Below are positions 1 through 64,000 of a stretch of DNA of 64,000 nt, in pieces (positions within the stretch are counted from its first letter, which is position 1; the number at the start of each line of letters is the position of its first letter). The DNA is taken from assembly GCF_036346295.1 (NCBI RefSeq), contig NZ_CP107820.1, positions 124,001-188,000 on the forward strand. The letters run 5' to 3'. The notes beneath the pieces were generated by a model. The model was not told where the DNA came from. It ran no database searches and saw only the letters and a list, made by a program, of their open reading frames with translations. Source of the stretch: Streptomyces sp. NBC_00536. Its GTDB lineage: Bacteria > Actinomycetota > Actinomycetes > Streptomycetales > Streptomycetaceae. The translations under genes were made by a program, and so were the position numbers.

Positions 1-618
1 GTGGCGGCCCTCGTCCCGCAGGGGAACGTACGCCATCGGCCCCGGCGCACCGTGTGCGCAGGGCCAGTGCGCGACGTCGGTGACGTGTTCGCTGACGGTG
101 AGCAGGTCTGAGCGGCACACGTGCACCTCACCGGACACGTGCAGGTAGCGCCGGCGGTCCTGCGCGTGGTCGAGTTCGGTGAAGGGCCGCGCGGGGCCGG
201 GCCCGTGCCAGAACCAGAGGCACCCGCTGTGCTCCACCACGGTCAGGCTGCGCTGCACGGCACGCGACGGGATGCGGCAGCCGCCGGGGATCTTCACGCA
301 GCGGCCGGTGACGTCGAACTCCCAGGCGTGGAAGCCGCAGGTCAGGCTCTCCTCGCGGACGTATCCGCCCCGGGCCAGATGCGCCCCCATGTGACAGCAC
401 TGGCTCTCGACCATGCCGACCTGTCCGCTGTCCGTCCTGAACAGCGCGTACTCGTACGACATGTAGGTGACCGGCACCACCTGTCCGCGCCGCAGGTCCC
501 TGCTGAAGCGGGCGAAGTACCAGCCGGTGGGAGCGGTGACCGGCTCGGGATCGGCGCCCGGGGGCAGAAGGTGGTGGATTTCCCGTTCGTAAGGTCGCAC
601 TCTCGGGCGCCGTTTCAT
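1..618 (-). CDS. Rieske [2Fe-2S] oxygenase, 3' part outside window
   Basis: The first 206 codons of a Rieske non-haem iron oxygenase; the C-terminal part lies beyond the left edge. The cluster-binding motif is visible as C-C-H (CxH) followed after 18 residues by C-G-F-H (CxxH). Further on, D-V-A-H-W-P-C-A-H matches the D/H/H pattern that holds the mononuclear iron in ring-hydroxylating and KshA/Neverland-type oxygenases. Its ATG overlaps the stop of the upstream BVMO gene (ATGA), so the two are translationally coupled and probably act on the same substrate. The electron-transfer partners and the substrate cannot be read here. Confidence 0.9.
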   Translation of the reverse strand, partial: MKRRPRVRPYEREIHHLLPPGADPEPVTAPTGWYFARFSRDLRRGQVVPVTYMSYEYALFRTDSGQVGMVESQCCHMGAHLARGGYVREESLTCGFHAWEFDVTGRCVKIPGGCRIPSRAVQRSLTVVEHSGCLWFWHGPGPARPFTELDHAQDRRRYLHVSGEVHVCRSDLLTVSEHVTDVAHWPCAHGAPGPMAYVPLRDEGRH

Positions 619-2195
619 GGCCGTGTTCCCTTCGCGGGCACCGTGCGGTCGTCGTCGTGCTGCGGCCTCGCCTGAGCGGGCAAGGGGGCGGGCAAGGGAG
701 CGGGCAGGGATCCGTCCTTCCCGTACCAGGCGTAGGAACCGGGGTCGAAGCGGCCGAGCCGGCGCACCAGCCGCCCGGTGGACCACGGCCAGGCGAAGGT
801 GTTCCGCCCGCCGGGGCTGAAGTAATAGCTGCTGCAGCCACCGGAGTTGTACACCGTGGTCCGCAACGCCTCCTGCACCGCCGTGTTGTGCGCGGCCTGC
901 GCCTCCGGCCGGACCTCCAGGGCGCGGTGGCGGCCGTGGTCGAGGTGGGCCAGGGCGGCGGTGAGGTACGTCAGCTGGGCTTCCAGGACAGTGATCGCGG
1001 AGGTGGAGCCGCCGAGCAGATTGGGCCCGAGGAGGAGGAAGAGGTTGGGGAAGCCGCTGACGGTGGTGCCCAGGTACGCCTGCGGTGCGCCGTCCCAGGC
1101 CTCGTGCAGGGTCGTGCCCTTCGCGCCGTACAGGCTGCGGGCCAGCGGCAGCTCGCCGACGCCGAAGCCCGTGGCCGTGATGAGGACGTCGGTGCGCGCC
1201 ACGGTGCCGTCCGCGCCGACGACCTCGTTCCCGCGTACGGCGGTCACGGCGGTGGGGTGCAGGCGGACATGCGGCTGGGCCAGCGCGGGGTAGAAGGTGC
1301 TGGAGGTGAGGAGGCGCTTGCAGCCCAGCCGGTAGTCCGGCGTGAGCGCCCGGCGCAGGACCCGGTCCCGGACCGCGAGCCGCAGGTGCGCACGGGCACC
1401 GGCCTCGACGAGGCGGGCGACCCGAGGGTGGCGGAAGGCGAATCCGAAGCCCTCCTGCAGCGTGTACTGCCCGGCGCGCAAGGCACTGCGGGCACCGGGC
1501 AACCGGTCCAGGCCCCAGTTGAGCGCCGCCGGCACCGGCAGGTCGGGCTTGGGCAGCACCCACGGGGCGGTCCGCTGGAAGAGGTGCACGGCCGCCGCCC
1601 GGGCCGCGATGGCCGGCACGACCTGGACGGCGGAGGCGCCGGCCCCCACCACGGTCACGCGCCGCCCGGTCAGGTCGACGCCGTGGTCCCACTGGGCGGT
1701 GTGCATCACGGGCCCGGTGAAGTCCTCCAGCCCGGGAACGTCGAGGCGGCGCGGAACGTGCCACGGCCCGGTGGCCAGGACCAGTACCTCGGCGCTGTAG
1801 GGCCCGTCGCTGGTCTCCAGCAGCCAGCGCCCGGCCGCCGGATCCCACCGGGCTTCCCGTACGTGCACTCCGCAGCGCACGGCATCGCAGAGCCCGTGCT
1901 CCGCGGCCGTGGTCCGCAGATACGCATGGATCTCCTCCTGTCCGGCGAAGACCCTGCTCCAGGCGGCACCCGGGGTGAAGGAGTAGCTGTAGAGCGTCGA
2001 GGGCACATCACAGGCGCAGCCCGGATACGTGTTCTCCCGCCAGGTGCCGCCGAGTTGCGGCGCCTTCTCCAGAACGAGGACATCGCGGAACCCCGCCCGG
2101 CGCAGCCGGATGGCAGCGCCGATACCGGAGAACCCCGCTCCGACGACCACGACGCGCACGTGCTGTCCGGGCCGCGCGGCCTGCGCCGGAATCAC
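615..2195 (-). CDS. Baeyer-Villiger-type flavin monooxygenase
   Basis: FAD- and NADPH-dependent monooxygenase of about 526 residues. An N-terminal GxGxxG (GAGFSG) is followed by GGTW and by the BVMO fingerprint FxGxxxHxxxW[DP], here F-T-G-P-V-M-H-T-A-Q-W-D. A second Rossmann GAGASA follows. GTG at 2195 is chosen because it starts just before the FAD strand. The frame is open to a GTG at 2324, but those extra 43 residues look non-native and neither start has a strong SD. It is clearly related to the second BVMO at 22416-23981, so the window carries two paralogues. It would insert oxygen beside a ketone or oxidise a soft heteroatom; the substrate is unknown. Confidence 0.88.
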   Translation of the reverse strand: MIPAQAARPGQHVRVVVVGAGFSGIGAAIRLRRAGFRDVLVLEKAPQLGGTWRENTYPGCACDVPSTLYSYSFTPGAAWSRVFAGQEEIHAYLRTTAAEHGLCDAVRCGVHVREARWDPAAGRWLLETSDGPYSAEVLVLATGPWHVPRRLDVPGLEDFTGPVMHTAQWDHGVDLTGRRVTVVGAGASAVQVVPAIAARAAAVHLFQRTAPWVLPKPDLPVPAALNWGLDRLPGARSALRAGQYTLQEGFGFAFRHPRVARLVEAGARAHLRLAVRDRVLRRALTPDYRLGCKRLLTSSTFYPALAQPHVRLHPTAVTAVRGNEVVGADGTVARTDVLITATGFGVGELPLARSLYGAKGTTLHEAWDGAPQAYLGTTVSGFPNLFLLLGPNLLGGSTSAITVLEAQLTYLTAALAHLDHGRHRALEVRPEAQAAHNTAVQEALRTTVYNSGGCSSYYFSPGGRNTFAWPWSTGRLVRRLGRFDPGSYAWYGKDGSLPAPLPAPLPAQARPQHDDDRTVPAKGTRP

Positions 2196-2469
2196 AGCAC
2201 CGGTCCGGCCGACGCGCGGGCGGTGATCGTGTGCTTGAACCACAGGTACGCATTTCGTTTCATCAACGTCATGCGCCGCATGCTCCCGAACCGCCCGCGC
2301 GGCCGGCGCACGCACAGCTGGCACGCAAGGAACTGAAGAAAGCTTCCCACCAGCGGCTTCGACCGCCTCCAGCCACCACCGACGGCACTCGAACGGAGCA
2401 CCCGGCCGGGGCCCGCGAGCAGGGTGACGTCAGGCGGGTGGTCATCGCCTGGAGGGCGGTCTCGGAGAG
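2196..2469. other. Non-coding junction ending in a hydrolase-gene fragment
   Basis: No intact gene between the BVMO and the glycosyltransferase. The last 42 bases (2428-2469) are an exact copy of an internal piece of the hydrolase gene at 6775-7605 and end one base before the glycosyltransferase stop codon. The left flank resembles nothing else in the window, so this looks like a recombination junction. Confidence 0.6.
2428..2469 (+). repeat. 42-bp direct repeat, left copy
   Basis: Identical over 42 bases, in the same orientation, to 6900-6941. The flanking bases differ on both sides. Read on the minus strand it encodes the LSETALQAMTTRLT stretch of the hydrolase and then diverges. The two copies bracket the four-gene block 2470-6713 plus the end of the hydrolase. 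Confidence 0.9.
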
Positions 2470-3360
2470 TCAGATCACTGGCGGTCGACCCAGTCGGGTC
2501 ATGCGCCACACGGTTCGCCACCGCATGGGACGCCGGGGCGGGCACGCGACCCGTACGCCCTCGAAGAATCCGGCCCACCATGCCCTCAGCCCGGCCGCCG
2601 GGGGACGCTGTGCCAGGGTGTAGGCCGCCCACGTGGCGAGGTACACCGGGATCAGGACGGCGGGCAGGTGTCGCTTCGCGAGCCAGACGCGGTTGCGCGC
2701 GGTGTTGCGGTAGTAGACGGCGTGGCGGGATGCCGGGGTGCGGGGGTGTCGCAGTACGAGGTCCGCCCGGTAGTCGATCTGCCAGTCGGCGTCGAGCGCG
2801 CGCCAGGCGAAGTCGGTTTCCTCGTGGGCGTAGAAGAACGGTGCGGGGAACTCGCCGACCTCGTCGATCACGCGCATCCGGATCGCGTGGGCGCCGCCGA
2901 GGAAGGTGGTGACCGGGCCGGAGAGCAGGGGGTCGGCGCCGCCGAGGCGGGGTACGTGCCTGCGCTGGGAGCGGCCTTCCTCGTCGGCGATGCGGAAGCC
3001 CACGATCCCGAGCCGGGGGTTCGCGGTGAAGGCCTCCCGGAGGAGCCGCAGCGCGTCGGTTCCTGGCAGCAGGCCGTCGTCGTCCAGGACCAGGACGACG
3101 TCGGCGCCGCCGTGTTCGCGCAGCCACCGCACCCCGGCGTTCCTGCCTCCGGGGATGCCCAGGTTCTCGGGCAGCTCGACGGCCGCGACTCCGTCGGGGA
3201 GGTCGGGGAGCCGGACCCCCTGGCCGAGCACGACGACCGTCGCGGGGGCGCCCTCCTGGGCCGCCACCGAATCGAGGAGGGCCTGGAGTTCCCTCTCCCT
3301 GTCCCCCATCGTGAGGATGACGACGCCGACCGTGAGCGTGTGCCTACGGGGGCCGCTCAT
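2470..3360 (-). CDS. Family 2 glycosyltransferase
   Basis: 296-residue GT2 (GT-A fold) enzyme. It opens with V-G-V-V-I-L-T-M, carries the nucleotide-sugar site N-L-G-I-P-G-G-R-N-A-G and the metal-binding triad V-L-D-D-D near residue 93, and later has the E-E-T-D-F-A-W-R helix typical of rhamnosyltransferase-like members. The ATG at 3360 overlaps the regulator stop (ATGA). It should transfer a sugar to a lipid, polysaccharide or natural product. The adjacent epimerase suggests the donor is made locally. The left 42-bp repeat touches its stop codon. Confidence 0.85.
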   Translation of the reverse strand: MSGPRRHTLTVGVVILTMGDRERELQALLDSVAAQEGAPATVVVLGQGVRLPDLPDGVAAVELPENLGIPGGRNAGVRWLREHGGADVVLVLDDDGLLPGTDALRLLREAFTANPRLGIVGFRIADEEGRSQRRHVPRLGGADPLLSGPVTTFLGGAHAIRMRVIDEVGEFPAPFFYAHEETDFAWRALDADWQIDYRADLVLRHPRTPASRHAVYYRNTARNRVWLAKRHLPAVLIPVYLATWAAYTLAQRPPAAGLRAWWAGFFEGVRVACPPRRPMRWRTVWRMTRLGRPPVI

Positions 3361-4718
3361 GCCTGGGCCCGCAGCAGCTCGTTGGCGCGCTGATCCAGGG
3401 CTCGCGCTCCGGGGATCCCGCGCTTTCCGTACCCGGCGGCCGTGGACCGGATGGACCGGATCTCCTTCCGGCTCCGGTCGGAGACCACTCCGTCCATGAA
3501 GTCGAGGGATCGGTTCCACAGGGCCACTGCCTCCTCGTGCCGGTGCTGGGCGGCAACCGACTTGCCGAGGTTGACCAACGTGAGGCCGTGCACCCGTTGG
3601 TAGGTGCCCGGCACCCGGCCCCTGAGCGCCGCGCGGTAGTGCTTCTCAGCGGCCCGGTGGTCCTTCATCTCGGTCAGGGTCTTGCCGGTGTGCGAAGCGA
3701 CGGTGGCCACGACCGGTCCCGAGGCGGCGGCGTACGGGGGCACTTGATCGTGACCGGCCAGCATCGCGTCTTCGGCCGACAGCAGGGCGGCTGCCGCCTT
3801 CGGCCCCTCGCCGCAGGCCCCGTACGCCCGGGCGCACGTGACCAGCAGGAGTGCCTCGGTCTGCCGGTCGACCTTGCCCGACGCGCGGCGTAGTGCTTCC
3901 TCCGCCAGACCGACGCACGAGGCGGGGTGGCCGAGGTCGAGTGCCTGGTGGGTCAGCGCCCGCATCATCCATGCGCCGTGCCCATCCGGGTCGGACTCGC
4001 AGGCCAGCTGGAAGCCGAGCAGGTAGTAGCGCTGCGCGGCACCTTCACGGCCGAGGTCGTGGTGCTTCCAGCCGACCAGGCACGCCAGCGTGGCCGCCGC
4101 CCCGAAAGCGCTTCGGCGCAATGACTCGGACGCGAACCGCCCCTCCAGTATGGGGATTACCGTGTCCGTGAGGTAGGCGGTCACCGTCGTCAGCCCGTGG
4201 CCGCCGCCCAGTCGGTCGTCCGCGCTTCGGAATGTTTCGGTGAGCTGCCGGACAGTGGCGACCTCGCCCGCGCCGACGCTGCCGCCGCGCTCGGCCGCCC
4301 GGAGGGTGGCGGCGACGGCTTCGTGGTCGTAGGCGAGGGGCAGACCGACGGCGGCCGTCGCGAAGGCGGCGTTGAGGAAGTTCCTGCGACGGAGCATCAC
4401 GAATCTCCCGAGGTCGGTGGCACTGGCCAACGGATCGGCCCCCAGGGCCTCGCCGATGCCCGCGCAGCCTAGACCGATCTCGGAGAGCGTGACCTTCCGC
4501 TTCACCCTTCTGGTGAGCGCTTCGGCGATGTACGAGCGCGTCCGACCGCTCGGTGTTCCGCCCGCGACCCAGGAGTGCACGGCCGAGCGGGAGGTGTGGA
4601 GTTCCTCTCCGGCCTCGGCGGCGACGGTACGGATCGCCCTGGCCAGGGCCTCGTACGTGCACCCGGCCTCGGCGATGACGTCCGCCAGCGCGGTGTTCGG
4701 ATCCCGCCGTTCCGTCAA
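3357..4718 (-). CDS. HTH/TPR-type transcriptional regulator
   Basis: 453-residue protein of a family common in Streptomyces. An N-terminal helix-turn-helix covers about residues 10-70 (T-Y-E-A-L-A-R-A-I-R to S-A-V-H-S-W-V-A-G-G-T-P), then a hydrophobic patch (F-L-N-A-A-F-A-T-A-A-V-G-L) and a long all-helical C-terminal half with TPR-like repeats. TTG at 4718 is chosen because GGGAG lies 7 bases upstream. It is divergent from the epimerase and coupled to the glycosyltransferase, so it may control both. A tandem TTGAACAGG lies just upstream and may be its operator. Ligand unknown. Confidence 0.75.
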   Translation of the reverse strand: MTERRDPNTALADVIAEAGCTYEALARAIRTVAAEAGEELHTSRSAVHSWVAGGTPSGRTRSYIAEALTRRVKRKVTLSEIGLGCAGIGEALGADPLASATDLGRFVMLRRRNFLNAAFATAAVGLPLAYDHEAVAATLRAAERGGSVGAGEVATVRQLTETFRSADDRLGGGHGLTTVTAYLTDTVIPILEGRFASESLRRSAFGAAATLACLVGWKHHDLGREGAAQRYYLLGFQLACESDPDGHGAWMMRALTHQALDLGHPASCVGLAEEALRRASGKVDRQTEALLLVTCARAYGACGEGPKAAAALLSAEDAMLAGHDQVPPYAAASGPVVATVASHTGKTLTEMKDHRAAEKHYRAALRGRVPGTYQRVHGLTLVNLGKSVAAQHRHEEAVALWNRSLDFMDGVVSDRSRKEIRSIRSTAAGYGKRGIPGARALDQRANELLRAQA

Positions 4719-4739
4719 CTGCCACTCCCTGACCTGATC

Positions 4740-4757
4740 TTGAACAGGTTGAACAGG
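4740..4757. promoter_or_regulatory. Tandem TTGAACAGG, candidate operator
   Basis: Two perfect adjacent copies of the 9-mer TTGAACAGG in the 142-bp divergent space between the HTH/TPR regulator and the epimerase, 22 bp upstream of the regulator start. The position fits autoregulation; binding is inferred. Confidence 0.4.
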
Positions 4758-4860
4758 CTGCTGCGCCGCCCACGATACCTGCGCACAGTAACCACCGCTT
4801 CACTGATTGCAAGGCCGACTGCCCGTCACGTTCCACCCGGACCCTGTTTCTGGAGGCATC

Positions 4861-5973
4861 GTGCACCACCGCTCAGACCTCGGTGCCCTGGCCGGCGCCA
4901 CCGTCCTGGTGACCGGCGGCGCCGGACTCATCGGCTCCCGCATCACCGCCCGGCTACAGGCCCTCGGCGCCCGCGCAGTCACCCTGTGCACCATGAGCGC
5001 GTACCCGGAGCACGTGTACGCCGACCTGTTCGACGTCCGCGCCGGGGACCCCGACGTGGTCCTGGGGAACGTCCGGGACACCGCCTTGGTGCGCAAGCTG
5101 GTCGCGGAATCGGACTACGTGATTCACGCCGCCGCCCTCGCGGACGTCGCCGCCTGCACCCGGGACCCGCTGGCCGCCATCGACACCAACGTGTCCGGCA
5201 CCCAGACCATCCTGGACGCCGTCGCCGCGACCGACCGCGTCCGCCGCATGGTCTTCGTCTCCTCCGCCAGTGTCTACGGCGACGGCGACCCCGAGGAGAC
5301 CGACAGCCCCGACCTCCTGACCATGCGCCAGCTCCTCGAAGCAGTCCACGGACGCATCCAGCCCCAATTCCACGAGTTCACCCGCATGCGCCCCAAGTCC
5401 GTGTACGGCAACACGAAGGCGTGGGGCGAGGAACAGACCGCGCTCGTCCTCGGCCAGGTCGGCACGTCGTACGCGATCGTCCGGTACTTCTCCGTCTACG
5501 GCGAACCGCAGACCGTCAAACCCGACTCCCATTCGTGGGTCGTGGCCTGGTTCGCGGTACGGGCCCACCTCGGCCTCCCGCTCCACCTGAACGGCGGCGG
5601 CCGCCAGGTACGGGACATGGTCCACGTCGACGACATAGCCGAGGGCACCCTACGGGCCCTGACCAGCCCCCGCGCACACACCGAAACCGTGAACATCGGC
5701 ACCGGTGTCCCCACCAGCGTGAGGGCGGTCGCCCAGCTGGTCCAGGCCCACTACCCGGACACGGCCTGCCTGGAGACGCCTCTCCCGGCGGGTGACCCCC
5801 TCGGCGGGTACGCGGCCATTCGCCGGATGGAGAGCATCCTGGCCTGGAAGCCGAAGGTCACCATCACCGAGGGGGTGGCCCGCTACGTGAAGTGGCTCCA
5901 GGACACCCCGGCCGCCGTCCCGGACTGGCTCCGCCAGGAGCCCGCCGCAGCCCGTACATGGCCGGGCGAATGA
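4861..5973 (+). CDS. NAD-dependent sugar epimerase/dehydratase (extended SDR)
   Basis: 370-residue extended SDR. The Rossmann motif is T-G-G-A-G-L-I-G, the catalytic region has V-S-S-A-S-V-Y-G and the downstream Y-G-N-T-K gives the YxxxK pair. It closes with the V-H-V-D-D-I-A and I-G-T-G blocks typical of UDP-sugar 4-epimerases and dTDP-sugar dehydratases. GTG at 4861 is preferred because GGAGG lies 4 bases upstream; a longer reading from 4807 lacks support. It overlaps or closely precedes the hexapeptide transferase. It likely makes or rearranges an NDP-sugar for the nearby glycosyltransferase; the exact sugar cannot be read. Confidence 0.85.
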   Translation: MHHRSDLGALAGATVLVTGGAGLIGSRITARLQALGARAVTLCTMSAYPEHVYADLFDVRAGDPDVVLGNVRDTALVRKLVAESDYVIHAAALADVAACTRDPLAAIDTNVSGTQTILDAVAATDRVRRMVFVSSASVYGDGDPEETDSPDLLTMRQLLEAVHGRIQPQFHEFTRMRPKSVYGNTKAWGEEQTALVLGQVGTSYAIVRYFSVYGEPQTVKPDSHSWVVAWFAVRAHLGLPLHLNGGGRQVRDMVHVDDIAEGTLRALTSPRAHTETVNIGTGVPTSVRAVAQLVQAHYPDTACLETPLPAGDPLGGYAAIRRMESILAWKPKVTITEGVARYVKWLQDTPAAVPDWLRQEPAAARTWPGE

Positions 5974-6011
5974 CCCAGCCCGGGCTCCGGACCGTACGAA
6001 AGGCCAACGGC

Positions 6012-6713
6012 ATGGAACGGATCACCCTCGGCAACTACGTCACCGGCCCCACCGAGGGGGCCATCGCCACGACGCCGTACGGCGGTCTGGAGACGTTCGA
6101 ACTCGCCGAATTCCTGGCCCAGTGGACCGGCCTCCAGCGCGAAGCCCTCGTGAGGCTCGGGGAGGAACGGCGCATCCACCCCTCCGCGTTCATCCACCCC
6201 ACGGCGATCATCGGGGACGACGTGATCATCGGACCGGACGTCAAGGTCCACGAATTCAGCACCGTACGCAAGGGCAGCATCCTGTGCGCTGGTGCCCGGG
6301 TCGGATTCAACTGCGAGGTCACCGCCACGTTCGTCGGGGAAAGCGCCGTCCTCGGCCACCGGATCGGCGTCAACCGCACGATCCTCGGGGCCCGGACCCA
6401 CCTGTCCGCGAACGTCACCGTGGCCGCGATCAACATGACCACGGACATGCGCACGCCTGACCGGGAGGTGATCATGCGGACCGCCAGTGGCCTGTACCGG
6501 TCGGGCACGACCCGGTTCGGAGCCCTCATCGGCGACGACACCCAGACCGGCACCAACATCGGCATCGGCCCCGGCGTCGCGATCGGCCGCCGCTGCCAGA
6601 TCACGAGCGGCGTGACCTTGGCCATCCGGACCGTACCGAACGACTGCACCGTCACGGCCCCGCACAGCGCAGAAGCCACCGTCCGCCGTCGCAGGCGCAC
6701 CTTCGCACGCTGA
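6012..6713 (+). CDS. Hexapeptide-repeat (left-handed beta-helix) transferase
   Basis: About 233 residues dominated by [LIV]-G-x4 hexapeptide turns (I-H-P-T-A-I-I-G-D-D-V-I-I-G, then T-N-I-G-I-G-P-G-V-A-I-G), the fold of sugar O- or N-acyltransferases. ATG 6012 has AAAGG 8 bases upstream. ATG 5970, which overlaps the epimerase stop as ATGA, is an equally plausible start and would add 14 residues. It is co-transcribed with the epimerase, so acylation of the epimerase-derived sugar is the simplest reading. It ends at a bidirectional terminator. Confidence 0.75.
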   Translation: MERITLGNYVTGPTEGAIATTPYGGLETFELAEFLAQWTGLQREALVRLGEERRIHPSAFIHPTAIIGDDVIIGPDVKVHEFSTVRKGSILCAGARVGFNCEVTATFVGESAVLGHRIGVNRTILGARTHLSANVTVAAINMTTDMRTPDREVIMRTASGLYRSGTTRFGALIGDDTQTGTNIGIGPGVAIGRRCQITSGVTLAIRTVPNDCTVTAPHSAEATVRRRRRTFAR

Positions 6714-6721
6714 CCGCGAAG

Positions 6722-6757
6722 TCACCCCCTCCCGGACCGGCGGTCGGGAGGGGGTGA
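6722..6757. terminator. Bidirectional terminator
   Basis: Perfect 12-bp arms TCACCCCCTCCC and GGGAGGGGGTGA, extended by GACC/GGTC, between the convergent transferase and hydrolase genes. Confidence 0.8.
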
Positions 6758-6774
6758 TGCGCCACCGCGAACGG

Positions 6775-7605
6775 TCAGCGCCGCAGGAGGCATTCCTCCA
6801 GGAAGGCCAGGGCGCGGAGGTGGTAGGCGGTGGCCGTGTGGCCCAGGCTGATGTTGTGGCCTGAGGAAGAGAGGTGGTCGACGGTGACCGAGGGGGATGC
6901 GGTCAGGCGGGTGGTCATCGCCTGGAGGGCGGTCTCGGAGAGGTCCCACCAGGCCTCGTGCTGCGCGAAGGTGAGGCGGACCGGGATGCGGATCTCGGGG
7001 GCCAGGGTTTCGAACTGGCGCGGCCACCACATCGTTTCCGCCGACTCGCGCGGCGGGGTCGGGGCGAGCAGGGCGCGGCTGGCCTGGAAGGTGCCGCGGG
7101 GGTAGAGGCCGAGGGGGCCCCAGTTGAGCTTGGTGGCGCCGCCGCCGAGGGTGGAGGGGAAGTGCAGGGCCTCGGGGTTGTAGTGGTAGCCGACGCCGGA
7201 GGCGTCCAGGCCCAGCAGGGGCGGGGCGTCCGTTCCCCCGGCGGCCGTGTGGAGGGCGACCTTGCCGCCGTCGGAGTGGCCGAGCAGGAAGACCCCGGCG
7301 CCGAGGTCGTGCGTACGGGCGTGTTCCTTCAGGGCGGCCCGGAGGGTCTCGGCCTGGTCGGCGAGGTTCTGGCCCTCGGGCAGGTACGCCGCCGAGTCGC
7401 CGTAGCCGGGGCGGTCCACGGCCAGGACGGCGTGGCCGAGGCGGGTGGCCAGCGGGGTGAAGGCGTCCCAGTACCCGGCCCGCATGCCCCGGCCGTGGAT
7501 GGCCAGGATCGTGGCGCGGGGCGCCGCGCCCTCCGCCGGGAGGGTGAAGTGGGCGGAGAGCGGGATCCCCGACCCGGTGAGAGTGTGGACCGTACGCGCG
7601 CTCAT
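6775..7605 (-). CDS. Alpha/beta hydrolase
   Basis: 276-residue alpha/beta hydrolase. The nucleophile elbow is G-H-S-D-G, an oxyanion-type H-G-R-G lies near residue 38, and S-S-G-H-N near the C-terminus supplies the candidate histidine. It is the last gene of the long leftward operon and overlaps the TrpC paralogue (ATGA). It may act as an editing or releasing thioesterase, or trim an ester made by the BVMO. It contains the right copy of the 42-bp repeat, so this gene is the intact parent of the fragment at 2428. Confidence 0.82.
   Translation of the reverse strand: MSARTVHTLTGSGIPLSAHFTLPAEGAAPRATILAIHGRGMRAGYWDAFTPLATRLGHAVLAVDRPGYGDSAAYLPEGQNLADQAETLRAALKEHARTHDLGAGVFLLGHSDGGKVALHTAAGGTDAPPLLGLDASGVGYHYNPEALHFPSTLGGGATKLNWGPLGLYPRGTFQASRALLAPTPPRESAETMWWPRQFETLAPEIRIPVRLTFAQHEAWWDLSETALQAMTTRLTASPSVTVDHLSSSGHNISLGHTATAYHLRALAFLEECLLRR
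6900..6941 (+). repeat. 42-bp direct repeat, right copy
   Basis: Exact duplicate of 2428-2469, here inside the intact hydrolase gene. See the left copy. Confidence 0.9.
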
Positions 7606-8324
7606 CGGATCGCCAGGTCTCTGCGGGCGCCCGCCACCGCGTCCATCCAGGCGATCGGGGAGCGGGTGCGCAGCAGGGAGGTGCCGACGAGGAGGCCGGC
7701 GAAGCCCGCGTCGAGGAGGTTCGCGGCGGTCGCGGGGCCGTTGATGCCGCTGGCGCTGACCGGGGCCGGGGTGCCGGTCGCGCGGACCGCCGGGAGCAGG
7801 TCCAGGCTGCGGTGCAGGTCACCGGCGTCGCGCTCGCGCGTCTTGATGTCCTTGTTGTTGACCGCGATCACGCATTCCTCGGGGTGGTGGACCCCTTCCA
7901 GTTCGGCCTCGCTGGTGATCTCGACGAAGGGGGTGAGCCCGGCCAGCAGGCACTCGGTGACCAGGGTGCGCATGCTCGACTCGGGCAGCAGGGCGGCCGT
8001 CAGCAGGACCGCGGAGGCGCCGAGTTCCTTCGCCGCGCGGATCTGGTCCTTGCGGGTGATGAAGTCCTTCTGGAGCAGCGGCAGGTCGGTCATCGCGGCG
8101 ACGTCGCGCAGCAGGGCGGGCGAGCCGCCGAACCAGCGGCCGGTGACCACCGAGATGCAGGGGGCGCCGGCGGTCTCGTACGCGCCGACGATCGCGGCCG
8201 GGGTGCGGCCGCCGAGGAGGTCGTAGCCGTGCGCGTCGCGCCGCTTGACCTCCATCACCACCGGGGTCGGGGAGGCCAGGAGGGCCTCTAGAAAAGGGAA
8301 GCCGGTCCGGTTCTGCTTCGTCAT
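7602..8324 (-). CDS. trpC: Indole-3-glycerol phosphate synthase paralogue
   Basis: 240-residue (beta/alpha)8 protein of the TrpC family, which decarboxylates and cyclises carboxyphenylamino-deoxyribulose phosphate into indole glycerol phosphate. Catalytic-type residues remain: E25 and K27 in M-E-V-K, K86 in L-L-Q-K-D-F, E135 in F-V-E-I, N156 in V-N-N-K. The family's ASPS loop has become D-A-H-G, the Arg of NNRD is Lys, and the Glu of SESGI is Ala191 (S-A-S-G-I). ATG 8324 has GGAG 8 bases upstream. Its place beside TrpF, TrpA and TrpD paralogues, all with altered residues, argues for a specialised substrate rather than tryptophan supply. Confidence 0.88.
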   Translation of the reverse strand: MTKQNRTGFPFLEALLASPTPVVMEVKRRDAHGYDLLGGRTPAAIVGAYETAGAPCISVVTGRWFGGSPALLRDVAAMTDLPLLQKDFITRKDQIRAAKELGASAVLLTAALLPESSMRTLVTECLLAGLTPFVEITSEAELEGVHHPEECVIAVNNKDIKTRERDAGDLHRSLDLLPAVRATGTPAPVSASGINGPATAANLLDAGFAGLLVGTSLLRTRSPIAWMDAVAGARRDLAIR

Positions 8325-8362
8325 CGCCAAAGCTCCATGTCATGAAGGGAGAGAGGGGAGGC

Positions 8363-9085
8363 TCAGGAGGGGGTGCGCCAGGCTCTCGCCAGGGCGGCGA
8401 TCTGCGGGATGCCGAAGGCGCCGGTGGTCCGGTCGCGGGCGGCGGTGTCCACGTCGATGCCGCGGAAGCCGGGGTGGCGCACGACCTCCTCGTAGGCGGG
8501 CCGATTGGCCGGGTCCAGGCCTCCGGCCAGCAGGAACGGCCGGGTGAGGCGGGGCAGCAGGGCCAGCACGTCGGCCGGGTCGAGGGTGCGGCCGGTGGAG
8601 CCGATCCGGCCGTCCGCGGTGGCGGTGTCGAGGAGGAAGAGGTCGGTGCCGGCGCGTTCGTAGGCGCCGATGAGCGGGCGTTCGACGCAGCCGCCCCCGC
8701 CCGGGGTCACGTGCAGCACCTTGACGATCCCGACCTCCTCGGGGAGGGCGGACCGCAACGCCCGTACGACCGCGGGTGGTTGGTAGGCGTGGAGCTGGAT
8801 CCAGCCGACCCCCGCACGGCGGGCCAGCTCCGTCAGTTCCCCGGCGTCGGCGAGGAAGGTGACCAGGACCGGCAGGAGGCCGGCCGAGCGGGTCGCCGCC
8901 GCGAGGGCGGCGAAGGCGTCCCGGTCCAGCTCGCGGGGGCCGCCGGGCACGCCGTGCCAGAGCCCGACGCAGTCCGCCCCGGCGGCCGCCGCGGCCCCGA
9001 TGTCCTCCGCCTCCGTGGCTCCGCACACCTTCAGCAGGGTCCGGGACAAGGTGGCGGGGGAAGGAACAAAAGCCCCGGTGGTCAT
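8363..9085 (-). CDS. trpF: Phosphoribosylanthranilate isomerase paralogue
   Basis: 240-residue TrpF-family barrel, the Amadori isomerase step. It keeps the general base Cys21 in K-V-C-G and the general acid Asp153 in F-L-L-D-T. The phosphate loops G-S-T-G-R-T-L-D, L-A-G-G-L and G-I-D-V-D also match the family. Differences include K-V-C-G-A-T in place of KICGIT and a G-I-D-V-D ending that lacks the usual S-S-G-V-E. The start overlaps the dehydrogenase stop (ATGA). With the neighbouring TrpD and TrpC paralogues it gives a complete amine-to-pyrrole sequence. Confidence 0.88.
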   Translation of the reverse strand: MTTGAFVPSPATLSRTLLKVCGATEAEDIGAAAAAGADCVGLWHGVPGGPRELDRDAFAALAAATRSAGLLPVLVTFLADAGELTELARRAGVGWIQLHAYQPPAVVRALRSALPEEVGIVKVLHVTPGGGGCVERPLIGAYERAGTDLFLLDTATADGRIGSTGRTLDPADVLALLPRLTRPFLLAGGLDPANRPAYEEVVRHPGFRGIDVDTAARDRTTGAFGIPQIAALARAWRTPS

Positions 9086-10227
9086 TTGCCGAGTCCCAGC
9101 ATCGAGGCGATGCGGTTGTACTGGATCTCGTTCGTGCCGGAGTAGATCGTGCCGCCCACGGCGTTGCGGACGTCGATCTCCAGCCCGTACTCCGCCATGT
9201 AGCCGTGGCCGCCGAAGATCTGCACGGCGGTGAGGCTGGTGGCGAGGTTGCTCTCGCTGGTGACGAGTTTGGATATGGCGAGGTCGACGGTGATGTTCTC
9301 GCCCGCCTCCAGCTTCTCGCCCGTGTCGTAGAGCCACTTGCGGGCGGTCTCCAGCTGGATCTTCGTGTCGACGATCTTGTTGGCGATCGACTGGTACGAG
9401 CCGATCGACTTGCCGAACGACCTGCGCGTCTTCGCGTATTCGACGCACCGGTCCAGCCGGTGCTGCATCTCGCCGACGTTGACGATGAAGGAGTAGAGGA
9501 TCTCCCGTTTCATCACGTGGTCCAGGACCATGAATCCGCCGCCGACCCGGCCGAGGACCGCCGTCCTGGGGACCCGTACGTCGTCGAAGAACAGCTCGCA
9601 GAGCGGCGAGGTCCGCAGCCCCATCTTCTTGAGCGGTGTGCCCGCCGTGATGCCGGGGGTGTTCCGGTCCACCAGGAAGGCCGTCGTGCCGAGCGGGCCG
9701 CCGTCCGGATGGGTGCGGGCGTAGACCACGATCACGTCCGCGATCGGCCCGTTGCTGACGAAGACCTTGCTGCCGTTGATGACGAAGTCGTCGCCGTCGC
9801 GGACCGCCCGGGTGGTCATCGCCATGGCGTCCGAGCCGCCCTCGGCCTCGGTGATGGCGTGGGCGCCGATCGCCTCTCCCGAGGCGATCAGGGGCAGGTA
9901 GCGCTCCTTCTGCCCGGGGGTGCCGAACTGCTGGACGGGGATTCCGGTCGAGCAGATCGAGGTGGTGACGGAGAAGCTGAGACCGGAGTCCCGGTTGTAC
10001 TCGCCGAGCCCTTCCAGCACGTACATGGTGGTCAGGACCGACTGGCCGAGGCCGCCGTACTGCTCCTCGAAGGGCAGGGAGAGGATCCCGGTCTTCTGGA
10101 CGAGCTTCCACTTGTCCTCGGAGAAGGCGGACTTCTCGTCGAGTTCGAGATGGTCTGCGCTGAGGGCGTCTCCCCACCGCTCCAGGCCTTCGCGCAGATC
10201 TGCCTGGTCGGAGTTCCAACGGATCAC
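9082..10227 (-). CDS. Acyl-CoA dehydrogenase-family flavoprotein
   Basis: 381 residues with the full acyl-CoA dehydrogenase fold: F-E-E-Q-Y-G-G-L-G, I-T-E-A-E-G-G-S-D, Y-A-K-T-R-R-S-F-G, I-F-G-G-H-G-Y. The residue that is the catalytic Glu in MCAD-type enzymes is Ser363 (I-Y-S-G-T-N-E-I-Q). Glu242 in K-R-E-I-L-Y lies where isovaleryl-CoA dehydrogenase places its base. GTG 10227 has AAAGGGG about 7 bases upstream. An adjacent adenylation enzyme and PCP make an aminoacyl-S-PCP substrate likely, as in the oxidation of prolyl-PCP in pyrrole pathways, but here the substrate is inferred. Confidence 0.85.
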   Translation of the reverse strand: MIRWNSDQADLREGLERWGDALSADHLELDEKSAFSEDKWKLVQKTGILSLPFEEQYGGLGQSVLTTMYVLEGLGEYNRDSGLSFSVTTSICSTGIPVQQFGTPGQKERYLPLIASGEAIGAHAITEAEGGSDAMAMTTRAVRDGDDFVINGSKVFVSNGPIADVIVVYARTHPDGGPLGTTAFLVDRNTPGITAGTPLKKMGLRTSPLCELFFDDVRVPRTAVLGRVGGGFMVLDHVMKREILYSFIVNVGEMQHRLDRCVEYAKTRRSFGKSIGSYQSIANKIVDTKIQLETARKWLYDTGEKLEAGENITVDLAISKLVTSESNLATSLTAVQIFGGHGYMAEYGLEIDVRNAVGGTIYSGTNEIQYNRIASMLGLGK

Positions 10228-10271
10228 GACGGACCCCTTTGAATAGTGAATCGTGGTGTGTCTGCGGGTGC

Positions 10272-10317
10272 GGGCCGCCCGGGGCCGGGAATCGCGGTCG
10301 TGGCTCCCGGGCGGCCC
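10272..10317. terminator. Stem-loop inside the long operon
   Basis: Perfect 12-bp arms GGGCCGCCCGGG and CCCGGGCGGCCC just after the ectoine-synthase-like gene, in a 98-bp gap before the dehydrogenase. It may act as a partial terminator or an mRNA processing site. Confidence 0.55.
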
Positions 10318-10325
10318 CGGGTGGT

Positions 10326-10700
10326 TCAGTAGGCCGAGGAGCTGTGGGCGTCGAGGTTGTGCACCTCGTTGCCGCGCAGGGCGGGCGAGAAGACGCAGAC
10401 CAGGCGCAGGTCCTCGTCGGGGCTGGCGACCAGGAAGTGGGCGTCGTGCTGGTCGAGCGCGTACATCCGGCCGGGGACGATCTCGTGCGAGGTGCCGTCG
10501 AGTTCGATGACCTCGCCGGAGCCGGCGATGCAGTAGCAGGCTTCCAGGTGGTTGACGTACTCCAGGCGGGACTTGGTGCCGGCCAGCACGACCGTGTCGG
10601 TCAGCGTGTAGCCGAGGCCGTCCTCGGCCAGGAGGAAGCGGCGGCTCAGGCCGTTGCCCCACTCGACGGTCTTCACGGACTCGATGTCACGAACGATCAT
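10326..10700 (-). CDS. ectC: Ectoine synthase homologue (EctC-type cupin)
   Basis: 124-residue cupin that follows ectoine synthase along its whole length. EctC cyclises N-gamma-acetyl-diaminobutyrate by loss of water. The residues placed around the metal in EctC are present: Glu53 (N-H-L-E-A), Tyr80 (R-M-Y-A-L-D) and His88 (H-D-A-H). ATG 10700 has GGGAG 6 bases upstream. No EctA, EctB or EctD is nearby and the gene sits between Trp paralogues and an acyl-CoA dehydrogenase. It is therefore probably recruited for another cyclodehydration of an amide with a side-chain amine, rather than osmolyte synthesis. Confidence 0.88.
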   Translation of the reverse strand: MIVRDIESVKTVEWGNGLSRRFLLAEDGLGYTLTDTVVLAGTKSRLEYVNHLEACYCIAGSGEVIELDGTSHEIVPGRMYALDQHDAHFLVASPDEDLRLVCVFSPALRGNEVHNLDAHSSSAY

Positions 10701-10756
10701 GGCGAACTCCCGATGTGTGAGGGTGAGCGGAGGGACGAGAGGTACTGGCGTGCAGG

Positions 10757-11626
10757 TCAGGCGGGTACGGCGGGTACGGCGGCGGGCAGGACCGAGCGGA
10801 CGAACTCCCGGAAGGCTTCGGGCACATCGCGCCCGTCCCGCTGGGCCCGTTCCACGGCGGCCACCGCGGCCGAGCCGATGATCGCGGCGTCGGCGCCGCT
10901 GGCCCCGACGGCTTCCACGTCCTGGCGGGTGCTGACCCCGAAGCCGACGGCGATCGGCGAGTCGGTGTGCGCCCGCAGGCCGGTGACGGTGTGGGCGAGC
11001 GCGGCGTGGCCGGTGGCGGGGGCCGTGCCGCTGCGCCCGTAGTGGGCGACGAGGTAGAGGTAGGCCGAGGCGGAGGCCGCCGCCTGGGCCCGGGTGTCGG
11101 CCGGGCTCTGCGTGTAGCAGGTGGTGACCACCGGGAGCCCGGCCGCGGCGGCCGACTCCAGGTGCTCCGCGCGCAGCCTGGGGGGCAGGGCGTGGACGAG
11201 GAGTCCGTCCGCGCCCGACGCGGCGATCTCGCGGGTGACGGCGCCGAGGTCGCGGTCCCCGAGGGAGTACCTCCAGTCGGTGAGCAGGGCGATCCGGGTG
11301 TGGTTCAGGTGCGGCCGTACGTCCGCCACGAAGGCGAGTACGTCGTCCAGCGCGGCCCCGCCCCGGTCCAGTGCCCGGCGCGCCGAGCGCCGGATGACGG
11401 GGCCGTCGGTGACCGAGTCGGGGAAGGGCACGGCCAGTTCGAGGCAGTCGACGCCCTCCTCGTCCAGCATCAGGACGAGGTCGCGCAGGACCGGGAGCGG
11501 CGGGTCGCCCGCGTTGAGGAAGAGGGCGAGTCCGGGGGCTCCGCCGGGGGTCCGGCGCCCCGGGAAGAAGGGCGCGGGAGCCGAGGACACGGGAGTCGAG
11601 GACGCGGGCTTCGTGGGCTCAGGCAC
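10757..11626 (-). CDS. trpA: Tryptophan synthase alpha-subunit paralogue
   Basis: 289-residue TrpA-type barrel. TrpA cleaves indole glycerol phosphate to indole and glyceraldehyde 3-phosphate. The catalytic Glu63 (L-E-L-A-V-P-F) and Asp74 (S-V-T-D-G-P-V-I) are in place, with G-F-G-V-S-T and I-I-G-S-A phosphate loops. The usual loop-2 DLP is replaced by H-A-L-P-P, and the segment that contacts TrpB is divergent. There is no trpB here, so it may free an indole-like product as the plant enzymes BX1 and IGL do. GTG start at 11626 overlaps the TrpD paralogue by 8 bp. Confidence 0.87.
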   Translation of the reverse strand: MPEPTKPASSTPVSSAPAPFFPGRRTPGGAPGLALFLNAGDPPLPVLRDLVLMLDEEGVDCLELAVPFPDSVTDGPVIRRSARRALDRGGAALDDVLAFVADVRPHLNHTRIALLTDWRYSLGDRDLGAVTREIAASGADGLLVHALPPRLRAEHLESAAAAGLPVVTTCYTQSPADTRAQAAASASAYLYLVAHYGRSGTAPATGHAALAHTVTGLRAHTDSPIAVGFGVSTRQDVEAVGASGADAAIIGSAAVAAVERAQRDGRDVPEAFREFVRSVLPAAVPAVPA

Positions 11627-12701
11627 GGGACACCGCCCGGGTGCGCGGCGCCGGGGCGGCCGGCTTCGGGGCGGGCTTGGGGCCCGGCTTCGGGGCGGCG
11701 GCCATGCGCTCGGCCAGGTCCCGGGCGGCGCCCGAGAGGATCGCGCCCTGGGCCAGGGCGACCGCGGAGGGCCAGTCCCTGCGGGTGCCCTCGGCCACGA
11801 GCAGGGCCGCGGCCCCGAGTGCGACCGTACGGGTGGCCACCGCGCCCGCCGTGCCGGAGAGCACGGAGAGGAAGTGCGAGACGGCGTCGGCCGGGTCGGT
11901 CACCGGCCGCAGGTCCCCGAAGGAGCCGTCGCCCGGGGCGAGTTCGCCGGGCCTGATGATCCGGGTCATGGCACGCTCCCCGTAGACGGTGTTGGTGGCG
12001 AAGGGCAGCAGCTCGTCCGCTCCGGTGTCGTTCGCGGTGAGCCAGATCCGCCGGGTGAGGGTGGACGCGGCCAGCTGGCGCAGGGTGTCCAGCGGCGCGG
12101 CGGCCGAGACCCCGGTGATCTGGGCGGCGACCGGCAGGTCGGCGAGGAAGGGGCCGAGCGCGTTCAGGAAGCGGCCGAAGGGCTTCATGCTCAGCGGGGC
12201 CACGGTCCGCGCCAGCCGGGTCAGCTGCGCCGGGTAGACGAAGGGCCCGGCGAAGGCGATCCCGTACGCGGCGAGGGTGTCCTCGGTCTGGGCGTAGGAG
12301 GAGGTGAGGCGGACCCCGAGCCGTTCCAGCAGGTCGACGGAGCCGAGCGAGCTGGTGTAGGCGCGGGAGCCGGTCTTGACCACCTTCACCCCGGCGGCCG
12401 CGGCGACGAACGCCGAGGCGGTGGAGATGTTGAAGGTGCGGGGTCCGCCGCCGGTCCCGACGACGTTGACGGTGCCCTCCCAGGGGCCCGTCACCGTCGT
12501 CGGCGGGCGGCGTTCGGCGAGCGAGTCGAGCAGGTGGCGCAGGGTGTCGTGGTCGGGGAGCCGGCTGGTCAGCGAGGCCAGCAGACCGACGACCTGGGCG
12601 GTGTCGAGGCCGCCGTCGCCCAGCAGGTCCCACCAGGAACCCCAGGTGTCGCGCCCGATCGGAGCCTTCTGTTCCAGCAGGCCGGTGAGTGCCTCGTGCA
12701 C
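11619..12701 (-). CDS. trpD: Anthranilate phosphoribosyltransferase paralogue
   Basis: 360-residue TrpD-family protein, which joins an aromatic amine to PRPP. The PRPP site is recognisable (V-G-T-G-G-G at 81-86, N-I-S-T at 91-94) and the metal pair D229-E230 is kept. The Asp of GTGGD is Gly86, and the KHGNR motif reads K-T-G-S-R (109-113), losing the His and Asn. The anthranilate-side region is also remodelled, so another amine or enamine may be the acceptor. GTG 12701 follows a strong GGGGGAG. A C-terminal K-P-A-P-rich tail of about 30 residues is probably disordered. Confidence 0.85.
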   Translation of the reverse strand: MHEALTGLLEQKAPIGRDTWGSWWDLLGDGGLDTAQVVGLLASLTSRLPDHDTLRHLLDSLAERRPPTTVTGPWEGTVNVVGTGGGPRTFNISTASAFVAAAAGVKVVKTGSRAYTSSLGSVDLLERLGVRLTSSYAQTEDTLAAYGIAFAGPFVYPAQLTRLARTVAPLSMKPFGRFLNALGPFLADLPVAAQITGVSAAAPLDTLRQLAASTLTRRIWLTANDTGADELLPFATNTVYGERAMTRIIRPGELAPGDGSFGDLRPVTDPADAVSHFLSVLSGTAGAVATRTVALGAAALLVAEGTRRDWPSAVALAQGAILSGAARDLAERMAAAPKPGPKPAPKPAAPAPRTRAVSRA

Positions 12702-12738
12702 GGTCGCTCCCCCTCCCTCATCCCTCTCGGTGGTTGGC

Positions 12739-12990
12739 TCAGGCCGCCGCGCGGGCGTCGGCGATGAAGTGGTCGATCGCCTCCACGCTGCGGAAGTTGT
12801 TCGGGTCGAGGTCGGCGTCGCCGACGGCGAGCTCGAAGCGGTCCTCGACCCAGGCGATCAGCTTGAGGACGCCGAGGCTGTCGATGACCCCGTCGTTGAG
12901 GAGGTCGTGGTCGACGGCCAGCTCGGTGGGGGCGGTGCCCGGGAGGAACTCGGTGATGACGAAGTTCTTGATGGTGTCGACGTTGCTCAT
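12739..12990 (-). CDS. Free-standing peptidyl/acyl carrier protein
   Basis: 83 residues, four-helix carrier protein. The phosphopantetheine serine is in D-G-V-I-D-S-L-G-V near residue 38, similar to the stand-alone PCPs of pyrrole pathways. ATGA overlap with the adenylation enzyme upstream makes that enzyme its likely loading partner. It would be activated by the PPTase at 27130-27777. Confidence 0.9.
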   Translation of the reverse strand: MSNVDTIKNFVITEFLPGTAPTELAVDHDLLNDGVIDSLGVLKLIAWVEDRFELAVGDADLDPNNFRSVEAIDHFIADARAAA

Positions 12991-14546
12991 GACGGGATTC
13001 CTTCGGCGAGAGGAGCGGCGGACGCGGCAGTGGTGACAGGAGTGATGGGAGTCAGGCGGTCGAGCGCCTTGCGGTCGACCTTTCCGGTGGCCGTCTTCGG
13101 CAGCGGCTCGTCGGTGAGCGTGAGCTGCGTGGGGACGGCGTTGCGGGGCAGGTGCCGGGCGCAGTGCGAGCGCAGGGCGAGGACGGTGAGGGTGGAGCCG
13201 GGCGTCCGCTGGACCCCGGCGACGAGCTTCTTGCCGCCGATCGGGTCGGGTACGGCGCTGACGCCCGCTTCCAGGACCTCGGGGTGTTCCTGCAGGACCC
13301 GTTCGATCTCGGCGGTGTTGACGGCGACCCCGCGCACCTTGACCTGGAAGTCGGTGCGTCCGGTCAGGTGCAGGGTGCCCTCGGCGTCGCGTCGTACGAG
13401 GTCTCCGCTGCGGAACCAGCGGCGGTCGTCCAGGCCGAGCGGGTGCCCGGTGAACTTGTCGGCGTGCCGGGTCCGGTCGAGGTAGCCGCGGGTCTGGAAG
13501 GGGGTGGAGACGTACAGTTCCCCGCTGCCCGCGCCCTCGACGAGCGCGCCGGTGACCGGGTCCAGGACCAGGGCGTGCACCCCGGGGAGCGGGCGGCCGA
13601 TGGGGACGGGCGGGAAGGAGGTGGCCGATGTGTCGACCTCGTGGATGAAGCTGTCGTTGGTCTCGGTGCACCCGTAGATGTTGTGGACGCGGGCCTTGGG
13701 GAAGAGCGTCGGCAGGGCGGCGAAGGTGCGGTCCGCGATGGCGTCGCCCGTGAACATCACGTGCTCGACGGTCTCGAAGGTGAAGCCGGTCTTGGCGGCC
13801 GCGTCCTGGAGCAGGCCGAAGGCCATCGGGACGGCCTGTACGACGTGCACCTCGTGCCGGTCGACCAGGTCGAGCAGGTGACGGCCGTGGGCGGCGAGGG
13901 CGGGGTCGACCAGGACGGTCCGCCCGCCGCGGGCCAGGGTGGTCCACACGTCCAGCAGGCACAGGTCGAAGTTGAGGGGGGCGTAGTTGAGGACGGTCCG
14001 GTCGGGTCCGATGTCGAAGGCGGCGCCCGCCCAGGCGACGAACCGGTCCACCTCGTCCCGGCCCAGGGGGACGATCTTCGGCAGGCTGGTGGAGCCGGAG
14101 GTGGTGAGCAGGAAGGCCACCTCGGCGGCCTCCTCGGCGGGCAGCGGCTGGGCCGCCACGTCCGGGTTGGGACCCACCCGGGCGCTCTCCCCGCCGGGGG
14201 CGAGTACGTGCGTACACCCGGCCTGGGCGAAGAGGTCGGCGAGCAGGGTGTCCGCGAGCGCCGGGGACGGCAGCATCACCGGGCGGCGGGCGAGCAGGCA
14301 GGCGAGGACGAGGGCGACGGTGGCCGGGGACTTGTCGGCGAGGACACCGACCGGCTCGCCGGGGGCGAGGGCGAGGCGGGCCAGGCGGTCGCGTTCGCGG
14401 CCGGCCAGGTCGTACAGCTCGCGGTAGGTGGTCTCGGCCCCGTTGAAGACGAGGGCGGTGGCGTGCGGCCGGTCGTGGACCTGGGTCAGGAATCCGGCGA
14501 CGAGGCCGGGGGCGGGAACCTGCCGGGTGTTCACGGCGGTGGTCAT
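12987..14546 (-). CDS. Stand-alone amino-acid adenylation enzyme
   Basis: 519-residue AMP-forming ligase with all core motifs: T-T-S-G-S-T-S-L-P-K, Y-G-C-T-E-T, W-F-R-S-G-D-L, G-R-T-D-F-Q-V-K-V-R-G and the catalytic Lys in K-T-A-T-G-K-V-D. A4 reads N-F-D-L-C-L-L-D, so Asp235 (which binds an alpha-amino group) is kept. A hand alignment gives a specificity code of about D-L-L-M-M-T-I-D-S, with an Asp at position 330 that could contact a basic side chain; the middle positions are uncertain. A perfect AAGGAGGTGA precedes the ATG. It should load the adjacent PCP. Confidence 0.88.
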   Translation of the reverse strand: MTTAVNTRQVPAPGLVAGFLTQVHDRPHATALVFNGAETTYRELYDLAGRERDRLARLALAPGEPVGVLADKSPATVALVLACLLARRPVMLPSPALADTLLADLFAQAGCTHVLAPGGESARVGPNPDVAAQPLPAEEAAEVAFLLTTSGSTSLPKIVPLGRDEVDRFVAWAGAAFDIGPDRTVLNYAPLNFDLCLLDVWTTLARGGRTVLVDPALAAHGRHLLDLVDRHEVHVVQAVPMAFGLLQDAAAKTGFTFETVEHVMFTGDAIADRTFAALPTLFPKARVHNIYGCTETNDSFIHEVDTSATSFPPVPIGRPLPGVHALVLDPVTGALVEGAGSGELYVSTPFQTRGYLDRTRHADKFTGHPLGLDDRRWFRSGDLVRRDAEGTLHLTGRTDFQVKVRGVAVNTAEIERVLQEHPEVLEAGVSAVPDPIGGKKLVAGVQRTPGSTLTVLALRSHCARHLPRNAVPTQLTLTDEPLPKTATGKVDRKALDRLTPITPVTTAASAAPLAEGIPS

Positions 14547-15409
14547 GGCTGGTCACCTCCTTCCGCGGACGGCCCCGCGAACTCGATCCAGCCGCTCTTG
14601 ACGGCCGCGCCCTTGGGGGTCTTGCAGGTGAAGCGGACGACCCGGGCCTCGGCGTCGGGCTGCAGGACGATCTCCAGCGGGACACCGGGGGGCACGGGGG
14701 CGGAGAAGCGGCCGCCGAGGCCGCGCACCCGGCCGGAGTCGCCGTCGGCGAAGCGGTCCACGGCCTCCTCGACGGCGAGGGCGACCACGCTCATGCCGTG
14801 CGCGATGACGGTGTCGAAGCCGGCCGCGCGGGCGGCCTCCGCGTCGAGGTGGATGGGGTTGAGGTCGCCGGACGCGTGGGCGTACGTACGGATCCGGTCC
14901 GGGGTCAGCTCGTGCGTCACGCTCTGCGGCGGGCCCGCGCCGAGCGGGGCGGGGGCGGGGGATCCGCCCGCGATGTCACCGAAGGGCTCCAGCAGGGTGG
15001 CGCCCACCAGCAGGGCGGAGATGACCAGTTCCGCGAAGGGTTCCGGTCCGGTGGCCCCCGCGCCCTGCCCGGTCAGCCGGACCCGCAGCGCGATCCGGGC
15101 GCCGCGCGGCTCCTTGCGCACGCCGAGGACCTCCAGGCGTACCGTGACCTCCTCATCCGGGCGGACCGGGCGCAGGACGCGGATGTCCTGGCCGAGGTGG
15201 ACCACGGAGACCGGGCCCGGCTCGGCGGCGGTCAGCTCGGCCACGGTCTGTTCGGCGACGGTGTGGGCGAGGACGAAGGGGTGTACGGGCGAGGCCTGGC
15301 CGGGGGCGGCGGGCGCCAGCCCGGGGCGGGCGGCGGCCCGGTAGCCGGTGACGTCGGCCTCGGTGACGGTCAGGGTGCGGACGGGGGCGGGCAGGGCGAG
15401 GAGCGTCAT
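14543..15409 (-). CDS. MaoC-type double-hotdog dehydratase
   Basis: 288 residues, two hotdog halves. The C-terminal half carries the hydratase-2 motif Y-A-H-A-S-G-D-L-N-P-I-H-L-D with its Asp and His. The N-terminal half is degenerate, as in FAS and PKS-associated MaoC proteins. It would dehydrate 3-hydroxyacyl-ACP after the ketoreductase at 19240. It is coupled by ATGA to the ketosynthase before it and to the adenylation enzyme after it. Confidence 0.83.
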   Translation of the reverse strand: MTLLALPAPVRTLTVTEADVTGYRAAARPGLAPAAPGQASPVHPFVLAHTVAEQTVAELTAAEPGPVSVVHLGQDIRVLRPVRPDEEVTVRLEVLGVRKEPRGARIALRVRLTGQGAGATGPEPFAELVISALLVGATLLEPFGDIAGGSPAPAPLGAGPPQSVTHELTPDRIRTYAHASGDLNPIHLDAEAARAAGFDTVIAHGMSVVALAVEEAVDRFADGDSGRVRGLGGRFSAPVPPGVPLEIVLQPDAEARVVRFTCKTPKGAAVKSGWIEFAGPSAEGGDQP

Positions 15410-16659
15410 ACCGGCGTCACCACCACGGAGGAGTTGTGGCCGCCGAACCCGAAGGAGTTCGTGATCGCGGGCCCCGGCCGGACGGCGCGCGGCGCGCCGT
15501 GGACGACGTCGATGTCCATTCCTGGCTCCAGCTGTTCGAGGTTGGCGGTGGGCGGCACCTCGCAGTGCCGCATGGCCTGCACGGTGGCGATGAGTTCGAC
15601 GGCGCCTGCGGCGCCGATGAGGTGGCCGATGACGGACTTGGGGGCGGTGACGGGGGGCTGCGCGGTGCCGAACACCTTGGTGAGGGCGGCGGCCTCGGAG
15701 CGGTCGTTGTACGGGGTGGAGGTGCCGTGCGCGTTGACGTGCACGATGTCGGTGGGGTCGAGGCCCGCGTCGGCGATGGCCCCGGCCATGGCGGCGGCGG
15801 CTCCGGCGCCGTCGGGCAGCGGCATCGCCAGGTGGTGGGCGTCGGCGGTGGCGGCGTACCCGGCGACCAGGCCGTAGGTCTTCGCGCCGCGGGCCCGGGC
15901 GTCGTCGAGGCGTTCCAGGACGACGAACCCGGCGCCCTCGCCCATCACGAACCCGTCGCGGTCCACGTCGAAGGGACGTGAGGCGTGCTCGGGGTCGTCG
16001 TTGCGCAGCGAGACGGCGTTGAGGTTGCCGAAGCCGGCCAGGGTGACCGGGGTGAGCGTGTGCTCGCAGCCCCCGGCGAGGACGAGGTCGGCGCGGCCGG
16101 TCTGGAGGAGCATCAGGGCGTGGCCGATGGCGTCGGCGCCGCTGGCGCAGGTGTTGGCGACGGTGAGGGCGGGGCCGGTCCAGCCGAGCCGGATGGCGAT
16201 CTGGGCGGCCGCCGCGTTGGGCATGGTCATCAGCGGCATGAGCGGGTTGACCCGGGCCGGTCCGGCCTCGGTGTAGTGGGCGGACTCCAGGTCGCTGGTG
16301 GCACGGCCGCCGACGGCGTTGCCGACGACGATGGCGGTGCGGCCGGCCTCGGCGGCCGGTGATCCGGCGTCGCGGTGGGCGGCGAGGGCGGCGGCCGTGC
16401 CGTAATGGGCGAAGGGGTCCATCCGGCGGGCCTCCTTGGCGGGGACCAGCCCCGCCAGCTCCTCCAGACCGCGGACGCGGCAGCCGATGCGGACCCGGTG
16501 GCGGCTGAGGTCGAGGTGGGTCAGCTCGGCCGCGGTGGACCGGCCGGTCCGCAGCGTGCTCCACAACTCGTCCGGGGTGCACCCGCCGGGGGTGACCACG
16601 CCCATGCCGGTGATGGCTACGGGCGGCTGCGCCGAACTGCCCCTGGACGATCCAGGCAT
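15406..16659 (-). CDS. FabF-type beta-ketoacyl-ACP synthase (KAS II)
   Basis: 417-residue condensing enzyme with Cys171 (N-T-C-A-S-G), His311 (N-A-H-G-T-S-T), Lys341 and His346 (K-S-V-I-G-H). ATG 16659 is preceded by GAGGAG; the frame stays open upstream but those residues are not KS-like. No chain-length factor lies beside it, so it acts as a homodimeric FabF-like elongase. With KAS III, ketoreductase, MaoC and ACP it gives a small dedicated fatty acid synthase that feeds the cluster. Confidence 0.9.
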   Translation of the reverse strand: MPGSSRGSSAQPPVAITGMGVVTPGGCTPDELWSTLRTGRSTAAELTHLDLSRHRVRIGCRVRGLEELAGLVPAKEARRMDPFAHYGTAAALAAHRDAGSPAAEAGRTAIVVGNAVGGRATSDLESAHYTEAGPARVNPLMPLMTMPNAAAAQIAIRLGWTGPALTVANTCASGADAIGHALMLLQTGRADLVLAGGCEHTLTPVTLAGFGNLNAVSLRNDDPEHASRPFDVDRDGFVMGEGAGFVVLERLDDARARGAKTYGLVAGYAATADAHHLAMPLPDGAGAAAAMAGAIADAGLDPTDIVHVNAHGTSTPYNDRSEAAALTKVFGTAQPPVTAPKSVIGHLIGAAGAVELIATVQAMRHCEVPPTANLEQLEPGMDIDVVHGAPRAVRPGPAITNSFGFGGHNSSVVVTPV

Positions 16660-16715
16660 GTCTCTCCTCGGTGACGGGTGCGGGAGGCGGGAGGGTGGGG
16701 CCGGTGAGCGCGGGG

Positions 16716-17927
16716 TCAGATGATCCGGCACTCGCGGGCGGACTTGATGAAGGCCTCGGCGGCGAAGTCGATGTCCGCCTTGGTGTGCGCGGCGGTGATG
16801 GCGATCCGCAGCCGGGCCAGGTCGTTGGGGACGGCCGGCGTGACCACCGGGAGGCCGATGACCCCGTTCTTGCGGCAGGTGGTCGCGTAGTCGTAGGCGG
16901 CCTCGTCGGACCCGGCGATGATCGGGACGACGGCGGTCTCGCTGTCGACGGTGCTCATCCCGGCGTCGTGGAGCATGCCGCGGAAGCGCGCCGACTCCTG
17001 CTGGATGAACTCGACCCGCTCCGGCTCGCGCTGGAGCACCCGCAGGGACTCCAGGGCGGCGGCGGCCTGGGCCGGGCCGAGGGCGGCGGAGAAGAGGAAG
17101 GGGCGGGCGGCGTACTTCAGGTGGTGGACCAGCTCCGCGGAGCCCGCGACCCAGCCGCCCATGGAGGGGATGGCCTTGGAGAGGGTGCCGAGCTTGATGT
17201 CGACCTTCACCTCGTGGTCGAAGTGCTCCTCGATGCCCCTGCCGGTGGCGCCGATGACACCGAGCGCGTGGGCCTCGTCGACCATCAGCAGCGCGTTGTG
17301 GGCGTCGCAGACCTTGCGCAGCTCCACGAGGGGGGCGATGTCGCCGTCCATGGAGTAGACGCTGTCGACGATGACCAGGCGGACCCCGGTGTCGGGGGCG
17401 GCGGCCAGCCGGCGCTCCAGGTGCGCCACGTCGTTGTGGCGGAAGCGGGTGACGGTGGCGCCGGAGAGCTTGCAGCCGTCGACGATGCTGGCGTGGTCGT
17501 ACTTGTCGATGAAGACGGTGTCGCCGGGGCCGACGATGGCGCCGACGGTGCCCACGTTCGCCGCGTAGCCGGAGCCGAAGACGAGGGCCTTCTCGCGGCC
17601 CGCGAACCGGGCGACCTCCGCCTCCAGTTCCTCGTGCAGCGGGGTCGAGCCGGCCAGGGCGCGCACCCCGTGGTTGCCGGTGCCGTAGAGGTCCACGGCG
17701 GCCTTGGCGGCCGAAACCACCCGTTCGTCACCGGCGAGGCCGAGGTAGCTGTAGCCGGACATCATCAGCAGCCGCTGGCCGTCCTGGTCCGCGTACGCCG
17801 AGTCCCGCTCCACCGTGTATGCGACGAAGCTGTTCTTGCGGTTGGGCTCGTACTCAAGGGACCGGACGCGGTCCCGGAAGTAGGCCAGCTTCGGCTCCAG
17901 GCGGTCCCAGGCGGCGGATGCGTTCAC
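16716..17927 (-). CDS. Alpha-oxoamine synthase (PLP)
   Basis: 403-residue PLP enzyme of the AONS/KBL/ALAS family. Lys251 in G-T-L-S-K-A is the Schiff-base lysine and D217 in V-D-E-A-H holds the pyridine nitrogen. These enzymes condense an acyl thioester with an amino acid with loss of CO2, giving an aminoketone. GTG 17927 has GAGGAG 6 bases upstream. It is the first gene of the long leftward operon and lies beside a ketosynthase, so acyl-ACP is the likely acyl donor, as in prodiginine and saxitoxin type pathways. The amino acid partner is unknown. Confidence 0.9.
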   Translation of the reverse strand: MNASAAWDRLEPKLAYFRDRVRSLEYEPNRKNSFVAYTVERDSAYADQDGQRLLMMSGYSYLGLAGDERVVSAAKAAVDLYGTGNHGVRALAGSTPLHEELEAEVARFAGREKALVFGSGYAANVGTVGAIVGPGDTVFIDKYDHASIVDGCKLSGATVTRFRHNDVAHLERRLAAAPDTGVRLVIVDSVYSMDGDIAPLVELRKVCDAHNALLMVDEAHALGVIGATGRGIEEHFDHEVKVDIKLGTLSKAIPSMGGWVAGSAELVHHLKYAARPFLFSAALGPAQAAAALESLRVLQREPERVEFIQQESARFRGMLHDAGMSTVDSETAVVPIIAGSDEAAYDYATTCRKNGVIGLPVVTPAVPNDLARLRIAITAAHTKADIDFAAEAFIKSARECRII

Positions 17928-18027
17928 GTGCTTCTCCTCGTCGTGATCGTCCGGCGGACCCGGAACTCCATCGGTGCCCTGCCGTTCTTCCGGCTGGGCT
18001 CTAGTGGAATTCCATTAAGACGCGTCG

Positions 18028-18045
18028 GCGCAATGACGACGCAAC
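18028..18045 (-). promoter_or_regulatory. SARP-box-like repeat before the long operon
   Basis: On the minus strand this reads GTTGCGT-cgtc-ATTGCGC: two similar heptamers with a 4-bp spacer, an 11-bp period, about 100 bp upstream of the oxoamine synthase start. The same pattern occurs at 21323-21340 and 21394-21411. Confidence 0.55.
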
Positions 18046-18119
18046 AGCGGGATTCGAGCGGGGCGATAGCGCGGCGCGACCTGGCATTTCATTCGCGAAG
18101 GAATGTTTGCCGGGCTCTG

Positions 18120-18167
18120 TTGACACGCGGAGAAGGCCCGAAGGTATCTTCGAACCGCACGCGAACC
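18120..18167 (+). promoter_or_regulatory. SARP gene promoter region with heptamer repeat
   Basis: TTGACA at 18120-18125 is a perfect -35 hexamer; TATCTT at 18145-18150 is a weak, slightly distant -10. Just downstream TCGAACC-gcac-GCGAACC (18150-18167) is another 7+4+7 direct repeat, possibly autoregulatory. The rest of the 282-bp divergent gap (17928-18209) shows no gene. Confidence 0.45.
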
Positions 18168-18209
18168 AGGGGGACACGGCCGGAAGTCGACCGTTTCGGA
18201 GAGTGCATA

Positions 18210-19139
18210 GTGCTGATCAGACTCGTAGGCCTTGTCACGATCGAGCCGGACGGAGCCCCGCCACAGCACCTCTCCAGCGCCCAGGCGCAGGTGGCGTTCG
18301 CCCGTCTCCTCCTCGAACGGGCAGGGGGCACCGAACGTGACCAACTGGCCGAGACCGTATGGCCCGAGGGACTGCCCGACACCTGGGCCTCGGCGCTGCG
18401 CAGCGTCGTGAGCCGGGTACGGACCTTCGTCACCACCCCGCAGGACCAGCCGGGGGTGACGCCCCTGATCGCGCAGGGCGGCCGGTACGTGCTGCGGATA
18501 CCGCAGGACGCCGCCGTGGACGTGGAGTGCGCGGAGACGGCGGTCGCGGAGGCGGCCGAGGCGTACGCGGAGGGCGCCTACGCGGTGGCCCAGCAGCTGG
18601 CGGCCGGCGCGGTCTCGAACCTGCGCGGCTCGTTCCTGCCCTCGCACGAGGGGGACTGGGTCAACGCGGTGCGCGAGCAGCTGGAGGAGCTGCGGCTCAA
18701 GGCGCTGGAGATGGCGAGCCTGTCCTCGTCCGCGCTGGGCGACCAGCACCACGCCCTGCGGTACGCCGAGGAGGCGGTGCGGCGGGCTCCGTTCCGCGAG
18801 AGCGCGTACCGCTGCCGGATGGCGGCGCACACCCGGGCGGGCAACCGCGCCGAGGCGCTGCGCAGCTACCAGCAGCTGCGCGAGGTGCTGGCGGAGGAGC
18901 TGGGGATCGATCCGGCGCCGGAGACGGAGGCGGCGTACCTGGACCTGCTGCGCACGCCGGAGCCGCGGCCCGCGGCGCGGCCGTTCGCGGTCCTGGACCC
19001 GTTCCTGATGGGCATGTTCGAGGTGGACCGGGCGGCGGCCCCGCAGCCGTGCTCGCTGTCGGACCACGGCTGCGTGACGCACCCGACGGCGGCGGGTCCG
19101 GCGGCCGCGCGGCCGGCCGCCTCCCACCCCGCGGCGTAG
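18210..19139 (+). CDS. SARP-family pathway activator
   Basis: 309 residues: an OmpR-like winged-helix DNA-binding domain (about 1-95, with S-S-A-Q-A-Q-V-A-F-A-R-L-L-L), then a bacterial transcriptional activation domain (about 100-250, ending L-G-I-D-P-A-P-E-T-E), as in ActII-ORF4. GTG 18210 has GGAG 8 bases upstream. It is transcribed away from the oxoamine synthase operon, at the centre of the cluster, and is its likely switch. I saw no TTA codon. The C-terminus is a short Ala/Pro-rich tail. Confidence 0.92.
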   Translation: MLIRLVGLVTIEPDGAPPQHLSSAQAQVAFARLLLERAGGTERDQLAETVWPEGLPDTWASALRSVVSRVRTFVTTPQDQPGVTPLIAQGGRYVLRIPQDAAVDVECAETAVAEAAEAYAEGAYAVAQQLAAGAVSNLRGSFLPSHEGDWVNAVREQLEELRLKALEMASLSSSALGDQHHALRYAEEAVRRAPFRESAYRCRMAAHTRAGNRAEALRSYQQLREVLAEELGIDPAPETEAAYLDLLRTPEPRPAARPFAVLDPFLMGMFEVDRAAAPQPCSLSDHGCVTHPTAAGPAAARPAASHPAA

Positions 19140-19149
19140 GACACGCCGA

Positions 19150-19189
19150 ACGGCCCCGGCCACCCTGGGGGGTTGGGGGCCGGGGCCGT
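19150..19189. terminator. Bidirectional terminator
   Basis: Perfect 12-bp arms ACGGCCCCGGCC and GGCCGGGGCCGT between the convergent SARP and ketoreductase genes. Confidence 0.75.
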
Positions 19190-19239
19190 CCTGGCGCGGG
19201 GACCGTCGTACGCGGGGACCGTCGCACGCGCGCGCCGGG

Positions 19240-19992
19240 TCAGGTGATCGACACGCCGCTGTCGATGCTGATGACCTGGCCGGTCATGCAGTCCTGGTCC
19301 AGGAACAGGCCGGCGCTGCGCGCGACCTCCTCGACCGTCACGAACCGCGGGATGGGGGCCTTGTCCTCCATGCCCTCGATCACCCGGTCCGGCAGGTCCT
19401 TCGTCATCCCCGTGATCATGAACCCCGGGGACAGCGCGTTCACCGTGACGCCGCGCCGGCCGCACTCCGACGCGAGCGTGCGGGTGAAGCCGATCAGGCC
19501 CGCCTTGGACGCCGAGTACGCCGTCTGCCCGGCCGTCGCGATGATGCCCGACGGGGAGACGATGTTGATCACCCGGCCCCAGCGCTGCCGCAGCATGGCC
19601 GGGACCGAGGCCCGGGCCGTGTGGAAGGACCCGATCAGATTGGTCTGGATGACCTGCGCCCAGTCCGCCGGGTTCTGCATCGCCATGAGGCCGTCCTTGC
19701 GGATGGCCCCGTTGTTGACGAGTACGTCGACGGGCCCGAGCGCGGCGGTGATCTCCGCGTACATCCCCTGGACCGTCTCCCAGGAGCCGACGTCGCCCGT
19801 GACCAGCACGGACGGGTTCGTCAGCTTCTCCTGGACCGCCACCGCCGCGTCGCGCGAACTGTTGTAGTGCACCGCGACCCGGCAGCCCAGGGCGTCCAGC
19901 TCCAGCGCCAGCGCCTGGCCGAGACCGCCCGAGGCGCCGGTGACGAGCGCGACCGGGGACTCGGGCCGCTGGCCCGCACTCTTGTTGCTCAT
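19240..19992 (-). CDS. FabG-type 3-oxoacyl-ACP reductase
   Basis: 250-residue classical SDR. T-G-A-S-G-G-L-G binds NADP(H), N-N-G-A-I follows, and the catalytic set is Ser in N-I-V-S-P-S-G with Y-S-A-S-K. It ends with the I-S-I-D-S-G-V-S FabG signature. The ATG overlaps the KAS III stop (ATGA). It reduces the beta-keto group of each chain-extension round before MaoC dehydration. Confidence 0.88.
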   Translation of the reverse strand: MSNKSAGQRPESPVALVTGASGGLGQALALELDALGCRVAVHYNSSRDAAVAVQEKLTNPSVLVTGDVGSWETVQGMYAEITAALGPVDVLVNNGAIRKDGLMAMQNPADWAQVIQTNLIGSFHTARASVPAMLRQRWGRVINIVSPSGIIATAGQTAYSASKAGLIGFTRTLASECGRRGVTVNALSPGFMITGMTKDLPDRVIEGMEDKAPIPRFVTVEEVARSAGLFLDQDCMTGQVISIDSGVSIT

Positions 19993-20975
19993 GCTGCCGC
20001 ACCGCCCCATTCCATCAGGATCGAACCCCATGTCATACCGGCGCCGAACCCGGCCAGCAGGACCTTGTCACCGGCCTTGATCCGGCCCTCGTCGAGGGCC
20101 TCCGCCAGCGCGATCGGGATGGAACCCGACGCCGTGTTGCCGTACTTCTGGAGGTTGGTGATCAGCGCCTCCTGGCGCAGCCCGGTGTGGGACATGATCG
20201 AGTTGATGATCCGGATGTTCGCCTGGTGCGGCACCACGTGGTCCACGTCGGCCGCGTCCACCTTGGCGCTCTCCAGCGTCTCGCGCACCGTACGGACGGT
20301 GTAGCGGACGGCGTTGAGGTAGATCTCGTTGCCGTTGATCTGCGCGTAGTGCAGACCCGCGTCGAGCGTCTCCTGGGTGGTCGGCATCCGGCTGCCGCCC
20401 GCGAGCACCTTCAGGGATCCGGTGCAGGAGCCGTCGGCGCCCAGGTTCCAGGCCTTGACCCGGTTCTCCGGCCCGGCCTGGAGGACGACGGCGCCCGCGC
20501 CGTCGCCGACCAGGATGGACAGGTCCCGGTCGGCCGGGTTGGCCGTCAGGGTGTGGGTGTCGGAGCCGATCAGCAGGATCGGCCGGGGGTCGATCGCGAT
20601 GAGGGCCATCGCGGAGACGAGCCCGTAGACGAAGCCCGCGCACTCCGAGTTGACGTCGTGCGCGCTCCCGGCGATGCCGAGTTCGTGGTGGACGAACGCG
20701 GAGGTCGCCGGGGACGGCTGCTCCGGAGTCGCCGTGGCGACGATGAGGTGGGCGATGTCGGCGCCGGTCAGGCCCGCCTTGTCCAGAGCGCGCCGGCCGG
20801 CCTCGACGGCCAGGGAGACGGTGGTCTGCCCCGGATCCACCGCCCGCCGCTCACGGATCCCGCAGCGGCTGACGACCCAGTGCTCGTCCACGCCGAAGCG
20901 CTCCGCGAGTTCCGCACTGGTGACGACGCGCTCGGGTACGGACATGCCCCACCCGGTGATGTCGAAGCCGGTCAC
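19989..20975 (-). CDS. KAS III (FabH-type) ketosynthase
   Basis: 328 residues with the FabH triad Cys112 (N-S-E-C-A-G-F), His250 (V-P-H-Q-A-N) and Asn280 (G-N-T-A-S-G-S). FabH enzymes start chains by condensing an acyl-CoA with malonyl-ACP, so this sets the starter unit. S-E-C-A in place of the common A-A-C-S suggests a specialised starter. GTG 20975 follows a G-rich SD. Second gene of the leftward ACP-KAS III-ketoreductase unit. Confidence 0.9.
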   Translation of the reverse strand: MTGFDITGWGMSVPERVVTSAELAERFGVDEHWVVSRCGIRERRAVDPGQTTVSLAVEAGRRALDKAGLTGADIAHLIVATATPEQPSPATSAFVHHELGIAGSAHDVNSECAGFVYGLVSAMALIAIDPRPILLIGSDTHTLTANPADRDLSILVGDGAGAVVLQAGPENRVKAWNLGADGSCTGSLKVLAGGSRMPTTQETLDAGLHYAQINGNEIYLNAVRYTVRTVRETLESAKVDAADVDHVVPHQANIRIINSIMSHTGLRQEALITNLQKYGNTASGSIPIALAEALDEGRIKAGDKVLLAGFGAGMTWGSILMEWGGAAA

Positions 20976-20995
20976 GTGCTTCCCCTCGCCCTCTG

Positions 20996-21250
20996 TTACG
21001 CCTGCGCCGGGACGAGCTCGACGATCTTCGCGTAGACATCACGCAGAGTCGTCGTGTCGTCGAGGTCCGCGAAGAGCGACTCGTCGGCCGGGATGTGCGG
21101 GTAGTTGGTCTGGAATCCGTACAGCCACTCCATCAGGTCCAGCGAGTCGACGTCCGCGATGTGCTGGAGCGGGGCGTCGGGGCTGACCTCTGCGGCACCC
21201 GAAACGGCCTCGAGCTGGCTCGCCAGTTCTTCGATGGTGGGCAGCGACAT
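20996..21250 (-). CDS. Acyl carrier protein
   Basis: 84 residues, ACP fold with the phosphopantetheine serine in D-V-D-S-L-D-L-M near residue 38. ATG 21250 is used; the open frame upstream is not ACP-like. First gene of its unit, behind a promoter carrying the cluster's direct repeat. It is the probable scaffold for the fatty acyl chain; the PCP at 12739 would carry the amino acid. Confidence 0.9.
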   Translation of the reverse strand: MSLPTIEELASQLEAVSGAAEVSPDAPLQHIADVDSLDLMEWLYGFQTNYPHIPADESLFADLDDTTTLRDVYAKIVELVPAQA

Positions 21251-21309
21251 GGGGTCGGTCCTCTCTCGGCAGTGCAACTCGGCAGTGCGTCTTGGTTTTC
21301 GACAGCGAT

Positions 21310-21425
21310 GAAAACCCCGGGCCCGCAAGGAAGGCGCAACACGGCCTCCCACCACCCCCTCGGCACCCCCTTTTTCCAGCGGATTCGGACCGTGTTGCGC
21401 ATGCCTTGCGCGTCATCGGGTTTTC
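21310..21425. promoter_or_regulatory. Mirror-image divergent promoter with two SARP-like boxes
   Basis: Between the ACP and the methyltransferase two arms of 35 and 36 bp are inverted copies of each other: GAAAACCC, 6-7 variable bases, CGCAAGG, 3 bases, GCGCAACACGG. Read outwards, each arm contains a heptamer pair with a 4-bp spacer: GTTGCGC-cttc-CTTGCGG (21340-21323, minus) and GTTGCGC-atgc-CTTGCGC (21394-21411, plus). This looks like one activator site duplicated to serve each direction. Confidence 0.6.
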
Positions 21426-21509
21426 TCGGACGCGAATTCAGATCGGACGGCCCCGCCGGACAGCCAGGGCCCCGCCGGACAGCCCCGGACAGCCAGGAAT
21501 GAGGATCAG

Positions 21510-22406
21510 ATGACAACGGTCGCCCCCAAGTCGGTGGACCCCGAGGTCGATGCGATCAGGCACCACTACGAGGTCAGCAACGATTTCTACCGGCTGCTGC
21601 TGGGCCCCACGATGATGTACTCCGGCGGCTACTGGGAGGACGGCGAGGACCTCGTCGCCACCCTCGACGAGGCGCAGGAGCGCAAGCTCGACAAGTTCGC
21701 GGAACTCGCGGGCGTCCGCGCCGGCGGCGCCCAGCGGGTCCTGGACATCGGCTGCGGCTGGGGCACCATGCTCAACCGCCTCACCACCGTCCACGGCGCC
21801 GAAGAGGCCGTCGGCCTGACCCTGTCGCGCACCCAGGAAGCCTTCATCGACGGGCTGAAGAACCCGAAGATCACCACGCTGGTCGAGAGCTGGGCCGACT
21901 ACAAGGTCGCCGACGACAGCGAGAAGTACGACGCGGCGTTCTGCATCAACGCGCTGGAGCACTTCGTCTCCTCGGCGCTGCCGCCGAAGGAGCGCACCAA
22001 GCGCTACCGGTACTTCTTCCAGCAGGTCGCGAACACGCTCAAGCCGGGCGCCAAGTTCGTGCTGCACACCATGACCGCCGAGGCGCTGCCGATGAACCGC
22101 GCGCTCCTCGACGACCTGAAGTTCCTGCAGCGGTCCGAGTTCAAGGACTGCCACATCCCGCACCTGCACGAGCTGGCCGCGGGCGCCGAGGGTCTCTTCG
22201 AGATCGACGAGATCGTCAACGAGCGCGAGTCCTTCGCGATGGCCTGCCGCGCCTGGCTGGTGCTGCTCGCCGAGCGCCGGGACGAGGCCGTCGCCCTGGA
22301 GGGCGAGGAGGTCGTGGCCCGCTTCGAGCGCTACCTCGACATCTTCGCGTACACCCTCGAAGACAAGTTCTTCAACAACTTCCGCGTGACCATCACGCGC
22401 CGCTAG
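21510..22406 (+). CDS. Cyclopropane-fatty-acid-synthase-like SAM methyltransferase
   Basis: 298 residues. H-H-Y-E-V-S-N-D-F-Y near the N-terminus and the SAM motif V-L-D-I-G-C-G-W-G are typical of the CFA/mycolic acid synthase family, followed by L-S-R-T-Q-E and A-L-E-H-F. Such enzymes add a methyl or methylene to an alkene, or methylate an activated carbon. It is coupled to the BVMO: its TAG stop is inside the BVMO's AGGAGG. It probably tailors the unsaturated chain or heterocycle. Confidence 0.87.
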   Translation: MTTVAPKSVDPEVDAIRHHYEVSNDFYRLLLGPTMMYSGGYWEDGEDLVATLDEAQERKLDKFAELAGVRAGGAQRVLDIGCGWGTMLNRLTTVHGAEEAVGLTLSRTQEAFIDGLKNPKITTLVESWADYKVADDSEKYDAAFCINALEHFVSSALPPKERTKRYRYFFQQVANTLKPGAKFVLHTMTAEALPMNRALLDDLKFLQRSEFKDCHIPHLHELAAGAEGLFEIDEIVNERESFAMACRAWLVLLAERRDEAVALEGEEVVARFERYLDIFAYTLEDKFFNNFRVTITRR

Positions 22407-22415
22407 GAGGCCGAC

Positions 22416-23981
22416 GTGACGAGCATTCTCGAACCGGCCAAGGACGGCGGAGCCCGCCCGACGACCGAGGCGGCCGCCAAGGGCCGCGGACCGACCCGGC
22501 ATCTGCGGGTCGCCGTCATCGGTACCGGGTTCTCGGGCCTGGGTACCGCCATCCGGCTGCTGCAGTCGGGCATCGACGACTTCCTGGTGTTCGAACGGGC
22601 CGATGAGGTCGGTGGCACCTGGCGCGACAACAGCTATCCGGGTTGTGCGTGCGACGTCATGTCCCACCTGTACTCCTTCTCGTTCGCCCAGAACCCGAAC
22701 TGGAAGTCCACCTTCGGCAAGCGCGACGAGCTGTACGCGTACCTGCGCGACACCGCCGACCGCTTCGGCGTCCGCCCGCACATCCGCTTCGGGCACGAGC
22801 TGGTCTCCGCCCGCTGGGACGACGGCGAGCGGCACTGGAAGGTCGAGACCTCGCAGGGCGACTACACCGCGCAGGTCCTGGTCACGGGCACCGGCTACCT
22901 CAGCGAGCCGGCCGTCCCGAACATCAAGGGGCTCGCGGACTTCGAGGGCAAGGTCTTCCACTCCTCGCGGTGGGACCACGACCACGACCTGACCGGGCGC
23001 CGCGTCGCGGTCATCGGTACGGGCGCCTCCGCGATCCAGTTCGTCCCGCAGATCCAGCCGGACGTCGAGCGCCTGGACCTCTACCAGCGCACGCCCCCGT
23101 GGGTCGGCCCGAAGAACGACAAGCCGACCAGCGCGACGCAGGCCAAGCTGCTGCGCTCGATGCCCGGCTACCAGAACTTCCGGCGGAACTTCAACATGTG
23201 GGGCCGGGAGATCCTGGCCTTCGTGATGGCCCGCCCGAAGGTCGCCGGGAAGATGCAGAAGATGGCGAGCGACCACCTCAAGAAGTCGGTGCCGGACGAG
23301 GCGCTGCGCGCCAAGCTGACCCCCGACTACGTGATGGCCTGCAAGCGGCTGCTGTTCTCGAACACCTGGTACCCGGCGATCCAGCAGCCCAACGTGGACC
23401 TGGTCACCGACGGGATCGCCGAGGTCCGCGCCAAGTCCATCGTGGGCGAGGACGGGGTCGAGCGCGAGGTCGACACCATCATCCTGGGCACCGGTTTCCA
23501 GGCCACCGACCGTCCGGTCGCGCGCCGGATCTGGGGCCGGGACGGCGTACAGCTGCGCGACGCGTGGAAGCGGGAGGGCATGTCGGCCCACCGGGGCACC
23601 ACGATCGCCGGGTTCCCGAACCTGTTCATGCTGCTGGGCCCGAACACCACGCTGGGGCACTCGTCCCAGGTCGTGATGATCGAGGCGCAGATCAACTACG
23701 TCGTGGACGCGCTGAAGCAGATCGAGAAGCGCGGTCTGTCCAGCGTCGAGGTCCGCAAGGAAGCGCAGGCGGCCTGGAACAAGGCCCTCGACGCCAAGCT
23801 CGACGGCTCGGTGTGGAACGCGGGCAACTGCCAGAGCTGGTACCTCGACGAGAACGGGCGCAACCCGTCCATCTGGCCGACGTACACCTGGCGCTTCCGC
23901 AACCAGACCAAGCGCTTCGACCTGAGCGAGTACCAGCTCGCCTCGCAGGTGCGCACGACGAAGCCGGTGCCGCAGCAGTAG
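22416..23981 (+). CDS. Baeyer-Villiger-type flavin monooxygenase
   Basis: 521-residue BVMO with G-T-G-F-S-G (FAD), GGTWRDN, the fingerprint F-E-G-K-V-F-H-S-S-R-W-D and G-T-G-A-S-A (NADPH). GTG 22416 is 5 bases after AGGAGG. It is paralogous to the BVMO at 615-2195. Its place between the methyltransferase and the FAD oxidase suggests late oxidation of a ketone, perhaps the aminoketone made by the oxoamine synthase. BVMO-driven ring contraction is known in pyrrolizidine pathways, but that role is only a possibility here. Confidence 0.88.
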   Translation: MTSILEPAKDGGARPTTEAAAKGRGPTRHLRVAVIGTGFSGLGTAIRLLQSGIDDFLVFERADEVGGTWRDNSYPGCACDVMSHLYSFSFAQNPNWKSTFGKRDELYAYLRDTADRFGVRPHIRFGHELVSARWDDGERHWKVETSQGDYTAQVLVTGTGYLSEPAVPNIKGLADFEGKVFHSSRWDHDHDLTGRRVAVIGTGASAIQFVPQIQPDVERLDLYQRTPPWVGPKNDKPTSATQAKLLRSMPGYQNFRRNFNMWGREILAFVMARPKVAGKMQKMASDHLKKSVPDEALRAKLTPDYVMACKRLLFSNTWYPAIQQPNVDLVTDGIAEVRAKSIVGEDGVEREVDTIILGTGFQATDRPVARRIWGRDGVQLRDAWKREGMSAHRGTTIAGFPNLFMLLGPNTTLGHSSQVVMIEAQINYVVDALKQIEKRGLSSVEVRKEAQAAWNKALDAKLDGSVWNAGNCQSWYLDENGRNPSIWPTYTWRFRNQTKRFDLSEYQLASQVRTTKPVPQQ

Positions 23982-24009
23982 GTCCCCACCGGTCCCCACC
24001 GTTCCACCG

Positions 24010-24043
24010 GGCGCGCGTACGGACGTACGGACGTACGCGCGCC
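24010..24043 (+). terminator. Terminator after the BVMO
   Basis: Perfect 12-bp arms GGCGCGCGTACG and CGTACGCGCGCC. The stop of transcription here implies that the FAD oxidase has its own promoter. Confidence 0.65.
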
Positions 24044-24105
24044 GTTCACACAGGTCACGCACGTCACGTATGCACGTACGCCATGGAATCGGGAGACGTA
24101 CGCAG

Positions 24106-25650
24106 ATGAGCAGTACCTCTGGAGTCAACGCCGGCGCCGACGCTGTCGCCGGCACCGTCGCGCAGCCGTCCCGGCGGCGGATCCTCGGCTCGATGGCGGC
24201 CACCGCGGTCGCCGTCGTGGGCTGGAACGCCGTCGACCAGACCTGGGCGACGGCCGCCGAGGCGGCCGGGAACCCGGACGTCGTCCCGGTGCCGGGACTC
24301 GTCGGCACCCTGGTGACGACGCCCGCCACGGTCGGGTCCTTCGGCACGGACTTCGGTCACCTCTGGGACGCGCCGGGCAACAAGCCGTGGGCCGTGCTGC
24401 ACCCGGGCAATGTCGAGGACATCGTCACGATCGTCAACTACGCCCGGACCAACGGGATCAAGGTGGCGGCCAACGGGCAGGGCGGCACGGGCACGGACAT
24501 CGAGTCGCACTCGGTGTACGGGCAGGCCCGGGTGCCCGGCGGCATCTCCATCGACGCCAAGGGCATGTCGAAGATCCTCTCCATCGGCGAGAACTGCGCC
24601 GTGGTGGAGGCGGGGGTGACCTGGGGTCAGCTGACCGACGCCACCCTCAAGGTGGACAAGACCCCGCCGGCGCTGCCCGACTACCTGTACATCTCGGTCG
24701 GCGGCACCATCAGCATCGGCGGGATCGGCGGCACGGTGCAGCGCTACGGCCTGCTGTGCGACAACGTGCAGTCCATCGACATCGTCACGGGTGACGGCAA
24801 GCTGGTCACCGCCACCCCGCTGCTGCGCGCGGAGCTGTTCAACGCGGCGCTGTCGGGCGGCGGCCAGGTCGGCATCATCGTGCGGGTCAAGGTCAAGCTG
24901 ATCCCGGCGCCGAAGCGGTCGGTCATCTTCAGTCTCTTCTACGCCGACGTGGACACGTATCTGCACGACGCGGAGAAGGTGATGGCCGACGGCCGGTTCC
25001 AGGTCCAGGCCGGCGAGATGCTCCAGAAGCCGGACGGTTCGGGCTGGCGCTACAAGATGGAGGTCGGCGCCACCTACAACACGACCCCGCCGGACCGCGC
25101 GAAGCTGCTGGGCGACCTGAAGGACGTACGGGCGGACGCGGTCATCGAGGACACGACGTACCGGGAGTACATGTTCCGGCTGGACGCCTACGAGGCCTAC
25201 CTCAAGGAGACCGGCCACTGGTTCGGCCCCAAGCCGTGGCTGAGCATGTTCCTCCCGGCCTCGAAGACGAAGACCTTCATGAAGCTGGTGGAGCGGGAGC
25301 TGAACGCCGAATCCCTGGGCGGCGGGTTCCTGCTCTTCTACCCGTACTTCACCTCGAAGATCAAGAAGCCGCTGGCGATGCAGCCCAACGAGTCCGTGGG
25401 CTACCTCTTCGACCTGCTCCGCTTCCCGAACGCGGGCGCGGACATCGACGGGATGCTGGCGCAGAACCGCCGCCTGTACGACCTGGCGGTGTCGATGGGC
25501 GCCAAGCGCTACCTCGTGGGCTCGGTCCCGAACATGACGCAGGCCGACTGGCGGACGCACTTCGGCAACCGCTGGACGGGCTTCGTCAACGCCAAGAAGA
25601 AGTACGACCCGAACAACCTCTTCACGCCCGGCCAGGGCTTCTTCGCCTGA
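24106..25650 (+). CDS. Tat-exported FAD-linked oxidoreductase (VAO/cytokinin dehydrogenase type)
   Basis: 514 residues. The N-terminus has a twin-arginine-like signal S-R-R-R-I-L-G followed by a hydrophobic stretch and A-E-A-A. Then a PCMH-type FAD domain (W-A-V-L-H-P-G-N-V-E-D-I) with H-S-V-Y-G-Q near residue 135, matching the His that carries covalent FAD in cytokinin dehydrogenase. The end N-L-F-T-P-G-Q-G-F-F fits the same family. ATG 24106 is chosen over 24070 because the leader then has normal length. An exported oxidase in a biosynthetic operon suggests a final oxidation outside the cell. Confidence 0.85.
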   Translation: MSSTSGVNAGADAVAGTVAQPSRRRILGSMAATAVAVVGWNAVDQTWATAAEAAGNPDVVPVPGLVGTLVTTPATVGSFGTDFGHLWDAPGNKPWAVLHPGNVEDIVTIVNYARTNGIKVAANGQGGTGTDIESHSVYGQARVPGGISIDAKGMSKILSIGENCAVVEAGVTWGQLTDATLKVDKTPPALPDYLYISVGGTISIGGIGGTVQRYGLLCDNVQSIDIVTGDGKLVTATPLLRAELFNAALSGGGQVGIIVRVKVKLIPAPKRSVIFSLFYADVDTYLHDAEKVMADGRFQVQAGEMLQKPDGSGWRYKMEVGATYNTTPPDRAKLLGDLKDVRADAVIEDTTYREYMFRLDAYEAYLKETGHWFGPKPWLSMFLPASKTKTFMKLVERELNAESLGGGFLLFYPYFTSKIKKPLAMQPNESVGYLFDLLRFPNAGADIDGMLAQNRRLYDLAVSMGAKRYLVGSVPNMTQADWRTHFGNRWTGFVNAKKKYDPNNLFTPGQGFFA

Positions 25651-25681
25651 CGGTGACGGCCTGACCGGAAGTGGAGTCCCG

Positions 25682-25718
25682 GCGGCGGGGGTGGGGTGAG
25701 GGACCCCGCCCCCGCCGC
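25682..25718 (+). terminator. Terminator after the FAD oxidase
   Basis: 16-bp arms with one mismatch (GCGGCGGGGG to CCCCCGCCGC) and a 5-base loop, 31 bp after the stop. Confidence 0.7.
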
Positions 25719-25726
25719 TGTCCCAT

Positions 25727-25752
25727 ATCCCGTTCCTGTATCCCGTTCCTGT
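25727..25752 (+). repeat. Tandem 13-bp repeat before the SRPBCC gene
   Basis: Two perfect adjacent copies of ATCCCGTTCCTGT, 24 bp upstream of the start codon of the next gene. Could be an operator or a slippage product; the 13-bp period does not fit the 11-bp boxes elsewhere. Confidence 0.45.
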
Positions 25753-25775
25753 GCTCAATTTTCGGAGGCTTCGAG

Positions 25776-26264
25776 ATGACGACGACATACGACCTGATCG
25801 ACGAGGCGGTGATCGACGCCCCGGCGGCCGCCGTCTGGGAGGCGCTCGTCGCGGAGCTGCACGGCGCCAAGAAGTGGTGGGTGCCGTCCAACACGTTCGC
25901 CGTCATCTCCGGCTCCGCCGACCAGGTCGGCGGCCGGATCGGGGTCACCGTCCACACCAAGGGATCCGACAACGGCGGCCTCAAGCTCCGCTTCACCTCG
26001 CGCACCGTCGCGGTGGAGCCGGGCCGAAAGCTGGAAGTGGAGTACGTCGACGGGGTGTTCCGGGGGCGCAGCGTCTTCCGGCTGGAGCCGCTGGCCGACG
26101 GCCGGACCCGGATCTCGATGCACTTCGTCGGCACCCCGAACGGCTTCCTGAAGATCCTCTCCAAGGTCGCCGACCTGGGCGCGGAGCACTCCAAGGGGGC
26201 CCTGTCGGCCTTCGAGTCGCTGAACCGTCAGCTCTCGCCCGTGGGCGCGGGAGCCCGGCGATGA
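25776..26264 (+). CDS. SRPBCC (START/Bet v1-like) protein
   Basis: 162 residues of the polyketide cyclase/SRPBCC fold: an opening beta strand (D-E-A-V-I-D-A-P-A-A-A-V-W-E), a middle G-G-R-I-G-V-T-V and a long C-terminal helix. ATG 25776 has GGAGG 7 bases upstream. Such proteins bind hydrophobic ligands and in biosynthetic clusters often act as cyclases or aromatases. It is coupled by ATGA to the hydrolase. Confidence 0.75.
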   Translation: MTTTYDLIDEAVIDAPAAAVWEALVAELHGAKKWWVPSNTFAVISGSADQVGGRIGVTVHTKGSDNGGLKLRFTSRTVAVEPGRKLEVEYVDGVFRGRSVFRLEPLADGRTRISMHFVGTPNGFLKILSKVADLGAEHSKGALSAFESLNRQLSPVGAGARR

Positions 26265-27133
26265 GCGCGCCGCTGGAGGCGGAGCTGGCCCGGGAGACGA
26301 GCCGGGAGCTGACCGTACGGACGGACGACGGCGCGGAGCTGGCGGTGACCGTACTGGCCCCCCTCGCCGGGACGGCGCCCTCCGTCGACGTGGTCCTCGT
26401 CCACGGCTGGGCGCACACCCGGCGCGTCTGGGGCACGGTCGCGGACCGGCTGATCCGGTCCGGGCACCGGGTGGTGCTCTACGACCAGCGCGGGCACGGC
26501 GCCTCCACCGCGGGCCGGACCCCGGTCTCGGTGGAACGGCTCGGCGCGGACCTGGCGGCCGTACTGGGCGAGACGGACGCGCGCGGCGCGGTCGTGGTCG
26601 GCCACTCGGGCGGCGGGTTCGCGGCGCTGTCGTACGCCGCCCACGACCCGGAAGCCGGGCGCCTGCACGGCCTGGTGCTGCTGGGGACGGCCGCGCACGG
26701 CCAGGACACCCCGGACAGCGAGGTCAAGATGATGGGCAACGCCCTGTTCTCGTGGGCGCTGCGCCGGTCCTGGCTGGGCGGCAAGCTGCTGTCCTCGACC
26801 ATGGGCAAGGGGGTGGACCCGGTCGCGCTGGACGTGAACCGGCAGCTGTTCGCGGCGACCGCCCCGCACGTCCGGGCCGAGTTCTTCCGCTGCACGCGGG
26901 GCTGGGACGTGCGCGAGGCGCTGAAGAAGGTGACGGTGCCCGCGGTGGTGCTGCACGGGGAGGGCGACAAGGTGATCGCCCCGGCGCTGGCCGAGATCCT
27001 CGCGGAGACCCTCCCCGGGGCCCGCTTCGAACCGGTGCCGGGCGCGGGCCACATGCTGCCGCTGGAACGCCCGCTGCTGGCGGTCTCGGCGGTGGCGGAA
27101 CTCACCTCACTCTCGTCGCTCTCGCCACGGTGA
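26261..27133 (+). CDS. Alpha/beta hydrolase
   Basis: 290 residues: oxyanion H-G-W-A-H-T, nucleophile elbow G-H-S-G-G, acid in G-E-G-D-K and His in G-A-G-H-M-L-P. The set resembles haloperoxidase/epoxide-hydrolase-like members. Coupled to the SRPBCC gene (ATGA) and to the PPTase (GTGA). It may hydrolyse an ester or lactone made by the BVMO, or release product from a carrier. Confidence 0.83.
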   Translation: MSAPLEAELARETSRELTVRTDDGAELAVTVLAPLAGTAPSVDVVLVHGWAHTRRVWGTVADRLIRSGHRVVLYDQRGHGASTAGRTPVSVERLGADLAAVLGETDARGAVVVGHSGGGFAALSYAAHDPEAGRLHGLVLLGTAAHGQDTPDSEVKMMGNALFSWALRRSWLGGKLLSSTMGKGVDPVALDVNRQLFAATAPHVRAEFFRCTRGWDVREALKKVTVPAVVLHGEGDKVIAPALAEILAETLPGARFEPVPGAGHMLPLERPLLAVSAVAELTSLSSLSPR

Positions 27134-27777
27134 TCGAGGGACTCCTCCCGCCGGGCGTCGCGTCCTCGGAAGCCTTCGACGACGCGGCGCCCGCCCCCCT
27201 GTTCCCGGCCGAGGCGGCACTGCTGGCGGGCCGCCGGGAGCGCAGGCGCCGCCAGTTCGCGACAGCCCGGGCCTGCGCCCGCCGCTGCCTGGCCGACCTC
27301 GGCCACGCCCCCGTCCCCCTGCTCCCGGGCCCGGGCGGCGCCCCGGCCTGGCCGCCCGGGGTGGTCGGCAGCATCACCCACTGCGACGGCTACCGCGCCG
27401 CGGTAGCCGACCACCGCACCCATACGTCGGCCCTCGGCATCGACGCCGAACCGGCGGGCCCCCTCCCCCCGGGCGTCCTCGGCCTGATCACCTCCCCGGC
27501 GGAACGCGCCCACCTGGCCACCCTGACCGAAGCCCACCCGGACATCTTCTGGGAGCGGATCTTCTTCTCGGCGAAGGAAGCGGCATACAAGGCCTGGTAC
27601 CCGTCCACGGGCATCTGGCTCGGCTTCCGCCAAGCCACCCTGACCCTCTCCCCCACAGGCACCTTCACCTGCGTCCTCCACCCCCCGCCCCACGCGCCCC
27701 CCGCAAACCCTCACTACGAGGGCCGCTGGCTGTCGACTTCGACTCTGGTCCTGACGGCGGTCCACCGGGAGGGGTGA
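27130..27777 (+). CDS. 4'-phosphopantetheinyl transferase (Sfp/EntD type)
   Basis: 215 residues with the three PPTase motifs: S-I-T-H-C-D-G-Y, L-G-I-D-A-E-P and F-S-A-K-E-A-A-Y-K-A-W. GTG 27130 overlaps the hydrolase stop (GTGA). It should convert the ACP, the PCP and perhaps the NRPS carrier domains to their holo forms. Last gene of the rightward arm and a natural right edge of the cluster. Confidence 0.92.
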   Translation: MIEGLLPPGVASSEAFDDAAPAPLFPAEAALLAGRRERRRRQFATARACARRCLADLGHAPVPLLPGPGGAPAWPPGVVGSITHCDGYRAAVADHRTHTSALGIDAEPAGPLPPGVLGLITSPAERAHLATLTEAHPDIFWERIFFSAKEAAYKAWYPSTGIWLGFRQATLTLSPTGTFTCVLHPPPHAPPANPHYEGRWLSTSTLVLTAVHREG

Positions 27778-27803
27778 GCAGCGCTCGGGTAGGTTGGCCC
27801 TCC

Positions 27804-28670
27804 ATGGATGATCTTCATGACCTGCCTTCCGCCCTGCCCGTCGAGCCGCTCACCGTCGCGGCGGGGCAGGCGGCCTGTGTGGCGCTGGACGTCTCGGCGA
27901 ATGCTGCCACTGCCGCCGGTCTGGTCCGGCGCGCCGCTGCCCAGGGCAGCGACCTGCTCGTCCTTCCGGAGCTGTTCCTCACCGGATACGAACTGCCGGG
28001 CATCGTGGCCGCCCCCGCGACCTACGCGTTGAGCCCCGAGGACCCCCGACTGGACGTACTGGCCACCGCCTGTGCTGAGACCGGGACTGCTGTGGTGGTG
28101 GGGGCTCCTGCTGTGGATGGGGGGAGTGGTGGGCTGCGGATTTCGGCGTTCGTGTTCGGGCGGGACGGGCGGTTCGTGGTGCGGTATGACAAGCAGCATG
28201 TGACGCCGGGCGAGCGGGCCGCCGGGTTCACCGCGGGGGCTCGGGGGTGCACCGTTTCGCTTGATGGGTGGCGGCTCGGGTTGGGGATTTGTTGGGACTC
28301 CGGGTTTCCCGAGCATGCTCGGGCTGCCGCGCTCGATGGGGCGCACGCGTATCTCGTCGGGGCGATGTTCGGGCGAGGGGGTGGGGAGCGGCAGCTCGGG
28401 ACCGTGTTTCCGGCTCGGGCGCTCGACAACACCAGTTATGTGGTGCTCGCCAATCACAGCGGGCCCAGTGGTTCGTACGACGGGTGTGGGAGGAGTGGGG
28501 TGTGGGGGCCCGATGGGATGTTGCTCGCCGAGGCGGGGACGGAGGATCCGGGGCTGGCCGTGGCGCGGCTGGAGCCCGATGTGCTGGCGCGGGCCAGGGC
28601 CGAGGATCCGGTCCTGGTCGACCCCTCGCTCAGCGCCCCGGTGCGGGCGCGGAGTAGCGCCGACGTGTGA
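27804..28670 (+). CDS. Nitrilase-family carbon-nitrogen hydrolase
   Basis: 288 residues with the Glu-Lys-Cys triad: L-P-E-L-F (Glu), R-Y-D-K-Q-H (Lys) and G-I-C-W-D-S-G-F-P-E (Cys). Such enzymes cleave or form amide bonds. ATG 27804 is chosen; a GTG at 27774 next to the PPTase stop is possible. The middle of the gene has looser codon use (GGG, TTT) than its neighbours. Its stop nearly touches that of the convergent AraC gene, leaving no terminator. Confidence 0.85.
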   Translation: MDDLHDLPSALPVEPLTVAAGQAACVALDVSANAATAAGLVRRAAAQGSDLLVLPELFLTGYELPGIVAAPATYALSPEDPRLDVLATACAETGTAVVVGAPAVDGGSGGLRISAFVFGRDGRFVVRYDKQHVTPGERAAGFTAGARGCTVSLDGWRLGLGICWDSGFPEHARAAALDGAHAYLVGAMFGRGGGERQLGTVFPARALDNTSYVVLANHSGPSGSYDGCGRSGVWGPDGMLLAEAGTEDPGLAVARLEPDVLARARAEDPVLVDPSLSAPVRARSSADV

Positions 28671-28671
28671 G

Positions 28672-29667
28672 TCAGACCGGCAGGATCACCGTGCGCGGGG
28701 GTGCCGGGGCTTCCTGGGGGGTGTCCGGGGTGGTGCCCGCGCGGAATTCCTGGGGGCTTACGCCGCGGACGCGCTTGAAGGCCGTCGAGAGGGCGAAGGC
28801 GCTGCTGTAGCCGACGCGGCGGGCGACCGTGGCGACGGTGGCTTCCGGTTCGCGCAGCAGGTCGGCGGCCAGGGCCAGGCGCCAGCCCGTGAGGTAGGCG
28901 ACCGGGGGCTCGCCGACGACCTCCGCGAAGCGGCGGGCCAGGGAGGCGCGCGAGACCCCGACCTTGAGGGCGAGTTCCTCGACGGTCCAGCCGTACGCCG
29001 GGTTCTCGTGCAGCAGCCCCAGCGCGGGGCCGACCACCGGGTCGCTCTGGGCGCGGTACCAGGCGGGCGCGCCGCTGCCCGGATCGGCGAGCCAGGTGCG
29101 CAGGATGCCGATGAGGAGGAGGTCCAGGAGGCGGTCCAGGACGATCTCCTGGCCCGGTTCGTCCTTGCCGATCTCCATCGCGAGCAGCCGGACCAGGGTG
29201 TCGTCCCCGGACGCGGCCGGGCGGACCAGGATGGTGGGCAGCGCGTTCAGCAGCCGCCGGCCGATCTCGCTGGGCGCCTGGTAGGTGCCGCTGAGCATGA
29301 TGGCCGAGCCGTCGTCCTGGAAGGCCTCGCCCCAGGACCGCACGCCCAGCGCCATGGTGTCGGTGACGTCCTCCCCCGCCTCGGTGTTGCACCGCTGCTC
29401 CGGTCCCACCGTGATCTGGACCGGGGTGTCCGGGCTGTCGGCGACCGTGTACGGATCGGGGCCGCGTACGACGGTCAGGTCGCCGGGGCGGATCAGTACG
29501 GGCGTTCCCCGGTCCGGCACCAGCCACGCCTCGCCGCGCACCATCGTGACGACGGACAGCGGGGCCTGGTCCTCGACGCGCAGCGACCAGGGCGGGTTGA
29601 AGACGGACTTGAGGAGGAAGGCACCCCGGGCCTTGGGGCCTTCCAGCAGACCGGTCAGAGTGTCCAT
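28672..29667 (-). CDS. AraC-family regulator with cupin sensor
   Basis: 331 residues. The N-terminal cupin (about 10-190, V-L-I-R-P-G-D-L-T-V-V) is of the AraC-binding type. The C-terminal double HTH includes L-A-L-K-V-G-V-S-R-A-S-L-A-R-R-F and V-A-R-R-V-G-Y-S-S-A-F-A-L-S-T-A-F. This class often controls a neighbouring detoxification or redox gene. Nothing in the sequence links it to the main cluster. Confidence 0.88.
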   Translation of the reverse strand: MDTLTGLLEGPKARGAFLLKSVFNPPWSLRVEDQAPLSVVTMVRGEAWLVPDRGTPVLIRPGDLTVVRGPDPYTVADSPDTPVQITVGPEQRCNTEAGEDVTDTMALGVRSWGEAFQDDGSAIMLSGTYQAPSEIGRRLLNALPTILVRPAASGDDTLVRLLAMEIGKDEPGQEIVLDRLLDLLLIGILRTWLADPGSGAPAWYRAQSDPVVGPALGLLHENPAYGWTVEELALKVGVSRASLARRFAEVVGEPPVAYLTGWRLALAADLLREPEATVATVARRVGYSSAFALSTAFKRVRGVSPQEFRAGTTPDTPQEAPAPPRTVILPV

Positions 29668-29705
29668 ATCTGCGATGCGCCTTCCTTGTGCCGGTCGGTC
29701 CGAAA

Positions 29706-29746
29706 GCGCCCGCTCTCCCGCGGGGGACGGAAGTGAGAGCGGGCGC
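29706..29746 (-). terminator. Terminator after the DUF1772-like gene
   Basis: Perfect 12-bp arms GCGCCCGCTCTC and GAGAGCGGGCGC, 30 bp downstream of the minus-strand stop. Confidence 0.75.
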
Positions 29747-29776
29747 CGTTCACGGGGGTGGTGCTTCCTACGACGC

Positions 29777-30271
29777 CTACGCCGCCGAGCCGCGGCCGTG
29801 CAGGGTCAGCGCCCGGCCCAGCGCGGCGAGGGCCGCCGTGCAGGCCACGGTGCGCACGATGTTGCCGCCGGTCCAGCGGGCCCCGAAGCGGGACCTGGCG
29901 GCCCCGAAGTCGGCTCCGGCGCGGGCCAGTTGGGTGTTCAGCGGGATGTTGATCACCGCGGTCACCACCAGCGAGAGGGCGTACAGGGCGAAGGCCGTCC
30001 AGCCCCAGCGCGCCGCGTCCGGCCGGCCGCCGCGCTGCTGCTGTACGGCTGCCACGCCGGTGGCGAGGAACGCCCCGAGGAAGAGCAGGCCGAACAGCCC
30101 GTTGTCGATGGCGTCGTTGATGTTCCGCATCGCGGTCACGTAGGTCTGGTCGTCACCGCGTCCCAGGCCCGGCATCACCGAGATGTCAAAGGCGAAGTAG
30201 AGACCGGCCATCAGGCCCGTGCCCACCGTCGCCGCCACCAGGGTGGCCGATTGGGTCGTCGTGCTCGTCAC
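29777..30271 (-). CDS. DUF1772 (anthrone-oxygenase-like) membrane protein
   Basis: 164 residues, about four membrane helices. It matches the DUF1772 family in overall plan: an N-terminal G-L-M-A-G-L-Y-F-A-F, the central N-I-N-D-A-I-D-N helix and N-I-P-L-N near residue 110. GTG 30271 overlaps the hemerythrin stop. Family members include anthrone oxygenases of aromatic polyketide pathways, but most are uncharacterised. Confidence 0.75.
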   Translation of the reverse strand: MTSTTTQSATLVAATVGTGLMAGLYFAFDISVMPGLGRGDDQTYVTAMRNINDAIDNGLFGLLFLGAFLATGVAAVQQQRGGRPDAARWGWTAFALYALSLVVTAVINIPLNTQLARAGADFGAARSRFGARWTGGNIVRTVACTAALAALGRALTLHGRGSAA

Positions 30272-30915
30272 GTCAGGATTCCCTTCAGTGTGCGCTCGTA
30301 CCGCCTGCGCAACAGCGTCGCACCGATCAGCCGGACCGGCGGTGGAATGGTGGAGGACACGTGCGCGACGGACTCGCGGCTCGCGCCGTCGAACATCCAC
30401 GGCTGGAGGTACGTCATCACGCGCACCGGGGCGCTGGAGACCACCTTGCGCTCCTCCGCCAGGTAGGCCCGCTCCCCCAGCCGGTCGAAGACGGGGAAGA
30501 CCACGCGTTCCTCGTCGCGCAGGTGGCCGCGCAGGATCTCCTCGAAGCCCTTGGCCGCCGCCACCAGCCCGTCGCCGCCGCGTCCCACGGCCGTGGACAC
30601 CGCCGCCATCGCCGCGTCCAACTCCTCGTGGTCGTCGTGGAGTTCGCGGGCCTGCGCGTCGAAGTCGGCGTCGCGGCGGCGCAGCCCCGGCCACAGCACG
30701 TCGTCCTCGCTGGTGTGGTGCCACTCGATGACCTCGCGCAGCCGCTGCCACCACTCGGCGCCCCCGCCCCGCCAGGCGGGCGCGGCCGCGCGCAGCCGTG
30801 CCGCGTCGCGCCGCATCGCGATGTGCATCAGGGCGAAGCCGTGGAAGTGGGGTGGGAGCGCTGCCAGTCCGTTCTCGCTGGAGCTGGAGAAGGACGGTGG
30901 GGGTGTGCCGGTCAT
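30268..30915 (-). CDS. Hemerythrin HHE-domain protein
   Basis: 215 residues. His and acidic residues spaced as in HHE di-iron proteins: H-I-A-M-R-R-D, W-H-H-T-S-E-D-D, L-H-D-D-H-E-E-L-D and H-L-R-D-E-E. It would bind O2 or NO, or help redox sensing. Coupled to the DUF1772 gene (GTGA). Confidence 0.85.
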   Translation of the reverse strand: MTGTPPPSFSSSSENGLAALPPHFHGFALMHIAMRRDAARLRAAAPAWRGGGAEWWQRLREVIEWHHTSEDDVLWPGLRRRDADFDAQARELHDDHEELDAAMAAVSTAVGRGGDGLVAAAKGFEEILRGHLRDEERVVFPVFDRLGERAYLAEERKVVSSAPVRVMTYLQPWMFDGASRESVAHVSSTIPPPVRLIGATLLRRRYERTLKGILT

Positions 30916-30967
30916 CGGGGTCTCCTCCCGGTGGGGGCGACGTGTGGGCGTGCGTACACCCGGCCCT

Positions 30968-31000
30968 TGTCCCCGTCCGGCAGGCCGCCGGACGGGGACA
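30968..31000 (-). terminator. Terminator after the NmrA-like gene
   Basis: Perfect 14-bp arms TGTCCCCGTCCGGC and GCCGGACGGGGACA with a 5-base loop, 17 bp downstream of the stop. Confidence 0.8.
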
Positions 31001-31017
31001 GGGACCAGACGTGCCGG

Positions 31018-31854
31018 TCAGACGTTCCAGACCCCGCTCGCCGCCGCCTCGCGGGCGAAGTCGGCGAAGTCCTTGGGCTTGCGGCCCAGGGCCTCCTCGA
31101 CCCCGTGCACCAGGTGCGCGTTGCGGCCGTCCAGGATCATGGTGAACAGGTCGGCGAACTCCTCCGGGAGGTCGTTCTCCCGCAGGACGGCGCGGTACTC
31201 CTCGTTGGTGACCGGGATGTACGTGATCTCCCGGCCGGTGGCCTTGGTCAGTTCCGCGGCGACGTCGCTGTAGCTGAGCAGCCGCGGGCCGGACAGTTCA
31301 TAGGTCTTGCCGATGTGCTTGTCGTCGGTCAGGGCGGCCACGACCACGTCGGCGATGTCGTCGACGTCGACGAAGGCCTCCACCGCGTCCCCGGTCGGCA
31401 GGGCGATCTCACCGGCCAGGACGGGCTCCAGGAAGAAGCTCTCGTTGAAGTTCTGGTTGAACCAGCTGGCCCGCACCACGGTCCAGTCGGCTCCGGAGGC
31501 CTTGAGGTTGTCCTCGCTGACCTCCGCGGCCTCCTCGCCGCGGCCCGAGAGCAGCACCAGGCGGCGGGCGCCGCTCGCCACGGCCACCTTGGAGAACTCG
31601 CCGACCTGCTCGGCGGCACCCGGGAAAGCTAAGTCCGGGTAGTAGGTCACGTATACCCGGTCTACACCCTCCAGGGCCGCCGCCCACGTCTCCGGCTGGT
31701 TCCAGTCAAAGGCCGGCTCACCATGGCGCGATCCGACCCGGACCGGAAGACCCTGGGCGGCGAGTTTTTCGGCGACGCGCCGGCCGCTCTTGCCGGTGCC
31801 TCCGATGACGAGGGTGATCTGCGCGTTCTGAGTGTTCTGCGTGTTCTGAGTCAT
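31018..31854 (-). CDS. NmrA-like NAD(P)-binding protein
   Basis: 278 residues. Rossmann motif I-G-G-T-G-K-S-G-R-R-V, then W-F-N-Q-N-F and a V-D-V-D-D-I-A block as in NmrA and quinone-reductase-like SDRs. The N-terminus holds a T-Q-N triplet repeat coded by tandem 9-mers. A TTA codon (31630-31632, Leu in Y-P-D-L-A-F) makes it a candidate for bldA control. ATG 31854 has a weak SD; an in-frame GTG further upstream with GGAGGAG is an alternative start. Confidence 0.78.
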   Translation of the reverse strand: MTQNTQNTQNAQITLVIGGTGKSGRRVAEKLAAQGLPVRVGSRHGEPAFDWNQPETWAAALEGVDRVYVTYYPDLAFPGAAEQVGEFSKVAVASGARRLVLLSGRGEEAAEVSEDNLKASGADWTVVRASWFNQNFNESFFLEPVLAGEIALPTGDAVEAFVDVDDIADVVVAALTDDKHIGKTYELSGPRLLSYSDVAAELTKATGREITYIPVTNEEYRAVLRENDLPEEFADLFTMILDGRNAHLVHGVEEALGRKPKDFADFAREAAASGVWNV

Positions 31855-32128
31855 GAGTACAGTCAAGTCCAGTCTCGCGAGACGGGCCATAGCCACAAAG
31901 CTCTCCTCCATACGCGTGCGTCTACGGCCTGAGCCCGCGAAAGGGGGCATGGACTGCGTGGCGGCGGCGGGAACCCTCGAATCGTAGGCATGCCTTACCC
32001 GGCCCGGCCACAGCATCCCGAGCCCGTCCCGAGCCCCCCTCGACCCCGCCTGGAGCCGTTCACGAGGGGCTCCCGGGGATCCCTGGACCCACTCCCCGGC
32101 GCACGCCCAGCGGACCTCCGCCCGGCCC

Positions 32129-32172
32129 GGACCCGCCCTGGACCCGGCCTGGACCCGCCCTGGAACCGTTCT
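32129..32172 (+). repeat. Four 11-bp tandem units upstream of the adenylation-like gene
   Basis: GGACCCGCCCT, GGACCCGGCCT, GGACCCGCCCT and a decayed GGAACCGTTCT in tandem, in the 400-bp gap 31855-32254. An 11-bp period places each unit on the same helix face. The rest of the gap shows no gene; AGGCATGCCT at 31986-31995 is a small perfect palindrome. Confidence 0.5.
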
Positions 32173-32254
32173 GTACGCCGGGACTTGAGCGATCCTCCGG
32201 CGCGCGCCACCAGCATCAACCCTTGGAAGACCGCAGCGAGGTCCGGGAGGCCCC

Positions 32255-33256
32255 ATGAACCCCACTCCGGAGCATCCGGAGCTCGACCAGTTGTCCGCCG
32301 ACCTGGGCGGTCTGCTCGGCCGGATCGGGCTCGACCCGGCCGGAGAACGGCCGGAGCGCCGGGACCGCATCGACATCCGCTTCGCGGCCACGGCCGCCCG
32401 CCACCCGGTCCGGATCGCCGCGCGCGACCCGGAGGAGCAGGCCACGTACCTCGAACTCGACTGGCTCGCCGACGAGATCGCGCGCAAGCTCTCCGGCCGT
32501 ACGGGCCCGGGGCGCGCGGTCGCCGTGCGCGCCCGGCGCTCGTGCATGTCCGCGGGCGCCGTCGTCGGCGCGCTGCGCTCGGGGGCGGCCGTACTCCCGC
32601 TGGAGCCCGGGCACAACGCGGGGCTCCAGGAATTCCTGATGCGCGACGCCGACGCCTCGCTCGTCATTTCGGACAGCGGACTGCTGCGCGACGAGGTCCC
32701 CGTGTCCAAGGCCGGTCCGTTCGTCATCGCGACCCGTCCGCGCAGCGCGGCCGCCGTACGTCGTGAACTCCCGCAGGAGGCCGCCTTCCTGGCGCTCCCC
32801 TCGGGCGGCCACCCCGGCCGTGCGCTGTCCGTGGACCCGGTGACGCACGGGGAGGTGCTGTCCTGGGTGGACAGCATCGTTCCGCTGCTGGAGGCGGGGC
32901 CGCAGGAGGTGTGGGCCTCGTTCCACTCGCTGAGCCTGGACCTGGGCATGCGGGAGATATGGGGGCCGCTGCTCTCGGGCGGGCTCGCGGTGGTCGTCGA
33001 CCGGGACACCGGGGCGGACGCCCGCGAGTTCGCCGAACTGCTGGGGGACGAGCAGGTGACGGTGCTGACGCAGCTGCCCTCCGGGCTGGCGCGGCTCACC
33101 GGAGCCGCCGCGCGCGGGACGACGCTGCCCGCGCTGCGGCACGTACTGCTGTCGGACGAACCGGTGGAGGAGCGGGTGCCGGCCGACTGGAAGGCCTCGG
33201 GGATCGCGCCGTGGGCCGTGGTCTGGGAGGTTTCGGGATCGCCCACCGTGCTGTGA
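32255..33256 (+). CDS. Degenerate, truncated adenylation-domain protein
   Basis: 333 residues related to the N-terminal part of AMP-binding enzymes. The region S-L-D-L-G-M-R-E-I-W-G matches core A4 (F-D-L-S-x-R-E-I-W-G). The ATP loop expected as TSGSTGxPKG is L-P-S-G-G-H-P-G-R-A, without its lysine. The protein ends before the Y-G-x-T-E and C-terminal Lys motifs, so it cannot adenylate. GGGAGG precedes the ATG. It may be a decaying NRPS piece or a binding/scaffold protein for the locus at 41964-56051. Confidence 0.7.
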   Translation: MNPTPEHPELDQLSADLGGLLGRIGLDPAGERPERRDRIDIRFAATAARHPVRIAARDPEEQATYLELDWLADEIARKLSGRTGPGRAVAVRARRSCMSAGAVVGALRSGAAVLPLEPGHNAGLQEFLMRDADASLVISDSGLLRDEVPVSKAGPFVIATRPRSAAAVRRELPQEAAFLALPSGGHPGRALSVDPVTHGEVLSWVDSIVPLLEAGPQEVWASFHSLSLDLGMREIWGPLLSGGLAVVVDRDTGADAREFAELLGDEQVTVLTQLPSGLARLTGAAARGTTLPALRHVLLSDEPVEERVPADWKASGIAPWAVVWEVSGSPTVL

Positions 33257-33267
33257 GCGATGGACGC

Positions 33268-33300
33268 CGTGCGGGGCGCCCCGCCGGGGCGCCCCGCACG
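33268..33300. terminator. Bidirectional terminator
   Basis: Perfect 15-bp arms CGTGCGGGGCGCCCC and GGGGCGCCCCGCACG with a 3-base loop, between convergent genes. Confidence 0.85.
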
Positions 33301-33301
33301 T

Positions 33302-34114
33302 TCAGACGTTCCCCAGCCCGCCGCACACGTTCAGCGCCTGCGCCGTGATGGACGCGGCGAGGTCGGTGGTCAGATAGCCGACCAGCCCGGCCACCTCCTC
33401 GGGCGTGGAGTAGCGCCCCAGCGGGATCCGCGCCTCGAACTGCTCCTGCACGTACTGCTCGGTGGTGTCCCACACCTGCGCGTACCCGCTGCGCACGAGG
33501 GCCGCGGTGGGCGTCTCGACGTACCCGGGGCAGACCGCGTTGACCGTGACCCCGAGCGGGGCCAGCTCCTTGCCCAGGGACTTCGTGAAGCCGACGACCG
33601 CGTGCTTGGCGGCGGAGTAGGGGGCGCCGAGCAGGACGCCCTGCTTGCCCGCGGTGGAGGCGATGTTGATGATCCGGCCCCAGCCCGCGGCGCCGAGCCC
33701 GCCCCGGCCGAGCACCTCGCGGGTGACCAGGAAGACGCTGTTGAGGTTGGTGTCGATGACCTCGTACCACAGCTCGTCGGTGAGGTCGGCGGTCGCGCCG
33801 CCGCCGCTGCGGCCCACGTTGTTGACGAGGACGGAGACCGGCTCGTCGAAGGCGAGGGCGGCCGCCGCGACGAGGGCCGCCACCGAGGCGCGGTCGCGTA
33901 CGTCGGCCGCCGCGCCCTCCACGTCCAGGCCCTCGGCCCGCAGGTCCTCGACGGTCTGCTTCACCGCCGACTCCGTGCGCGCGCACAGGAAGACCCGGTG
34001 GCCGCGCGCGCCGAGGTCCCGGGCGATGGCCAGGCCGATGCCGCTGGTCGCCCCGGTGACCAGGGCCACGGGCCGTTCGGGGGCTCTGTTCATCGCCGTC
34101 GGCTGTGCCTTCAT
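33302..34114 (-). CDS. ActIII-type polyketide ketoreductase
   Basis: 270 residues closely following the actinorhodin C9 ketoreductase family: T-G-A-T-S-G-I-G, then N-N-V-G-R-S-G-G-G, N-I-A-S-T-A-G-K-Q-G-V, Y-S-A-A-K-H and the C-terminal A-L-N-V-C-G-G-L-G-N. ATG 34114 has GGGAGG 7 bases upstream. There is no ketosynthase/chain-length-factor pair in the window, so it is either an orphan or reduces a substrate from elsewhere. S-G-G-G stands where ActIII has P-G-G-G. Confidence 0.87.
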   Translation of the reverse strand: MKAQPTAMNRAPERPVALVTGATSGIGLAIARDLGARGHRVFLCARTESAVKQTVEDLRAEGLDVEGAAADVRDRASVAALVAAAALAFDEPVSVLVNNVGRSGGGATADLTDELWYEVIDTNLNSVFLVTREVLGRGGLGAAGWGRIINIASTAGKQGVLLGAPYSAAKHAVVGFTKSLGKELAPLGVTVNAVCPGYVETPTAALVRSGYAQVWDTTEQYVQEQFEARIPLGRYSTPEEVAGLVGYLTTDLAASITAQALNVCGGLGNV

Positions 34115-34212
34115 CGGGCGCCCTCCCATGCTCGCGTTGACGTCATGACGGTCGCGGAGGGGACTCGGGGCGCACCGGAAGGGTGATGGAGGAAACCGGA
34201 GGGTGTCGGACA

Positions 34213-34254
34213 GCCGGTTACGCGGCCGGTTACGGGGCCGGTTACGCGGCCGGC
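34213..34254. repeat. 12-bp tandem repeat spanning a stop codon
   Basis: GCCGGTTACGCG, GCCGGTTACGGG, GCCGGTTACGCG and a decayed fourth unit. On the minus strand each full unit repeats an in-frame TAA, so the gene at 34242-34682 has serial stops. Confidence 0.6.
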
Positions 34255-34682
34255 TCGGCGGCCGCCCGCAGCAGCGCGCGGGCCCCGGCGTGCAGCCGCT
34301 CCGCGTCCAGCTCCTCGCAGTCCACCGCCATGCCCATGCCGGTGGCCGCGGCGCTCTCGTAGAACGACTGGTACTGGATGTACGGCTGGAACCCGTCGGA
34401 CGCGTCCCGCCCGATCAGGAGCGTCACGAGGTGGGTGCGGCCCGTGTCGTCCGTACGGGAGAGTTCCATCTCGTACTCGTACGGCTCCGCGCGCGGCGGC
34501 AGGTCCAGCACCGCCCGCGCGAAGGCCCGTACGTGCGCGGCGCCGTCGAAGGCGAGGGTCTCCGTACCGGACGGCGACTCGGCGCGCAGCAGCCATGCGT
34601 CGCCCGCGCCCTCCACCGTCAGCGCGCTGCGCCCGTGCGGGCCTTCGTGGCGGCAGACGAACGCCGGTTCCGTGTGTGTCAT
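34242..34682 (-). CDS. Hypothetical protein
   Basis: 146 residues, no family I can name. It is mixed alpha/beta, soluble, with a central Y-E-Y-E-M-E-L-S-R-T-D-D strand and a final Ala-rich helix (L-L-R-A-A-A-E-P). ATG 34682 is chosen because the upstream frame is low-complexity Ala/Arg/Pro. It lies downstream of the GTTAAC array and ends within the 12-bp repeat. Confidence 0.6.
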   Translation of the reverse strand: MTHTEPAFVCRHEGPHGRSALTVEGAGDAWLLRAESPSGTETLAFDGAAHVRAFARAVLDLPPRAEPYEYEMELSRTDDTGRTHLVTLLIGRDASDGFQPYIQYQSFYESAAATGMGMAVDCEELDAERLHAGARALLRAAAEPAA

Positions 34683-34754
34683 GGGCACAGCATGCCAACC
34701 CGGCGTGCGGGCCGGGCGTGCGGGCCGAGCCCGGGGCCGGGCCGGGGTCCGGGC

Positions 34755-34821
34755 GTTAACGCCGTTAACGCTCCGCTCTGCCTCCGCCACTCACGGTGTT
34801 AACGGCGTTAACGCCGTTAAC
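34755..34821. promoter_or_regulatory. GTTAAC palindrome array
   Basis: Five copies of GTTAAC in 67 bp: two at 34755 and 34764, three at 34798, 34807 and 34816, each group with a 9-bp period (GTTAACGCC/GTTAACGGC). It lies upstream of the hypothetical gene and downstream of the ligase stop. A/T-rich palindromes repeated on this scale are conspicuous in 73% G+C DNA and suggest a multi-site operator. Confidence 0.55.
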
Positions 34822-34842
34822 GCCCCCCGGTCCGGCGCCGGT

Positions 34843-36234
34843 TCAGCGTTCGTCCGGCGAAAGCAGCAGCCGCTTCTGGGGTTTGCCCATGGCGTTGCGC
34901 GGGAGTGACGCCACGAACCGCACCTCGCGCGGGCGTTTGTGCACCGAGAGGTGGGCCGCGACGAAGTCCGTCAGCTCGGCCGCGCCGACCCCTTCAGCGA
35001 CGACGAAGGCGACGATGCGCTGGCCGAGGTCGGTGTCCGGGACGCCGACCACGGCGGCCTCGCTGACCGCCGGGTGGTCGAGGAGGGCGTTCTCGACCTC
35101 GCCCGCGCCGATCCGGTAGCCGCCCGACTTGATCATGTCGATGGAGGCGCGGCCGACGATCCGGTGCAGGCCGTCCGCGTCGATGGCCGCGATGTCGCCC
35201 GTACGGAACCACCCGTCCTCGGTGTACGAGGCGGCCGTGGCCTCGGGGCGGCCCAGGTAGCCGCTGAACAGGGTGGGTCCGGTGAGCTGGAGTTCCCCGA
35301 TCTCGGCGCCGGGCTCGGCGGCGATCCGGGTACGGACCCCCGCGACCGGGGTGCCGACCGTACCGGGGCGGGGCACCGCGTCCGCCCGGGCGCTGAGCGT
35401 GATCAGGGTTTCGGTCATGCCGTACCGCTCCAGCGGCGCGTGCCCGGTGAGGTGCGACAGCGCGCGGAAGACGGGGGTGGGCAGCGGCGCGCTGCCCGAG
35501 ACCAGGAGCCGGGCTCCGGCGAGGGCCGCGGCGGCGGCCGGGTCGGCCGCGATCCGGGACCAGACGGTGGGGACGCCGAAGTAGAGGCTGCCGCCCGCCG
35601 CGGCGTACGCCCCGGGGGTGGGGCGGCCGGTGTGGACCAGGCGGCTGCCGGTGCGCAGGGCGCCCAGGACGCCGAGGACCAGGCCGTGGACGTGGAACAG
35701 CGGCAGCCCGTGGACCAGGGTGTCCTCCGCCGTCCACTGCCAGGCGTCGGCGAGGGCGTCGAGCCCGGCGGCGAGCGCGTCGGCGGTGTGGACGACGCCC
35801 TTGGGGGCGCCGGTGGTACCCGAGGTGTAGAGGATCAGGGCCGGGTCGCCGGGTCCCGCGCCGCCCGTGACAGCGCCGGCCGTGACGGCGCTCGCGGCGG
35901 CCCGCCGGGTGAAGTCGACCTCGACGACGGCGGCGCCGGAGTCGCGCAGGATGTGGTCGCGCTCGGCGGGCCCGGCGTCCGGCGGCAGGGGGACCACGGG
36001 CACCCCGGCGAGCAGTCCGCCCACCACCGCGGCGACGGTCTCCAGGGAGGCGGTCGCGGTCACGGCGAAGGCGGGCGCCCCGGCCACGTCGGCGGCCACC
36101 GCGCGGGCCGCGCCGAGCAGGTCCTCGTACGAGGTGGAGCGGCCGGCGATGGTGACCGCGTCCGCGCGGTCTCCGTGGATGCCGTGCAAGGCCTTGAGCA
36201 GCACCGAAGGGTCCCCTGTCCATCGTCTGTCCAT
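34843..36234 (-). CDS. matB: Malonyl-CoA ligase-like (MatB) acyl-CoA synthetase
   Basis: 463 residues, AMP-forming ligase. The ATP loop is Y-T-S-G-T-T-G-A-P-K-G, then R-Y-G-M-T-E-T-L-I-T, which matches bacterial MatB, W-F-R-T-G-D-I and the catalytic Lys in N-A-M-G-K-P-Q-K. MatB makes malonyl- or methylmalonyl-CoA from the free diacid, a direct extender supply for the ketosynthases at 15406 and 19989. Single gene, between the GTTAAC array and gdhA. Confidence 0.82.
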   Translation of the reverse strand: MDRRWTGDPSVLLKALHGIHGDRADAVTIAGRSTSYEDLLGAARAVAADVAGAPAFAVTATASLETVAAVVGGLLAGVPVVPLPPDAGPAERDHILRDSGAAVVEVDFTRRAAASAVTAGAVTGGAGPGDPALILYTSGTTGAPKGVVHTADALAAGLDALADAWQWTAEDTLVHGLPLFHVHGLVLGVLGALRTGSRLVHTGRPTPGAYAAAGGSLYFGVPTVWSRIAADPAAAAALAGARLLVSGSAPLPTPVFRALSHLTGHAPLERYGMTETLITLSARADAVPRPGTVGTPVAGVRTRIAAEPGAEIGELQLTGPTLFSGYLGRPEATAASYTEDGWFRTGDIAAIDADGLHRIVGRASIDMIKSGGYRIGAGEVENALLDHPAVSEAAVVGVPDTDLGQRIVAFVVAEGVGAAELTDFVAAHLSVHKRPREVRFVASLPRNAMGKPQKRLLLSPDER

Positions 36235-36284
36235 CGTCGACGTCGACTGCGTCCCAGGGTGTCAGACGACCGGGAACGGACGAC

Positions 36285-36311
36285 GGCCGGGCGGAAACCT
36301 CCCGCCCGGCC
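36285..36311 (-). terminator. Terminator after gdhA
   Basis: Perfect 10-bp arms GGCCGGGCGG and CCGCCCGGCC with a 7-base loop, 20 bp after the gdhA stop. Confidence 0.7.
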
Positions 36312-36331
36312 GCCCTCCCTACGCGTACCGA

Positions 36332-37873
<1,542 letters not shown>

Positions 37874-37981
37874 CTACGGTCAGCACCGCGGTTTCGACCC
37901 CGTTGGGATGACCCCGGACGATCCGCCAGAGTTCACTGTCCGGACTTGTTTCTTTCGTTTCGGTTCTTTCGGCGATATCGG

Positions 37982-38029
37982 TCATACCGGCTCTCATGCC
38001 GGCTCTCATACCGTCGCTCATACCGGCGG
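37982..38029. repeat. 12-bp tandem repeat spanning the pccB stop
   Basis: Four 12-bp units of the form TCATACCGGCTC. On the minus strand each carries an in-frame TGA, so pccB is followed by three further stops at 12-bp spacing. The remainder of 37691-38017 shows no feature I can support. Confidence 0.6.
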
Positions 38030-39595
38030 GTTCCCGTGCTTGCGCGACGGCAGGTCGGCGTACTTCGACCGGAGCATCGACAGGGACCGGATGAGGACGG
38101 CGCGGGTCTCCTGCGGGTTGATCACGTCGTCGACGAGGCCGCGCTCGGCCGCGTAGTACGGGTGCATCAGCTCGGTCGTGTACTCCTTGATCTTCTGCGC
38201 GCGCATCGCCTCGGGGTCGTCGGCGGCGGCGATCTCCCGCCGGAAGATGACGTTGGCGGCGCCCTCGGCGCCCATCACCGCGATCTCGTTGGTGGGCCAG
38301 GCGAGCGCCAGGTCGGCGCCGATCGAGCGCGAGTCCATGACGATGTACGCGCCGCCGTAGGCCTTGCGCAGCACCAGCGAGATCCGCGGGACGGTGGCGT
38401 TGCAGTAGGCGAAGAGCAGCTTCGCGCCGTGCCGGATGATCCCGTTGTGCTCCTGGTCGACGCCGGGCAGGAAGCCGGGTACGTCGACCAGCGTGACCAG
38501 CGGGATCGAGAACGCGTCGCAGAACTGCACGAAGCGCGCGGCCTTTTCCGAGGCGTGGATGTCGAGCACGCCGGCCAGCGCCGCGGGCTGGTTGGCGACG
38601 AAGCCGACGACGTGCCCGTCCATCCGGGCAAGCGCGCAGACGATGTTCTGCGCCCAGGCGGGCTGGACCTCGAAGTACTCGCCGTGGTCGACGGTCTCCT
38701 CGATGACCTTGCGGATGTCGTACGCCTGTTGCGGGTTGGCCGGGACGATCTCCTCCAGCGCGTCGTTCGTCCGGTCGGCCGGGTCGTCGCATTCCTCGCG
38801 GGGGGCGCTCTCGCGGTTGTTGGAGGGCAGCAGCGAGAGCAGGTGGCGCACGTCCTCCAGGCAGCTCTCCTCGTCGTCGTAGGCGAAGGCGGCCACGCCG
38901 GAGACGGAGGCGTGCACGTCGGCGCCGCCGAGGCCGTTCTGGCTGATCTCCTCGCCGGTGACGGCGCGGACCACGTCCGGGCCGGTGATGAACATCTGCG
39001 AGGTCTCGCGGACCATGAAGACGAAGTCGGTCAGGGCGGGGCTGTAGGCGGCGCCGCCCGCGCACGGGCCGAGCATCACGCTGATCTGCGGGATCACGCC
39101 GGAGGCGCGGGTGTTGCGCTGGAAGATGCCGCCGTATCCGGCGAGCGCGCTGACGCCCTCCTGGATACGGGCCCCCGCGCCGTCGTTGAGCGAGACCAGC
39201 GGGGCTCCGGCCGCCTCGGCGAGGTCCATCACCTTGTGGATCTTCTCGGCGTGGGCCTCGCCCAGGGCGCCGCCGAAGATGCGGAAGTCGTGCGCGTAGA
39301 CGAAGACGTTGCGTCCGTCGACCGTGCCCCAGCCGGTGATCACGCCGTCGCTGTAGGGCCGCTTGTCCTCCAGCCCGAACCCGGTCGCGCGGTGCCGCCG
39401 CAGGGCCTCGATCTCCTGGAAGGAGCCCGGGTCGAGCAGCAGGTCGATGCGCTCGCGCGCGGTGAGCTTGCCCTTGGCGTGCTGGCGCTCGGTGGCGCGC
39501 TCGTCGGGCCCGGCGAAGGCCTGGGCTTTGATCTCGGCCAGTTCGGCGGCTCGGTCCAGAACCGGTATGGGCGGGGCTTCGGGAGCCATGGTCAT
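38018..39595 (-). CDS. pccB: Propionyl/acyl-CoA carboxylase beta subunit
   Basis: 525-residue carboxyltransferase. The two crotonase-like halves are clear, with G-P-C-A-G-G-A-A-Y-S-P in the first and P-G-F-L-P-G-V-D-Q-E and G-G-A-Y-I-V-M in the second. It makes methylmalonyl- or malonyl-CoA with a biotinylated alpha subunit encoded elsewhere. ATG 39595 has GGAGG 6 bases upstream. No epsilon subunit lies beside it. With MatB it adds to the extender-unit supply. Confidence 0.92.
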   Translation of the reverse strand: MTMAPEAPPIPVLDRAAELAEIKAQAFAGPDERATERQHAKGKLTARERIDLLLDPGSFQEIEALRRHRATGFGLEDKRPYSDGVITGWGTVDGRNVFVYAHDFRIFGGALGEAHAEKIHKVMDLAEAAGAPLVSLNDGAGARIQEGVSALAGYGGIFQRNTRASGVIPQISVMLGPCAGGAAYSPALTDFVFMVRETSQMFITGPDVVRAVTGEEISQNGLGGADVHASVSGVAAFAYDDEESCLEDVRHLLSLLPSNNRESAPREECDDPADRTNDALEEIVPANPQQAYDIRKVIEETVDHGEYFEVQPAWAQNIVCALARMDGHVVGFVANQPAALAGVLDIHASEKAARFVQFCDAFSIPLVTLVDVPGFLPGVDQEHNGIIRHGAKLLFAYCNATVPRISLVLRKAYGGAYIVMDSRSIGADLALAWPTNEIAVMGAEGAANVIFRREIAAADDPEAMRAQKIKEYTTELMHPYYAAERGLVDDVINPQETRAVLIRSLSMLRSKYADLPSRKHGNPPV

Positions 39596-39656
39596 GTGGA
39601 TCCTCCAGGTCTGAAGGCCGGATCCAGCCACCGTCACCCCGGGCCCTCAAGAGGTC

Positions 39657-40406
39657 TTGGAGACCTGCTGGACCCCCACCCGGGGCCGGGCGCCGGATCG
39701 TTACCGAACCACATCCTCACAGCACTTCCGCAGCCGCCACACGGAGGACCGGCTGGCCCGGCTGGCCCACGGGGGCCTGGACCAGTACGTGATCCTCGGC
39801 GCGGGGCTGGACTCCTTCGCCTACCGGTCGGAACTCGCCACCCACGTCGACGTGTTCGAGGTCGACTTGCCCGCGACCCAGGAGTGGAAGCGGGAACTGC
39901 TCGTCGCGACGGGGACCGAGGTGCCCTCGTCCGTGGCCTTCGTCCCGTTCGACTTCGAGCGCGAGTCCGCGCACGCGCTGGCCGACCACCTGGTGAAGTC
40001 CGGCTTCGACCCGGACCGGCCCGCCCTGGTCAGCTGGCTCGGGGTGACGATGTACCTCACCCGGGAGGCGATCGGACGGACGCCGGCCGTCATCAGCGGC
40101 TTCCCGCCCGGCACCGAACTCATCGTGGAGCACCTCCTGCCGGCCGGACTGCGCGACGGGGCGGGGCAGGCGTACGCGGAGGCGGTCATGGCGGCGACGG
40201 CCGAGCAGGGCGAGCCCTGGCGGACGTTCCTGAGCATCGAGGAGATGGACGCCCTCCTGCGTGAGCACGGGCTGGACCCGGTCGCGTACGTCCAGCAGCG
40301 CGAGGTCATGGACCCGGGAGGGTGGGAACGCACTGACGCGCTCCGCCCGTTCACCCTGTCCGTCCTCGCCCGCGCGAACGTCCCCGCCCGCCGGCGCGGG
40401 CGATGA
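39657..40406 (+). CDS. LCM-type SAM-dependent O-methyltransferase, short N-terminus
   Basis: 249 residues of the Ppm1/LCMT family (TIGR00027-like): V-I-L-G-A-G-L-D-S-F-A-Y-R and F-E-V-D-L-P-A-T-Q are the SAM-binding signatures, followed by S-W-L-G-V-T-M-Y-L. Relatives usually have 50-80 more N-terminal residues that contain the substrate lid. Here only a TTG start is available and a stop lies just upstream. The gene may be 5'-truncated or a natural short form. It diverges from pccB. Confidence 0.7.
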   Translation: METCWTPTRGRAPDRYRTTSSQHFRSRHTEDRLARLAHGGLDQYVILGAGLDSFAYRSELATHVDVFEVDLPATQEWKRELLVATGTEVPSSVAFVPFDFERESAHALADHLVKSGFDPDRPALVSWLGVTMYLTREAIGRTPAVISGFPPGTELIVEHLLPAGLRDGAGQAYAEAVMAATAEQGEPWRTFLSIEEMDALLREHGLDPVAYVQQREVMDPGGWERTDALRPFTLSVLARANVPARRRGR

Positions 40407-40417
40407 CGCCGCCGGCG

Positions 40418-40642
40418 CTAGTGCTGTGGCCGGAAAGGTTTGCCGGGTCGCGGTGTCCGGTGCCCTGGGGTCTCCCCAGGCCCGAAGGGCCGAGGGGACG
40501 CATCGCAAGGCGGAGGGCCGCGACTCGTACTGGACGTACCGTCGTGGTCCGACAACGCCGGGGGCACCTCCCAGCGGTAGCTGGGGGAGAGGTGCCGTGC
40601 CGGGCGCCGTGACACGGTGAACCTTTCCGGCCACAGCGCTAG
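40418..40642. mobile_element. MITE-like element with 23-bp terminal inverted repeats
   Basis: A 225-bp non-coding segment ending in inverted repeats of 23 bp with one mismatch (CTAGTGCTGTGGCCG... against CTAGCGCTGTGGCCG...), continued by a weaker 24-bp match inside. The interior holds nested hairpins, for example GGCACCTC/GAGGTGCC near 40563-40596. No transposase is present, so it would move only in trans. It sits 45 bp upstream of the nitrobindin gene and may supply its leader. Confidence 0.65.
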
Positions 40643-40687
40643 GCTTCCCGGCGGCACCACACAGCACCGGCCCCAGGAGCGCGCACC

Positions 40688-41236
40688 GTGTTCGACCCCG
40701 CACCGCAGCACCCGTACCCCGACGCCCACCGACCGGACGAGGCGCCCGCGCCGCACCCGCTGCTGGGGCCGGTGCTCGGGTTGCTGGGGACCTGGCGGGG
40801 GCGGGGGCGCGGCGGATACCCGACCCTCGCCGGGGAGTTCACCTATGCGCAGGAGGTCACCTTCAGCCATGACGGCCGGCCCTTCCTGCACTACGAGACC
40901 CGGGCCTGGCTGCTCGACGCCGACGACGCGCCGCTGCGCCCGTCCGCCCGGGAGAGCGGCTGGTGGCGGCTCCAGCCCGACGGCCGGGTGGAGGCGCTGA
41001 TCACGCAGCCCACCGGCATCGCGGAGATCCTGGTCGGCCGGGCGGACGGCACGTCTGTCGACCTCGCCACCCACGAGGTGGCCCTCGCGCCCACGGCCAA
41101 GGAGGTCAGCGCCACGCACCGGCGCTACACCCTGACCGACGACGGCGCGCTCACCTTCGTCCACGACCTGGAGGCGGTCGGCCAGCCGCTCCAGCACCAC
41201 CTCTCGGCACGGCTGGAGCGCCGAGAGGAGGGTTAG
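40688..41236 (+). CDS. Nitrobindin-like haem-binding beta-barrel
   Basis: 182 residues of the DUF1794/nitrobindin family: [14 protein letters not shown], then S-G-W-W-R, and A-T-H-R-R-Y near the C-terminus, whose His is a likely haem ligand. Relatives bind ferric haem and isomerise peroxynitrite. GTG 40688 has AGGAG about 7 bases upstream. Single gene downstream of the MITE-like element. Confidence 0.85.
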
Positions 41237-41261
41237 GAACGGGTCAGGAGCGGGGCATCGG

Positions 41262-41702
41262 TCAGGCGCAGACGATGGTGATCGAGAACGGCCGGTCGCT
41301 GTCGACCGCGGCGCTGCCACCGGCGGACGGGGTCGCGGTGCGGATGAAGAGCGTGTTGCCGTTCACCTGGCCGACCAGGATGGACGAGCTGCCCGGGCCG
41401 GGGTCGGAGCCCCCGTTGGTGTTGATCGTGCCGAGGAGTGCGCACCTGTCGAGGCCGGCACTGGTGCTGATGTTGTAGCGGCCGATGCCGAACTTGTTGA
41501 TCCCGGTGATGCCCTGCCCGCCGAGGATCTGCCCGTTCGCGCTGACCTTGGCCCATGCCGTGGTGGTCACCGCGGCATGGGACGCCTCCCGCGTCCCGGC
41601 CGAGGCGGTCGACGCGGTCGATACGGTCGACGCGGCGACCGAGCCGCCGATCGCGAGCGCCAGCACCGCTGCCCCGAGGGCCAGCTTCTTCGTTCCGTTC
41701 AT
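41262..41702 (-). CDS. Small secreted protein
   Basis: 146 residues. Signal peptide N-G-T-K-K followed by a hydrophobic L-A-L-G-A-A-V-L-A-L-A-I stretch, with cleavage likely near residue 35. The mature part is Gly/Ser/Thr-rich, beta-type, with two cysteines near C80 and the penultimate residue that could pair. ATG 41702 has GGGGAG 5 bases upstream. Function unknown; the plan is common among Streptomyces extracellular proteins. The 261 bp upstream hold no gene. Confidence 0.7.
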   Translation of the reverse strand: MNGTKKLALGAAVLALAIGGSVAASTVSTASTASAGTREASHAAVTTTAWAKVSANGQILGGQGITGINKFGIGRYNISTSAGLDRCALLGTINTNGGSDPGPGSSSILVGQVNGNTLFIRTATPSAGGSAAVDSDRPFSITIVCA

Positions 41703-41963
41703 GGTTCTCTCCCCTGCCGAAGACGAAAAGTCCGTGCAACGGGGAGGACTCTCCATGGCCCCGACCTGCAACAGAAGGCCTTGCGGCGGCAGTCACTCCA
41801 AATGATCACGGCGTCCGATGTGTGGACGTTCACTCGAAGGGTCAAGATCGCCAGCCACCCATTGACGAGTCCGCATCATCGCGGGCGGTACGGGTAGGCC
41901 GTACCGAATCGGCCGCCGTACGGCGAAGGCGTACGGAGAAGGCTCGCGGCGAGGCGTACGGCG

Positions 41964-43190
41964 TCAGCCCGCGACCAGTGTCAGGTGGCCGCGGCGGGCC
42001 GGGGCGCGGGTGGGGGTGGCCGGGCCGGAGGCCGCCGGGGCGAGCAACCGGACCGGGGCGTTCTGCTCGTCCCGTGCCCGCAGCTCCTCCCGGAGTTCCG
42101 CGAGCACGTCCTGGAGGGCTTCGTCGAAGCGGGCGATGTCCTCGGGGGTGTTGTCGTAGTGGACGGAAGCCCGCAACGCCGTCGTGACGCCCCGCGCCGG
42201 AAGATGGAGCGGCGTCTCCTGCCCCACCGTCTTCCACACGACGACCCCGCGCCGCGCCAGGCCCCGCCGGATCAGCGCGGCGGGCAGGTCGGCGTGCCGG
42301 AAGGCGAGGATCCCGGACTGCTCCCGCTCCGGGGCGCCCGGGGCGTCCGGGCCCGCCGGGGCGTCCGGGGTGAGCAGTTCGATGCCCGGGGTGCGCTCCA
42401 GGACCGCGCGCAGCTCGGTCTGCAGGTCGCGGCGCGGGAGGAGTTCGGCCGCCGCGTGGTGGGCGAGGGCTTCGTTCAGCGCGGCGACGGCCGCCGGGTG
42501 GGGCTGCGGGTGCGCGTGGCCGGTGAGCGCCGACCTCAGCGCGGGGGCGACGTACGCGAAGCCGATGGAGTCGGGGCCGCGCAGGAACCGCCAGCCGTCG
42601 GCGGTGAGCAGGTCGCAGCCGATGGCGGTGGCGTCGACGGGCAGCCGTCCGACGGAGTGCGAGGCGTCGACGGCGTACACGGCGCGGTGACCGGCCAGCA
42701 GCCGTCCGACGGCCTCGACCGGGCTGACCGTGCCGAGGGTCGCGGCGACGTGGGTGACGGAGACGAGGGCCACGTCCTCGTCGAGGTGGGCGCCCATCCA
42801 CTCCAGGTCGAGGCCGCCGTCCGCGCGCAGCGGGACGACCTCCAGCGTGCAGTGCGTACGGTCGCGCAGGGCGTACAGGGTGGTCAGCCGGGCCACGCCC
42901 TCGTACGGGGTGGTCCAGATCCGGTGGCCCGGGCCGAGGGCGGGGGCGAGGCCCGCGACGCAGGAGTCGAAGGCGGCGGCCGCGCCGGTGAACAGGGCGG
43001 TGTCGGCGGCCGGGACGCCGAGGAGTCCGCCGAGGCGGGCGTAGACCTCGGTGTGCAGGACGGCGCCGAGGCGCTCCTCCAGGTCGTAGGGGCCGTAGAG
43101 GTCGTCGCGGGCGGTGGCGTCGGCGAGTACGGCGCGCACGGCGGCCGGCATCCGGCCGCTGCCCGCCGTGTCGAGGTGAGCCGTGTTCAT
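41964..43190 (-). CDS. Class V aminotransferase-fold PLP protein lacking the usual lysine
   Basis: 408 residues with the cysteine desulfurase/isopenicillin N epimerase fold. Asp175 in V-D-A-S-H-S should hold the cofactor nitrogen. The Schiff-base motif, normally S-x-H-K-x-L-x-G-P, reads D-G-W-R-F-L-R-G-P, with Arg201 in place of Lys. ATG 43190 has GGAGG 8 bases upstream. It either binds PLP without forming an internal aldimine or has lost catalysis. It diverges from the peptide/carrier genes across a region full of TTGGCAA motifs. Confidence 0.75.
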   Translation of the reverse strand: MNTAHLDTAGSGRMPAAVRAVLADATARDDLYGPYDLEERLGAVLHTEVYARLGGLLGVPAADTALFTGAAAAFDSCVAGLAPALGPGHRIWTTPYEGVARLTTLYALRDRTHCTLEVVPLRADGGLDLEWMGAHLDEDVALVSVTHVAATLGTVSPVEAVGRLLAGHRAVYAVDASHSVGRLPVDATAIGCDLLTADGWRFLRGPDSIGFAYVAPALRSALTGHAHPQPHPAAVAALNEALAHHAAAELLPRRDLQTELRAVLERTPGIELLTPDAPAGPDAPGAPEREQSGILAFRHADLPAALIRRGLARRGVVVWKTVGQETPLHLPARGVTTALRASVHYDNTPEDIARFDEALQDVLAELREELRARDEQNAPVRLLAPAASGPATPTRAPARRGHLTLVAG

Positions 43191-43228
43191 TTCAGGGGCC
43201 TCCCCCCACAGTTGGGGTGTACCAAGTC

Positions 43229-43553
43229 TTGCCAACTAGCTTGGCAATATGTTGCCCACCACTGGGCCAGCTTGGCAATCCTTGGCAACACCCGCTCCGG
43301 CGGGACTCTAGGCAGTGGGCCTTGGCAATCCCCCGCCCACCCGGGCAACCCCCTCTTGGCAATACTTGGCAACATTCGCCGCCACCCTTGCCGGATCTCC
43401 ATCTATGCAGGTCAAAGGGGTGTGCTCAGGCAACCCGACCGGCCAGCGGTGGCACAGACAACGCCTTTTCGGGGGTTCTCCACTCCTTCTCCAGTGGATT
43501 CCGAGCAGATTTCCAGTGGGTGTTGCCAATCTTCTTGGCAGAGAGGTTGCCAA
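43229..43553. promoter_or_regulatory. Cluster of TTGGCAA/TTGCCAA motifs
   Basis: At least nine exact copies: TTGCCAA at 43229, 43523 and 43547; TTGGCAA at 43241, 43272, 43282, 43322, 43356 and 43366. The first two form a perfect 7-5-7 inverted repeat (43229-43247), and two pairs are direct repeats 10 bp apart. They fill the divergent region between the PLP protein and the secreted peptide, which otherwise contains no gene (43191-43584). Two more lie before the NRPS. Confidence 0.7.
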
Positions 43554-43584
43554 GCCGGATCAAACAATTGCCACGGAGGACACC

Positions 43585-43749
43585 ATGAAGAACATCGCCC
43601 GCCTCATCGCCACCGCCACCCTCGTCGGAGCCGCTGTCCTCACCGCCGGCGGAGTCGCCAACGCCGACGGCGGAACCGACATCGGCTGGCCGGTCGCCCC
43701 GCCCACCGCCCCGGCGCCGACCCCGACCCCCAACATCGGCTGGCCGTAA
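43585..43749 (+). CDS. Small secreted peptide with two IGWP motifs
   Basis: 54 residues. A Sec signal peptide (K-N-I-A-R, hydrophobic core, V-A-N-A) predicts cleavage after residue 27, leaving a 27-residue Pro/Thr-rich peptide that has D-I-G-W-P at 32-36 and ends in N-I-G-W-P. No Cys. GGAGGA lies 4 bases before the ATG. It sits directly between the TTGGCAA operator region and the carrier-protein gene, so it is probably co-expressed with the NRPS locus. I know no family for it. Confidence 0.72.
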   Translation: MKNIARLIATATLVGAAVLTAGGVANADGGTDIGWPVAPPTAPAPTPTPNIGWP

Positions 43750-43827
43750 CCTCCACGGCGGCTCTAGCCGGATGCGGCACGGTGCTGCGAAGAGCACCCG
43801 CACCGCCGCCCCGGAAGGAAGTCCCCG

Positions 43828-44151
43828 ATGGCCCACGCACCGTGGAACGCGAAGTTCGAGACCGTCCTGCGCCAGGGCCTGCCCGGGCTCGGCAAGGACA
43901 AGCAGCCCGCGGCCGACGTCCCGATGGACGCGTACGGGCTGGACTCGATGGCCCTCATCGGCATCGTCAGCGGCCTGGAGCGGGCGTTCGGCACCAGCCT
44001 CGCCGGACAGGTCGTCATCCCCGTGCACTCCCTCACGGCCGGTCAGCTGTGGGGCATACTCTCCGCCGCGCTGCAGCCCTCCTGGGACCAGCAGCGCCCC
44101 GTCGCCACAGGCCACCGCACCCGGGACCTCGCTCCCTGGGCCGTCGCCTGA
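43828..44151 (+). CDS. Free-standing carrier protein
   Basis: 107 residues with the phosphopantetheine site Y-G-L-D-S-M-A-L near residue 40, inside a four-helix carrier fold. A C-terminal extension of about 25 residues is atypical. GGAAGGAAG precedes the ATG. It is a likely partner for the NRPS adenylation domain or for the free condensation protein at 54426. Confidence 0.85.
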   Translation: MAHAPWNAKFETVLRQGLPGLGKDKQPAADVPMDAYGLDSMALIGIVSGLERAFGTSLAGQVVIPVHSLTAGQLWGILSAALQPSWDQQRPVATGHRTRDLAPWAVA

Positions 44152-44167
44152 CCCGACCAACCACCGC

Positions 44168-44205
44168 GAAGCCCCCGCCGGTCATCCGACCACGACGGGG
44201 GCTTC
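44168..44205. terminator. Bidirectional terminator
   Basis: Perfect 10-bp arms GAAGCCCCCG and CGGGGGCTTC between the convergent carrier-protein and VOC genes. Confidence 0.75.
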
Positions 44206-44221
44206 GGTCATGCGCGATGCC

Positions 44222-44842
44222 TCAGGCACACACCGCCGGTACGCCCTCCCAGGCGAAGCCGTCCGGGTCGGTGAAGGACGCGGCATCGGTGCCCAGCGCG
44301 AGCCGGTGCGATCCGGTGCCGTCGATGGGGACGCCGAGGTCTTTGGCGAGGGCCCGGCGCCCGTACAGAGCCAGTTTCACGGGCCCGGCCCCCGCCGCGA
44401 ACTCGACGTACTTGCTGCCGAAGCCCTTCGCCACGGCGAGGCCGCGGCCGACGTAGAACTTCTTGCTCGCGGTCACGTCCGCGGTTCCCAGCAGGAGCAC
44501 GATCTGGTCGATGTCCCTGGTGGCCGGGCCGGTGTCCTTCTTCTCCGACGTCGCGACCTTCAGGATCGTGCCGTCCGGGGCCCGTACGACGCCGCCGTGG
44601 CCCCAGAACGACTTCGAGGCGGGCTTCAGCGCTGTGGCACCGGCGTCGAGGGCGGCGTCGATGAAGCCCTTGACGGTGGCCGGCCGGGACACCGTGAGCG
44701 CCACCGCGAACCCGCGGAAGCCGGTCGTCGGTTCCTCCGAGGCCCGCAGACGGATCCGGTCGCCCAGACCGAAGGCGGTGTAGAAGCGCTGGGCGGCGGA
44801 GAGGTCGGCCACCTCAAGGGTGACGGATGCGAGGGAAGTCAT
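44222..44842 (-). CDS. VOC (glyoxalase/bleomycin resistance) protein, two modules
   Basis: 206 residues made of two beta-alpha-beta-beta-beta modules: S-V-T-L-E-V-A-D-L opens the first and T-R-D-I-D-Q-I-V-L-L the second. The fold includes dioxygenases, glyoxalases and drug-binding resistance proteins. Its promoter shares a 21-bp block with that of the second VOC gene, and this copy lies within the 3' end of the AraC gene. It may be self-resistance or detoxification. Confidence 0.78.
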   Translation of the reverse strand: MTSLASVTLEVADLSAAQRFYTAFGLGDRIRLRASEEPTTGFRGFAVALTVSRPATVKGFIDAALDAGATALKPASKSFWGHGGVVRAPDGTILKVATSEKKDTGPATRDIDQIVLLLGTADVTASKKFYVGRGLAVAKGFGSKYVEFAAGAGPVKLALYGRRALAKDLGVPIDGTGSHRLALGTDAASFTDPDGFAWEGVPAVCA

Positions 44843-44847
44843 GGTCT

Positions 44848-45312
<465 letters not shown>

Positions 45313-45355
45313 GGGAGAACTCCTTCCGTCGAAGCCGAATCGATCGCCGAACGGC

Positions 45356-45766
45356 TCAGCGGAGCTCTTGGATGCGGATCAGGTTGCCCGCGGGATCGCG
45401 GAAGGCGCAGTCGCGGACGCCGTACGGCTGCTCGGTCGGTTCCTGGACCACCTCGGTGTCGCCGGCCTGCACCTTCTCGAAGGTGGCGTCGAGGTCCGGG
45501 GTGGCCAGCAGGATCCAGCCGTAGGTGCCCTTGGCCATCATCTCGGCGATGGTGCGGCGCTCCTCCTCGGTGACCCCGGGGTCCGCGCCCGGCGGCGCCA
45601 GCAGGATGGACGTACCCGGCTGGCCGACGGGACCGACCGTGATCCAGCGCATCTTGCCCTGCCCGACGTCGCTGCGGACCTCGAAGCCGAGGGTGTCGCG
45701 GTAGAACGCCACGGCGGCGTCCGGATCGTCGTGCGGGAGGGAGGTGGTGTGAATGGTGATGTCCAT
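45356..45766 (-). CDS. VOC family protein, single module
   Basis: 136 residues, one VOC unit: D-A-A-V-A-F-Y-R-D-T-L-G-F-E and F-R-D-P-A-G-N-L-I-R near the end, with a Glu-rich loop in the middle. Monomers of this type dimerise to form metal sites. It shares its upstream block with the other VOC gene, so both probably answer to the AraC regulator between them. Confidence 0.82.
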   Translation of the reverse strand: MDITIHTTSLPHDDPDAAVAFYRDTLGFEVRSDVGQGKMRWITVGPVGQPGTSILLAPPGADPGVTEEERRTIAEMMAKGTYGWILLATPDLDATFEKVQAGDTEVVQEPTEQPYGVRDCAFRDPAGNLIRIQELR

Positions 45767-45799
45767 GCCGTCACGGTAACCGCGGCCCGGCGACCGGCA

Positions 45800-45820
45800 C
45801 TTCTCGATTCCTGACCGGTC
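45800..45820 (-). promoter_or_regulatory. Shared VOC promoter/operator block, copy 2
   Basis: Second copy of the 21-bp block, 34 bp upstream of the VOC start at 45766. The equal distances argue for a functional promoter element. Confidence 0.6.
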
Positions 45821-45822
45821 CG

Positions 45823-46190
45823 GCCGCCCATTCCGTCCGCCGGGCCGAGCAGGCCCTTGCGCGGGCGCAGGCGCACCTCCATCGCACGGTGGGCCGGATC
45901 GGCTCCGCCGACCGCTACGGACAGAAAGCCGCGGCAGGCCGCCGCGTCGGCTGGTCCCGCCGGCACGTCACCGCCCTTGCCAACGCCTACCGTGCGGGCG
46001 AGCTTGACCAGGAGGAGAGGACCGAGGCCGCATGAGCACCGCACCCCAGCCGTCCGCTGTCCCACAGCCCCCCGCCCAGCCCGAGGCGATCCGCGCCGTC
46101 CTCGCCCAGGTGGCCCCGCAACTGCTCGCCGACTTCGACCGCGACCGCGCGGCCAGCACCGCCCGCGCGCGCCGGGGTCTCCGCCATTCC
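45823..46190 (+). pseudogene. Two overlapping gene remnants
   Basis: No intact gene between 45767 and 46235. On the plus strand a stop-bounded stretch reads about R-R-A-E-Q-A-L-A-R-A to E-R-T-E-A-A and stops at 46035. It overlaps (ATGA) a second frame starting M-S-T-A-P-Q-P (46032), whose Q-P-E-A-I-R-A-V-L-A-Q resembles small DUF6247-type proteins before it runs into unrelated sequence. The codon bias is genuine Streptomyces coding bias, but neither has a proper end or start. Probably the remains of a small two-gene unit. Confidence 0.4.
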
Positions 46191-46235
46191 CCTCCGCGCC
46201 TTCGGTGGGCGGGGCGCCGGGAGGGACCGGGCAGT

Positions 46236-46775
46236 TCAGGGTGTCCGCAGCGCCGAGTAGATCAGCTGGTCGTGCCAGGTCCCCGCGCGCCACTGGGCCC
46301 GGCGGATGCGGCCCTCCAGTGCGAAACCGGCCTTCTCTACGGACCGTTGTTCGGCGATGTTGTCCGCGTCGGTGCACACCTGGACGCGTTCCGCGCGGGT
46401 GTGCTCGAAGAGGTACTCCACCAGCTGGCGCTGCGCCCGGGTGCCGATGCCCCGGCCGCGGTGCGCGGTGAAGAGGCCGATCGCGATCTCCCAGCAGGAC
46501 GAGGTGTCCGCCCGGCCCCATGCGCGCCGGAACCATTCGACCCGCCCGACGAGGGTGTCGCCGACCGTGACGGACAGCATGTTCTCGTCCCCGCCCAGCA
46601 GCCCCCGTTCCGCGAGCACCTGCCGTGCGCGCAGGGCCGGGGTGTGACCGAACCACTGGTAGGGGCCCGGCCCGTGGGGGCCGGCGAACTCCGCCTCGAA
46701 CCGGTCCAGGTCCGCCGCCGTCACCGGCCGCAGCACCACCACAGCGTGCTCTTCTGACAACCCGTCTTCTGCCAT
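46236..46775 (-). CDS. GNAT acetyltransferase (RimJ/RimL type)
   Basis: About 179 residues. The acetyl-CoA loop is T-A-H-R-G-R-G-I-G-T-R-A-Q with a following N-I-A-E-Q-R-S-V-E-K-A-G-F. It acetylates an amine of a protein, amino acid or antibiotic. ATG 46775 is used; a GTG at 46826 is possible. It is divergent from the NRPS and could be linked to its control or to self-protection. Confidence 0.82.
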   Translation of the reverse strand: MAEDGLSEEHAVVVLRPVTAADLDRFEAEFAGPHGPGPYQWFGHTPALRARQVLAERGLLGGDENMLSVTVGDTLVGRVEWFRRAWGRADTSSCWEIAIGLFTAHRGRGIGTRAQRQLVEYLFEHTRAERVQVCTDADNIAEQRSVEKAGFALEGRIRRAQWRAGTWHDQLIYSALRTP

Positions 46776-46865
46776 CGGGAGATCGTACAAGATCGCCAAT
46801 CCACCCCCATTGGCCTGCGGTTCCACCGAACTTCATGCGTTCTTGGACAGAGGCTCAGGATCCGC

Positions 46866-46894
46866 TTGCCAACATCAAGGCAAGGTTTTGCCAA
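46866..46894. promoter_or_regulatory. TTGCCAA motifs upstream of the NRPS
   Basis: TTGCCAA at 46866-46872 and 46888-46894, about 70-100 bp before the NRPS start, matching the motif array at 43229-43553. Confidence 0.55.
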
Positions 46895-46964
46895 GCCCCA
46901 GTCCGGTGCCGCCAGTCCGGTCGCCGCCAGCCCGGTCGCCGCTGTCGAAGGAGCTACAGCCTTG

Positions 46965-49900
46965 ATGTCACTCTCCGGCCTCATCGAACAGCACGTACTC
47001 GCGCGGCCCGAGGCGACCGCCGTCACCCACCCCGCCGGTGGGGGCGATGAAGTCTCGCTCTCCTACCGGGAGTTGAGCCTCGCCGCCAACCGGCTCGCCG
47101 CCCACCTCGGCGCGCACGGCGTACGTCCCGGCGACCGCGTGGTGACCGCGCTGCGGCCGGGGCCCGACCTGGTGACCGCCTTCCTCGCCATCGTCCGGGC
47201 GGGCGCGGCCTACGTACCCGTCGACCCGGCGCACCCCGCCGAGCGGCGGCGTCTGATCGTCCGGGACAGCGCGGCCCGCGCCGTCGTCACCGAGGGCGCC
47301 TTCGCCGCCGACTACACGGACCTGACGGACCTGGAGGGCGATGCAGCCCTTGTCGCCGTCGTCTCCGTGGACACCGACGCCACCCTGATCTCGGAGCGCC
47401 CCTCCGCGCTCGCCGCGCTGAGCGCCCCGGCGCCGGGCCCCGAGGACGCGGCGTACGTCTGCTACACCTCCGGCACCGGCGGCGCGCCCAAGGGCGTCGT
47501 CGTCCCGCACCGCGCCGTCCTCGACCTCATCGCCTCCGACGACTTCCTGCGCCTGGGCCCCGAGGACGTGGTCGCCCAGGCCGCCAGCCCCGCCTTCGAC
47601 GCCGTCACCTTCGAGATCTGGTCGACCCTCGCCGCCGGGGCCCGGCTCGCCGGGCTGGCCCGGGACACCGTCGTCGACCCGGCCCGCTTCGAGCAGGCGG
47701 TCCGCGACCAGGGCGTCACGGTCGCCTTCCTGACCACCCCGCTCTTCCACCGGATCGCCCGCGAGCGCCCGGCCGCCTTCGCCCCGCTGCGCGCGCTGCT
47801 GTTCGGCGGCGAGCCCTGCGACCCGCGCCGGGTGCGCGAGGTGTTCCGGGCCGGGCCGCCGAACCGGCTGCTGCACATGTACGGGCCCACCGAGGCCACC
47901 ACCTTCGCCACCTGGCACGAGGTCACCGAACCCGCCGAGGACGCCCGTACGATCCCGATCGGGCGGCCCGTCGGGGCCACCGTCACCGTGGTCGTCGGCC
48001 GTGACGGCGCGCGGGTGGGCCCGGGCGGCTCCGGTGAACTGCTGCTGGGCGGGCCGGGCCTGGCCACCGGCTACCTCGCGCGGAACGAACCCGGCCCGCG
48101 CGGCCGGCTCACGGCGGAGCGGTTCGTCGAGGACCGGTTCACCCCCGGCGGCGGCACCCTCTACCGCACGGGTGACCTCGTACGGCTGCGGGAGGACGGC
48201 GAGCTGGAGTTCCTCGGCCGGGTCGACAAGCAGGTCACCCTGCGCGGCTTCCGGATCGAGCTGGGCGAGATCGAGGCGGTGCTCGGCGCGCACCCGGCCG
48301 TCGCCGAGTCCGTGGTCTCGGTACACCAGAGTTCCGATGGCAGCGACGACGGCGAGCGCCGCCTGGTCGCGCACGTCGTGCCCGCCCCGCTCGCGCCGCC
48401 CGCCGCGGACCCGGCCGGGCAGGTCACCGCCTGGCGGGAGATCTTCCAGACCCTCTACCAGGACGCCCGCTCCGGCGGCCTCGGCGAGAACTTCACCGGC
48501 TGGGACAGCAGTTACGACGCCCTGCCGCTGCCCCTGTCCCAGATGCGGGCCTGGCGCGCGGCCACCCTCGACCGGATCCGCGAGCTGGGCCAGCGCCGGA
48601 TCCTGGAGATCGGTGTCGGCACCGGACTGCTGATGGCCCCGCTGGCGCGGTCCGCGCAGTGCGAGGAGTACTGGGCCACCGACTTCTCCCCCGCCGTCAT
48701 CGACGCCCTGTACACCCAGACCCGGGCGGACGGGCGGCTGCGCGGCAAGGTGCGGCTCAGCTGCCGGGAGGCCGAGGACACCGCCGGGCTGCCCGCCGGT
48801 CACTTCGACACGATCGTCCTCAACTCCGTCGCCCAGTACTTCCCCGACCTGGACCGGCTGCGCACCGTCATCGGCCGCGCGCTGCCCCTGCTCGCCCCCG
48901 GCGGCTCGATCCTGCTCGGCGACCTGCGCCACCTGGGTCTGGCCCGCCCCCTGCGGACCGGCGTCGAGCTGGCGCACCGGGAGGGACAACCGGGCGGACA
49001 GCCGACCGACTCCGCGTCCGTGCTGCGGGCCGTCGAGCGGCGCGTCGCCCTGGAGACCGAACTGCTCCTGGACCCGGGTCTGTTCACGGCCCTGGCCGCG
49101 GAGTTCCCGGAGATCCGCGCGGTCGACGTACGGGCCAAGCGCGGCGCCGACCACAACGAGCTGACCCGCTACCGCTACGACGTCGTCCTGAGCACCGCCG
49201 AGCCCGTCGCCGACCTCGCGGCGGCCCCGGCGCTGCCCTGGGGGCGCGAGGTGAGCGGCGCCGCCGGGCTGGCCGCGTACCTCGGGCAGCACCGCCCGGC
49301 GGCGCTGCGGCTGACCGGGCTCCCCAACGCCCGGCTGCACGGCGAATGCGCCGCCCTGCGCACCCTGGAGCGGGCGGGGACGCTCCGCGAGGCCCTGGCG
49401 CGGCTCGCGGAGCCGGGCGGCGCGCCGGACCCGGAGGAGCTGTGCACGGCGGCGGAGGCCGCGGGCTACCGGGCGCTGCCGACCTGGTCGGCGGAGCGCG
49501 GCGAGGCCCTGGACCTGGTCCTGATCGACCCGGAGCGGATCCCGTACGGCCCGCTCACCTCGGTGTACGCCGCCCCGGCGACCCCTGCGGGCACGGGGGC
49601 CAACACCCCCGCCGCCTTCGACCACGGCGTCGACATCGAAGTGGTGCTGCGCGCCCACCTCCAGGAGCGGCTGCCGGACTACATGATCCCCTCCGCCCTG
49701 ATGGTCCTGGACGCGCTGCCGCTCACCCCCAGCGGCAAGCTCGACCGGGCGGCCCTGCCCGTACCGGCCTTCAGCGGGGAGCGGCCGGGCACCCAGCCGG
49801 GCACCCCCGTCCAGGAGATCGTCCGCGACCTGTTCGCCGAGGTGCTCGGCCTGCCGCGGCGGGCGGTCAGCGCGGACTGCGACTTCTTCGCCCTCGGCGG

Positions 49901-52559
49901 TCACTCGCTGGCCTCGGCCCGGCTGCTGGCCCGGGCCCGGCACGCGCTCGGCGTCGACCCCGGCCCGCGCGCCCTGAACGACGCCCCGACCCCGGCCCTG
50001 TTCGCCGCGCTCGTCGGGGACAGCCCGGCCACCGCCACCGGTCCGGGCGGGAGCGCGACCGCGAGCGCGGTGCTGCCGCTGCGGCTGCGCGGGGCGCTGA
50101 GCGTGCGCGCCCTGGAGGAGGCGCTGCGGGACCTGGGCGGGCGGCACGAGGCGCTGCGCAACAGCCGGCTGGGCTCGGCGGGCACCCGGCTGCGCGCCCT
50201 GGCCGCCGATGACCACGTGCTGGAGCTGACCCTGCCGGGCGAGTCGGTCGACCTGTGGTCGCACACGCCGCTGGCCGCCGAACTGGCCCTGGCCTACGGG
50301 GCCCGCGCGACCGGTGACTCCCCGCGCTGGCCGACGCCCGCGCCGCAGGGCGCGCCCCGGGCGATGTACGGGGACCTCGCGCCCACCTCGGCGCCGGGCA
50401 GCGGTCCCGACCGCGCCGACTCCACGCTCGGCTCGCTGGCGGGCGAGCTGCCCCCCGCCCTGCACGAGCGGCTGGCCCTGCTGGCCGCCGGGCACGGCGC
50501 CACCCTGTTCATGGTGGTCCACGCGGCGCTGGCGGCGCTGCTGACCCGGCTGGGCGCGCGGTCCCCGGTCACGCTTGCCGCTCCGGTGCCCGCCCGGGAC
50601 AGCGCGGCGCTGCGGGGCGCAGTGGGCCCGTACGGGCGGGTGCTGGCCCTGTCGGTGGACACCTCGGGGGACCCGGCGTTCACCGAACTCCTGGCGCGGG
50701 TCCGTACGGCCGACCTCGCGGCCTACCGGCAGGGGGACGCGGCCCTGGCCCTGCCGGGCGGGATCGCGCTCGCCCTGCTCCAGGAGACGGGCGGCGAGTT
50801 CGAGGGGGCCGGGCTGACCGTCTCCGCCGAGAACCCCGAACTCCCGCACCGGGCCGCCGCGTTGGCGCTGACCCTGACCGAGCGGCAGACCCCGGCCGGG
50901 GCGCCCGCGGGGCTCGCGCTGAACGCCGCCTTCCAGCACGACGCGATCGGGGAGACCGCCGCCGCCCATCTGACCGGGCAGCTGGTCTCGCTGCTCGAAG
51001 CGGCCCTGGAGGCACCGCACAGCGCGCTGAGCCGGCTGCGGCCGCTGCCGGGCGAGGTGTCGGCGCAGACCGTCGGCCCCTGGCTCGGGGAGCACCTGGA
51101 GCTGCCGGTGCGCAGCGTGGCCTCGCTGTTCGCGGCCCAGGTGGCCCGTACGCCCGGTGCCCCGGCCCTGTCGGGCGGCGCGACGGCGGGTCCGGCGGGG
51201 CTGACGGACCTGAGCGGCCTGGCGCCGCTGGCCGGTCCGGCCGGGCTCGCGGGCCTGGCGGGGATCGCGGGCCTGGCCGGCATCGGCGGCGGCTCCGGCG
51301 TCCCGGGGATGGCGGGCATGGCGGGGATGCCGGGGATGGGCGGCGCCACCCCGGGCATGGACTACGCCGAACTCGACGCGCGCTCCGATCTGCTGGCCCA
51401 CGCCCTGATCGCCCACCAGGCGGGCCCGGGCACCACGGTGGTCACCGCGATCGCCTCGCCGACCGGTTTCGCGGTGGCCGCGCTCGCCATCGCCAAGACG
51501 GGCGCCGCCTGTCTGCCGGTGGATCCGGTGCGCGGGCTGCCCGCCGCCGTCTGGCCGGTGGTCCTGCTGCTGGACGAGGCCGCCGACCGGCTGCTGCCGC
51601 CGGTGCCGGGGGCGGCCCGGCTGGTCCGGGACCCGGCCGCCGACCTGCTGCCCGCCGACGGGAAGTGGCCGGTGCGCTCCGCCGACCGTACGAGCCCGCT
51701 CGACCCCGACGCCCCGGTGGTGCTGGCGAGCACCCCGCACGCCACCGTCGCGATCGGCACCGGCCCGCTGGCCGCCGCGAGCCTGGGGCACGGATCGCAC
51801 GGCGCGCACGGCGACGCCGCCTGGCTGGTCACCGGTTACCCGGACGCGGACGCGGCGGTGGGGCTGCTGGCCGCCTTCGTCTCCGGGGCGCGGGTGAACG
51901 TACCCGACCCGGCCCTCGCACACCTGGGCACCCCGTACGAGGTGCTGGGCTGGCTGCGCGAGCACGGCGCCGCGGCCGTGCTGGGCCGCGCCGACGACGC
52001 GCTCGTCACACTGGCCCGGGCCGAGGGGACGGCGCTGACCTACAGCGCCGGGTGGGCCGAGGGCCGCCTGGTCATCGAGCAGACCCCGGACGGCCGGACC
52101 CGGCCCGCGCCGGGCTACCGGGCCTACGTCCTGGACGCGCGGCTGCGGCCGGTGGCCACCGGGAACACCGGTTCGCTGTACGTCGCCGGGGTCGGCGTGG
52201 CCCAGGGCTACACGGGCCTGCCGGGCGCCAGCGGCGCGAGCTTCCTGCCCGACCCGCTGGCCGGCGGGCCGCAGGGGTCCACCGCCCGGATGTGGCGGAC
52301 CGGGCACGCGGCCCGGGTGGAGGCCGACGGGAGCCTGCACATCCTCGACCACCCGTGGGCGGACGACCCGTTCGCCGACGAGTTCGCGACCTTCGTCGTC
52401 GTCGCGGACGGCGCCGGGCACCGCGCGCTGTGGCCCGCGGGGGCGCCCGTACCGCAGGGGTGGCACGAGACGCACCCCGAGGACGTGTACGAGCTGTGCC
52501 TGGAGCACCTCGGCGACCTCGCCGGTGACCTGGGCGACGGCTCCACCGACCACTTCTAG
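46965..52559 (+). CDS. NRPS: A-nMT-PCP, dead C and A domains, MbtH-like tail
   Basis: 1864 residues. An active A domain (Y-T-S-G-T-G-G-A-P-K-G, Y-G-P-T-E-A, G-R-V-D-K-Q-V, S-G-K-L-D) is split between A8 and A10 by a SAM methyltransferase (about 485-860, L-E-I-G-V-G-T-G), the usual place for N-methylation. My hand-read code D-A-F-F-L-G-M-T-F suggests Val/Ile-like substrates. PCP: G-G-H-S-L near 975. Next a condensation-like domain in which HHxxxDG is P-G-E-S-V-D-L, then a degenerate A domain without an ATP loop, split by a Gly/Ala/Met repeat. The last 68 residues (from nt 52353) match MbtH proteins: A-L-W-P and P-Q-G-W. ATG 46965 has AAGGAG 11 bases upstream. Confidence 0.85.
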   Translation: MSLSGLIEQHVLARPEATAVTHPAGGGDEVSLSYRELSLAANRLAAHLGAHGVRPGDRVVTALRPGPDLVTAFLAIVRAGAAYVPVDPAHPAERRRLIVRDSAARAVVTEGAFAADYTDLTDLEGDAALVAVVSVDTDATLISERPSALAALSAPAPGPEDAAYVCYTSGTGGAPKGVVVPHRAVLDLIASDDFLRLGPEDVVAQAASPAFDAVTFEIWSTLAAGARLAGLARDTVVDPARFEQAVRDQGVTVAFLTTPLFHRIARERPAAFAPLRALLFGGEPCDPRRVREVFRAGPPNRLLHMYGPTEATTFATWHEVTEPAEDARTIPIGRPVGATVTVVVGRDGARVGPGGSGELLLGGPGLATGYLARNEPGPRGRLTAERFVEDRFTPGGGTLYRTGDLVRLREDGELEFLGRVDKQVTLRGFRIELGEIEAVLGAHPAVAESVVSVHQSSDGSDDGERRLVAHVVPAPLAPPAADPAGQVTAWREIFQTLYQDARSGGLGENFTGWDSSYDALPLPLSQMRAWRAATLDRIRELGQRRILEIGVGTGLLMAPLARSAQCEEYWATDFSPAVIDALYTQTRADGRLRGKVRLSCREAEDTAGLPAGHFDTIVLNSVAQYFPDLDRLRTVIGRALPLLAPGGSILLGDLRHLGLARPLRTGVELAHREGQPGGQPTDSASVLRAVERRVALETELLLDPGLFTALAAEFPEIRAVDVRAKRGADHNELTRYRYDVVLSTAEPVADLAAAPALPWGREVSGAAGLAAYLGQHRPAALRLTGLPNARLHGECAALRTLERAGTLREALARLAEPGGAPDPEELCTAAEAAGYRALPTWSAERGEALDLVLIDPERIPYGPLTSVYAAPATPAGTGANTPAAFDHGVDIEVVLRAHLQERLPDYMIPSALMVLDALPLTPSGKLDRAALPVPAFSGERPGTQPGTPVQEIVRDLFAEVLGLPRRAVSADCDFFALGGHSLASARLLARARHALGVDPGPRALNDAPTPALFAALVGDSPATATGPGGSATASAVLPLRLRGALSVRALEEALRDLGGRHEALRNSRLGSAGTRLRALAADDHVLELTLPGESVDLWSHTPLAAELALAYGARATGDSPRWPTPAPQGAPRAMYGDLAPTSAPGSGPDRADSTLGSLAGELPPALHERLALLAAGHGATLFMVVHAALAALLTRLGARSPVTLAAPVPARDSAALRGAVGPYGRVLALSVDTSGDPAFTELLARVRTADLAAYRQGDAALALPGGIALALLQETGGEFEGAGLTVSAENPELPHRAAALALTLTERQTPAGAPAGLALNAAFQHDAIGETAAAHLTGQLVSLLEAALEAPHSALSRLRPLPGEVSAQTVGPWLGEHLELPVRSVASLFAAQVARTPGAPALSGGATAGPAGLTDLSGLAPLAGPAGLAGLAGIAGLAGIGGGSGVPGMAGMAGMPGMGGATPGMDYAELDARSDLLAHALIAHQAGPGTTVVTAIASPTGFAVAALAIAKTGAACLPVDPVRGLPAAVWPVVLLLDEAADRLLPPVPGAARLVRDPAADLLPADGKWPVRSADRTSPLDPDAPVVLASTPHATVAIGTGPLAAASLGHGSHGAHGDAAWLVTGYPDADAAVGLLAAFVSGARVNVPDPALAHLGTPYEVLGWLREHGAAAVLGRADDALVTLARAEGTALTYSAGWAEGRLVIEQTPDGRTRPAPGYRAYVLDARLRPVATGNTGSLYVAGVGVAQGYTGLPGASGASFLPDPLAGGPQGSTARMWRTGHAARVEADGSLHILDHPWADDPFADEFATFVVVADGAGHRALWPAGAPVPQGWHETHPEDVYELCLEHLGDLAGDLGDGSTDHF

Positions 52560-52577
52560 ACCTCAGGGAGATTGACC

Positions 52578-53030
52578 ATGAACGCGATCCTGCTTGCCGA
52601 GAGCCCGCGCACCGCCTTCGCCGAGAGCGTCCTCGGGCGCGGCGAGGTGGAGGTCGTCCTGCTGCGGCTGGACTCGATGCCGCTGAGCCGGGCGTACCTG
52701 CGGCGCACCGCGCACGTGCCCACCTTCACCCTCGACCCGGGGGCCGCGCTGATGGACGAGGCGGCCCGCTACCTGCGCTGGGTGAAGGGGACCAAGGGGC
52801 TGCCGCGCCCCTGGTTCGTGTGCGGCGGGGACCCGGAGGCGGGGGAGGTGGCGCGGCGGTTCGGTGCGCTGGTGGACCTGCCGGAGCTGACGCCGGAGCA
52901 GCTCGCTCCGGTCCCGGTGGCGCTGCCCGCCGCGGCCGGGGAGCCCTGGTGGAGAGACGGTCGAGGCCTGCTGGAAACGGACTTGAGTGATCTGGGCAAT
53001 TCCGCGAAGAGGCTTGCGCCGAGTGCTTGA
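52578..53030 (+). CDS. Small protein of the NRPS operon, function unknown
   Basis: 150 residues. A Rossmann-like start (N-A-I-L-L-A-E-S-P-R), then alternating strands and helices, ending D-L-S-D-L-G-N-S-A-K-R. It loosely resembles the N-terminal domain of ATP-grasp proteins but lacks the ATP-grasp catalytic part. GGGAG lies 9 bases before the ATG, 18 bp after the NRPS stop, so it belongs to the same transcript. I cannot assign a role. Confidence 0.6.
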   Translation: MNAILLAESPRTAFAESVLGRGEVEVVLLRLDSMPLSRAYLRRTAHVPTFTLDPGAALMDEAARYLRWVKGTKGLPRPWFVCGGDPEAGEVARRFGALVDLPELTPEQLAPVPVALPAAAGEPWWRDGRGLLETDLSDLGNSAKRLAPSA

Positions 53031-53079
53031 ATGATCTCGTCGGGGCGGGATGTGATCATCAGGGGAGCGGGGCACAGGC

Positions 53080-53571
53080 ATGCGGAAGACGTTCTACGCG
53101 GCACACGTCTACATGATCATCGGAGTGATCTCCGGCCTGTACTACCGGGAACTCACCAAGGCCTACGACTTCACCGGGGAGACCCAGCTCGCGGTGGTGC
53201 ACACCCACCTCCTCGCGCTGGGCATGCTGGGCCTGCTGATCGTCCTCGGCCTCGACAAGGTGTTCTCGCTGTCGGGAACGAAGCACTTCGACTACTTCTT
53301 CTGGTTCTACAACGCGGGCATCACCATCACCTGCGCGAGCATGACCTACCGGGGCACCCAGACCGTGCTCGGGCACAAGGTGCCCGAACTCTTCTCCCTG
53401 GTGGGCGGCTTGGGGCACATCATCCTGACGGTCGGCCTGATCCTGCTCTTCACGCTGCTGGGCAAGCGCGTGAAGGAGCATGTGGACGCGCAGGAGGCCG
53501 GAAAGGCCGCGCAGGCCACGCTGCCGGGGCAGGCCGCCGGGACGTCGGAGTCCGGGAAGGTGTCCGGCTGA
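53080..53571 (+). CDS. DUF2871-type membrane protein
   Basis: 163 residues, four to five membrane helices. H-V-Y-M-I-I-G-V-I-S-G-L-Y-Y-R-E-L-T-K and V-V-H-T-H-L-L-A-L-G contain conserved histidines seen in DUF2871 proteins and distantly in haem-copper oxidase subunits. A charged C-terminal tail follows. Its link to the NRPS is only positional. Confidence 0.75.
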   Translation: MRKTFYAAHVYMIIGVISGLYYRELTKAYDFTGETQLAVVHTHLLALGMLGLLIVLGLDKVFSLSGTKHFDYFFWFYNAGITITCASMTYRGTQTVLGHKVPELFSLVGGLGHIILTVGLILLFTLLGKRVKEHVDAQEAGKAAQATLPGQAAGTSESGKVSG

Positions 53572-53572
53572 G

Positions 53573-53604
53573 CGGCTGACCGGCCTCAGACGGGTGGTCA
53601 GCCG
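53573..53604. terminator. Stem-loop between convergent genes
   Basis: 9-bp arms CGGCTGACC and GGTCAGCCG; the right arm includes the stop codon of the TetR gene. Confidence 0.5.
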
Positions 53605-54218
53605 ACCTGGGCCGCGGGTCCCGTCAGGACGGCGGTCAGGGCGGTGAGGCGCTCCTCCGTCAGGTCCGGGCGCAGCCGCCGGCCCCGGGTGAGGGTGGCG
53701 AGGCCGTGCCAGGCGCTCCACAGCACCTCGGTCAGCAGCTCCGGATCGCGGCCCCGGGCCACCGGCTCGACGGCCAGCCGGATCTCCGCGAGGGCGTCGA
53801 GCACCGGCTGCGGGGTGGCCGCCTGTTCGGCGTCGGCCGCGCCGCCCGAGGCCGCGGCGCCGCCCGCGTCGAGGGTGAGCATCGCCTGGTAGAGGACCGG
53901 GCCCTTGGCCGCGAAGGCCAGGTAGGCGCGCGCGACCGCGTCCAGCGCCTCCAGCGGATCCGCCTCCGCGTGCCGCACGCGCGCGGCGTGCAGGGCGCCC
54001 GCGAGTTCGCCGAAGCCCTCCAGGGCCACCGCGTGCACGATCGCGTCCTTGTTCTTGAAGTGCTGGTAGAGCACGGGCTGGCTGTACTCGATGCGCTCCG
54101 CGAGACGCCGCGTGGTGACGAAGTCCCAGCCTTCGGCCTCGGCCATCTCGCGGGCCGAGCTGAGGATCAACTGGCGGCGCTGGCCCTGCTCACGAAGGCG
54201 TCGCTCTCGGGGAGTCAT
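53598..54218 (-). CDS. TetR-family regulator
   Basis: 206 residues. The N-terminal HTH has V-T-T-R-R-L-A-E-R-I-E-Y-S-Q-P-V-L-Y-Q-H-F-K-N-K, and the C-terminal ligand domain fits the TetR_C family with W-x2-W-H-G. ATG 54218 or the GTG at 54227 are both possible starts. It diverges from the condensation protein and may regulate it and itself. I found no clear palindrome in the 207-bp gap, which also has a weak 12-bp repeat around 54290-54335. Confidence 0.85.
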   Translation of the reverse strand: MTPRERRLREQGQRRQLILSSAREMAEAEGWDFVTTRRLAERIEYSQPVLYQHFKNKDAIVHAVALEGFGELAGALHAARVRHAEADPLEALDAVARAYLAFAAKGPVLYQAMLTLDAGGAAASGGAADAEQAATPQPVLDALAEIRLAVEPVARGRDPELLTEVLWSAWHGLATLTRGRRLRPDLTEERLTALTAVLTGPAAQVG

Positions 54219-54425
54219 GGCCCACACGGTACCACTTTCGGTGCAATTCCAGCGGTCAGTGATAGGGTTCCTGCCTTTGACAGCCGGGTCGGGTCACGGG
54301 TCCGGTCATGGGTCCTGTCACGGGGTCGGGCGCGCCCGTCCCGGCCCTCTGACCTCATCGTCTAGTGGCCTTCAAGGCATGGTCGGCAGCATCGGGGTAA
54401 GTCCGCCCACAGAGAGGGCCACCCC

Positions 54426-56051
54426 ATGCAGACCCCGACTCCCCTGGAGGAGCTGCTCGACCTCGCCGCGGACGTCCTGCGCCACGATCGGCGCACGCTG
54501 CCGGCCGGGGCCTCGGGTTCGCCCTTCCTCACCCTGGGCGGCGGCCTCGGTCAGGCCATGCGGCTCCAGGCGCGCGCCGACGAACAGCTGGGACTCTCGC
54601 TCGACGTGGCCCAGCTGCTGGGCGCCGCTCCGCTGACGGACGTACTGGCCCGGGCCGTGCCGGTGGCCCCCGCGGCCCCGGATCCCGGCCCGGGCCCGCG
54701 CGAACTCCCGTTGCTGCCCGGGCAGTCGGAGCCGCTCACCGCCCAGCGCTACGTCGGCCCCGGCGCGGTGCACCGGATGCTGAGCGCCGAACTGGCCGGG
54801 CCGCTCGACCCCGCCGTGCTGCGGGCCGCGCTCGCCGCGCTGGGCGCACGGCACGAGGGGCTGCGGACCGCGTTCCCGACGTCGGCGCGGGGGCCCGTAC
54901 GCCGGGTGCTCGACGCCTACGCCCCGCCCCTGATCACCCTGCCCGAGCTGCCCGGGGCTCCGGCCGCGAGCGCCGGGGCGGCCGTGGACGCCGTGCACGC
55001 GCGGCTCGCGGAGGAGGTGGACCGGCTGATCGGGCACCCCGACCGGCCGCCCTACGTCTTCGCCCTGACCCGGCTCGCGGCGGACCGGCACCTGCTGTCG
55101 TTCCTCTGCCACCACGCGGTCGCGGACGCCTGGTCGGCGGCCCTGGTCTGGCGGGAACTGCTCGCCGACTACGCCCGCGCGGCGGCCGGGCGGCAGCCGG
55201 CCGCGGCCCGGGCGGGGGCGCCGCCGCCCCTCGCCATACGGGAGGACCCGGACCCGGTGCTGCTCTCCGAACGCGTGGAACGGATACGGGAGTTCCCCGC
55301 CGTGGTGGACCTGACCGCCCCCGGGCGGCGGCCCGCGGTCTTCGACTTCCGGGGCGAGCGGCTGTCCCTCGCGCTGGACGCGGAGCTGCGGGACGCGGTC
55401 GACTCGACGGCGGCGCGGGCGGGCGTACCGCACGGGACGGTGCTGCTCGCGGCCTGGGCGCTCGCCGTGGGGCGGCGCTCCGGGCACGAATGGCTGCTGG
55501 TGGGCGCCGAACTCCCGAGGCACCGCGCGGGCGCGCCGCTGCGGACGGTCGCGCCGGGCTCGGCGAGCGTGCCGGTGTGCTGCGAGCTGGAGGGCGGCGT
55601 CGACTACTTCCTGCGCGGGATCGCCTGCGCCTTCGGCGAGGCCCTGGCCTGCGCGGCGCTCGACACGGACGCGCTCGTCCGCGAACTGGGCCTGCGCGGG
55701 GACCGGTCGCGGACCCCCCTCACCCAGGTCACCTTCGCGGACCACGACGGCCTGCTGCCGGTACGCACCACGGCGGGCCCACTGACCGCCCGCTTCCACC
55801 ACGGGCACCTGGGCGGCGCCACGGCCGACGCGACCCTGACGGTGCTGCGCTGGCGCGAAGACCCCCTGCTGGCGCTGGACTTCGCCTCCGCGGTCCTGGA
55901 CCGCGCGCAGGCGTCAGCCCTGGCGAACGACCTCCGCACCGCCCTGACCGCACTGTCCTCCGCCGCCGAAACGGACCCGGTGGAAGACCTCCTCCCGGCC
56001 GGCCTCACGAAGCCCTCCCTGGCCCCGCTACCCGTAGCCGTCTCAGGCTGA
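54426..56051 (+). CDS. Free-standing condensation protein with dead carrier-like N-terminus
   Basis: 541 residues. The first 80 resemble a carrier domain, but the Ser motif G-G-D-S-L is G-G-G-L-G, so it cannot be phosphopantetheinylated. The rest is an NRPS condensation domain with the catalytic motif H-H-A-V-A-D-A-W-S near residue 230, keeping both His and the Asp. It could supply in trans the amide-forming activity missing from the condensation-like domain of the NRPS, with the dead carrier part acting as a docking module. Confidence 0.8.
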   Translation: MQTPTPLEELLDLAADVLRHDRRTLPAGASGSPFLTLGGGLGQAMRLQARADEQLGLSLDVAQLLGAAPLTDVLARAVPVAPAAPDPGPGPRELPLLPGQSEPLTAQRYVGPGAVHRMLSAELAGPLDPAVLRAALAALGARHEGLRTAFPTSARGPVRRVLDAYAPPLITLPELPGAPAASAGAAVDAVHARLAEEVDRLIGHPDRPPYVFALTRLAADRHLLSFLCHHAVADAWSAALVWRELLADYARAAAGRQPAAARAGAPPPLAIREDPDPVLLSERVERIREFPAVVDLTAPGRRPAVFDFRGERLSLALDAELRDAVDSTAARAGVPHGTVLLAAWALAVGRRSGHEWLLVGAELPRHRAGAPLRTVAPGSASVPVCCELEGGVDYFLRGIACAFGEALACAALDTDALVRELGLRGDRSRTPLTQVTFADHDGLLPVRTTAGPLTARFHHGHLGGATADATLTVLRWREDPLLALDFASAVLDRAQASALANDLRTALTALSSAAETDPVEDLLPAGLTKPSLAPLPVAVSG

Positions 56052-56071
56052 GCCGACCGATCCCGTTGAGG

Positions 56072-56119
56072 ATCCGGTGCGCGCGCCGCGCGGGGGAACG
56101 GAAGGCGCGCGCACCGGAT
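56072..56119. terminator. Bidirectional terminator
   Basis: Perfect 16-bp arms ATCCGGTGCGCGCGCC and GGCGCGCGCACCGGAT between convergent genes. Confidence 0.8.
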
Positions 56120-56197
56120 TCCGGGGCCCGGGCGGCCGGAGGGGGCGCCGACGCCCGGGAGTTCAGTGGGCCGGTGGCCCTTAACCCGGAGGGCGGG

Positions 56198-57367
56198 TCA
56201 GGCCAGGTCGGGGAGGCGGGCCGCGATGTCTTCCGGGGAGGGCATCGCGGCGATCTCGGCGGCGATCTTGCGGGCCGCGTCGCGGTAGCCGGGGTCGCCC
56301 AGGATCTTGCGGGCGTGTTCGGTCACCGCGTCGGCGGTCAGGTCGAAGAGGACCTCGCCCGCGCCCGCGTCCCGTACGGCCTGGCCGTTGGCGGGACCGT
56401 CCGCGCCCTGCGGCACGATCAGCTGGGGCAGGCCCGCTTCGAGGGTGGCGAGCGTGGTGCCGCTGCCGCCGTGCTGGACGACGAGCGCGGCGTGCGCCAG
56501 GACCGCGGACTGCGGCAGCCACGGCGCGACGATCACGTGCTCCGGCAGCTCGCCGAGGTCGGCGATCTGCACCCGGAAGCCCGCGGCGACCAGCACCCGC
56601 ACGCCCAGCGGCGCGAGGCCGTCGATCACGGTGCGCAGGTTCTCGGCGGAGCCGAGCGCCGTGCCGAGGGTGAGGTAGACGAAGGGCTCGCCCGACTCGC
56701 CGAGGCCCGCGGGGAGTTCGCCGGGCTCGACGAAGGCGACGGGGCGCTGCTCGATGCGCTCCTGGACAGAGGCGACGAACGCCTTGTCCTGGAGGGACGG
56801 CGGGCAGATGTCGATGTAGGTGTTGCCGAGGGTGAGCGCCTGCCCGGCGGGCACGGTGACGCCCAGGTCGGCGGCGGTGGCGAGGATCTCCTGCTGGAGG
56901 CGCTCGGCCTCGTGGTCCTGCGAGAGCAGGCCGACGCCGTGCGCGAGGGCGGGTACGCCCGCCAGCTGGGCCGCGAATCCGGCGCCCGGGTTGAGCACTT
57001 CGTGGACGACGAGGTCGAAGCTGCGGCTCTCGAAGACCGGCGCGAGGTCGGCGGCGACCCACCGCGGCAGGACCGAGCCGAACACCTTGATGTGCAGGTT
57101 CGCGAGGACCTCCGGCGGGACGTCCTGGGCGCCCACCTCGCCGCCGTGGGCCTCAAGGAAGGCTCGACCGCCCGCTGCTTCGATGAATGCCTCGGGCACG
57201 GACCGGCCTGCCGTCACCGGCTCGAAACCAGCCTCGCTGAGGGTCTGGTGGAACTGCTCACCCGTTGCGAACGCGACCTCGTGGCCGGCGGCTCGCGCCG
57301 CCCTCGCCAAGGGAAGCAAGGGAAATATGTGCCCGAAGTTGCCCACGCTGGCAAAGAGGATTCTCAT
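56198..57367 (-). CDS. GT1 (macrolide/MGT-type) glycosyltransferase
   Basis: 389 residues, GT-B fold. The N-terminal acceptor domain begins R-I-L-F-A-S-V-G-N-F-G-H-I-F-P-L. The C-terminal donor domain has H-G-G-S-G-T-T-L-A-T-L-E-A-G-x-P-Q and G-A-D-G-P-A-N-G. Such enzymes glycosylate antibiotics, often as self-resistance. ATG 57367 is clear from the family start. It is divergent from cydA over a perfect inverted repeat. Confidence 0.88.
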   Translation of the reverse strand: MRILFASVGNFGHIFPLLPLARAARAAGHEVAFATGEQFHQTLSEAGFEPVTAGRSVPEAFIEAAGGRAFLEAHGGEVGAQDVPPEVLANLHIKVFGSVLPRWVAADLAPVFESRSFDLVVHEVLNPGAGFAAQLAGVPALAHGVGLLSQDHEAERLQQEILATAADLGVTVPAGQALTLGNTYIDICPPSLQDKAFVASVQERIEQRPVAFVEPGELPAGLGESGEPFVYLTLGTALGSAENLRTVIDGLAPLGVRVLVAAGFRVQIADLGELPEHVIVAPWLPQSAVLAHAALVVQHGGSGTTLATLEAGLPQLIVPQGADGPANGQAVRDAGAGEVLFDLTADAVTEHARKILGDPGYRDAARKIAAEIAAMPSPEDIAARLPDLA

Positions 57368-57406
57368 GAGGCCCAACCCTAGGGGCGCCGACCACGATTG
57401 TCTAGT

Positions 57407-57427
57407 GTTGCTAGGAATTCTAGCAAC
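57407..57427. promoter_or_regulatory. Perfect inverted repeat GTTGCTAG-N5-CTAGCAAC
   Basis: 8-bp arms with a 5-base spacer in the 81-bp space between the divergent glycosyltransferase and cydA. Position and symmetry fit an operator for a dimeric regulator acting on one or both genes. It does not match the Rex consensus. Confidence 0.6.
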
Positions 57428-57448
57428 GAAAGAATCGAGGTGAACGGA

Positions 57449-59179
57449 ATGGCCCCCCAGGACCTGGCGCGCCTTCAGTTCGGCCTCACGGTCGCCACTC
57501 ACTACCTCCTCGTCACCCTCACCCTCGGGCTGGTCGCCCTCGTCGCCGTCACGCACACCCGCTGGGTGCGCACCGGCGACCCCGCGTTCAGACGGATGAC
57601 CACCTACTGGGGCACCCTCTACGTCATCAACTACGCGGTCGGCATCGCCACCGGCCTGGCCATGGAGTTCCAGCTCAGCGCCAACTGGACCGGCCTGGAG
57701 TCCTCCGCCGCCAGCGTCTTCGGCGCGCCCCTCGCGGTGGAGACGGTGGTCTCGTTCTTCGCCGAGTCGACCTTCCTCGCGCTGTGGATCTTCGGCTTCG
57801 ACCGGCTGCCGAAGTACGTCCACCTGGCGTGCATCTGGGTGGTGGCCGCCGCGGCGTACACCTCCGCGGTGTGGGCGCTGCTGGCCAACGGCTTCATGCA
57901 GAACCCGGTCGCCTACACGATGCGCGACGGGCACCTCGAACTGACCAGCTTCGGGGCGCTGTTCTCCAACGCCAACTCCTGGATCGCCATCTTCCACATC
58001 ACCGGCGGCGCGCTCGCGGTCGGCGGCTTCTTCGTGCTCGGCATCAGCCTGCTGCTGCACCGGCGCGGGCGCGCGGACCGGGCGTTCGTCCGGCACTCCC
58101 TGAAGATGGGGGCGCACGCCGGGACCTGGGGCGCCTCTCTGGTCGTCCTCAGCGGGATGGTCCAGCTCGGCAACACGAAGAAGGACCAGCCGCTCAAGGG
58201 GGCGGTGCTGGACGGCAACCAGGCCGAGGTGACGCGGCAGCTCCAGGAGCTGGCGAAGAAGTTCGGCCCGCTGGAGGGGCCGCCGTCGGGGCCCGTACTG
58301 GGCGCCCTCACCCTCATGATGATGATCGGCGGGGTGCTGCTGATCCTGGGCATCTGGGCCCTCGTCTCCCTGCGCGAGCAGCGCCCGCAGACCCCTGCGG
58401 GCCGGGCATACCCCGGCCAGTGGCCCACCGGCCAGGCCCCCCGGCCGGGCCAGTGGCAGGCCGCTCCCCCGGCCCGGCCCGTCCCGACCCAGGTGCGGGG
58501 CCGCAAGGTCTACCCGGGCCAGTGGGCCCCGGGCCAGGGCCTGCACGGCCCGACCGGCCAGTACGGCCAGGGCACGGGCCAGTACGGGCAACCCCCGGCC
58601 CAGCACGGCCAGTACCCCTCGTACGGTCATCCCGGCCAGCCGGGCCCGTACGCCCAGCAGGCCCCGTACAGCCACCCCGGCCAGGGGACCGGCACGCCGG
58701 ACTCGGACGCGGACGTCATGCGGTCCGCCGTGCTGCGGCGGCTGCTGCCCTTCGCGATGGTGCTGCCCTTCGTCGCGAACCTCTGCGGCTGGATCGTCCG
58801 CGAGGTCGGCCGCCAGCCGTTCGTCATCACCGGCATCCTGACCACCCGCCAGGCCATGACCCCCGGCCTCGGTACGGGCCGGCTCACCGCCTCGCTCCTC
58901 GTCCTCGTCGTCCTCGTGGTCGGTCTGCTCGGCCTGGACTGGTGGCTGCTGTCCCGGGCCGCCCTGCGCGGCCCCGGCGAGAGCGGCCTCGGCCAGGGCT
59001 CGGAGCCCGCCACCTCCGGCAGCACGGCCTCGGACTCCCTCGCCAGTGGCCTGGCCGCCCCCGCCCACGACGGGCGGCACGACCCGCGCGTGGATCCCCG
59101 TACGAACCCCCGCGCGCCGCAAGCCGGTCCGCACGCCGATCCGTACGCCGCCCCCCGGGAAGGAGTGCACCCGTCATGA
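57449..59179 (+). CDS. cydA: Cytochrome bd oxidase subunit I
   Basis: 576 residues, polytopic. Candidate haem ligands are His18 (V-A-T-H-Y) and the His of W-I-A-I-F-H-I-T-G-G. G-R-Q-P-F-V-I-T-G-I matches the family GRQPW block. The quinol loop is reduced to T-K-K-D-Q-P-L-K. A 95-residue Gly/Gln/Pro/Tyr-rich insert (about 320-414, repeated P-G-Q-W and G-Q-Y) precedes the last helices, and the tail is also low-complexity, so the protein is longer than usual. ATG 57449 has GAGGTG 8 bases upstream. It reduces O2 with electrons from menaquinol at low oxygen. Confidence 0.93.
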   Translation: MAPQDLARLQFGLTVATHYLLVTLTLGLVALVAVTHTRWVRTGDPAFRRMTTYWGTLYVINYAVGIATGLAMEFQLSANWTGLESSAASVFGAPLAVETVVSFFAESTFLALWIFGFDRLPKYVHLACIWVVAAAAYTSAVWALLANGFMQNPVAYTMRDGHLELTSFGALFSNANSWIAIFHITGGALAVGGFFVLGISLLLHRRGRADRAFVRHSLKMGAHAGTWGASLVVLSGMVQLGNTKKDQPLKGAVLDGNQAEVTRQLQELAKKFGPLEGPPSGPVLGALTLMMMIGGVLLILGIWALVSLREQRPQTPAGRAYPGQWPTGQAPRPGQWQAAPPARPVPTQVRGRKVYPGQWAPGQGLHGPTGQYGQGTGQYGQPPAQHGQYPSYGHPGQPGPYAQQAPYSHPGQGTGTPDSDADVMRSAVLRRLLPFAMVLPFVANLCGWIVREVGRQPFVITGILTTRQAMTPGLGTGRLTASLLVLVVLVVGLLGLDWWLLSRAALRGPGESGLGQGSEPATSGSTASDSLASGLAAPAHDGRHDPRVDPRTNPRAPQAGPHADPYAAPREGVHPS

Positions 59180-60237
59180 GCTACCCGACCCTCGCCCTCG
59201 TGGCGTTCATCGTGCTGTTCACCGGATATCTGGTCCTCGCCGGGATCGACTACGGCGTCGGGCTGGCCCTCCCCCGCACCGGCTCCGACGCCCCCGGGCG
59301 GCGCGCCGTGCTCGGGGCGGTCGGGCCGCTGCTGCTCGGCAACGAGGCCTGGCTGCTGGTCTCCATCGGCGCCCTCGCCGGGACCCTGCCGGGGCTCCGC
59401 GGCGCGCTCGTCGACGGCGCGTACCCCTACGCGCTGATCGCCTTCGCGGGTGCGCTGGTCCTGAACGCGGGCATCCAACTGCGCGGCCGGCACCCCGGCG
59501 AGCGGGTCCGGCGCGCCTTCGACCTGCTGATCTGCGCGGCCGGCGCGGCCGCCGCCTTCGGCTGGGGCTGCTTCCTCGCCGTCACGGCCGCCGGGGTCTC
59601 CCTGGGCGGTGACGGTCATGTGCGGGGCGTCGCCGCCCCGGACCTGTTCACCCTGCTGGGCGGGCTGACCATGGTCGCGCTGCTCGGTACGCACGGCAGC
59701 GCCTTCCTGGCCGCCCGGCTGACCGGGGCCCCGGCCCGGCGGGCGGCCGCGCTCACCGGGATCGGCGCGATGCTCGCGGCGGCGCTGCTCGCGGTCACCG
59801 CCCTGACGGGCTGGGTCGGCGGGCGCAGCACCGGCGCTGTCGCCGACGCGCTGCGCCACCCGGTCCTGGCGGCGCTGGCCGTCGTACTCGCCGTCGGGGC
59901 GCTGCTCTTCGCCCGCTCCCTGGCCGGGAGCGGGCGGGCGCGGCTCGCGCCCTGGGCGACCACGGCCGCCGTGATCGCGGCGGCGGGGGCGGTCTTCGCG
60001 GGCAAGTACCCGGCCCTGCTGACCTCCACCGTGGCGGGCGTGCCCGCGCCGACGGCGGCCCAACTGGCCACCGACCAGACCGCGTTGGCGGCGGTGATCT
60101 GGACCTCCGGGCCGGTGCTGCTGATCGTGGTCGCGGCGCAGGTCTACATGTGGCTGGTGCTGTGGGCCCCGGCGCGGACCACCCCCGCTCCGGCGACACC
60201 GGCATCCGAAACGCTGGACGCACCCGCCTTCTCCTGA
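59176..60237 (+). CDS. cydB: Cytochrome bd oxidase subunit II
   Basis: 353 residues, eight or nine membrane helices. The start G-Y-L-V-L-A-G-I-D-Y-G-V-G and N-E-A-W-L-L follow the CydB pattern (usually FDLGVG, GNEVWL). ATGA overlap with cydA and AAGGAG upstream. Together they form the bd terminal oxidase. Confidence 0.92.
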   Translation: MSYPTLALVAFIVLFTGYLVLAGIDYGVGLALPRTGSDAPGRRAVLGAVGPLLLGNEAWLLVSIGALAGTLPGLRGALVDGAYPYALIAFAGALVLNAGIQLRGRHPGERVRRAFDLLICAAGAAAAFGWGCFLAVTAAGVSLGGDGHVRGVAAPDLFTLLGGLTMVALLGTHGSAFLAARLTGAPARRAAALTGIGAMLAAALLAVTALTGWVGGRSTGAVADALRHPVLAALAVVLAVGALLFARSLAGSGRARLAPWATTAAVIAAAGAVFAGKYPALLTSTVAGVPAPTAAQLATDQTALAAVIWTSGPVLLIVVAAQVYMWLVLWAPARTTPAPATPASETLDAPAFS

Positions 60238-60268
60238 AGGCCCCGAGAGTCAGGACGGACAGCGACCG

Positions 60269-61960
60269 ATGGACCTCGCCCTGGTACGGAGTTCGCCCCT
60301 GCTCCGGCGGTTCCTGGTGCACCGCGCGCTCGGCGCGGTGGCGGAAGCCGTCCTGACCCTCCTGCAGTGCGTCTTCCTGGCCTCGGTGCTCGCGGCCGCC
60401 GTCGAACGGGGCCCGGGAGCCGCACTGCACGCCGTTCCGGTCCCGCTGCTCGCGGTCGTGATCGCCGGGCGGGCCGCGCACGCCTGGTGGGACCGGGCCT
60501 CGGCGGGCGCGGCGGCCGCCCGGTACAAGGAGGAGCTGCGCGCGGAACTCACCGCGGCCGTCACCGCCGCCGCTGTCCGCGGCCGGGGCCCGCGGCCCGC
60601 CTCAGTGGTCGCCCTGCTCGGCAAGGGCATGGACGCGCTCGACGACCACCTCACCGGATCGGTGGCCCTGCTCCCACAGGCGGTGGTCCTGCCGCTCGCC
60701 GTCACCGGCACCATCTGGGCCGCGGACTGGGTCTCGGGCCTGGTCGTGCTCGTCACGCTGCCGCTGGTGCCGCTGCTGCTGGCGCTGGTCGGCATGCACA
60801 CCAAGGCCCGTACCGAAGCGCAGTGGGCGGTGCTGCTGCGCCTGGGCGGGTACTTCCTCCAGGCGCTCAGCGGCCTCGCCACCCTCCGCGTGTTCGGGCA
60901 GGAGAGCCGGGCCGCCGAGAGCGTGCGCGCGCGGGCCGCCGAACACCGGCGGGCGACGGTGCGGACGCTGCGCGTGGCCTTCCTGTCCACCTTCGTCATG
61001 GACACCCTGACCAGCCTGTCGGTGGCGCTGATCGCCGTCCCGGTCGGCTTCCGGCTGCTGGACGGCGCGATGCCGCTGTCGACGGGGCTGGCCGTGCTGC
61101 TGCTGACCCCGGAGGCGTACCGGCCGCTGCGGCTGCTGGCCGCGCGGTTCCACGCGGCGCAGGAGGGACGTACGGTCCTGGCCGAGGTCCGCACCCTCCT
61201 CGAAGGCACCGCGCCCGCGCCCGCCCTCGTACGCGAACGGCCTCCTGTCGCACAGCCGTTGCCGGACCCGGCCCGCTTCCCCCTCGTACTGGACCGGCTC
61301 AGCGTCGGTCACGCGCCCGGCGCGCCCGCCCTGACCGGGCTGTCCTGGCGGTTCGAGGCCGGGCGCAGCTGCGCGGTCACCGGGCCCAGCGGAACCGGCA
61401 AGACCACCCTGCTGCGGACGATCGCCGGGCTGCTGCCGCCGCTCGCCGGGGACCTGCGGGTGGGCGGCGTATCGGTGGCCGCGCGCACGCCGCAGGACCG
61501 GGCCGCGTGGACGGACCGGATCGCGATGGTGCCGCAGCAGCCGCACCTGTTCGCCCTGTCGGTCGCGGACAACGTGCGTCTGGGGCGGGCGGAGGCGGGC
61601 GACGACGAGGTGTGGGACGCGCTGGAGGCGGCGGGCGCGGCCGACTTCGTACGCCGCCTGCCGGACGGACCGGCCACCCGGGTCGGCGAGGGCGGCGCCG
61701 GGCTGTCCGGCGGGGAGCGCCAGCGGCTCGCACTGGCCCGCGCGCTGCTGCGCCGCCCCTCGCTGCTGCTGCTGGACGAGCCGACGGCCCGGCTGGACGG
61801 CGGCACGGAGGAGCACGTACTGCGCGCCCTGGAGGCGGCGGCGGGCCGGGCCACCCTGCTGGTGGCCACCCACCGCCCGGCGGTCGTCGAACACACGGAC
61901 ACGGTCCTACGCCTGCACGCGCCGCGCCCCGTACCGGCACTTGAGGAGACCCACCCATGA
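60269..61960 (+). CDS. cydD: ABC exporter subunit CydD
   Basis: 563 residues: six membrane helices (about 1-300) and an ATPase domain with Walker A G-P-S-G-T-G-K-T-T, signature L-S-G-G-E-R-Q and Walker B L-L-L-L-D-E-P-T. CydDC exports glutathione or cysteine-type thiols and is needed to assemble cytochrome bd. In Streptomyces relatives the two subunits are sometimes fused; here they are separate and coupled. Confidence 0.88.
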   Translation: MDLALVRSSPLLRRFLVHRALGAVAEAVLTLLQCVFLASVLAAAVERGPGAALHAVPVPLLAVVIAGRAAHAWWDRASAGAAAARYKEELRAELTAAVTAAAVRGRGPRPASVVALLGKGMDALDDHLTGSVALLPQAVVLPLAVTGTIWAADWVSGLVVLVTLPLVPLLLALVGMHTKARTEAQWAVLLRLGGYFLQALSGLATLRVFGQESRAAESVRARAAEHRRATVRTLRVAFLSTFVMDTLTSLSVALIAVPVGFRLLDGAMPLSTGLAVLLLTPEAYRPLRLLAARFHAAQEGRTVLAEVRTLLEGTAPAPALVRERPPVAQPLPDPARFPLVLDRLSVGHAPGAPALTGLSWRFEAGRSCAVTGPSGTGKTTLLRTIAGLLPPLAGDLRVGGVSVAARTPQDRAAWTDRIAMVPQQPHLFALSVADNVRLGRAEAGDDEVWDALEAAGAADFVRRLPDGPATRVGEGGAGLSGGERQRLALARALLRRPSLLLLDEPTARLDGGTEEHVLRALEAAAGRATLLVATHRPAVVEHTDTVLRLHAPRPVPALEETHP

Positions 61961-63897
61961 CCCCGCCCCCGGGCTCAGCCCCGCCCCCGTCGGCAGCCCC
62001 GCACCCGGCCTCCGCCCCGCCCCCTGCCCTGTCCCCCGCCTTCAGCCCCTCCCCGGCCCCGGAACTGGGCCCGGCCCAGTCATCTGCCTCCGCCCCGGTC
62101 CCGGAGCGCACCTCCGACCCCGCCCCGGCCCTGGGCCCGGTCCCGGGCAGCGGGCCGACCCCGGGCAGGGACCAGACCCCCGCCGGGAGGCTCATCGGTG
62201 CCGCGCTCGCCGCCGCGCTCGGGGAGGCCTGTGCCATCGCGCTGACCGCGAGCGCGGCCTGGCTGATCTGCCGGGCCTCCCAGCAGCCGCCGCTGGGGGC
62301 GCTGATGGTCGCGGTGGTCGCGGTCCGCGCGTTCGCCCTGGGGCGGGGGGCGCTGCGTTACGCCGAGCGGCTGTGGGGCCACGACGCGACGCTGCGGATC
62401 ATGGAGCGGGTACGGGGGCGGCTGCTCACGCTGCTGGCCCCGCACGCACCGTACGGGCTGCGCGCCTTCAGCCGCGGCGAGCTGCTGAACCGGCTCGTCG
62501 CCGACGCCGACGCCGTGCAGGACGCGCTGCTGCGGGTGGCGCTGCCGATGCTCACCGCGCTGCTCGTGGGCGGCGGGGTCACGGTGTGGACCGCGCTCGT
62601 GGTGCCCGCCGCCGGGTGGGCGCTGGGCGCGGGGCTGCTGCTGGCCTGCGTGGCGCTGCCGGTGCTGGCCGCGGCCACCGGGCGCCGCTCCGCCGCCCGG
62701 CTGTCGGCGGCCCGCGCCGAACTGGCCGCGCGCACCGTGGACGTGGTCGAGGGCGCGGAGGACCTCGCCCTGTGCGGGGCGACCGCGCGGGTGGCCGCCC
62801 GTGAGCGCGCCGCCTCCCGCGCCGTGGCCCGCCGCGAACTCGCCGCCGCCCGCGCCGCGGCCGTCCTCGCCGCGACGGCGGTACTGGTCCAGCTCGGCAC
62901 CACGGCCGCGGTGGCCGTCCTCGCCCTGCGCGCCGCCACCGGCCCGGTGACCGCGGCGGTCCTGACCCTGACCGCGCTGGCCACCCTCGACCTCGCCACC
63001 CCGGTCCGCACCGCCGCCGACCACCTGACCCGGCTCACCACCTCCCTGCACCGGCTGCGCGCCCTGCGCACCCTCCCGACCACCCCGACCAGGGGGCGGA
63101 CGGCCACACCTACGGGCCCCCTCACCCTGGAGTTCACCGACGTCGGCGTCACCCACCCCGGTGCCGCGCGCCCCGCCCTGACCGGGATCCGCCTCGTCCT
63201 CGCACCGGGCCGTCGGGTCGCGCTCGTCGGGCCCAGCGGCTCCGGGAAGAGCACGGTCGCCGGGCTGGCCCTGGGGCTGCTGGAGCCCACCGCGGGCCGG
63301 GTCGCGCTGGGCGGCGTACCGCTCGCGGACCTCCCGGAGGGCGCGCTGCGGCCGCGGCTGGCCGCCGGACTGACCCAGTACCACCACGTGTTCGCCGGCA
63401 CCGTGCGCGAGCACCTGCAGCTGGCCCGCCCCGGCGCGGCCGAGGACCGGCTGTGGGCGGCGCTGGCCCGGGCCGGGGCCGCGGACTGGGTGCGCGCGCT
63501 GCCCGGCGGCCTGGACGCCGAGGTCAGCGAGGACGCGGCCGCGTTCTCCGGCGGTGAGCGCCGCCGCCTGGGCCTGGCGGCGGCCCTGCTCGCCGATCCG
63601 GCCGTACTGGTCCTGGACGAGCCCACCGAATCGCTGGCCCCCCGGGACGCCGACGCGGTGCTCGCCGCGCTCCTCGCGCCCCGCCCGGACCGCGCGGTGC
63701 TGCTGATCAGCCACCGCACGATCGGCCTGGACGCGGTGGACGAGATCGTGGTCCTCGACGGGGGCCGGGTCGTCCAGCGCGGCACGCACGCCGAACTCCT
63801 CGCCGCGCCGGGCCACTACCGCGAGCGGCACCGCACGGAACGCGCCGCCGAGCACCAACAGCAGCCCCGCCCGCACGCGTTGGCATCCACCCCATGA
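61957..63897 (+). CDS. cydC: ABC exporter subunit CydC
   Basis: 646 residues. A Pro/Ala-rich extension of about 75 residues precedes the membrane domain. The ATPase domain has G-P-S-G-S-G-K-S-T, F-S-G-G-E-R-R and V-L-V-L-D-E-P-T. ATGA overlap with cydD. Forms a heterodimer with CydD. The extension is unusual; a start further inside would remove it, but no better SD is seen. Confidence 0.85.
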   Translation: MTPPPGSAPPPSAAPHPASAPPPALSPAFSPSPAPELGPAQSSASAPVPERTSDPAPALGPVPGSGPTPGRDQTPAGRLIGAALAAALGEACAIALTASAAWLICRASQQPPLGALMVAVVAVRAFALGRGALRYAERLWGHDATLRIMERVRGRLLTLLAPHAPYGLRAFSRGELLNRLVADADAVQDALLRVALPMLTALLVGGGVTVWTALVVPAAGWALGAGLLLACVALPVLAAATGRRSAARLSAARAELAARTVDVVEGAEDLALCGATARVAARERAASRAVARRELAAARAAAVLAATAVLVQLGTTAAVAVLALRAATGPVTAAVLTLTALATLDLATPVRTAADHLTRLTTSLHRLRALRTLPTTPTRGRTATPTGPLTLEFTDVGVTHPGAARPALTGIRLVLAPGRRVALVGPSGSGKSTVAGLALGLLEPTAGRVALGGVPLADLPEGALRPRLAAGLTQYHHVFAGTVREHLQLARPGAAEDRLWAALARAGAADWVRALPGGLDAEVSEDAAAFSGGERRRLGLAAALLADPAVLVLDEPTESLAPRDADAVLAALLAPRPDRAVLLISHRTIGLDAVDEIVVLDGGRVVQRGTHAELLAAPGHYRERHRTERAAEHQQQPRPHALASTP

Positions 63898-64000
63898 CCG
63901 TCCGTCACTTGAGCCCCCGTACGTCCCACCTCAAGGCCCTCTCCAGCCACAGCCGATCGCGCTCCCCCATCGTCGTGGTGCGACCGGCTGCCCCTGGGCG
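63898..64000. other. Right edge, no gene seen
   Basis: 103 bases after cydC with no supported gene or clear terminator before the window ends. Confidence 0.6.

Follow-up and report, generated by a model that had tools for sequence, protein, structure and literature searches.

What do four enzymes of the tryptophan type make when they are encoded in a biosynthetic operon without TrpE or TrpB? The question is raised by a window of 64,000 nucleotides (the whole stretch of DNA that was analysed) from Streptomyces sp. NBC_00536. In this window, an operon that encodes an adenylation enzyme, a PCP, an ectoine-synthase-like (EctC-like) cupin and an ACAD that resembles prolyl-PCP dehydrogenases also contains TrpD-, TrpA-, TrpF- and TrpC-like genes. 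On the minus strand, the order of transcription is adenylation enzyme, PCP, TrpD-like, TrpA-like, EctC-like, ACAD, TrpF-like, TrpC-like and alpha/beta hydrolase. The features of the region are the following:

6775..7605, minus strand: alpha/beta hydrolase, possible release or editing enzyme (Pfam/NCBIfam)
7602..8330, minus strand: TrpC (IGPS)-like ring-closing enzyme (Pfam IGPS, 4.4e-37)
8363..9085, minus strand: TrpF (PRAI)-like Amadori isomerase (Pfam PRAI, 2.3e-9)
9082..10227, minus strand: ACAD of the acyl-CoA-dehydrogenase fold, nearest to L-prolyl-PCP dehydrogenases (NCBIfam, PDB match)
10326..10700, minus strand: EctC-like cupin, proposed cyclic-amidine closer (Pfam, 7.7e-37)
10757..11626, minus strand: TrpA-like retro-aldolase (Pfam Trp_syntA, 1.2e-41)
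11619..12701, minus strand: TrpD-like phosphoribosyltransferase (Pfam Glycos_transf_3, 8.9e-33)
12739..12990, minus strand: PCP/ACP, building-block carrier (Pfam PP-binding, 2.6e-5)
12987..14546, minus strand: stand-alone adenylation enzyme, code DLLQMTIDSK (Pfam AMP-binding, 2.2e-50)
14543..15409, minus strand: MaoC-type dehydratase, partner in the AONS flavour (Pfam MaoC, 4.8e-25)
15406..16731, minus strand: FabF-like ketosynthase (KS), partner in the AONS flavour (TIGR03150, PRK07314)
16716..17927, minus strand: alpha-oxoamine synthase, BioF/Kbl-like (profile match)
18210..19139, plus strand: SARP-type regulator (BTAD), divergent (profile match)
19240..20031, minus strand: FabG-like SDR (profile match)
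19989..20975, minus strand: KSIII, FabH-like (profile match)
20996..21250, minus strand: second small carrier-protein-like gene with a VDSL motif, assigned by eye and without a Pfam match
21510..26264, plus strand: tailoring set of CMAS-type methyltransferase, FAD monooxygenase, FAD oxidase and SRPBCC protein
26752..27777, plus strand: 4'-phosphopantetheinyl transferase

The FabF-like KS scores 449.6 bits against TIGR03150 (cut-off 493.75) and 448.2 against the subfamily model PRK07314 (cut-off 387). No TrpE, TrpG or TrpB was found by a Pfam scan of 40 window proteins, which cover part of the predicted genes right of 26 kb. The TrpD-A-F-C set without TrpE or TrpB that the preliminary description had placed in a biosynthetic operon is borne out by gene calls and Pfam in these 40 proteins. 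The absence of any other trp genes had been named there as contrary to a non-tryptophan role, and a separate set does exist: contig C1 carries housekeeping-type trpC, trpD and trpA, a trpB-like PALP gene, trpE and a second PRAI. The housekeeping TrpC, TrpD and TrpA have the fold family and catalytic residues in common with the cluster copies but only 32-36% identity to them.

Among the Trp-type enzymes, the TrpA-like protein exceeds its curated NCBIfam cut-off (TIGR00262, 136 vs 102.35 bits), and the TrpD-, TrpF- and TrpC-like proteins all fall under theirs. Residue counts were made over related sequences with the window included, so they do not represent independent events. In the TrpC-like proteins, E51, K53, K110 and E159 are retained in 84/84, Lys110 and Glu159 being the catalytic residues. 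At the positions of the substrate site (Ser56-Pro57, Arg182 and Glu210), E210 is replaced by Ala in 84/84 and R182 by Lys in 83/84, and S56 and P57 persist in 8/84 and 15/84, respectively; in housekeeping TrpC controls, by comparison, E210 is retained in 30/30, as are S56-P57 and R182. In the same way, the KHGNR motif of TrpD, whose His and Asn contact anthranilate, reads KTGSR in the window. The His has become Thr or Ser and the Asn has become Ser in 75/75, against retention of both in 28/28 housekeeping controls, and the changes are also visible against M. tuberculosis TrpD. The metal-site Asp-Glu of the TrpD-like proteins (75/75), Cys7 and Asp126 of the TrpF-like proteins (80/80) and Glu49 and Asp60 of the TrpA-like proteins (75/75) are all retained.

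Trees were built for TrpC and TrpD, two of the four enzymes. In these, 27 cluster TrpC rows and 30 housekeeping rows lie on opposite sides of one branch, as do 24 cluster and 28 housekeeping TrpD rows, and the splits have a support of 100/100 in the careful tree and 100 in the quick tree. Grouping of the four proteins with housekeeping enzymes, which had been put forward as a finding that would speak against a separate role, is contradicted for the two covered. Judged by their sequences, the four Trp-type enzymes look like specialised paralogues. The earlier suggestion of ribose-based ring-building for a product other than tryptophan is supported, the best reading being that TrpD, TrpF, TrpC and TrpA would turn an enamine and PRPP into a fused pyrrole. 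A decarboxylating, anthranilate-like version of this route is not favoured, because the changed residues are those of the substrate site.

The module recurs in other genomes. All eight core genes are present in 67/80 related loci. Of these 67 complete named loci, 64 keep one order and strand, and core gene distances are correlated at 0.70-0.94 (68 loci). Constant order and strand together with correlated distances indicate that the core genes travel as a unit, and the retention of the core across related loci argues that the grouping of the Trp-type genes is not due to chance. The largest flavour, with 41/84 loci including the window, combines alpha-oxoamine synthase, KS and MaoC. MaoC and a FabF-like KS each occur in 40/40 of the other oxoamine-synthase loci, and the alpha/beta hydrolase in 22/40 (loci covered over no more than about 20 kb each). 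The tailoring set at 21510..26264 recurs in L038, L039, L051, L099 and L159, most other loci being too short to show it. Of 392 genomes sampled from the genus, 21, the window's own among them, carry its TrpF-like gene at an identity of at least 52%, and the module adjoins at least three assembly-line types. A literature search found no product for the oxoamine-synthase flavour.

It is quite probable that the eight-gene core builds a PCP-tethered pyrrolo[2,3-b]pyrrole carboxyl unit by tryptophan-type PRPP ring-building, as in kosinostatin, and feeds an oxoamine-synthase/FAS-like line rather than an aromatic type II PKS. All the steps are read from sequence and family chemistry. The PCP would be charged by the adenylation enzyme with an alpha-amino acid, for which L-glutamine is the likeliest candidate. 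The EctC-like cupin would then join the alpha-amine to the side-chain amide to give a proline-like cyclic amidine (ADPC-S-PCP), which the ACAD would oxidise to 5-aminopyrrole-2-carbonyl-S-PCP. Phosphoribose would be placed on the exocyclic amine by the TrpD-like enzyme and undergo Amadori rearrangement by the TrpF-like enzyme. In the TrpC-like step, the neighbouring pyrrole carbon would attack the ketone with loss of water, decarboxylation not being needed, and the TrpA-like enzyme would take the side chain off as glyceraldehyde 3-phosphate. Later, KS, KSIII, MaoC and SDR together with the oxoamine synthase may extend or condense the pyrrolopyrrole unit.

The adenylation code (n=74) shows D235 in 74/74 and the polar residues Q278 in 73/74, D330 in 74/74 and S331 in 73/74. 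D235 is usual in alpha-amino-acid adenylation enzymes, and in the alignment it is present in EntF (Ser) and absent from the aryl-acid enzyme EntE. We know of no Gln code that fits DLLQxTxDS-K; the copy from Aliiroseovarius reads DLLHLAIDT, and the Asp at code position 330 could equally bind a diamino acid. The top PDB match of the ACAD is the prolyl-ACP dehydrogenase 4irn, and its scores lie under the cut-offs of the prolyl-PCP dehydrogenases PigA (345.8 bits, cut-off 500) and RedW (338.8, cut-off 650).

The EctC-like cupin passes its NCBIfam cut-off (137.4 vs 128 bits) and is the sole ectoine-synthase-family match genome-wide at E 0.001, and no EctA- or EctB-like protein was found among the proteins scanned beside it. 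W21, S23, R25, T40, Y52, E57, Y84, H92 and F106 are retained in 78/78, including all the Fe ligands (E57, Y84 and H92). The cupin has the family, the metal site and most substrate contacts in common with the ectoine synthase EctC, but it sits in a PCP-based operon and carries Thr in place of N38 in 74 of 78 sequences (Cys in 2, Ala in 2). The Trp21 equivalent, moreover, is followed by a three-residue insertion. Formation of ADPC from glutamine is a side reaction of EctC (PMC6344544, PMC4795551). In PlEctC, N38 touches the substrate carboxylate (PMC6344544), and its change to Thr is what a thioester substrate would lead one to expect. Nevertheless, Asn38 was also proposed to aid alpha-amine activation via Thr40 (PMC6344544), so that the change might alter the chemistry rather than carboxylate binding.

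The preliminary description was aware of no cluster described with these genes together; the same logic is already on record for kosinostatin/quinocycline in PMC7918784 and PMC13099267. According to these, the pyrrolopyrrole arises from pyrrole and PRPP (PMC7918784, Table 5) and an ectoine-type gene is called within the cluster (PMC7918784). Deletion of ksnC3, a TrpF-like PRA-isomerase homologue, abolishes kosinostatin in S. albidoflavus, and the cluster was found in 18/34,389 Actinomycetota genomes (both from PMC13099267). The PRA-isomerase homologue and the ectoine-type gene are thus common to the window and to the kst/ksn clusters of Micromonospora TP-A0468 and S. albidoflavus, the content of kst being taken from partial descriptions. 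Kosinostatin draws on an octose and an aromatic type II PKS, whereas in the window an oxoamine synthase, KSIII and MaoC are found in place of such a PKS. No aromatic KSalpha/CLF was found in the window cluster, where the only KSalpha-like gene is its own FabF-like KS (38%); KSalpha genes at 64-65% lie on contig C1, and KSalpha-like genes at 35-38% lie about 77 kb off on C2. The contig of the window thus carries no close aromatic KSalpha. Ma et al. (2013) reportedly described a discrete adenylation enzyme and PCP in kst, and the window likewise has both, stand-alone, beside its Trp-type genes. Nocardiopsis alkaliphila has an almost complete kosinostatin cluster according to PMC7918784. Its locus (L156) matches the window in all eight core genes and in their order; a CLF gene lies about 16 kb away on that contig (contig identity checked), and a transglutaminase-like gene is also present. 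L156 falls among 23 transglutaminase/'neither' rows and the window among oxoamine-synthase rows, so they belong to different module clades.

The MBC branch of prodiginine biosynthesis comprises PigA/RedW, RedM, RedO and an oxoamine synthase, with the Pro code DLLYLALVCK. The window also has an adenylation enzyme, PCP, ACAD, KS and oxoamine synthase, but its code is not the Pro code, its ACAD lies under both curated cut-offs, and the Trp-type and EctC-like enzymes are extra. Compared with the cispentacin amc pathway, as given in PMC10698177, the carrier is weakly AmcB-like (43.7 bits, cut-off 80) and the KS AmcF-like (214.3, cut-off 325), both under cut-off, and no NCBIfam model of AmcG or AmcH is among the matches listed for window proteins.

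The glutamine origin proposed here for the first ring would depart from the published nicotinate origin. The same module could instead start from nicotinate, loaded by the adenylation enzyme and contracted to a pyrrole before TrpD, TrpF, TrpC and TrpA act, which we regard as unlikely. Feeding experiments were reportedly described by Ma et al. (2013). Nicotinic acid is given as the kosinostatin pyrrole precursor in papers citing that study (PMC5321127; PMC7918784, Table 5), and if labelled nicotinate is truly incorporated intact, the first three steps proposed above would be wrong. Against this stand the invariant D235, the lack of any oxygenase able to contract pyridine among the window core proteins (Pfam), and the absence of the deformylase KstB7, proposed for the nicotinate route, from a second producer's cluster (PMC7918784). 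Less probable still is a simple 3-substituted pyrrole-2-carbonyl-PCP, for which the ACAD would alpha,beta-desaturate an amino acid (a diamino acid or another) bound to the PCP, and the four Trp-type enzymes would close one pyrrole on the enamine. The same enzymes would suffice and the Asp at position 330 could hold a side-chain amine, but the conserved EctC-like cupin, acting elsewhere, would have no clear job, and the bicyclic pyrrolopyrrole reported for kosinostatin would not be obtained. In the calcium-dependent antibiotic cluster, extra trp genes serve precursor supply. That a peptide or alkaloid is built with ordinary anthranilate-derived indole or tryptophan, of which the genes here would raise the supply, is very improbable: although such extra genes are known, for instance, for scytonemin (PMC13055916), neither TrpE nor TrpB was found among the 40 proteins scanned, the His and Asn of KHGNR are changed in the cluster enzymes and retained in the housekeeping controls, and TrpC and TrpD stand apart from housekeeping forms.

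Trp-type ring-building of a pyrrolopyrrole is already known from kosinostatin, and what differs here is probably the assembly line joined to the module. A bolder reading, possible although we would sooner doubt it, is that all these pyrrolopyrroles take their first ring from glutamine on a PCP, through a repurposed ectoine synthase and a relative of prolyl-PCP dehydrogenase, and not from nicotinate. On this reading, the window also stands for a large unexplored family in which an oxoamine synthase joins the unit to a reduced chain. The products would be non-anthraquinone pyrrolopyrrole alkaloids of a new class, and Streptomyces clavuligerus and its relatives would have a third family, which is linked to NRPS. 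The analysis suggests that a Trp-type ring-building module from one rare antibiotic is a portable cassette, and that ectoine synthase may have a role beyond osmoprotection. The origin of the first ring becomes open to a mass-resolved test, and the module genes offer a sequence handle for locating new pyrrolopyrrole compounds.

Within the window (G000:C2:124001-188000, on a contig of 267,650 bases in a genome of 9.15 Mb), the minus strand carries, in this order, genes for an adenylation enzyme (A), a PCP, TrpD-like, TrpA-like, EctC-like, ACAD, TrpF-like and TrpC-like proteins and an alpha/beta hydrolase; the ends of several of these genes overlap. Each core gene assignment was confirmed by family scans (Pfam/NCBIfam), TrpA and EctC scoring above the curated NCBIfam cut-offs and TrpD, TrpF and TrpC below them. 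MaoC, FabF-like ketosynthase (KS) and oxoamine synthase genes are located upstream of A on the same strand, and an SDR, a KSIII and a small carrier-like protein are encoded past a divergent SARP gene. Neither TrpE nor TrpB was found among the 40 window proteins scanned with Pfam, so that the scans confirm the preliminary description of a TrpD-A-F-C set in an operon devoid of both. Other features were also recognized in the window:

3357-4718, an NsdA-family regulator gene (343.9 bits against a cut-off of 75)
46866-56051, a separate NRPS-like region with AMP-binding, methyltransferase, PCP, condensation and MbtH-like stretches, then a further condensation protein
57398-61960, cytochrome bd oxidase subunit I, with an ABC-transporter gene next

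Contig C1 of the same genome carries trpC, trpA, trpD, a trpB-like gene, trpE and a PRAI gene, and the cluster proteins share 32-36% identity with its TrpC, TrpD and TrpA. For comparison, housekeeping controls were taken from the best-scoring 30 loci each for TrpC and TrpD in 40 genomes, with the proteins identified by the motifs KDF (TrpC) and GTGGD (TrpD) and 28 TrpD passing, and were set against 27 of 84 module TrpC and 24 of 75 module TrpD sequences. In the trees, the module sequences lay on one side of a single branch from the 30 housekeeping TrpC and the 28 TrpD, with a support of 100/100 for TrpC (bootstrap not fully settled) and 100 for TrpD (quick tree); the distant L042 sequence formed a long branch in both. 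Among the loci listed, catalytic residues were retained in every sequence counted, and the His and Asn of the TrpD KHGNR motif as well as Glu210 of TrpC were altered in all module sequences counted. Residue positions were set by motif and by alignments to solved structures, the tallies after length limits covering 74/75 matches for A, 75/76 for TrpD and 75/77 for TrpA; the residue numbers and roles are those we take to hold for these Trp-enzyme sites. Lys110 and the Asp after GTGG do not count as control evidence because motif selection keeps them by construction.

A cluster for tryptophan supply was rejected on the residue changes, the control comparison and the tree split. A BX1-like role in producing free indole was rejected as well, given the changed anthranilate site and no TrpE among the 40 window proteins scanned. 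PriA recruitment, for which adechlorin AdeK is a case (PMC13055916, available text), does not fit the TrpF-like gene, since PriA is a HisA-type enzyme whereas the gene matches PRAI. The earlier proposal of a ribose-based ring-building set for a natural product was partly supported: it held as regards specialised paralogues, through the TrpC and TrpD splits and the changed sites, and the separate trp genes on C1, but not as regards its novelty.

A pyrrolo[2,3-b]pyrrole product was proposed from the genes ahead of any comparison with kosinostatin. This compound contains a pyrrolopyrrole, and its cluster is described, in PMC7918784, as building it from a pyrrole and PRPP. In S. albidoflavus, replacement of ksnC3, a PRA-isomerase homologue, abolished kosinostatin (PMC13099267, available text). 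The module is thus of a known kind, and the claim that no such cluster had been described is not supported. Nevertheless, the cluster in the window is not that of kosinostatin: KSalpha genes at 64-65% are located on C1, and the sole KSalpha-like gene within the window is the FabF-like KS, at 38%. Three adjacent ketosynthase genes, 35-38% identical to KSalpha, were also found at G000:C2:215015-219253, about 77 kb from the module. Among the matches listed in a literature search, with subscription journals mostly outside its coverage, ectoine synthase and pyrrolopyrrole were not joined and no oxoamine-synthase pyrrolopyrrole cluster was named.

According to PMC5321127 and PMC7918784, the first ring derives from nicotinic acid, whereas a different route is suggested by the conserved core. 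In the EctC-like proteins, iron and amide-handling residues were retained in 78/78 among the loci listed and the carboxylate contact N38 was lost, with residue roles as in the available part of PMC6344544. EctC reportedly converts glutamine, in a side reaction, into ADPC, a proline-like cyclic amidine (PMC6344544, PMC4795551), a formation worded in the latter as two glutamine molecules condensing. The ACAD groups with prolyl-PCP dehydrogenases (NCBIfam models, PDB match). Anthelvencin may offer a precedent for ADPC derived from glutamine. The adenylation code contains D235 in 74/74 sequences among the loci listed, with polar side-chain contacts; the aryl-acid enzyme EntE lacks D235 and EntF has it, in an alignment with a loose fit near EntE and at positions 330/331 of EntF. 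Under the adenylation code rules, D235 and the absence of a basic residue from the code argue against both beta-alanine and Asp as the substrate. A cispentacin-type origin (pathway in PMC10698177, available text), suspected from an AmcB match, was set aside since the matches fell below cut-offs. For the EctC-like protein, AlphaFold prediction from a single sequence reached a mean pLDDT of 36.3, and the model was left out of the analysis.

Glutamine bound to the PCP would thus be converted to ADPC-PCP and then aminopyrrole-PCP, on which the TrpD-, TrpF-, TrpC- and TrpA-like enzymes would act. Each core enzyme would be employed once and no decarboxylation would be needed, which makes the route consistent with the changed substrate sites. 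Published label data may contradict it. Judged from the sequences, the core probably uses Trp-type chemistry to build a pyrrolopyrrole on the PCP; within that reading, a start of the ring from glutamine and EctC has a little under an even chance. The least certain part concerns the window type, in which the oxoamine synthase may couple an amino acid with an acyl group carried on a carrier protein, by analogy with the oxoamine synthase step of prodiginine biosynthesis; the acyl partner could be either the pyrrolopyrrole or a FAS-type chain.

In a genus sample of 392 genomes, TrpF-like matches were observed at E 1e-8 in 51 and at an identity of at least 52% in only 21, own genome included; below those 21, the next best match had 33% identity, and weaker-scoring ones reached 40%. 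The own genome alone gave a TrpC-like match at E 1e-35 among 396 genomes drawn across the phylum, and a TrpF-like match at E 1e-30 among 31 of the family sample. A TrpC-like alignment scan of named genomes yielded 95 relatives, 80 of which were used further, with hosts including Streptomyces, Kitasatospora, Kibdelosporangium, Nocardiopsis, Lentzea, Arthrobacter and others. Two of the loci, L138 (Dormiibacterota) and L168 (Acetobacteraceae), come from metagenome bins whose labels place them outside the Actinomycetota, possibly through errors in binning. The eight-gene core was complete in 67 of these 80 loci, with order and strand as in the window in 64; the remaining three have TrpF-TrpC at the front, one with the rest inverted. 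Some core gene was missing from the stretch covered in 13/80, several near contig ends; however, L121 and L129 have TrpC alone, L117 is without A and TrpF, L127 without TrpA and L144 without EctC. No TrpC was found within 20 kb in L060 and L061. Divergent core copies (31-55% identity), split over two nearby blocks, occur on Aliiroseovarius crassostreae plasmids (L042, L043, L045), accompanied by a KS pair, transglutaminase, UbiX and UbiD genes. In three genomes (G129, G199, G272), the TrpF-like gene is present twice with equal score, near both ends of contig C1, as in terminal inverted repeats.

Across 84 loci (80 of the 95 relatives, the window, L040, L041 and L042), an oxoamine synthase was found in 41, a transglutaminase-like gene in 17, KS plus MaoC but, within the stretch covered, no oxoamine synthase in 4, and neither partner type, or a cut locus, in 22. 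KS and MaoC were present in 40/40 other oxoamine-synthase loci among the relatives listed. In a seven-gene FastTree tree of 68/84 loci, with several long branches flagged, the smallest supported sets with the window (9, 12 and 21 rows) consisted of oxoamine-synthase loci throughout, and one supported set of 23 joined 14 transglutaminase-type rows with 9 of the 11 'neither/cut' rows. KSalpha homologues were grouped in the wider flanks of 6 of 9 non-oxoamine loci, and the contig with the Nocardiopsis alkaliphila module also carries a CLF at 68%, about 16 kb away from it. Among the relatives listed, KSalpha/CLF were found in 0/40 oxoamine-synthase loci in ~20-kb stretches, a count of little weight, as none were found in such stretches of the transglutaminase-type loci either (0/15). 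The argument for their absence beside oxoamine-type modules comes instead from the own genome and from L096 and L159, oxoamine-type genomes whose CLF matches lie on other contig numbers than the module's record.

A third flavour, with neither transglutaminase nor oxoamine synthase, was observed in L040 (20001-22104; S. clavuligerus), L126 (S. jumonjinensis) and L146 (Kitasatospora), where a Glu/Leu-dehydrogenase-family gene follows TrpC in all three scanned; next to the module, L040 also encodes C, A and TE domains of NRPS type, and L146 a C-PCP protein. Together with the other flavours, these neighbours show that the module adjoins assembly lines of three kinds or more. A methyltransferase, two flavoenzymes and an SRPBCC protein are found beside the window module and also in L038, L039, L051, L099 and L159. 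A PLP decarboxylase/class V aminotransferase-like gene and a DUF6875 gene turn up repeatedly next to modules of the oxoamine-synthase type (10 and 11 of 40 named loci), being seen at L075 from 472 and in the L038 and L039 flanks, the own genome's copy lying about 10 kb outside the window. A UbiD homologue was observed in 8/15 transglutaminase-type named loci among the relatives listed. Finally, two modules that differ in flavour occur together in each of seven named genomes (L117/L165, L124/L167, L125/L139, L128/L148, L132/L162, L141/L142 and L146/L153), which suggests two products per strain.
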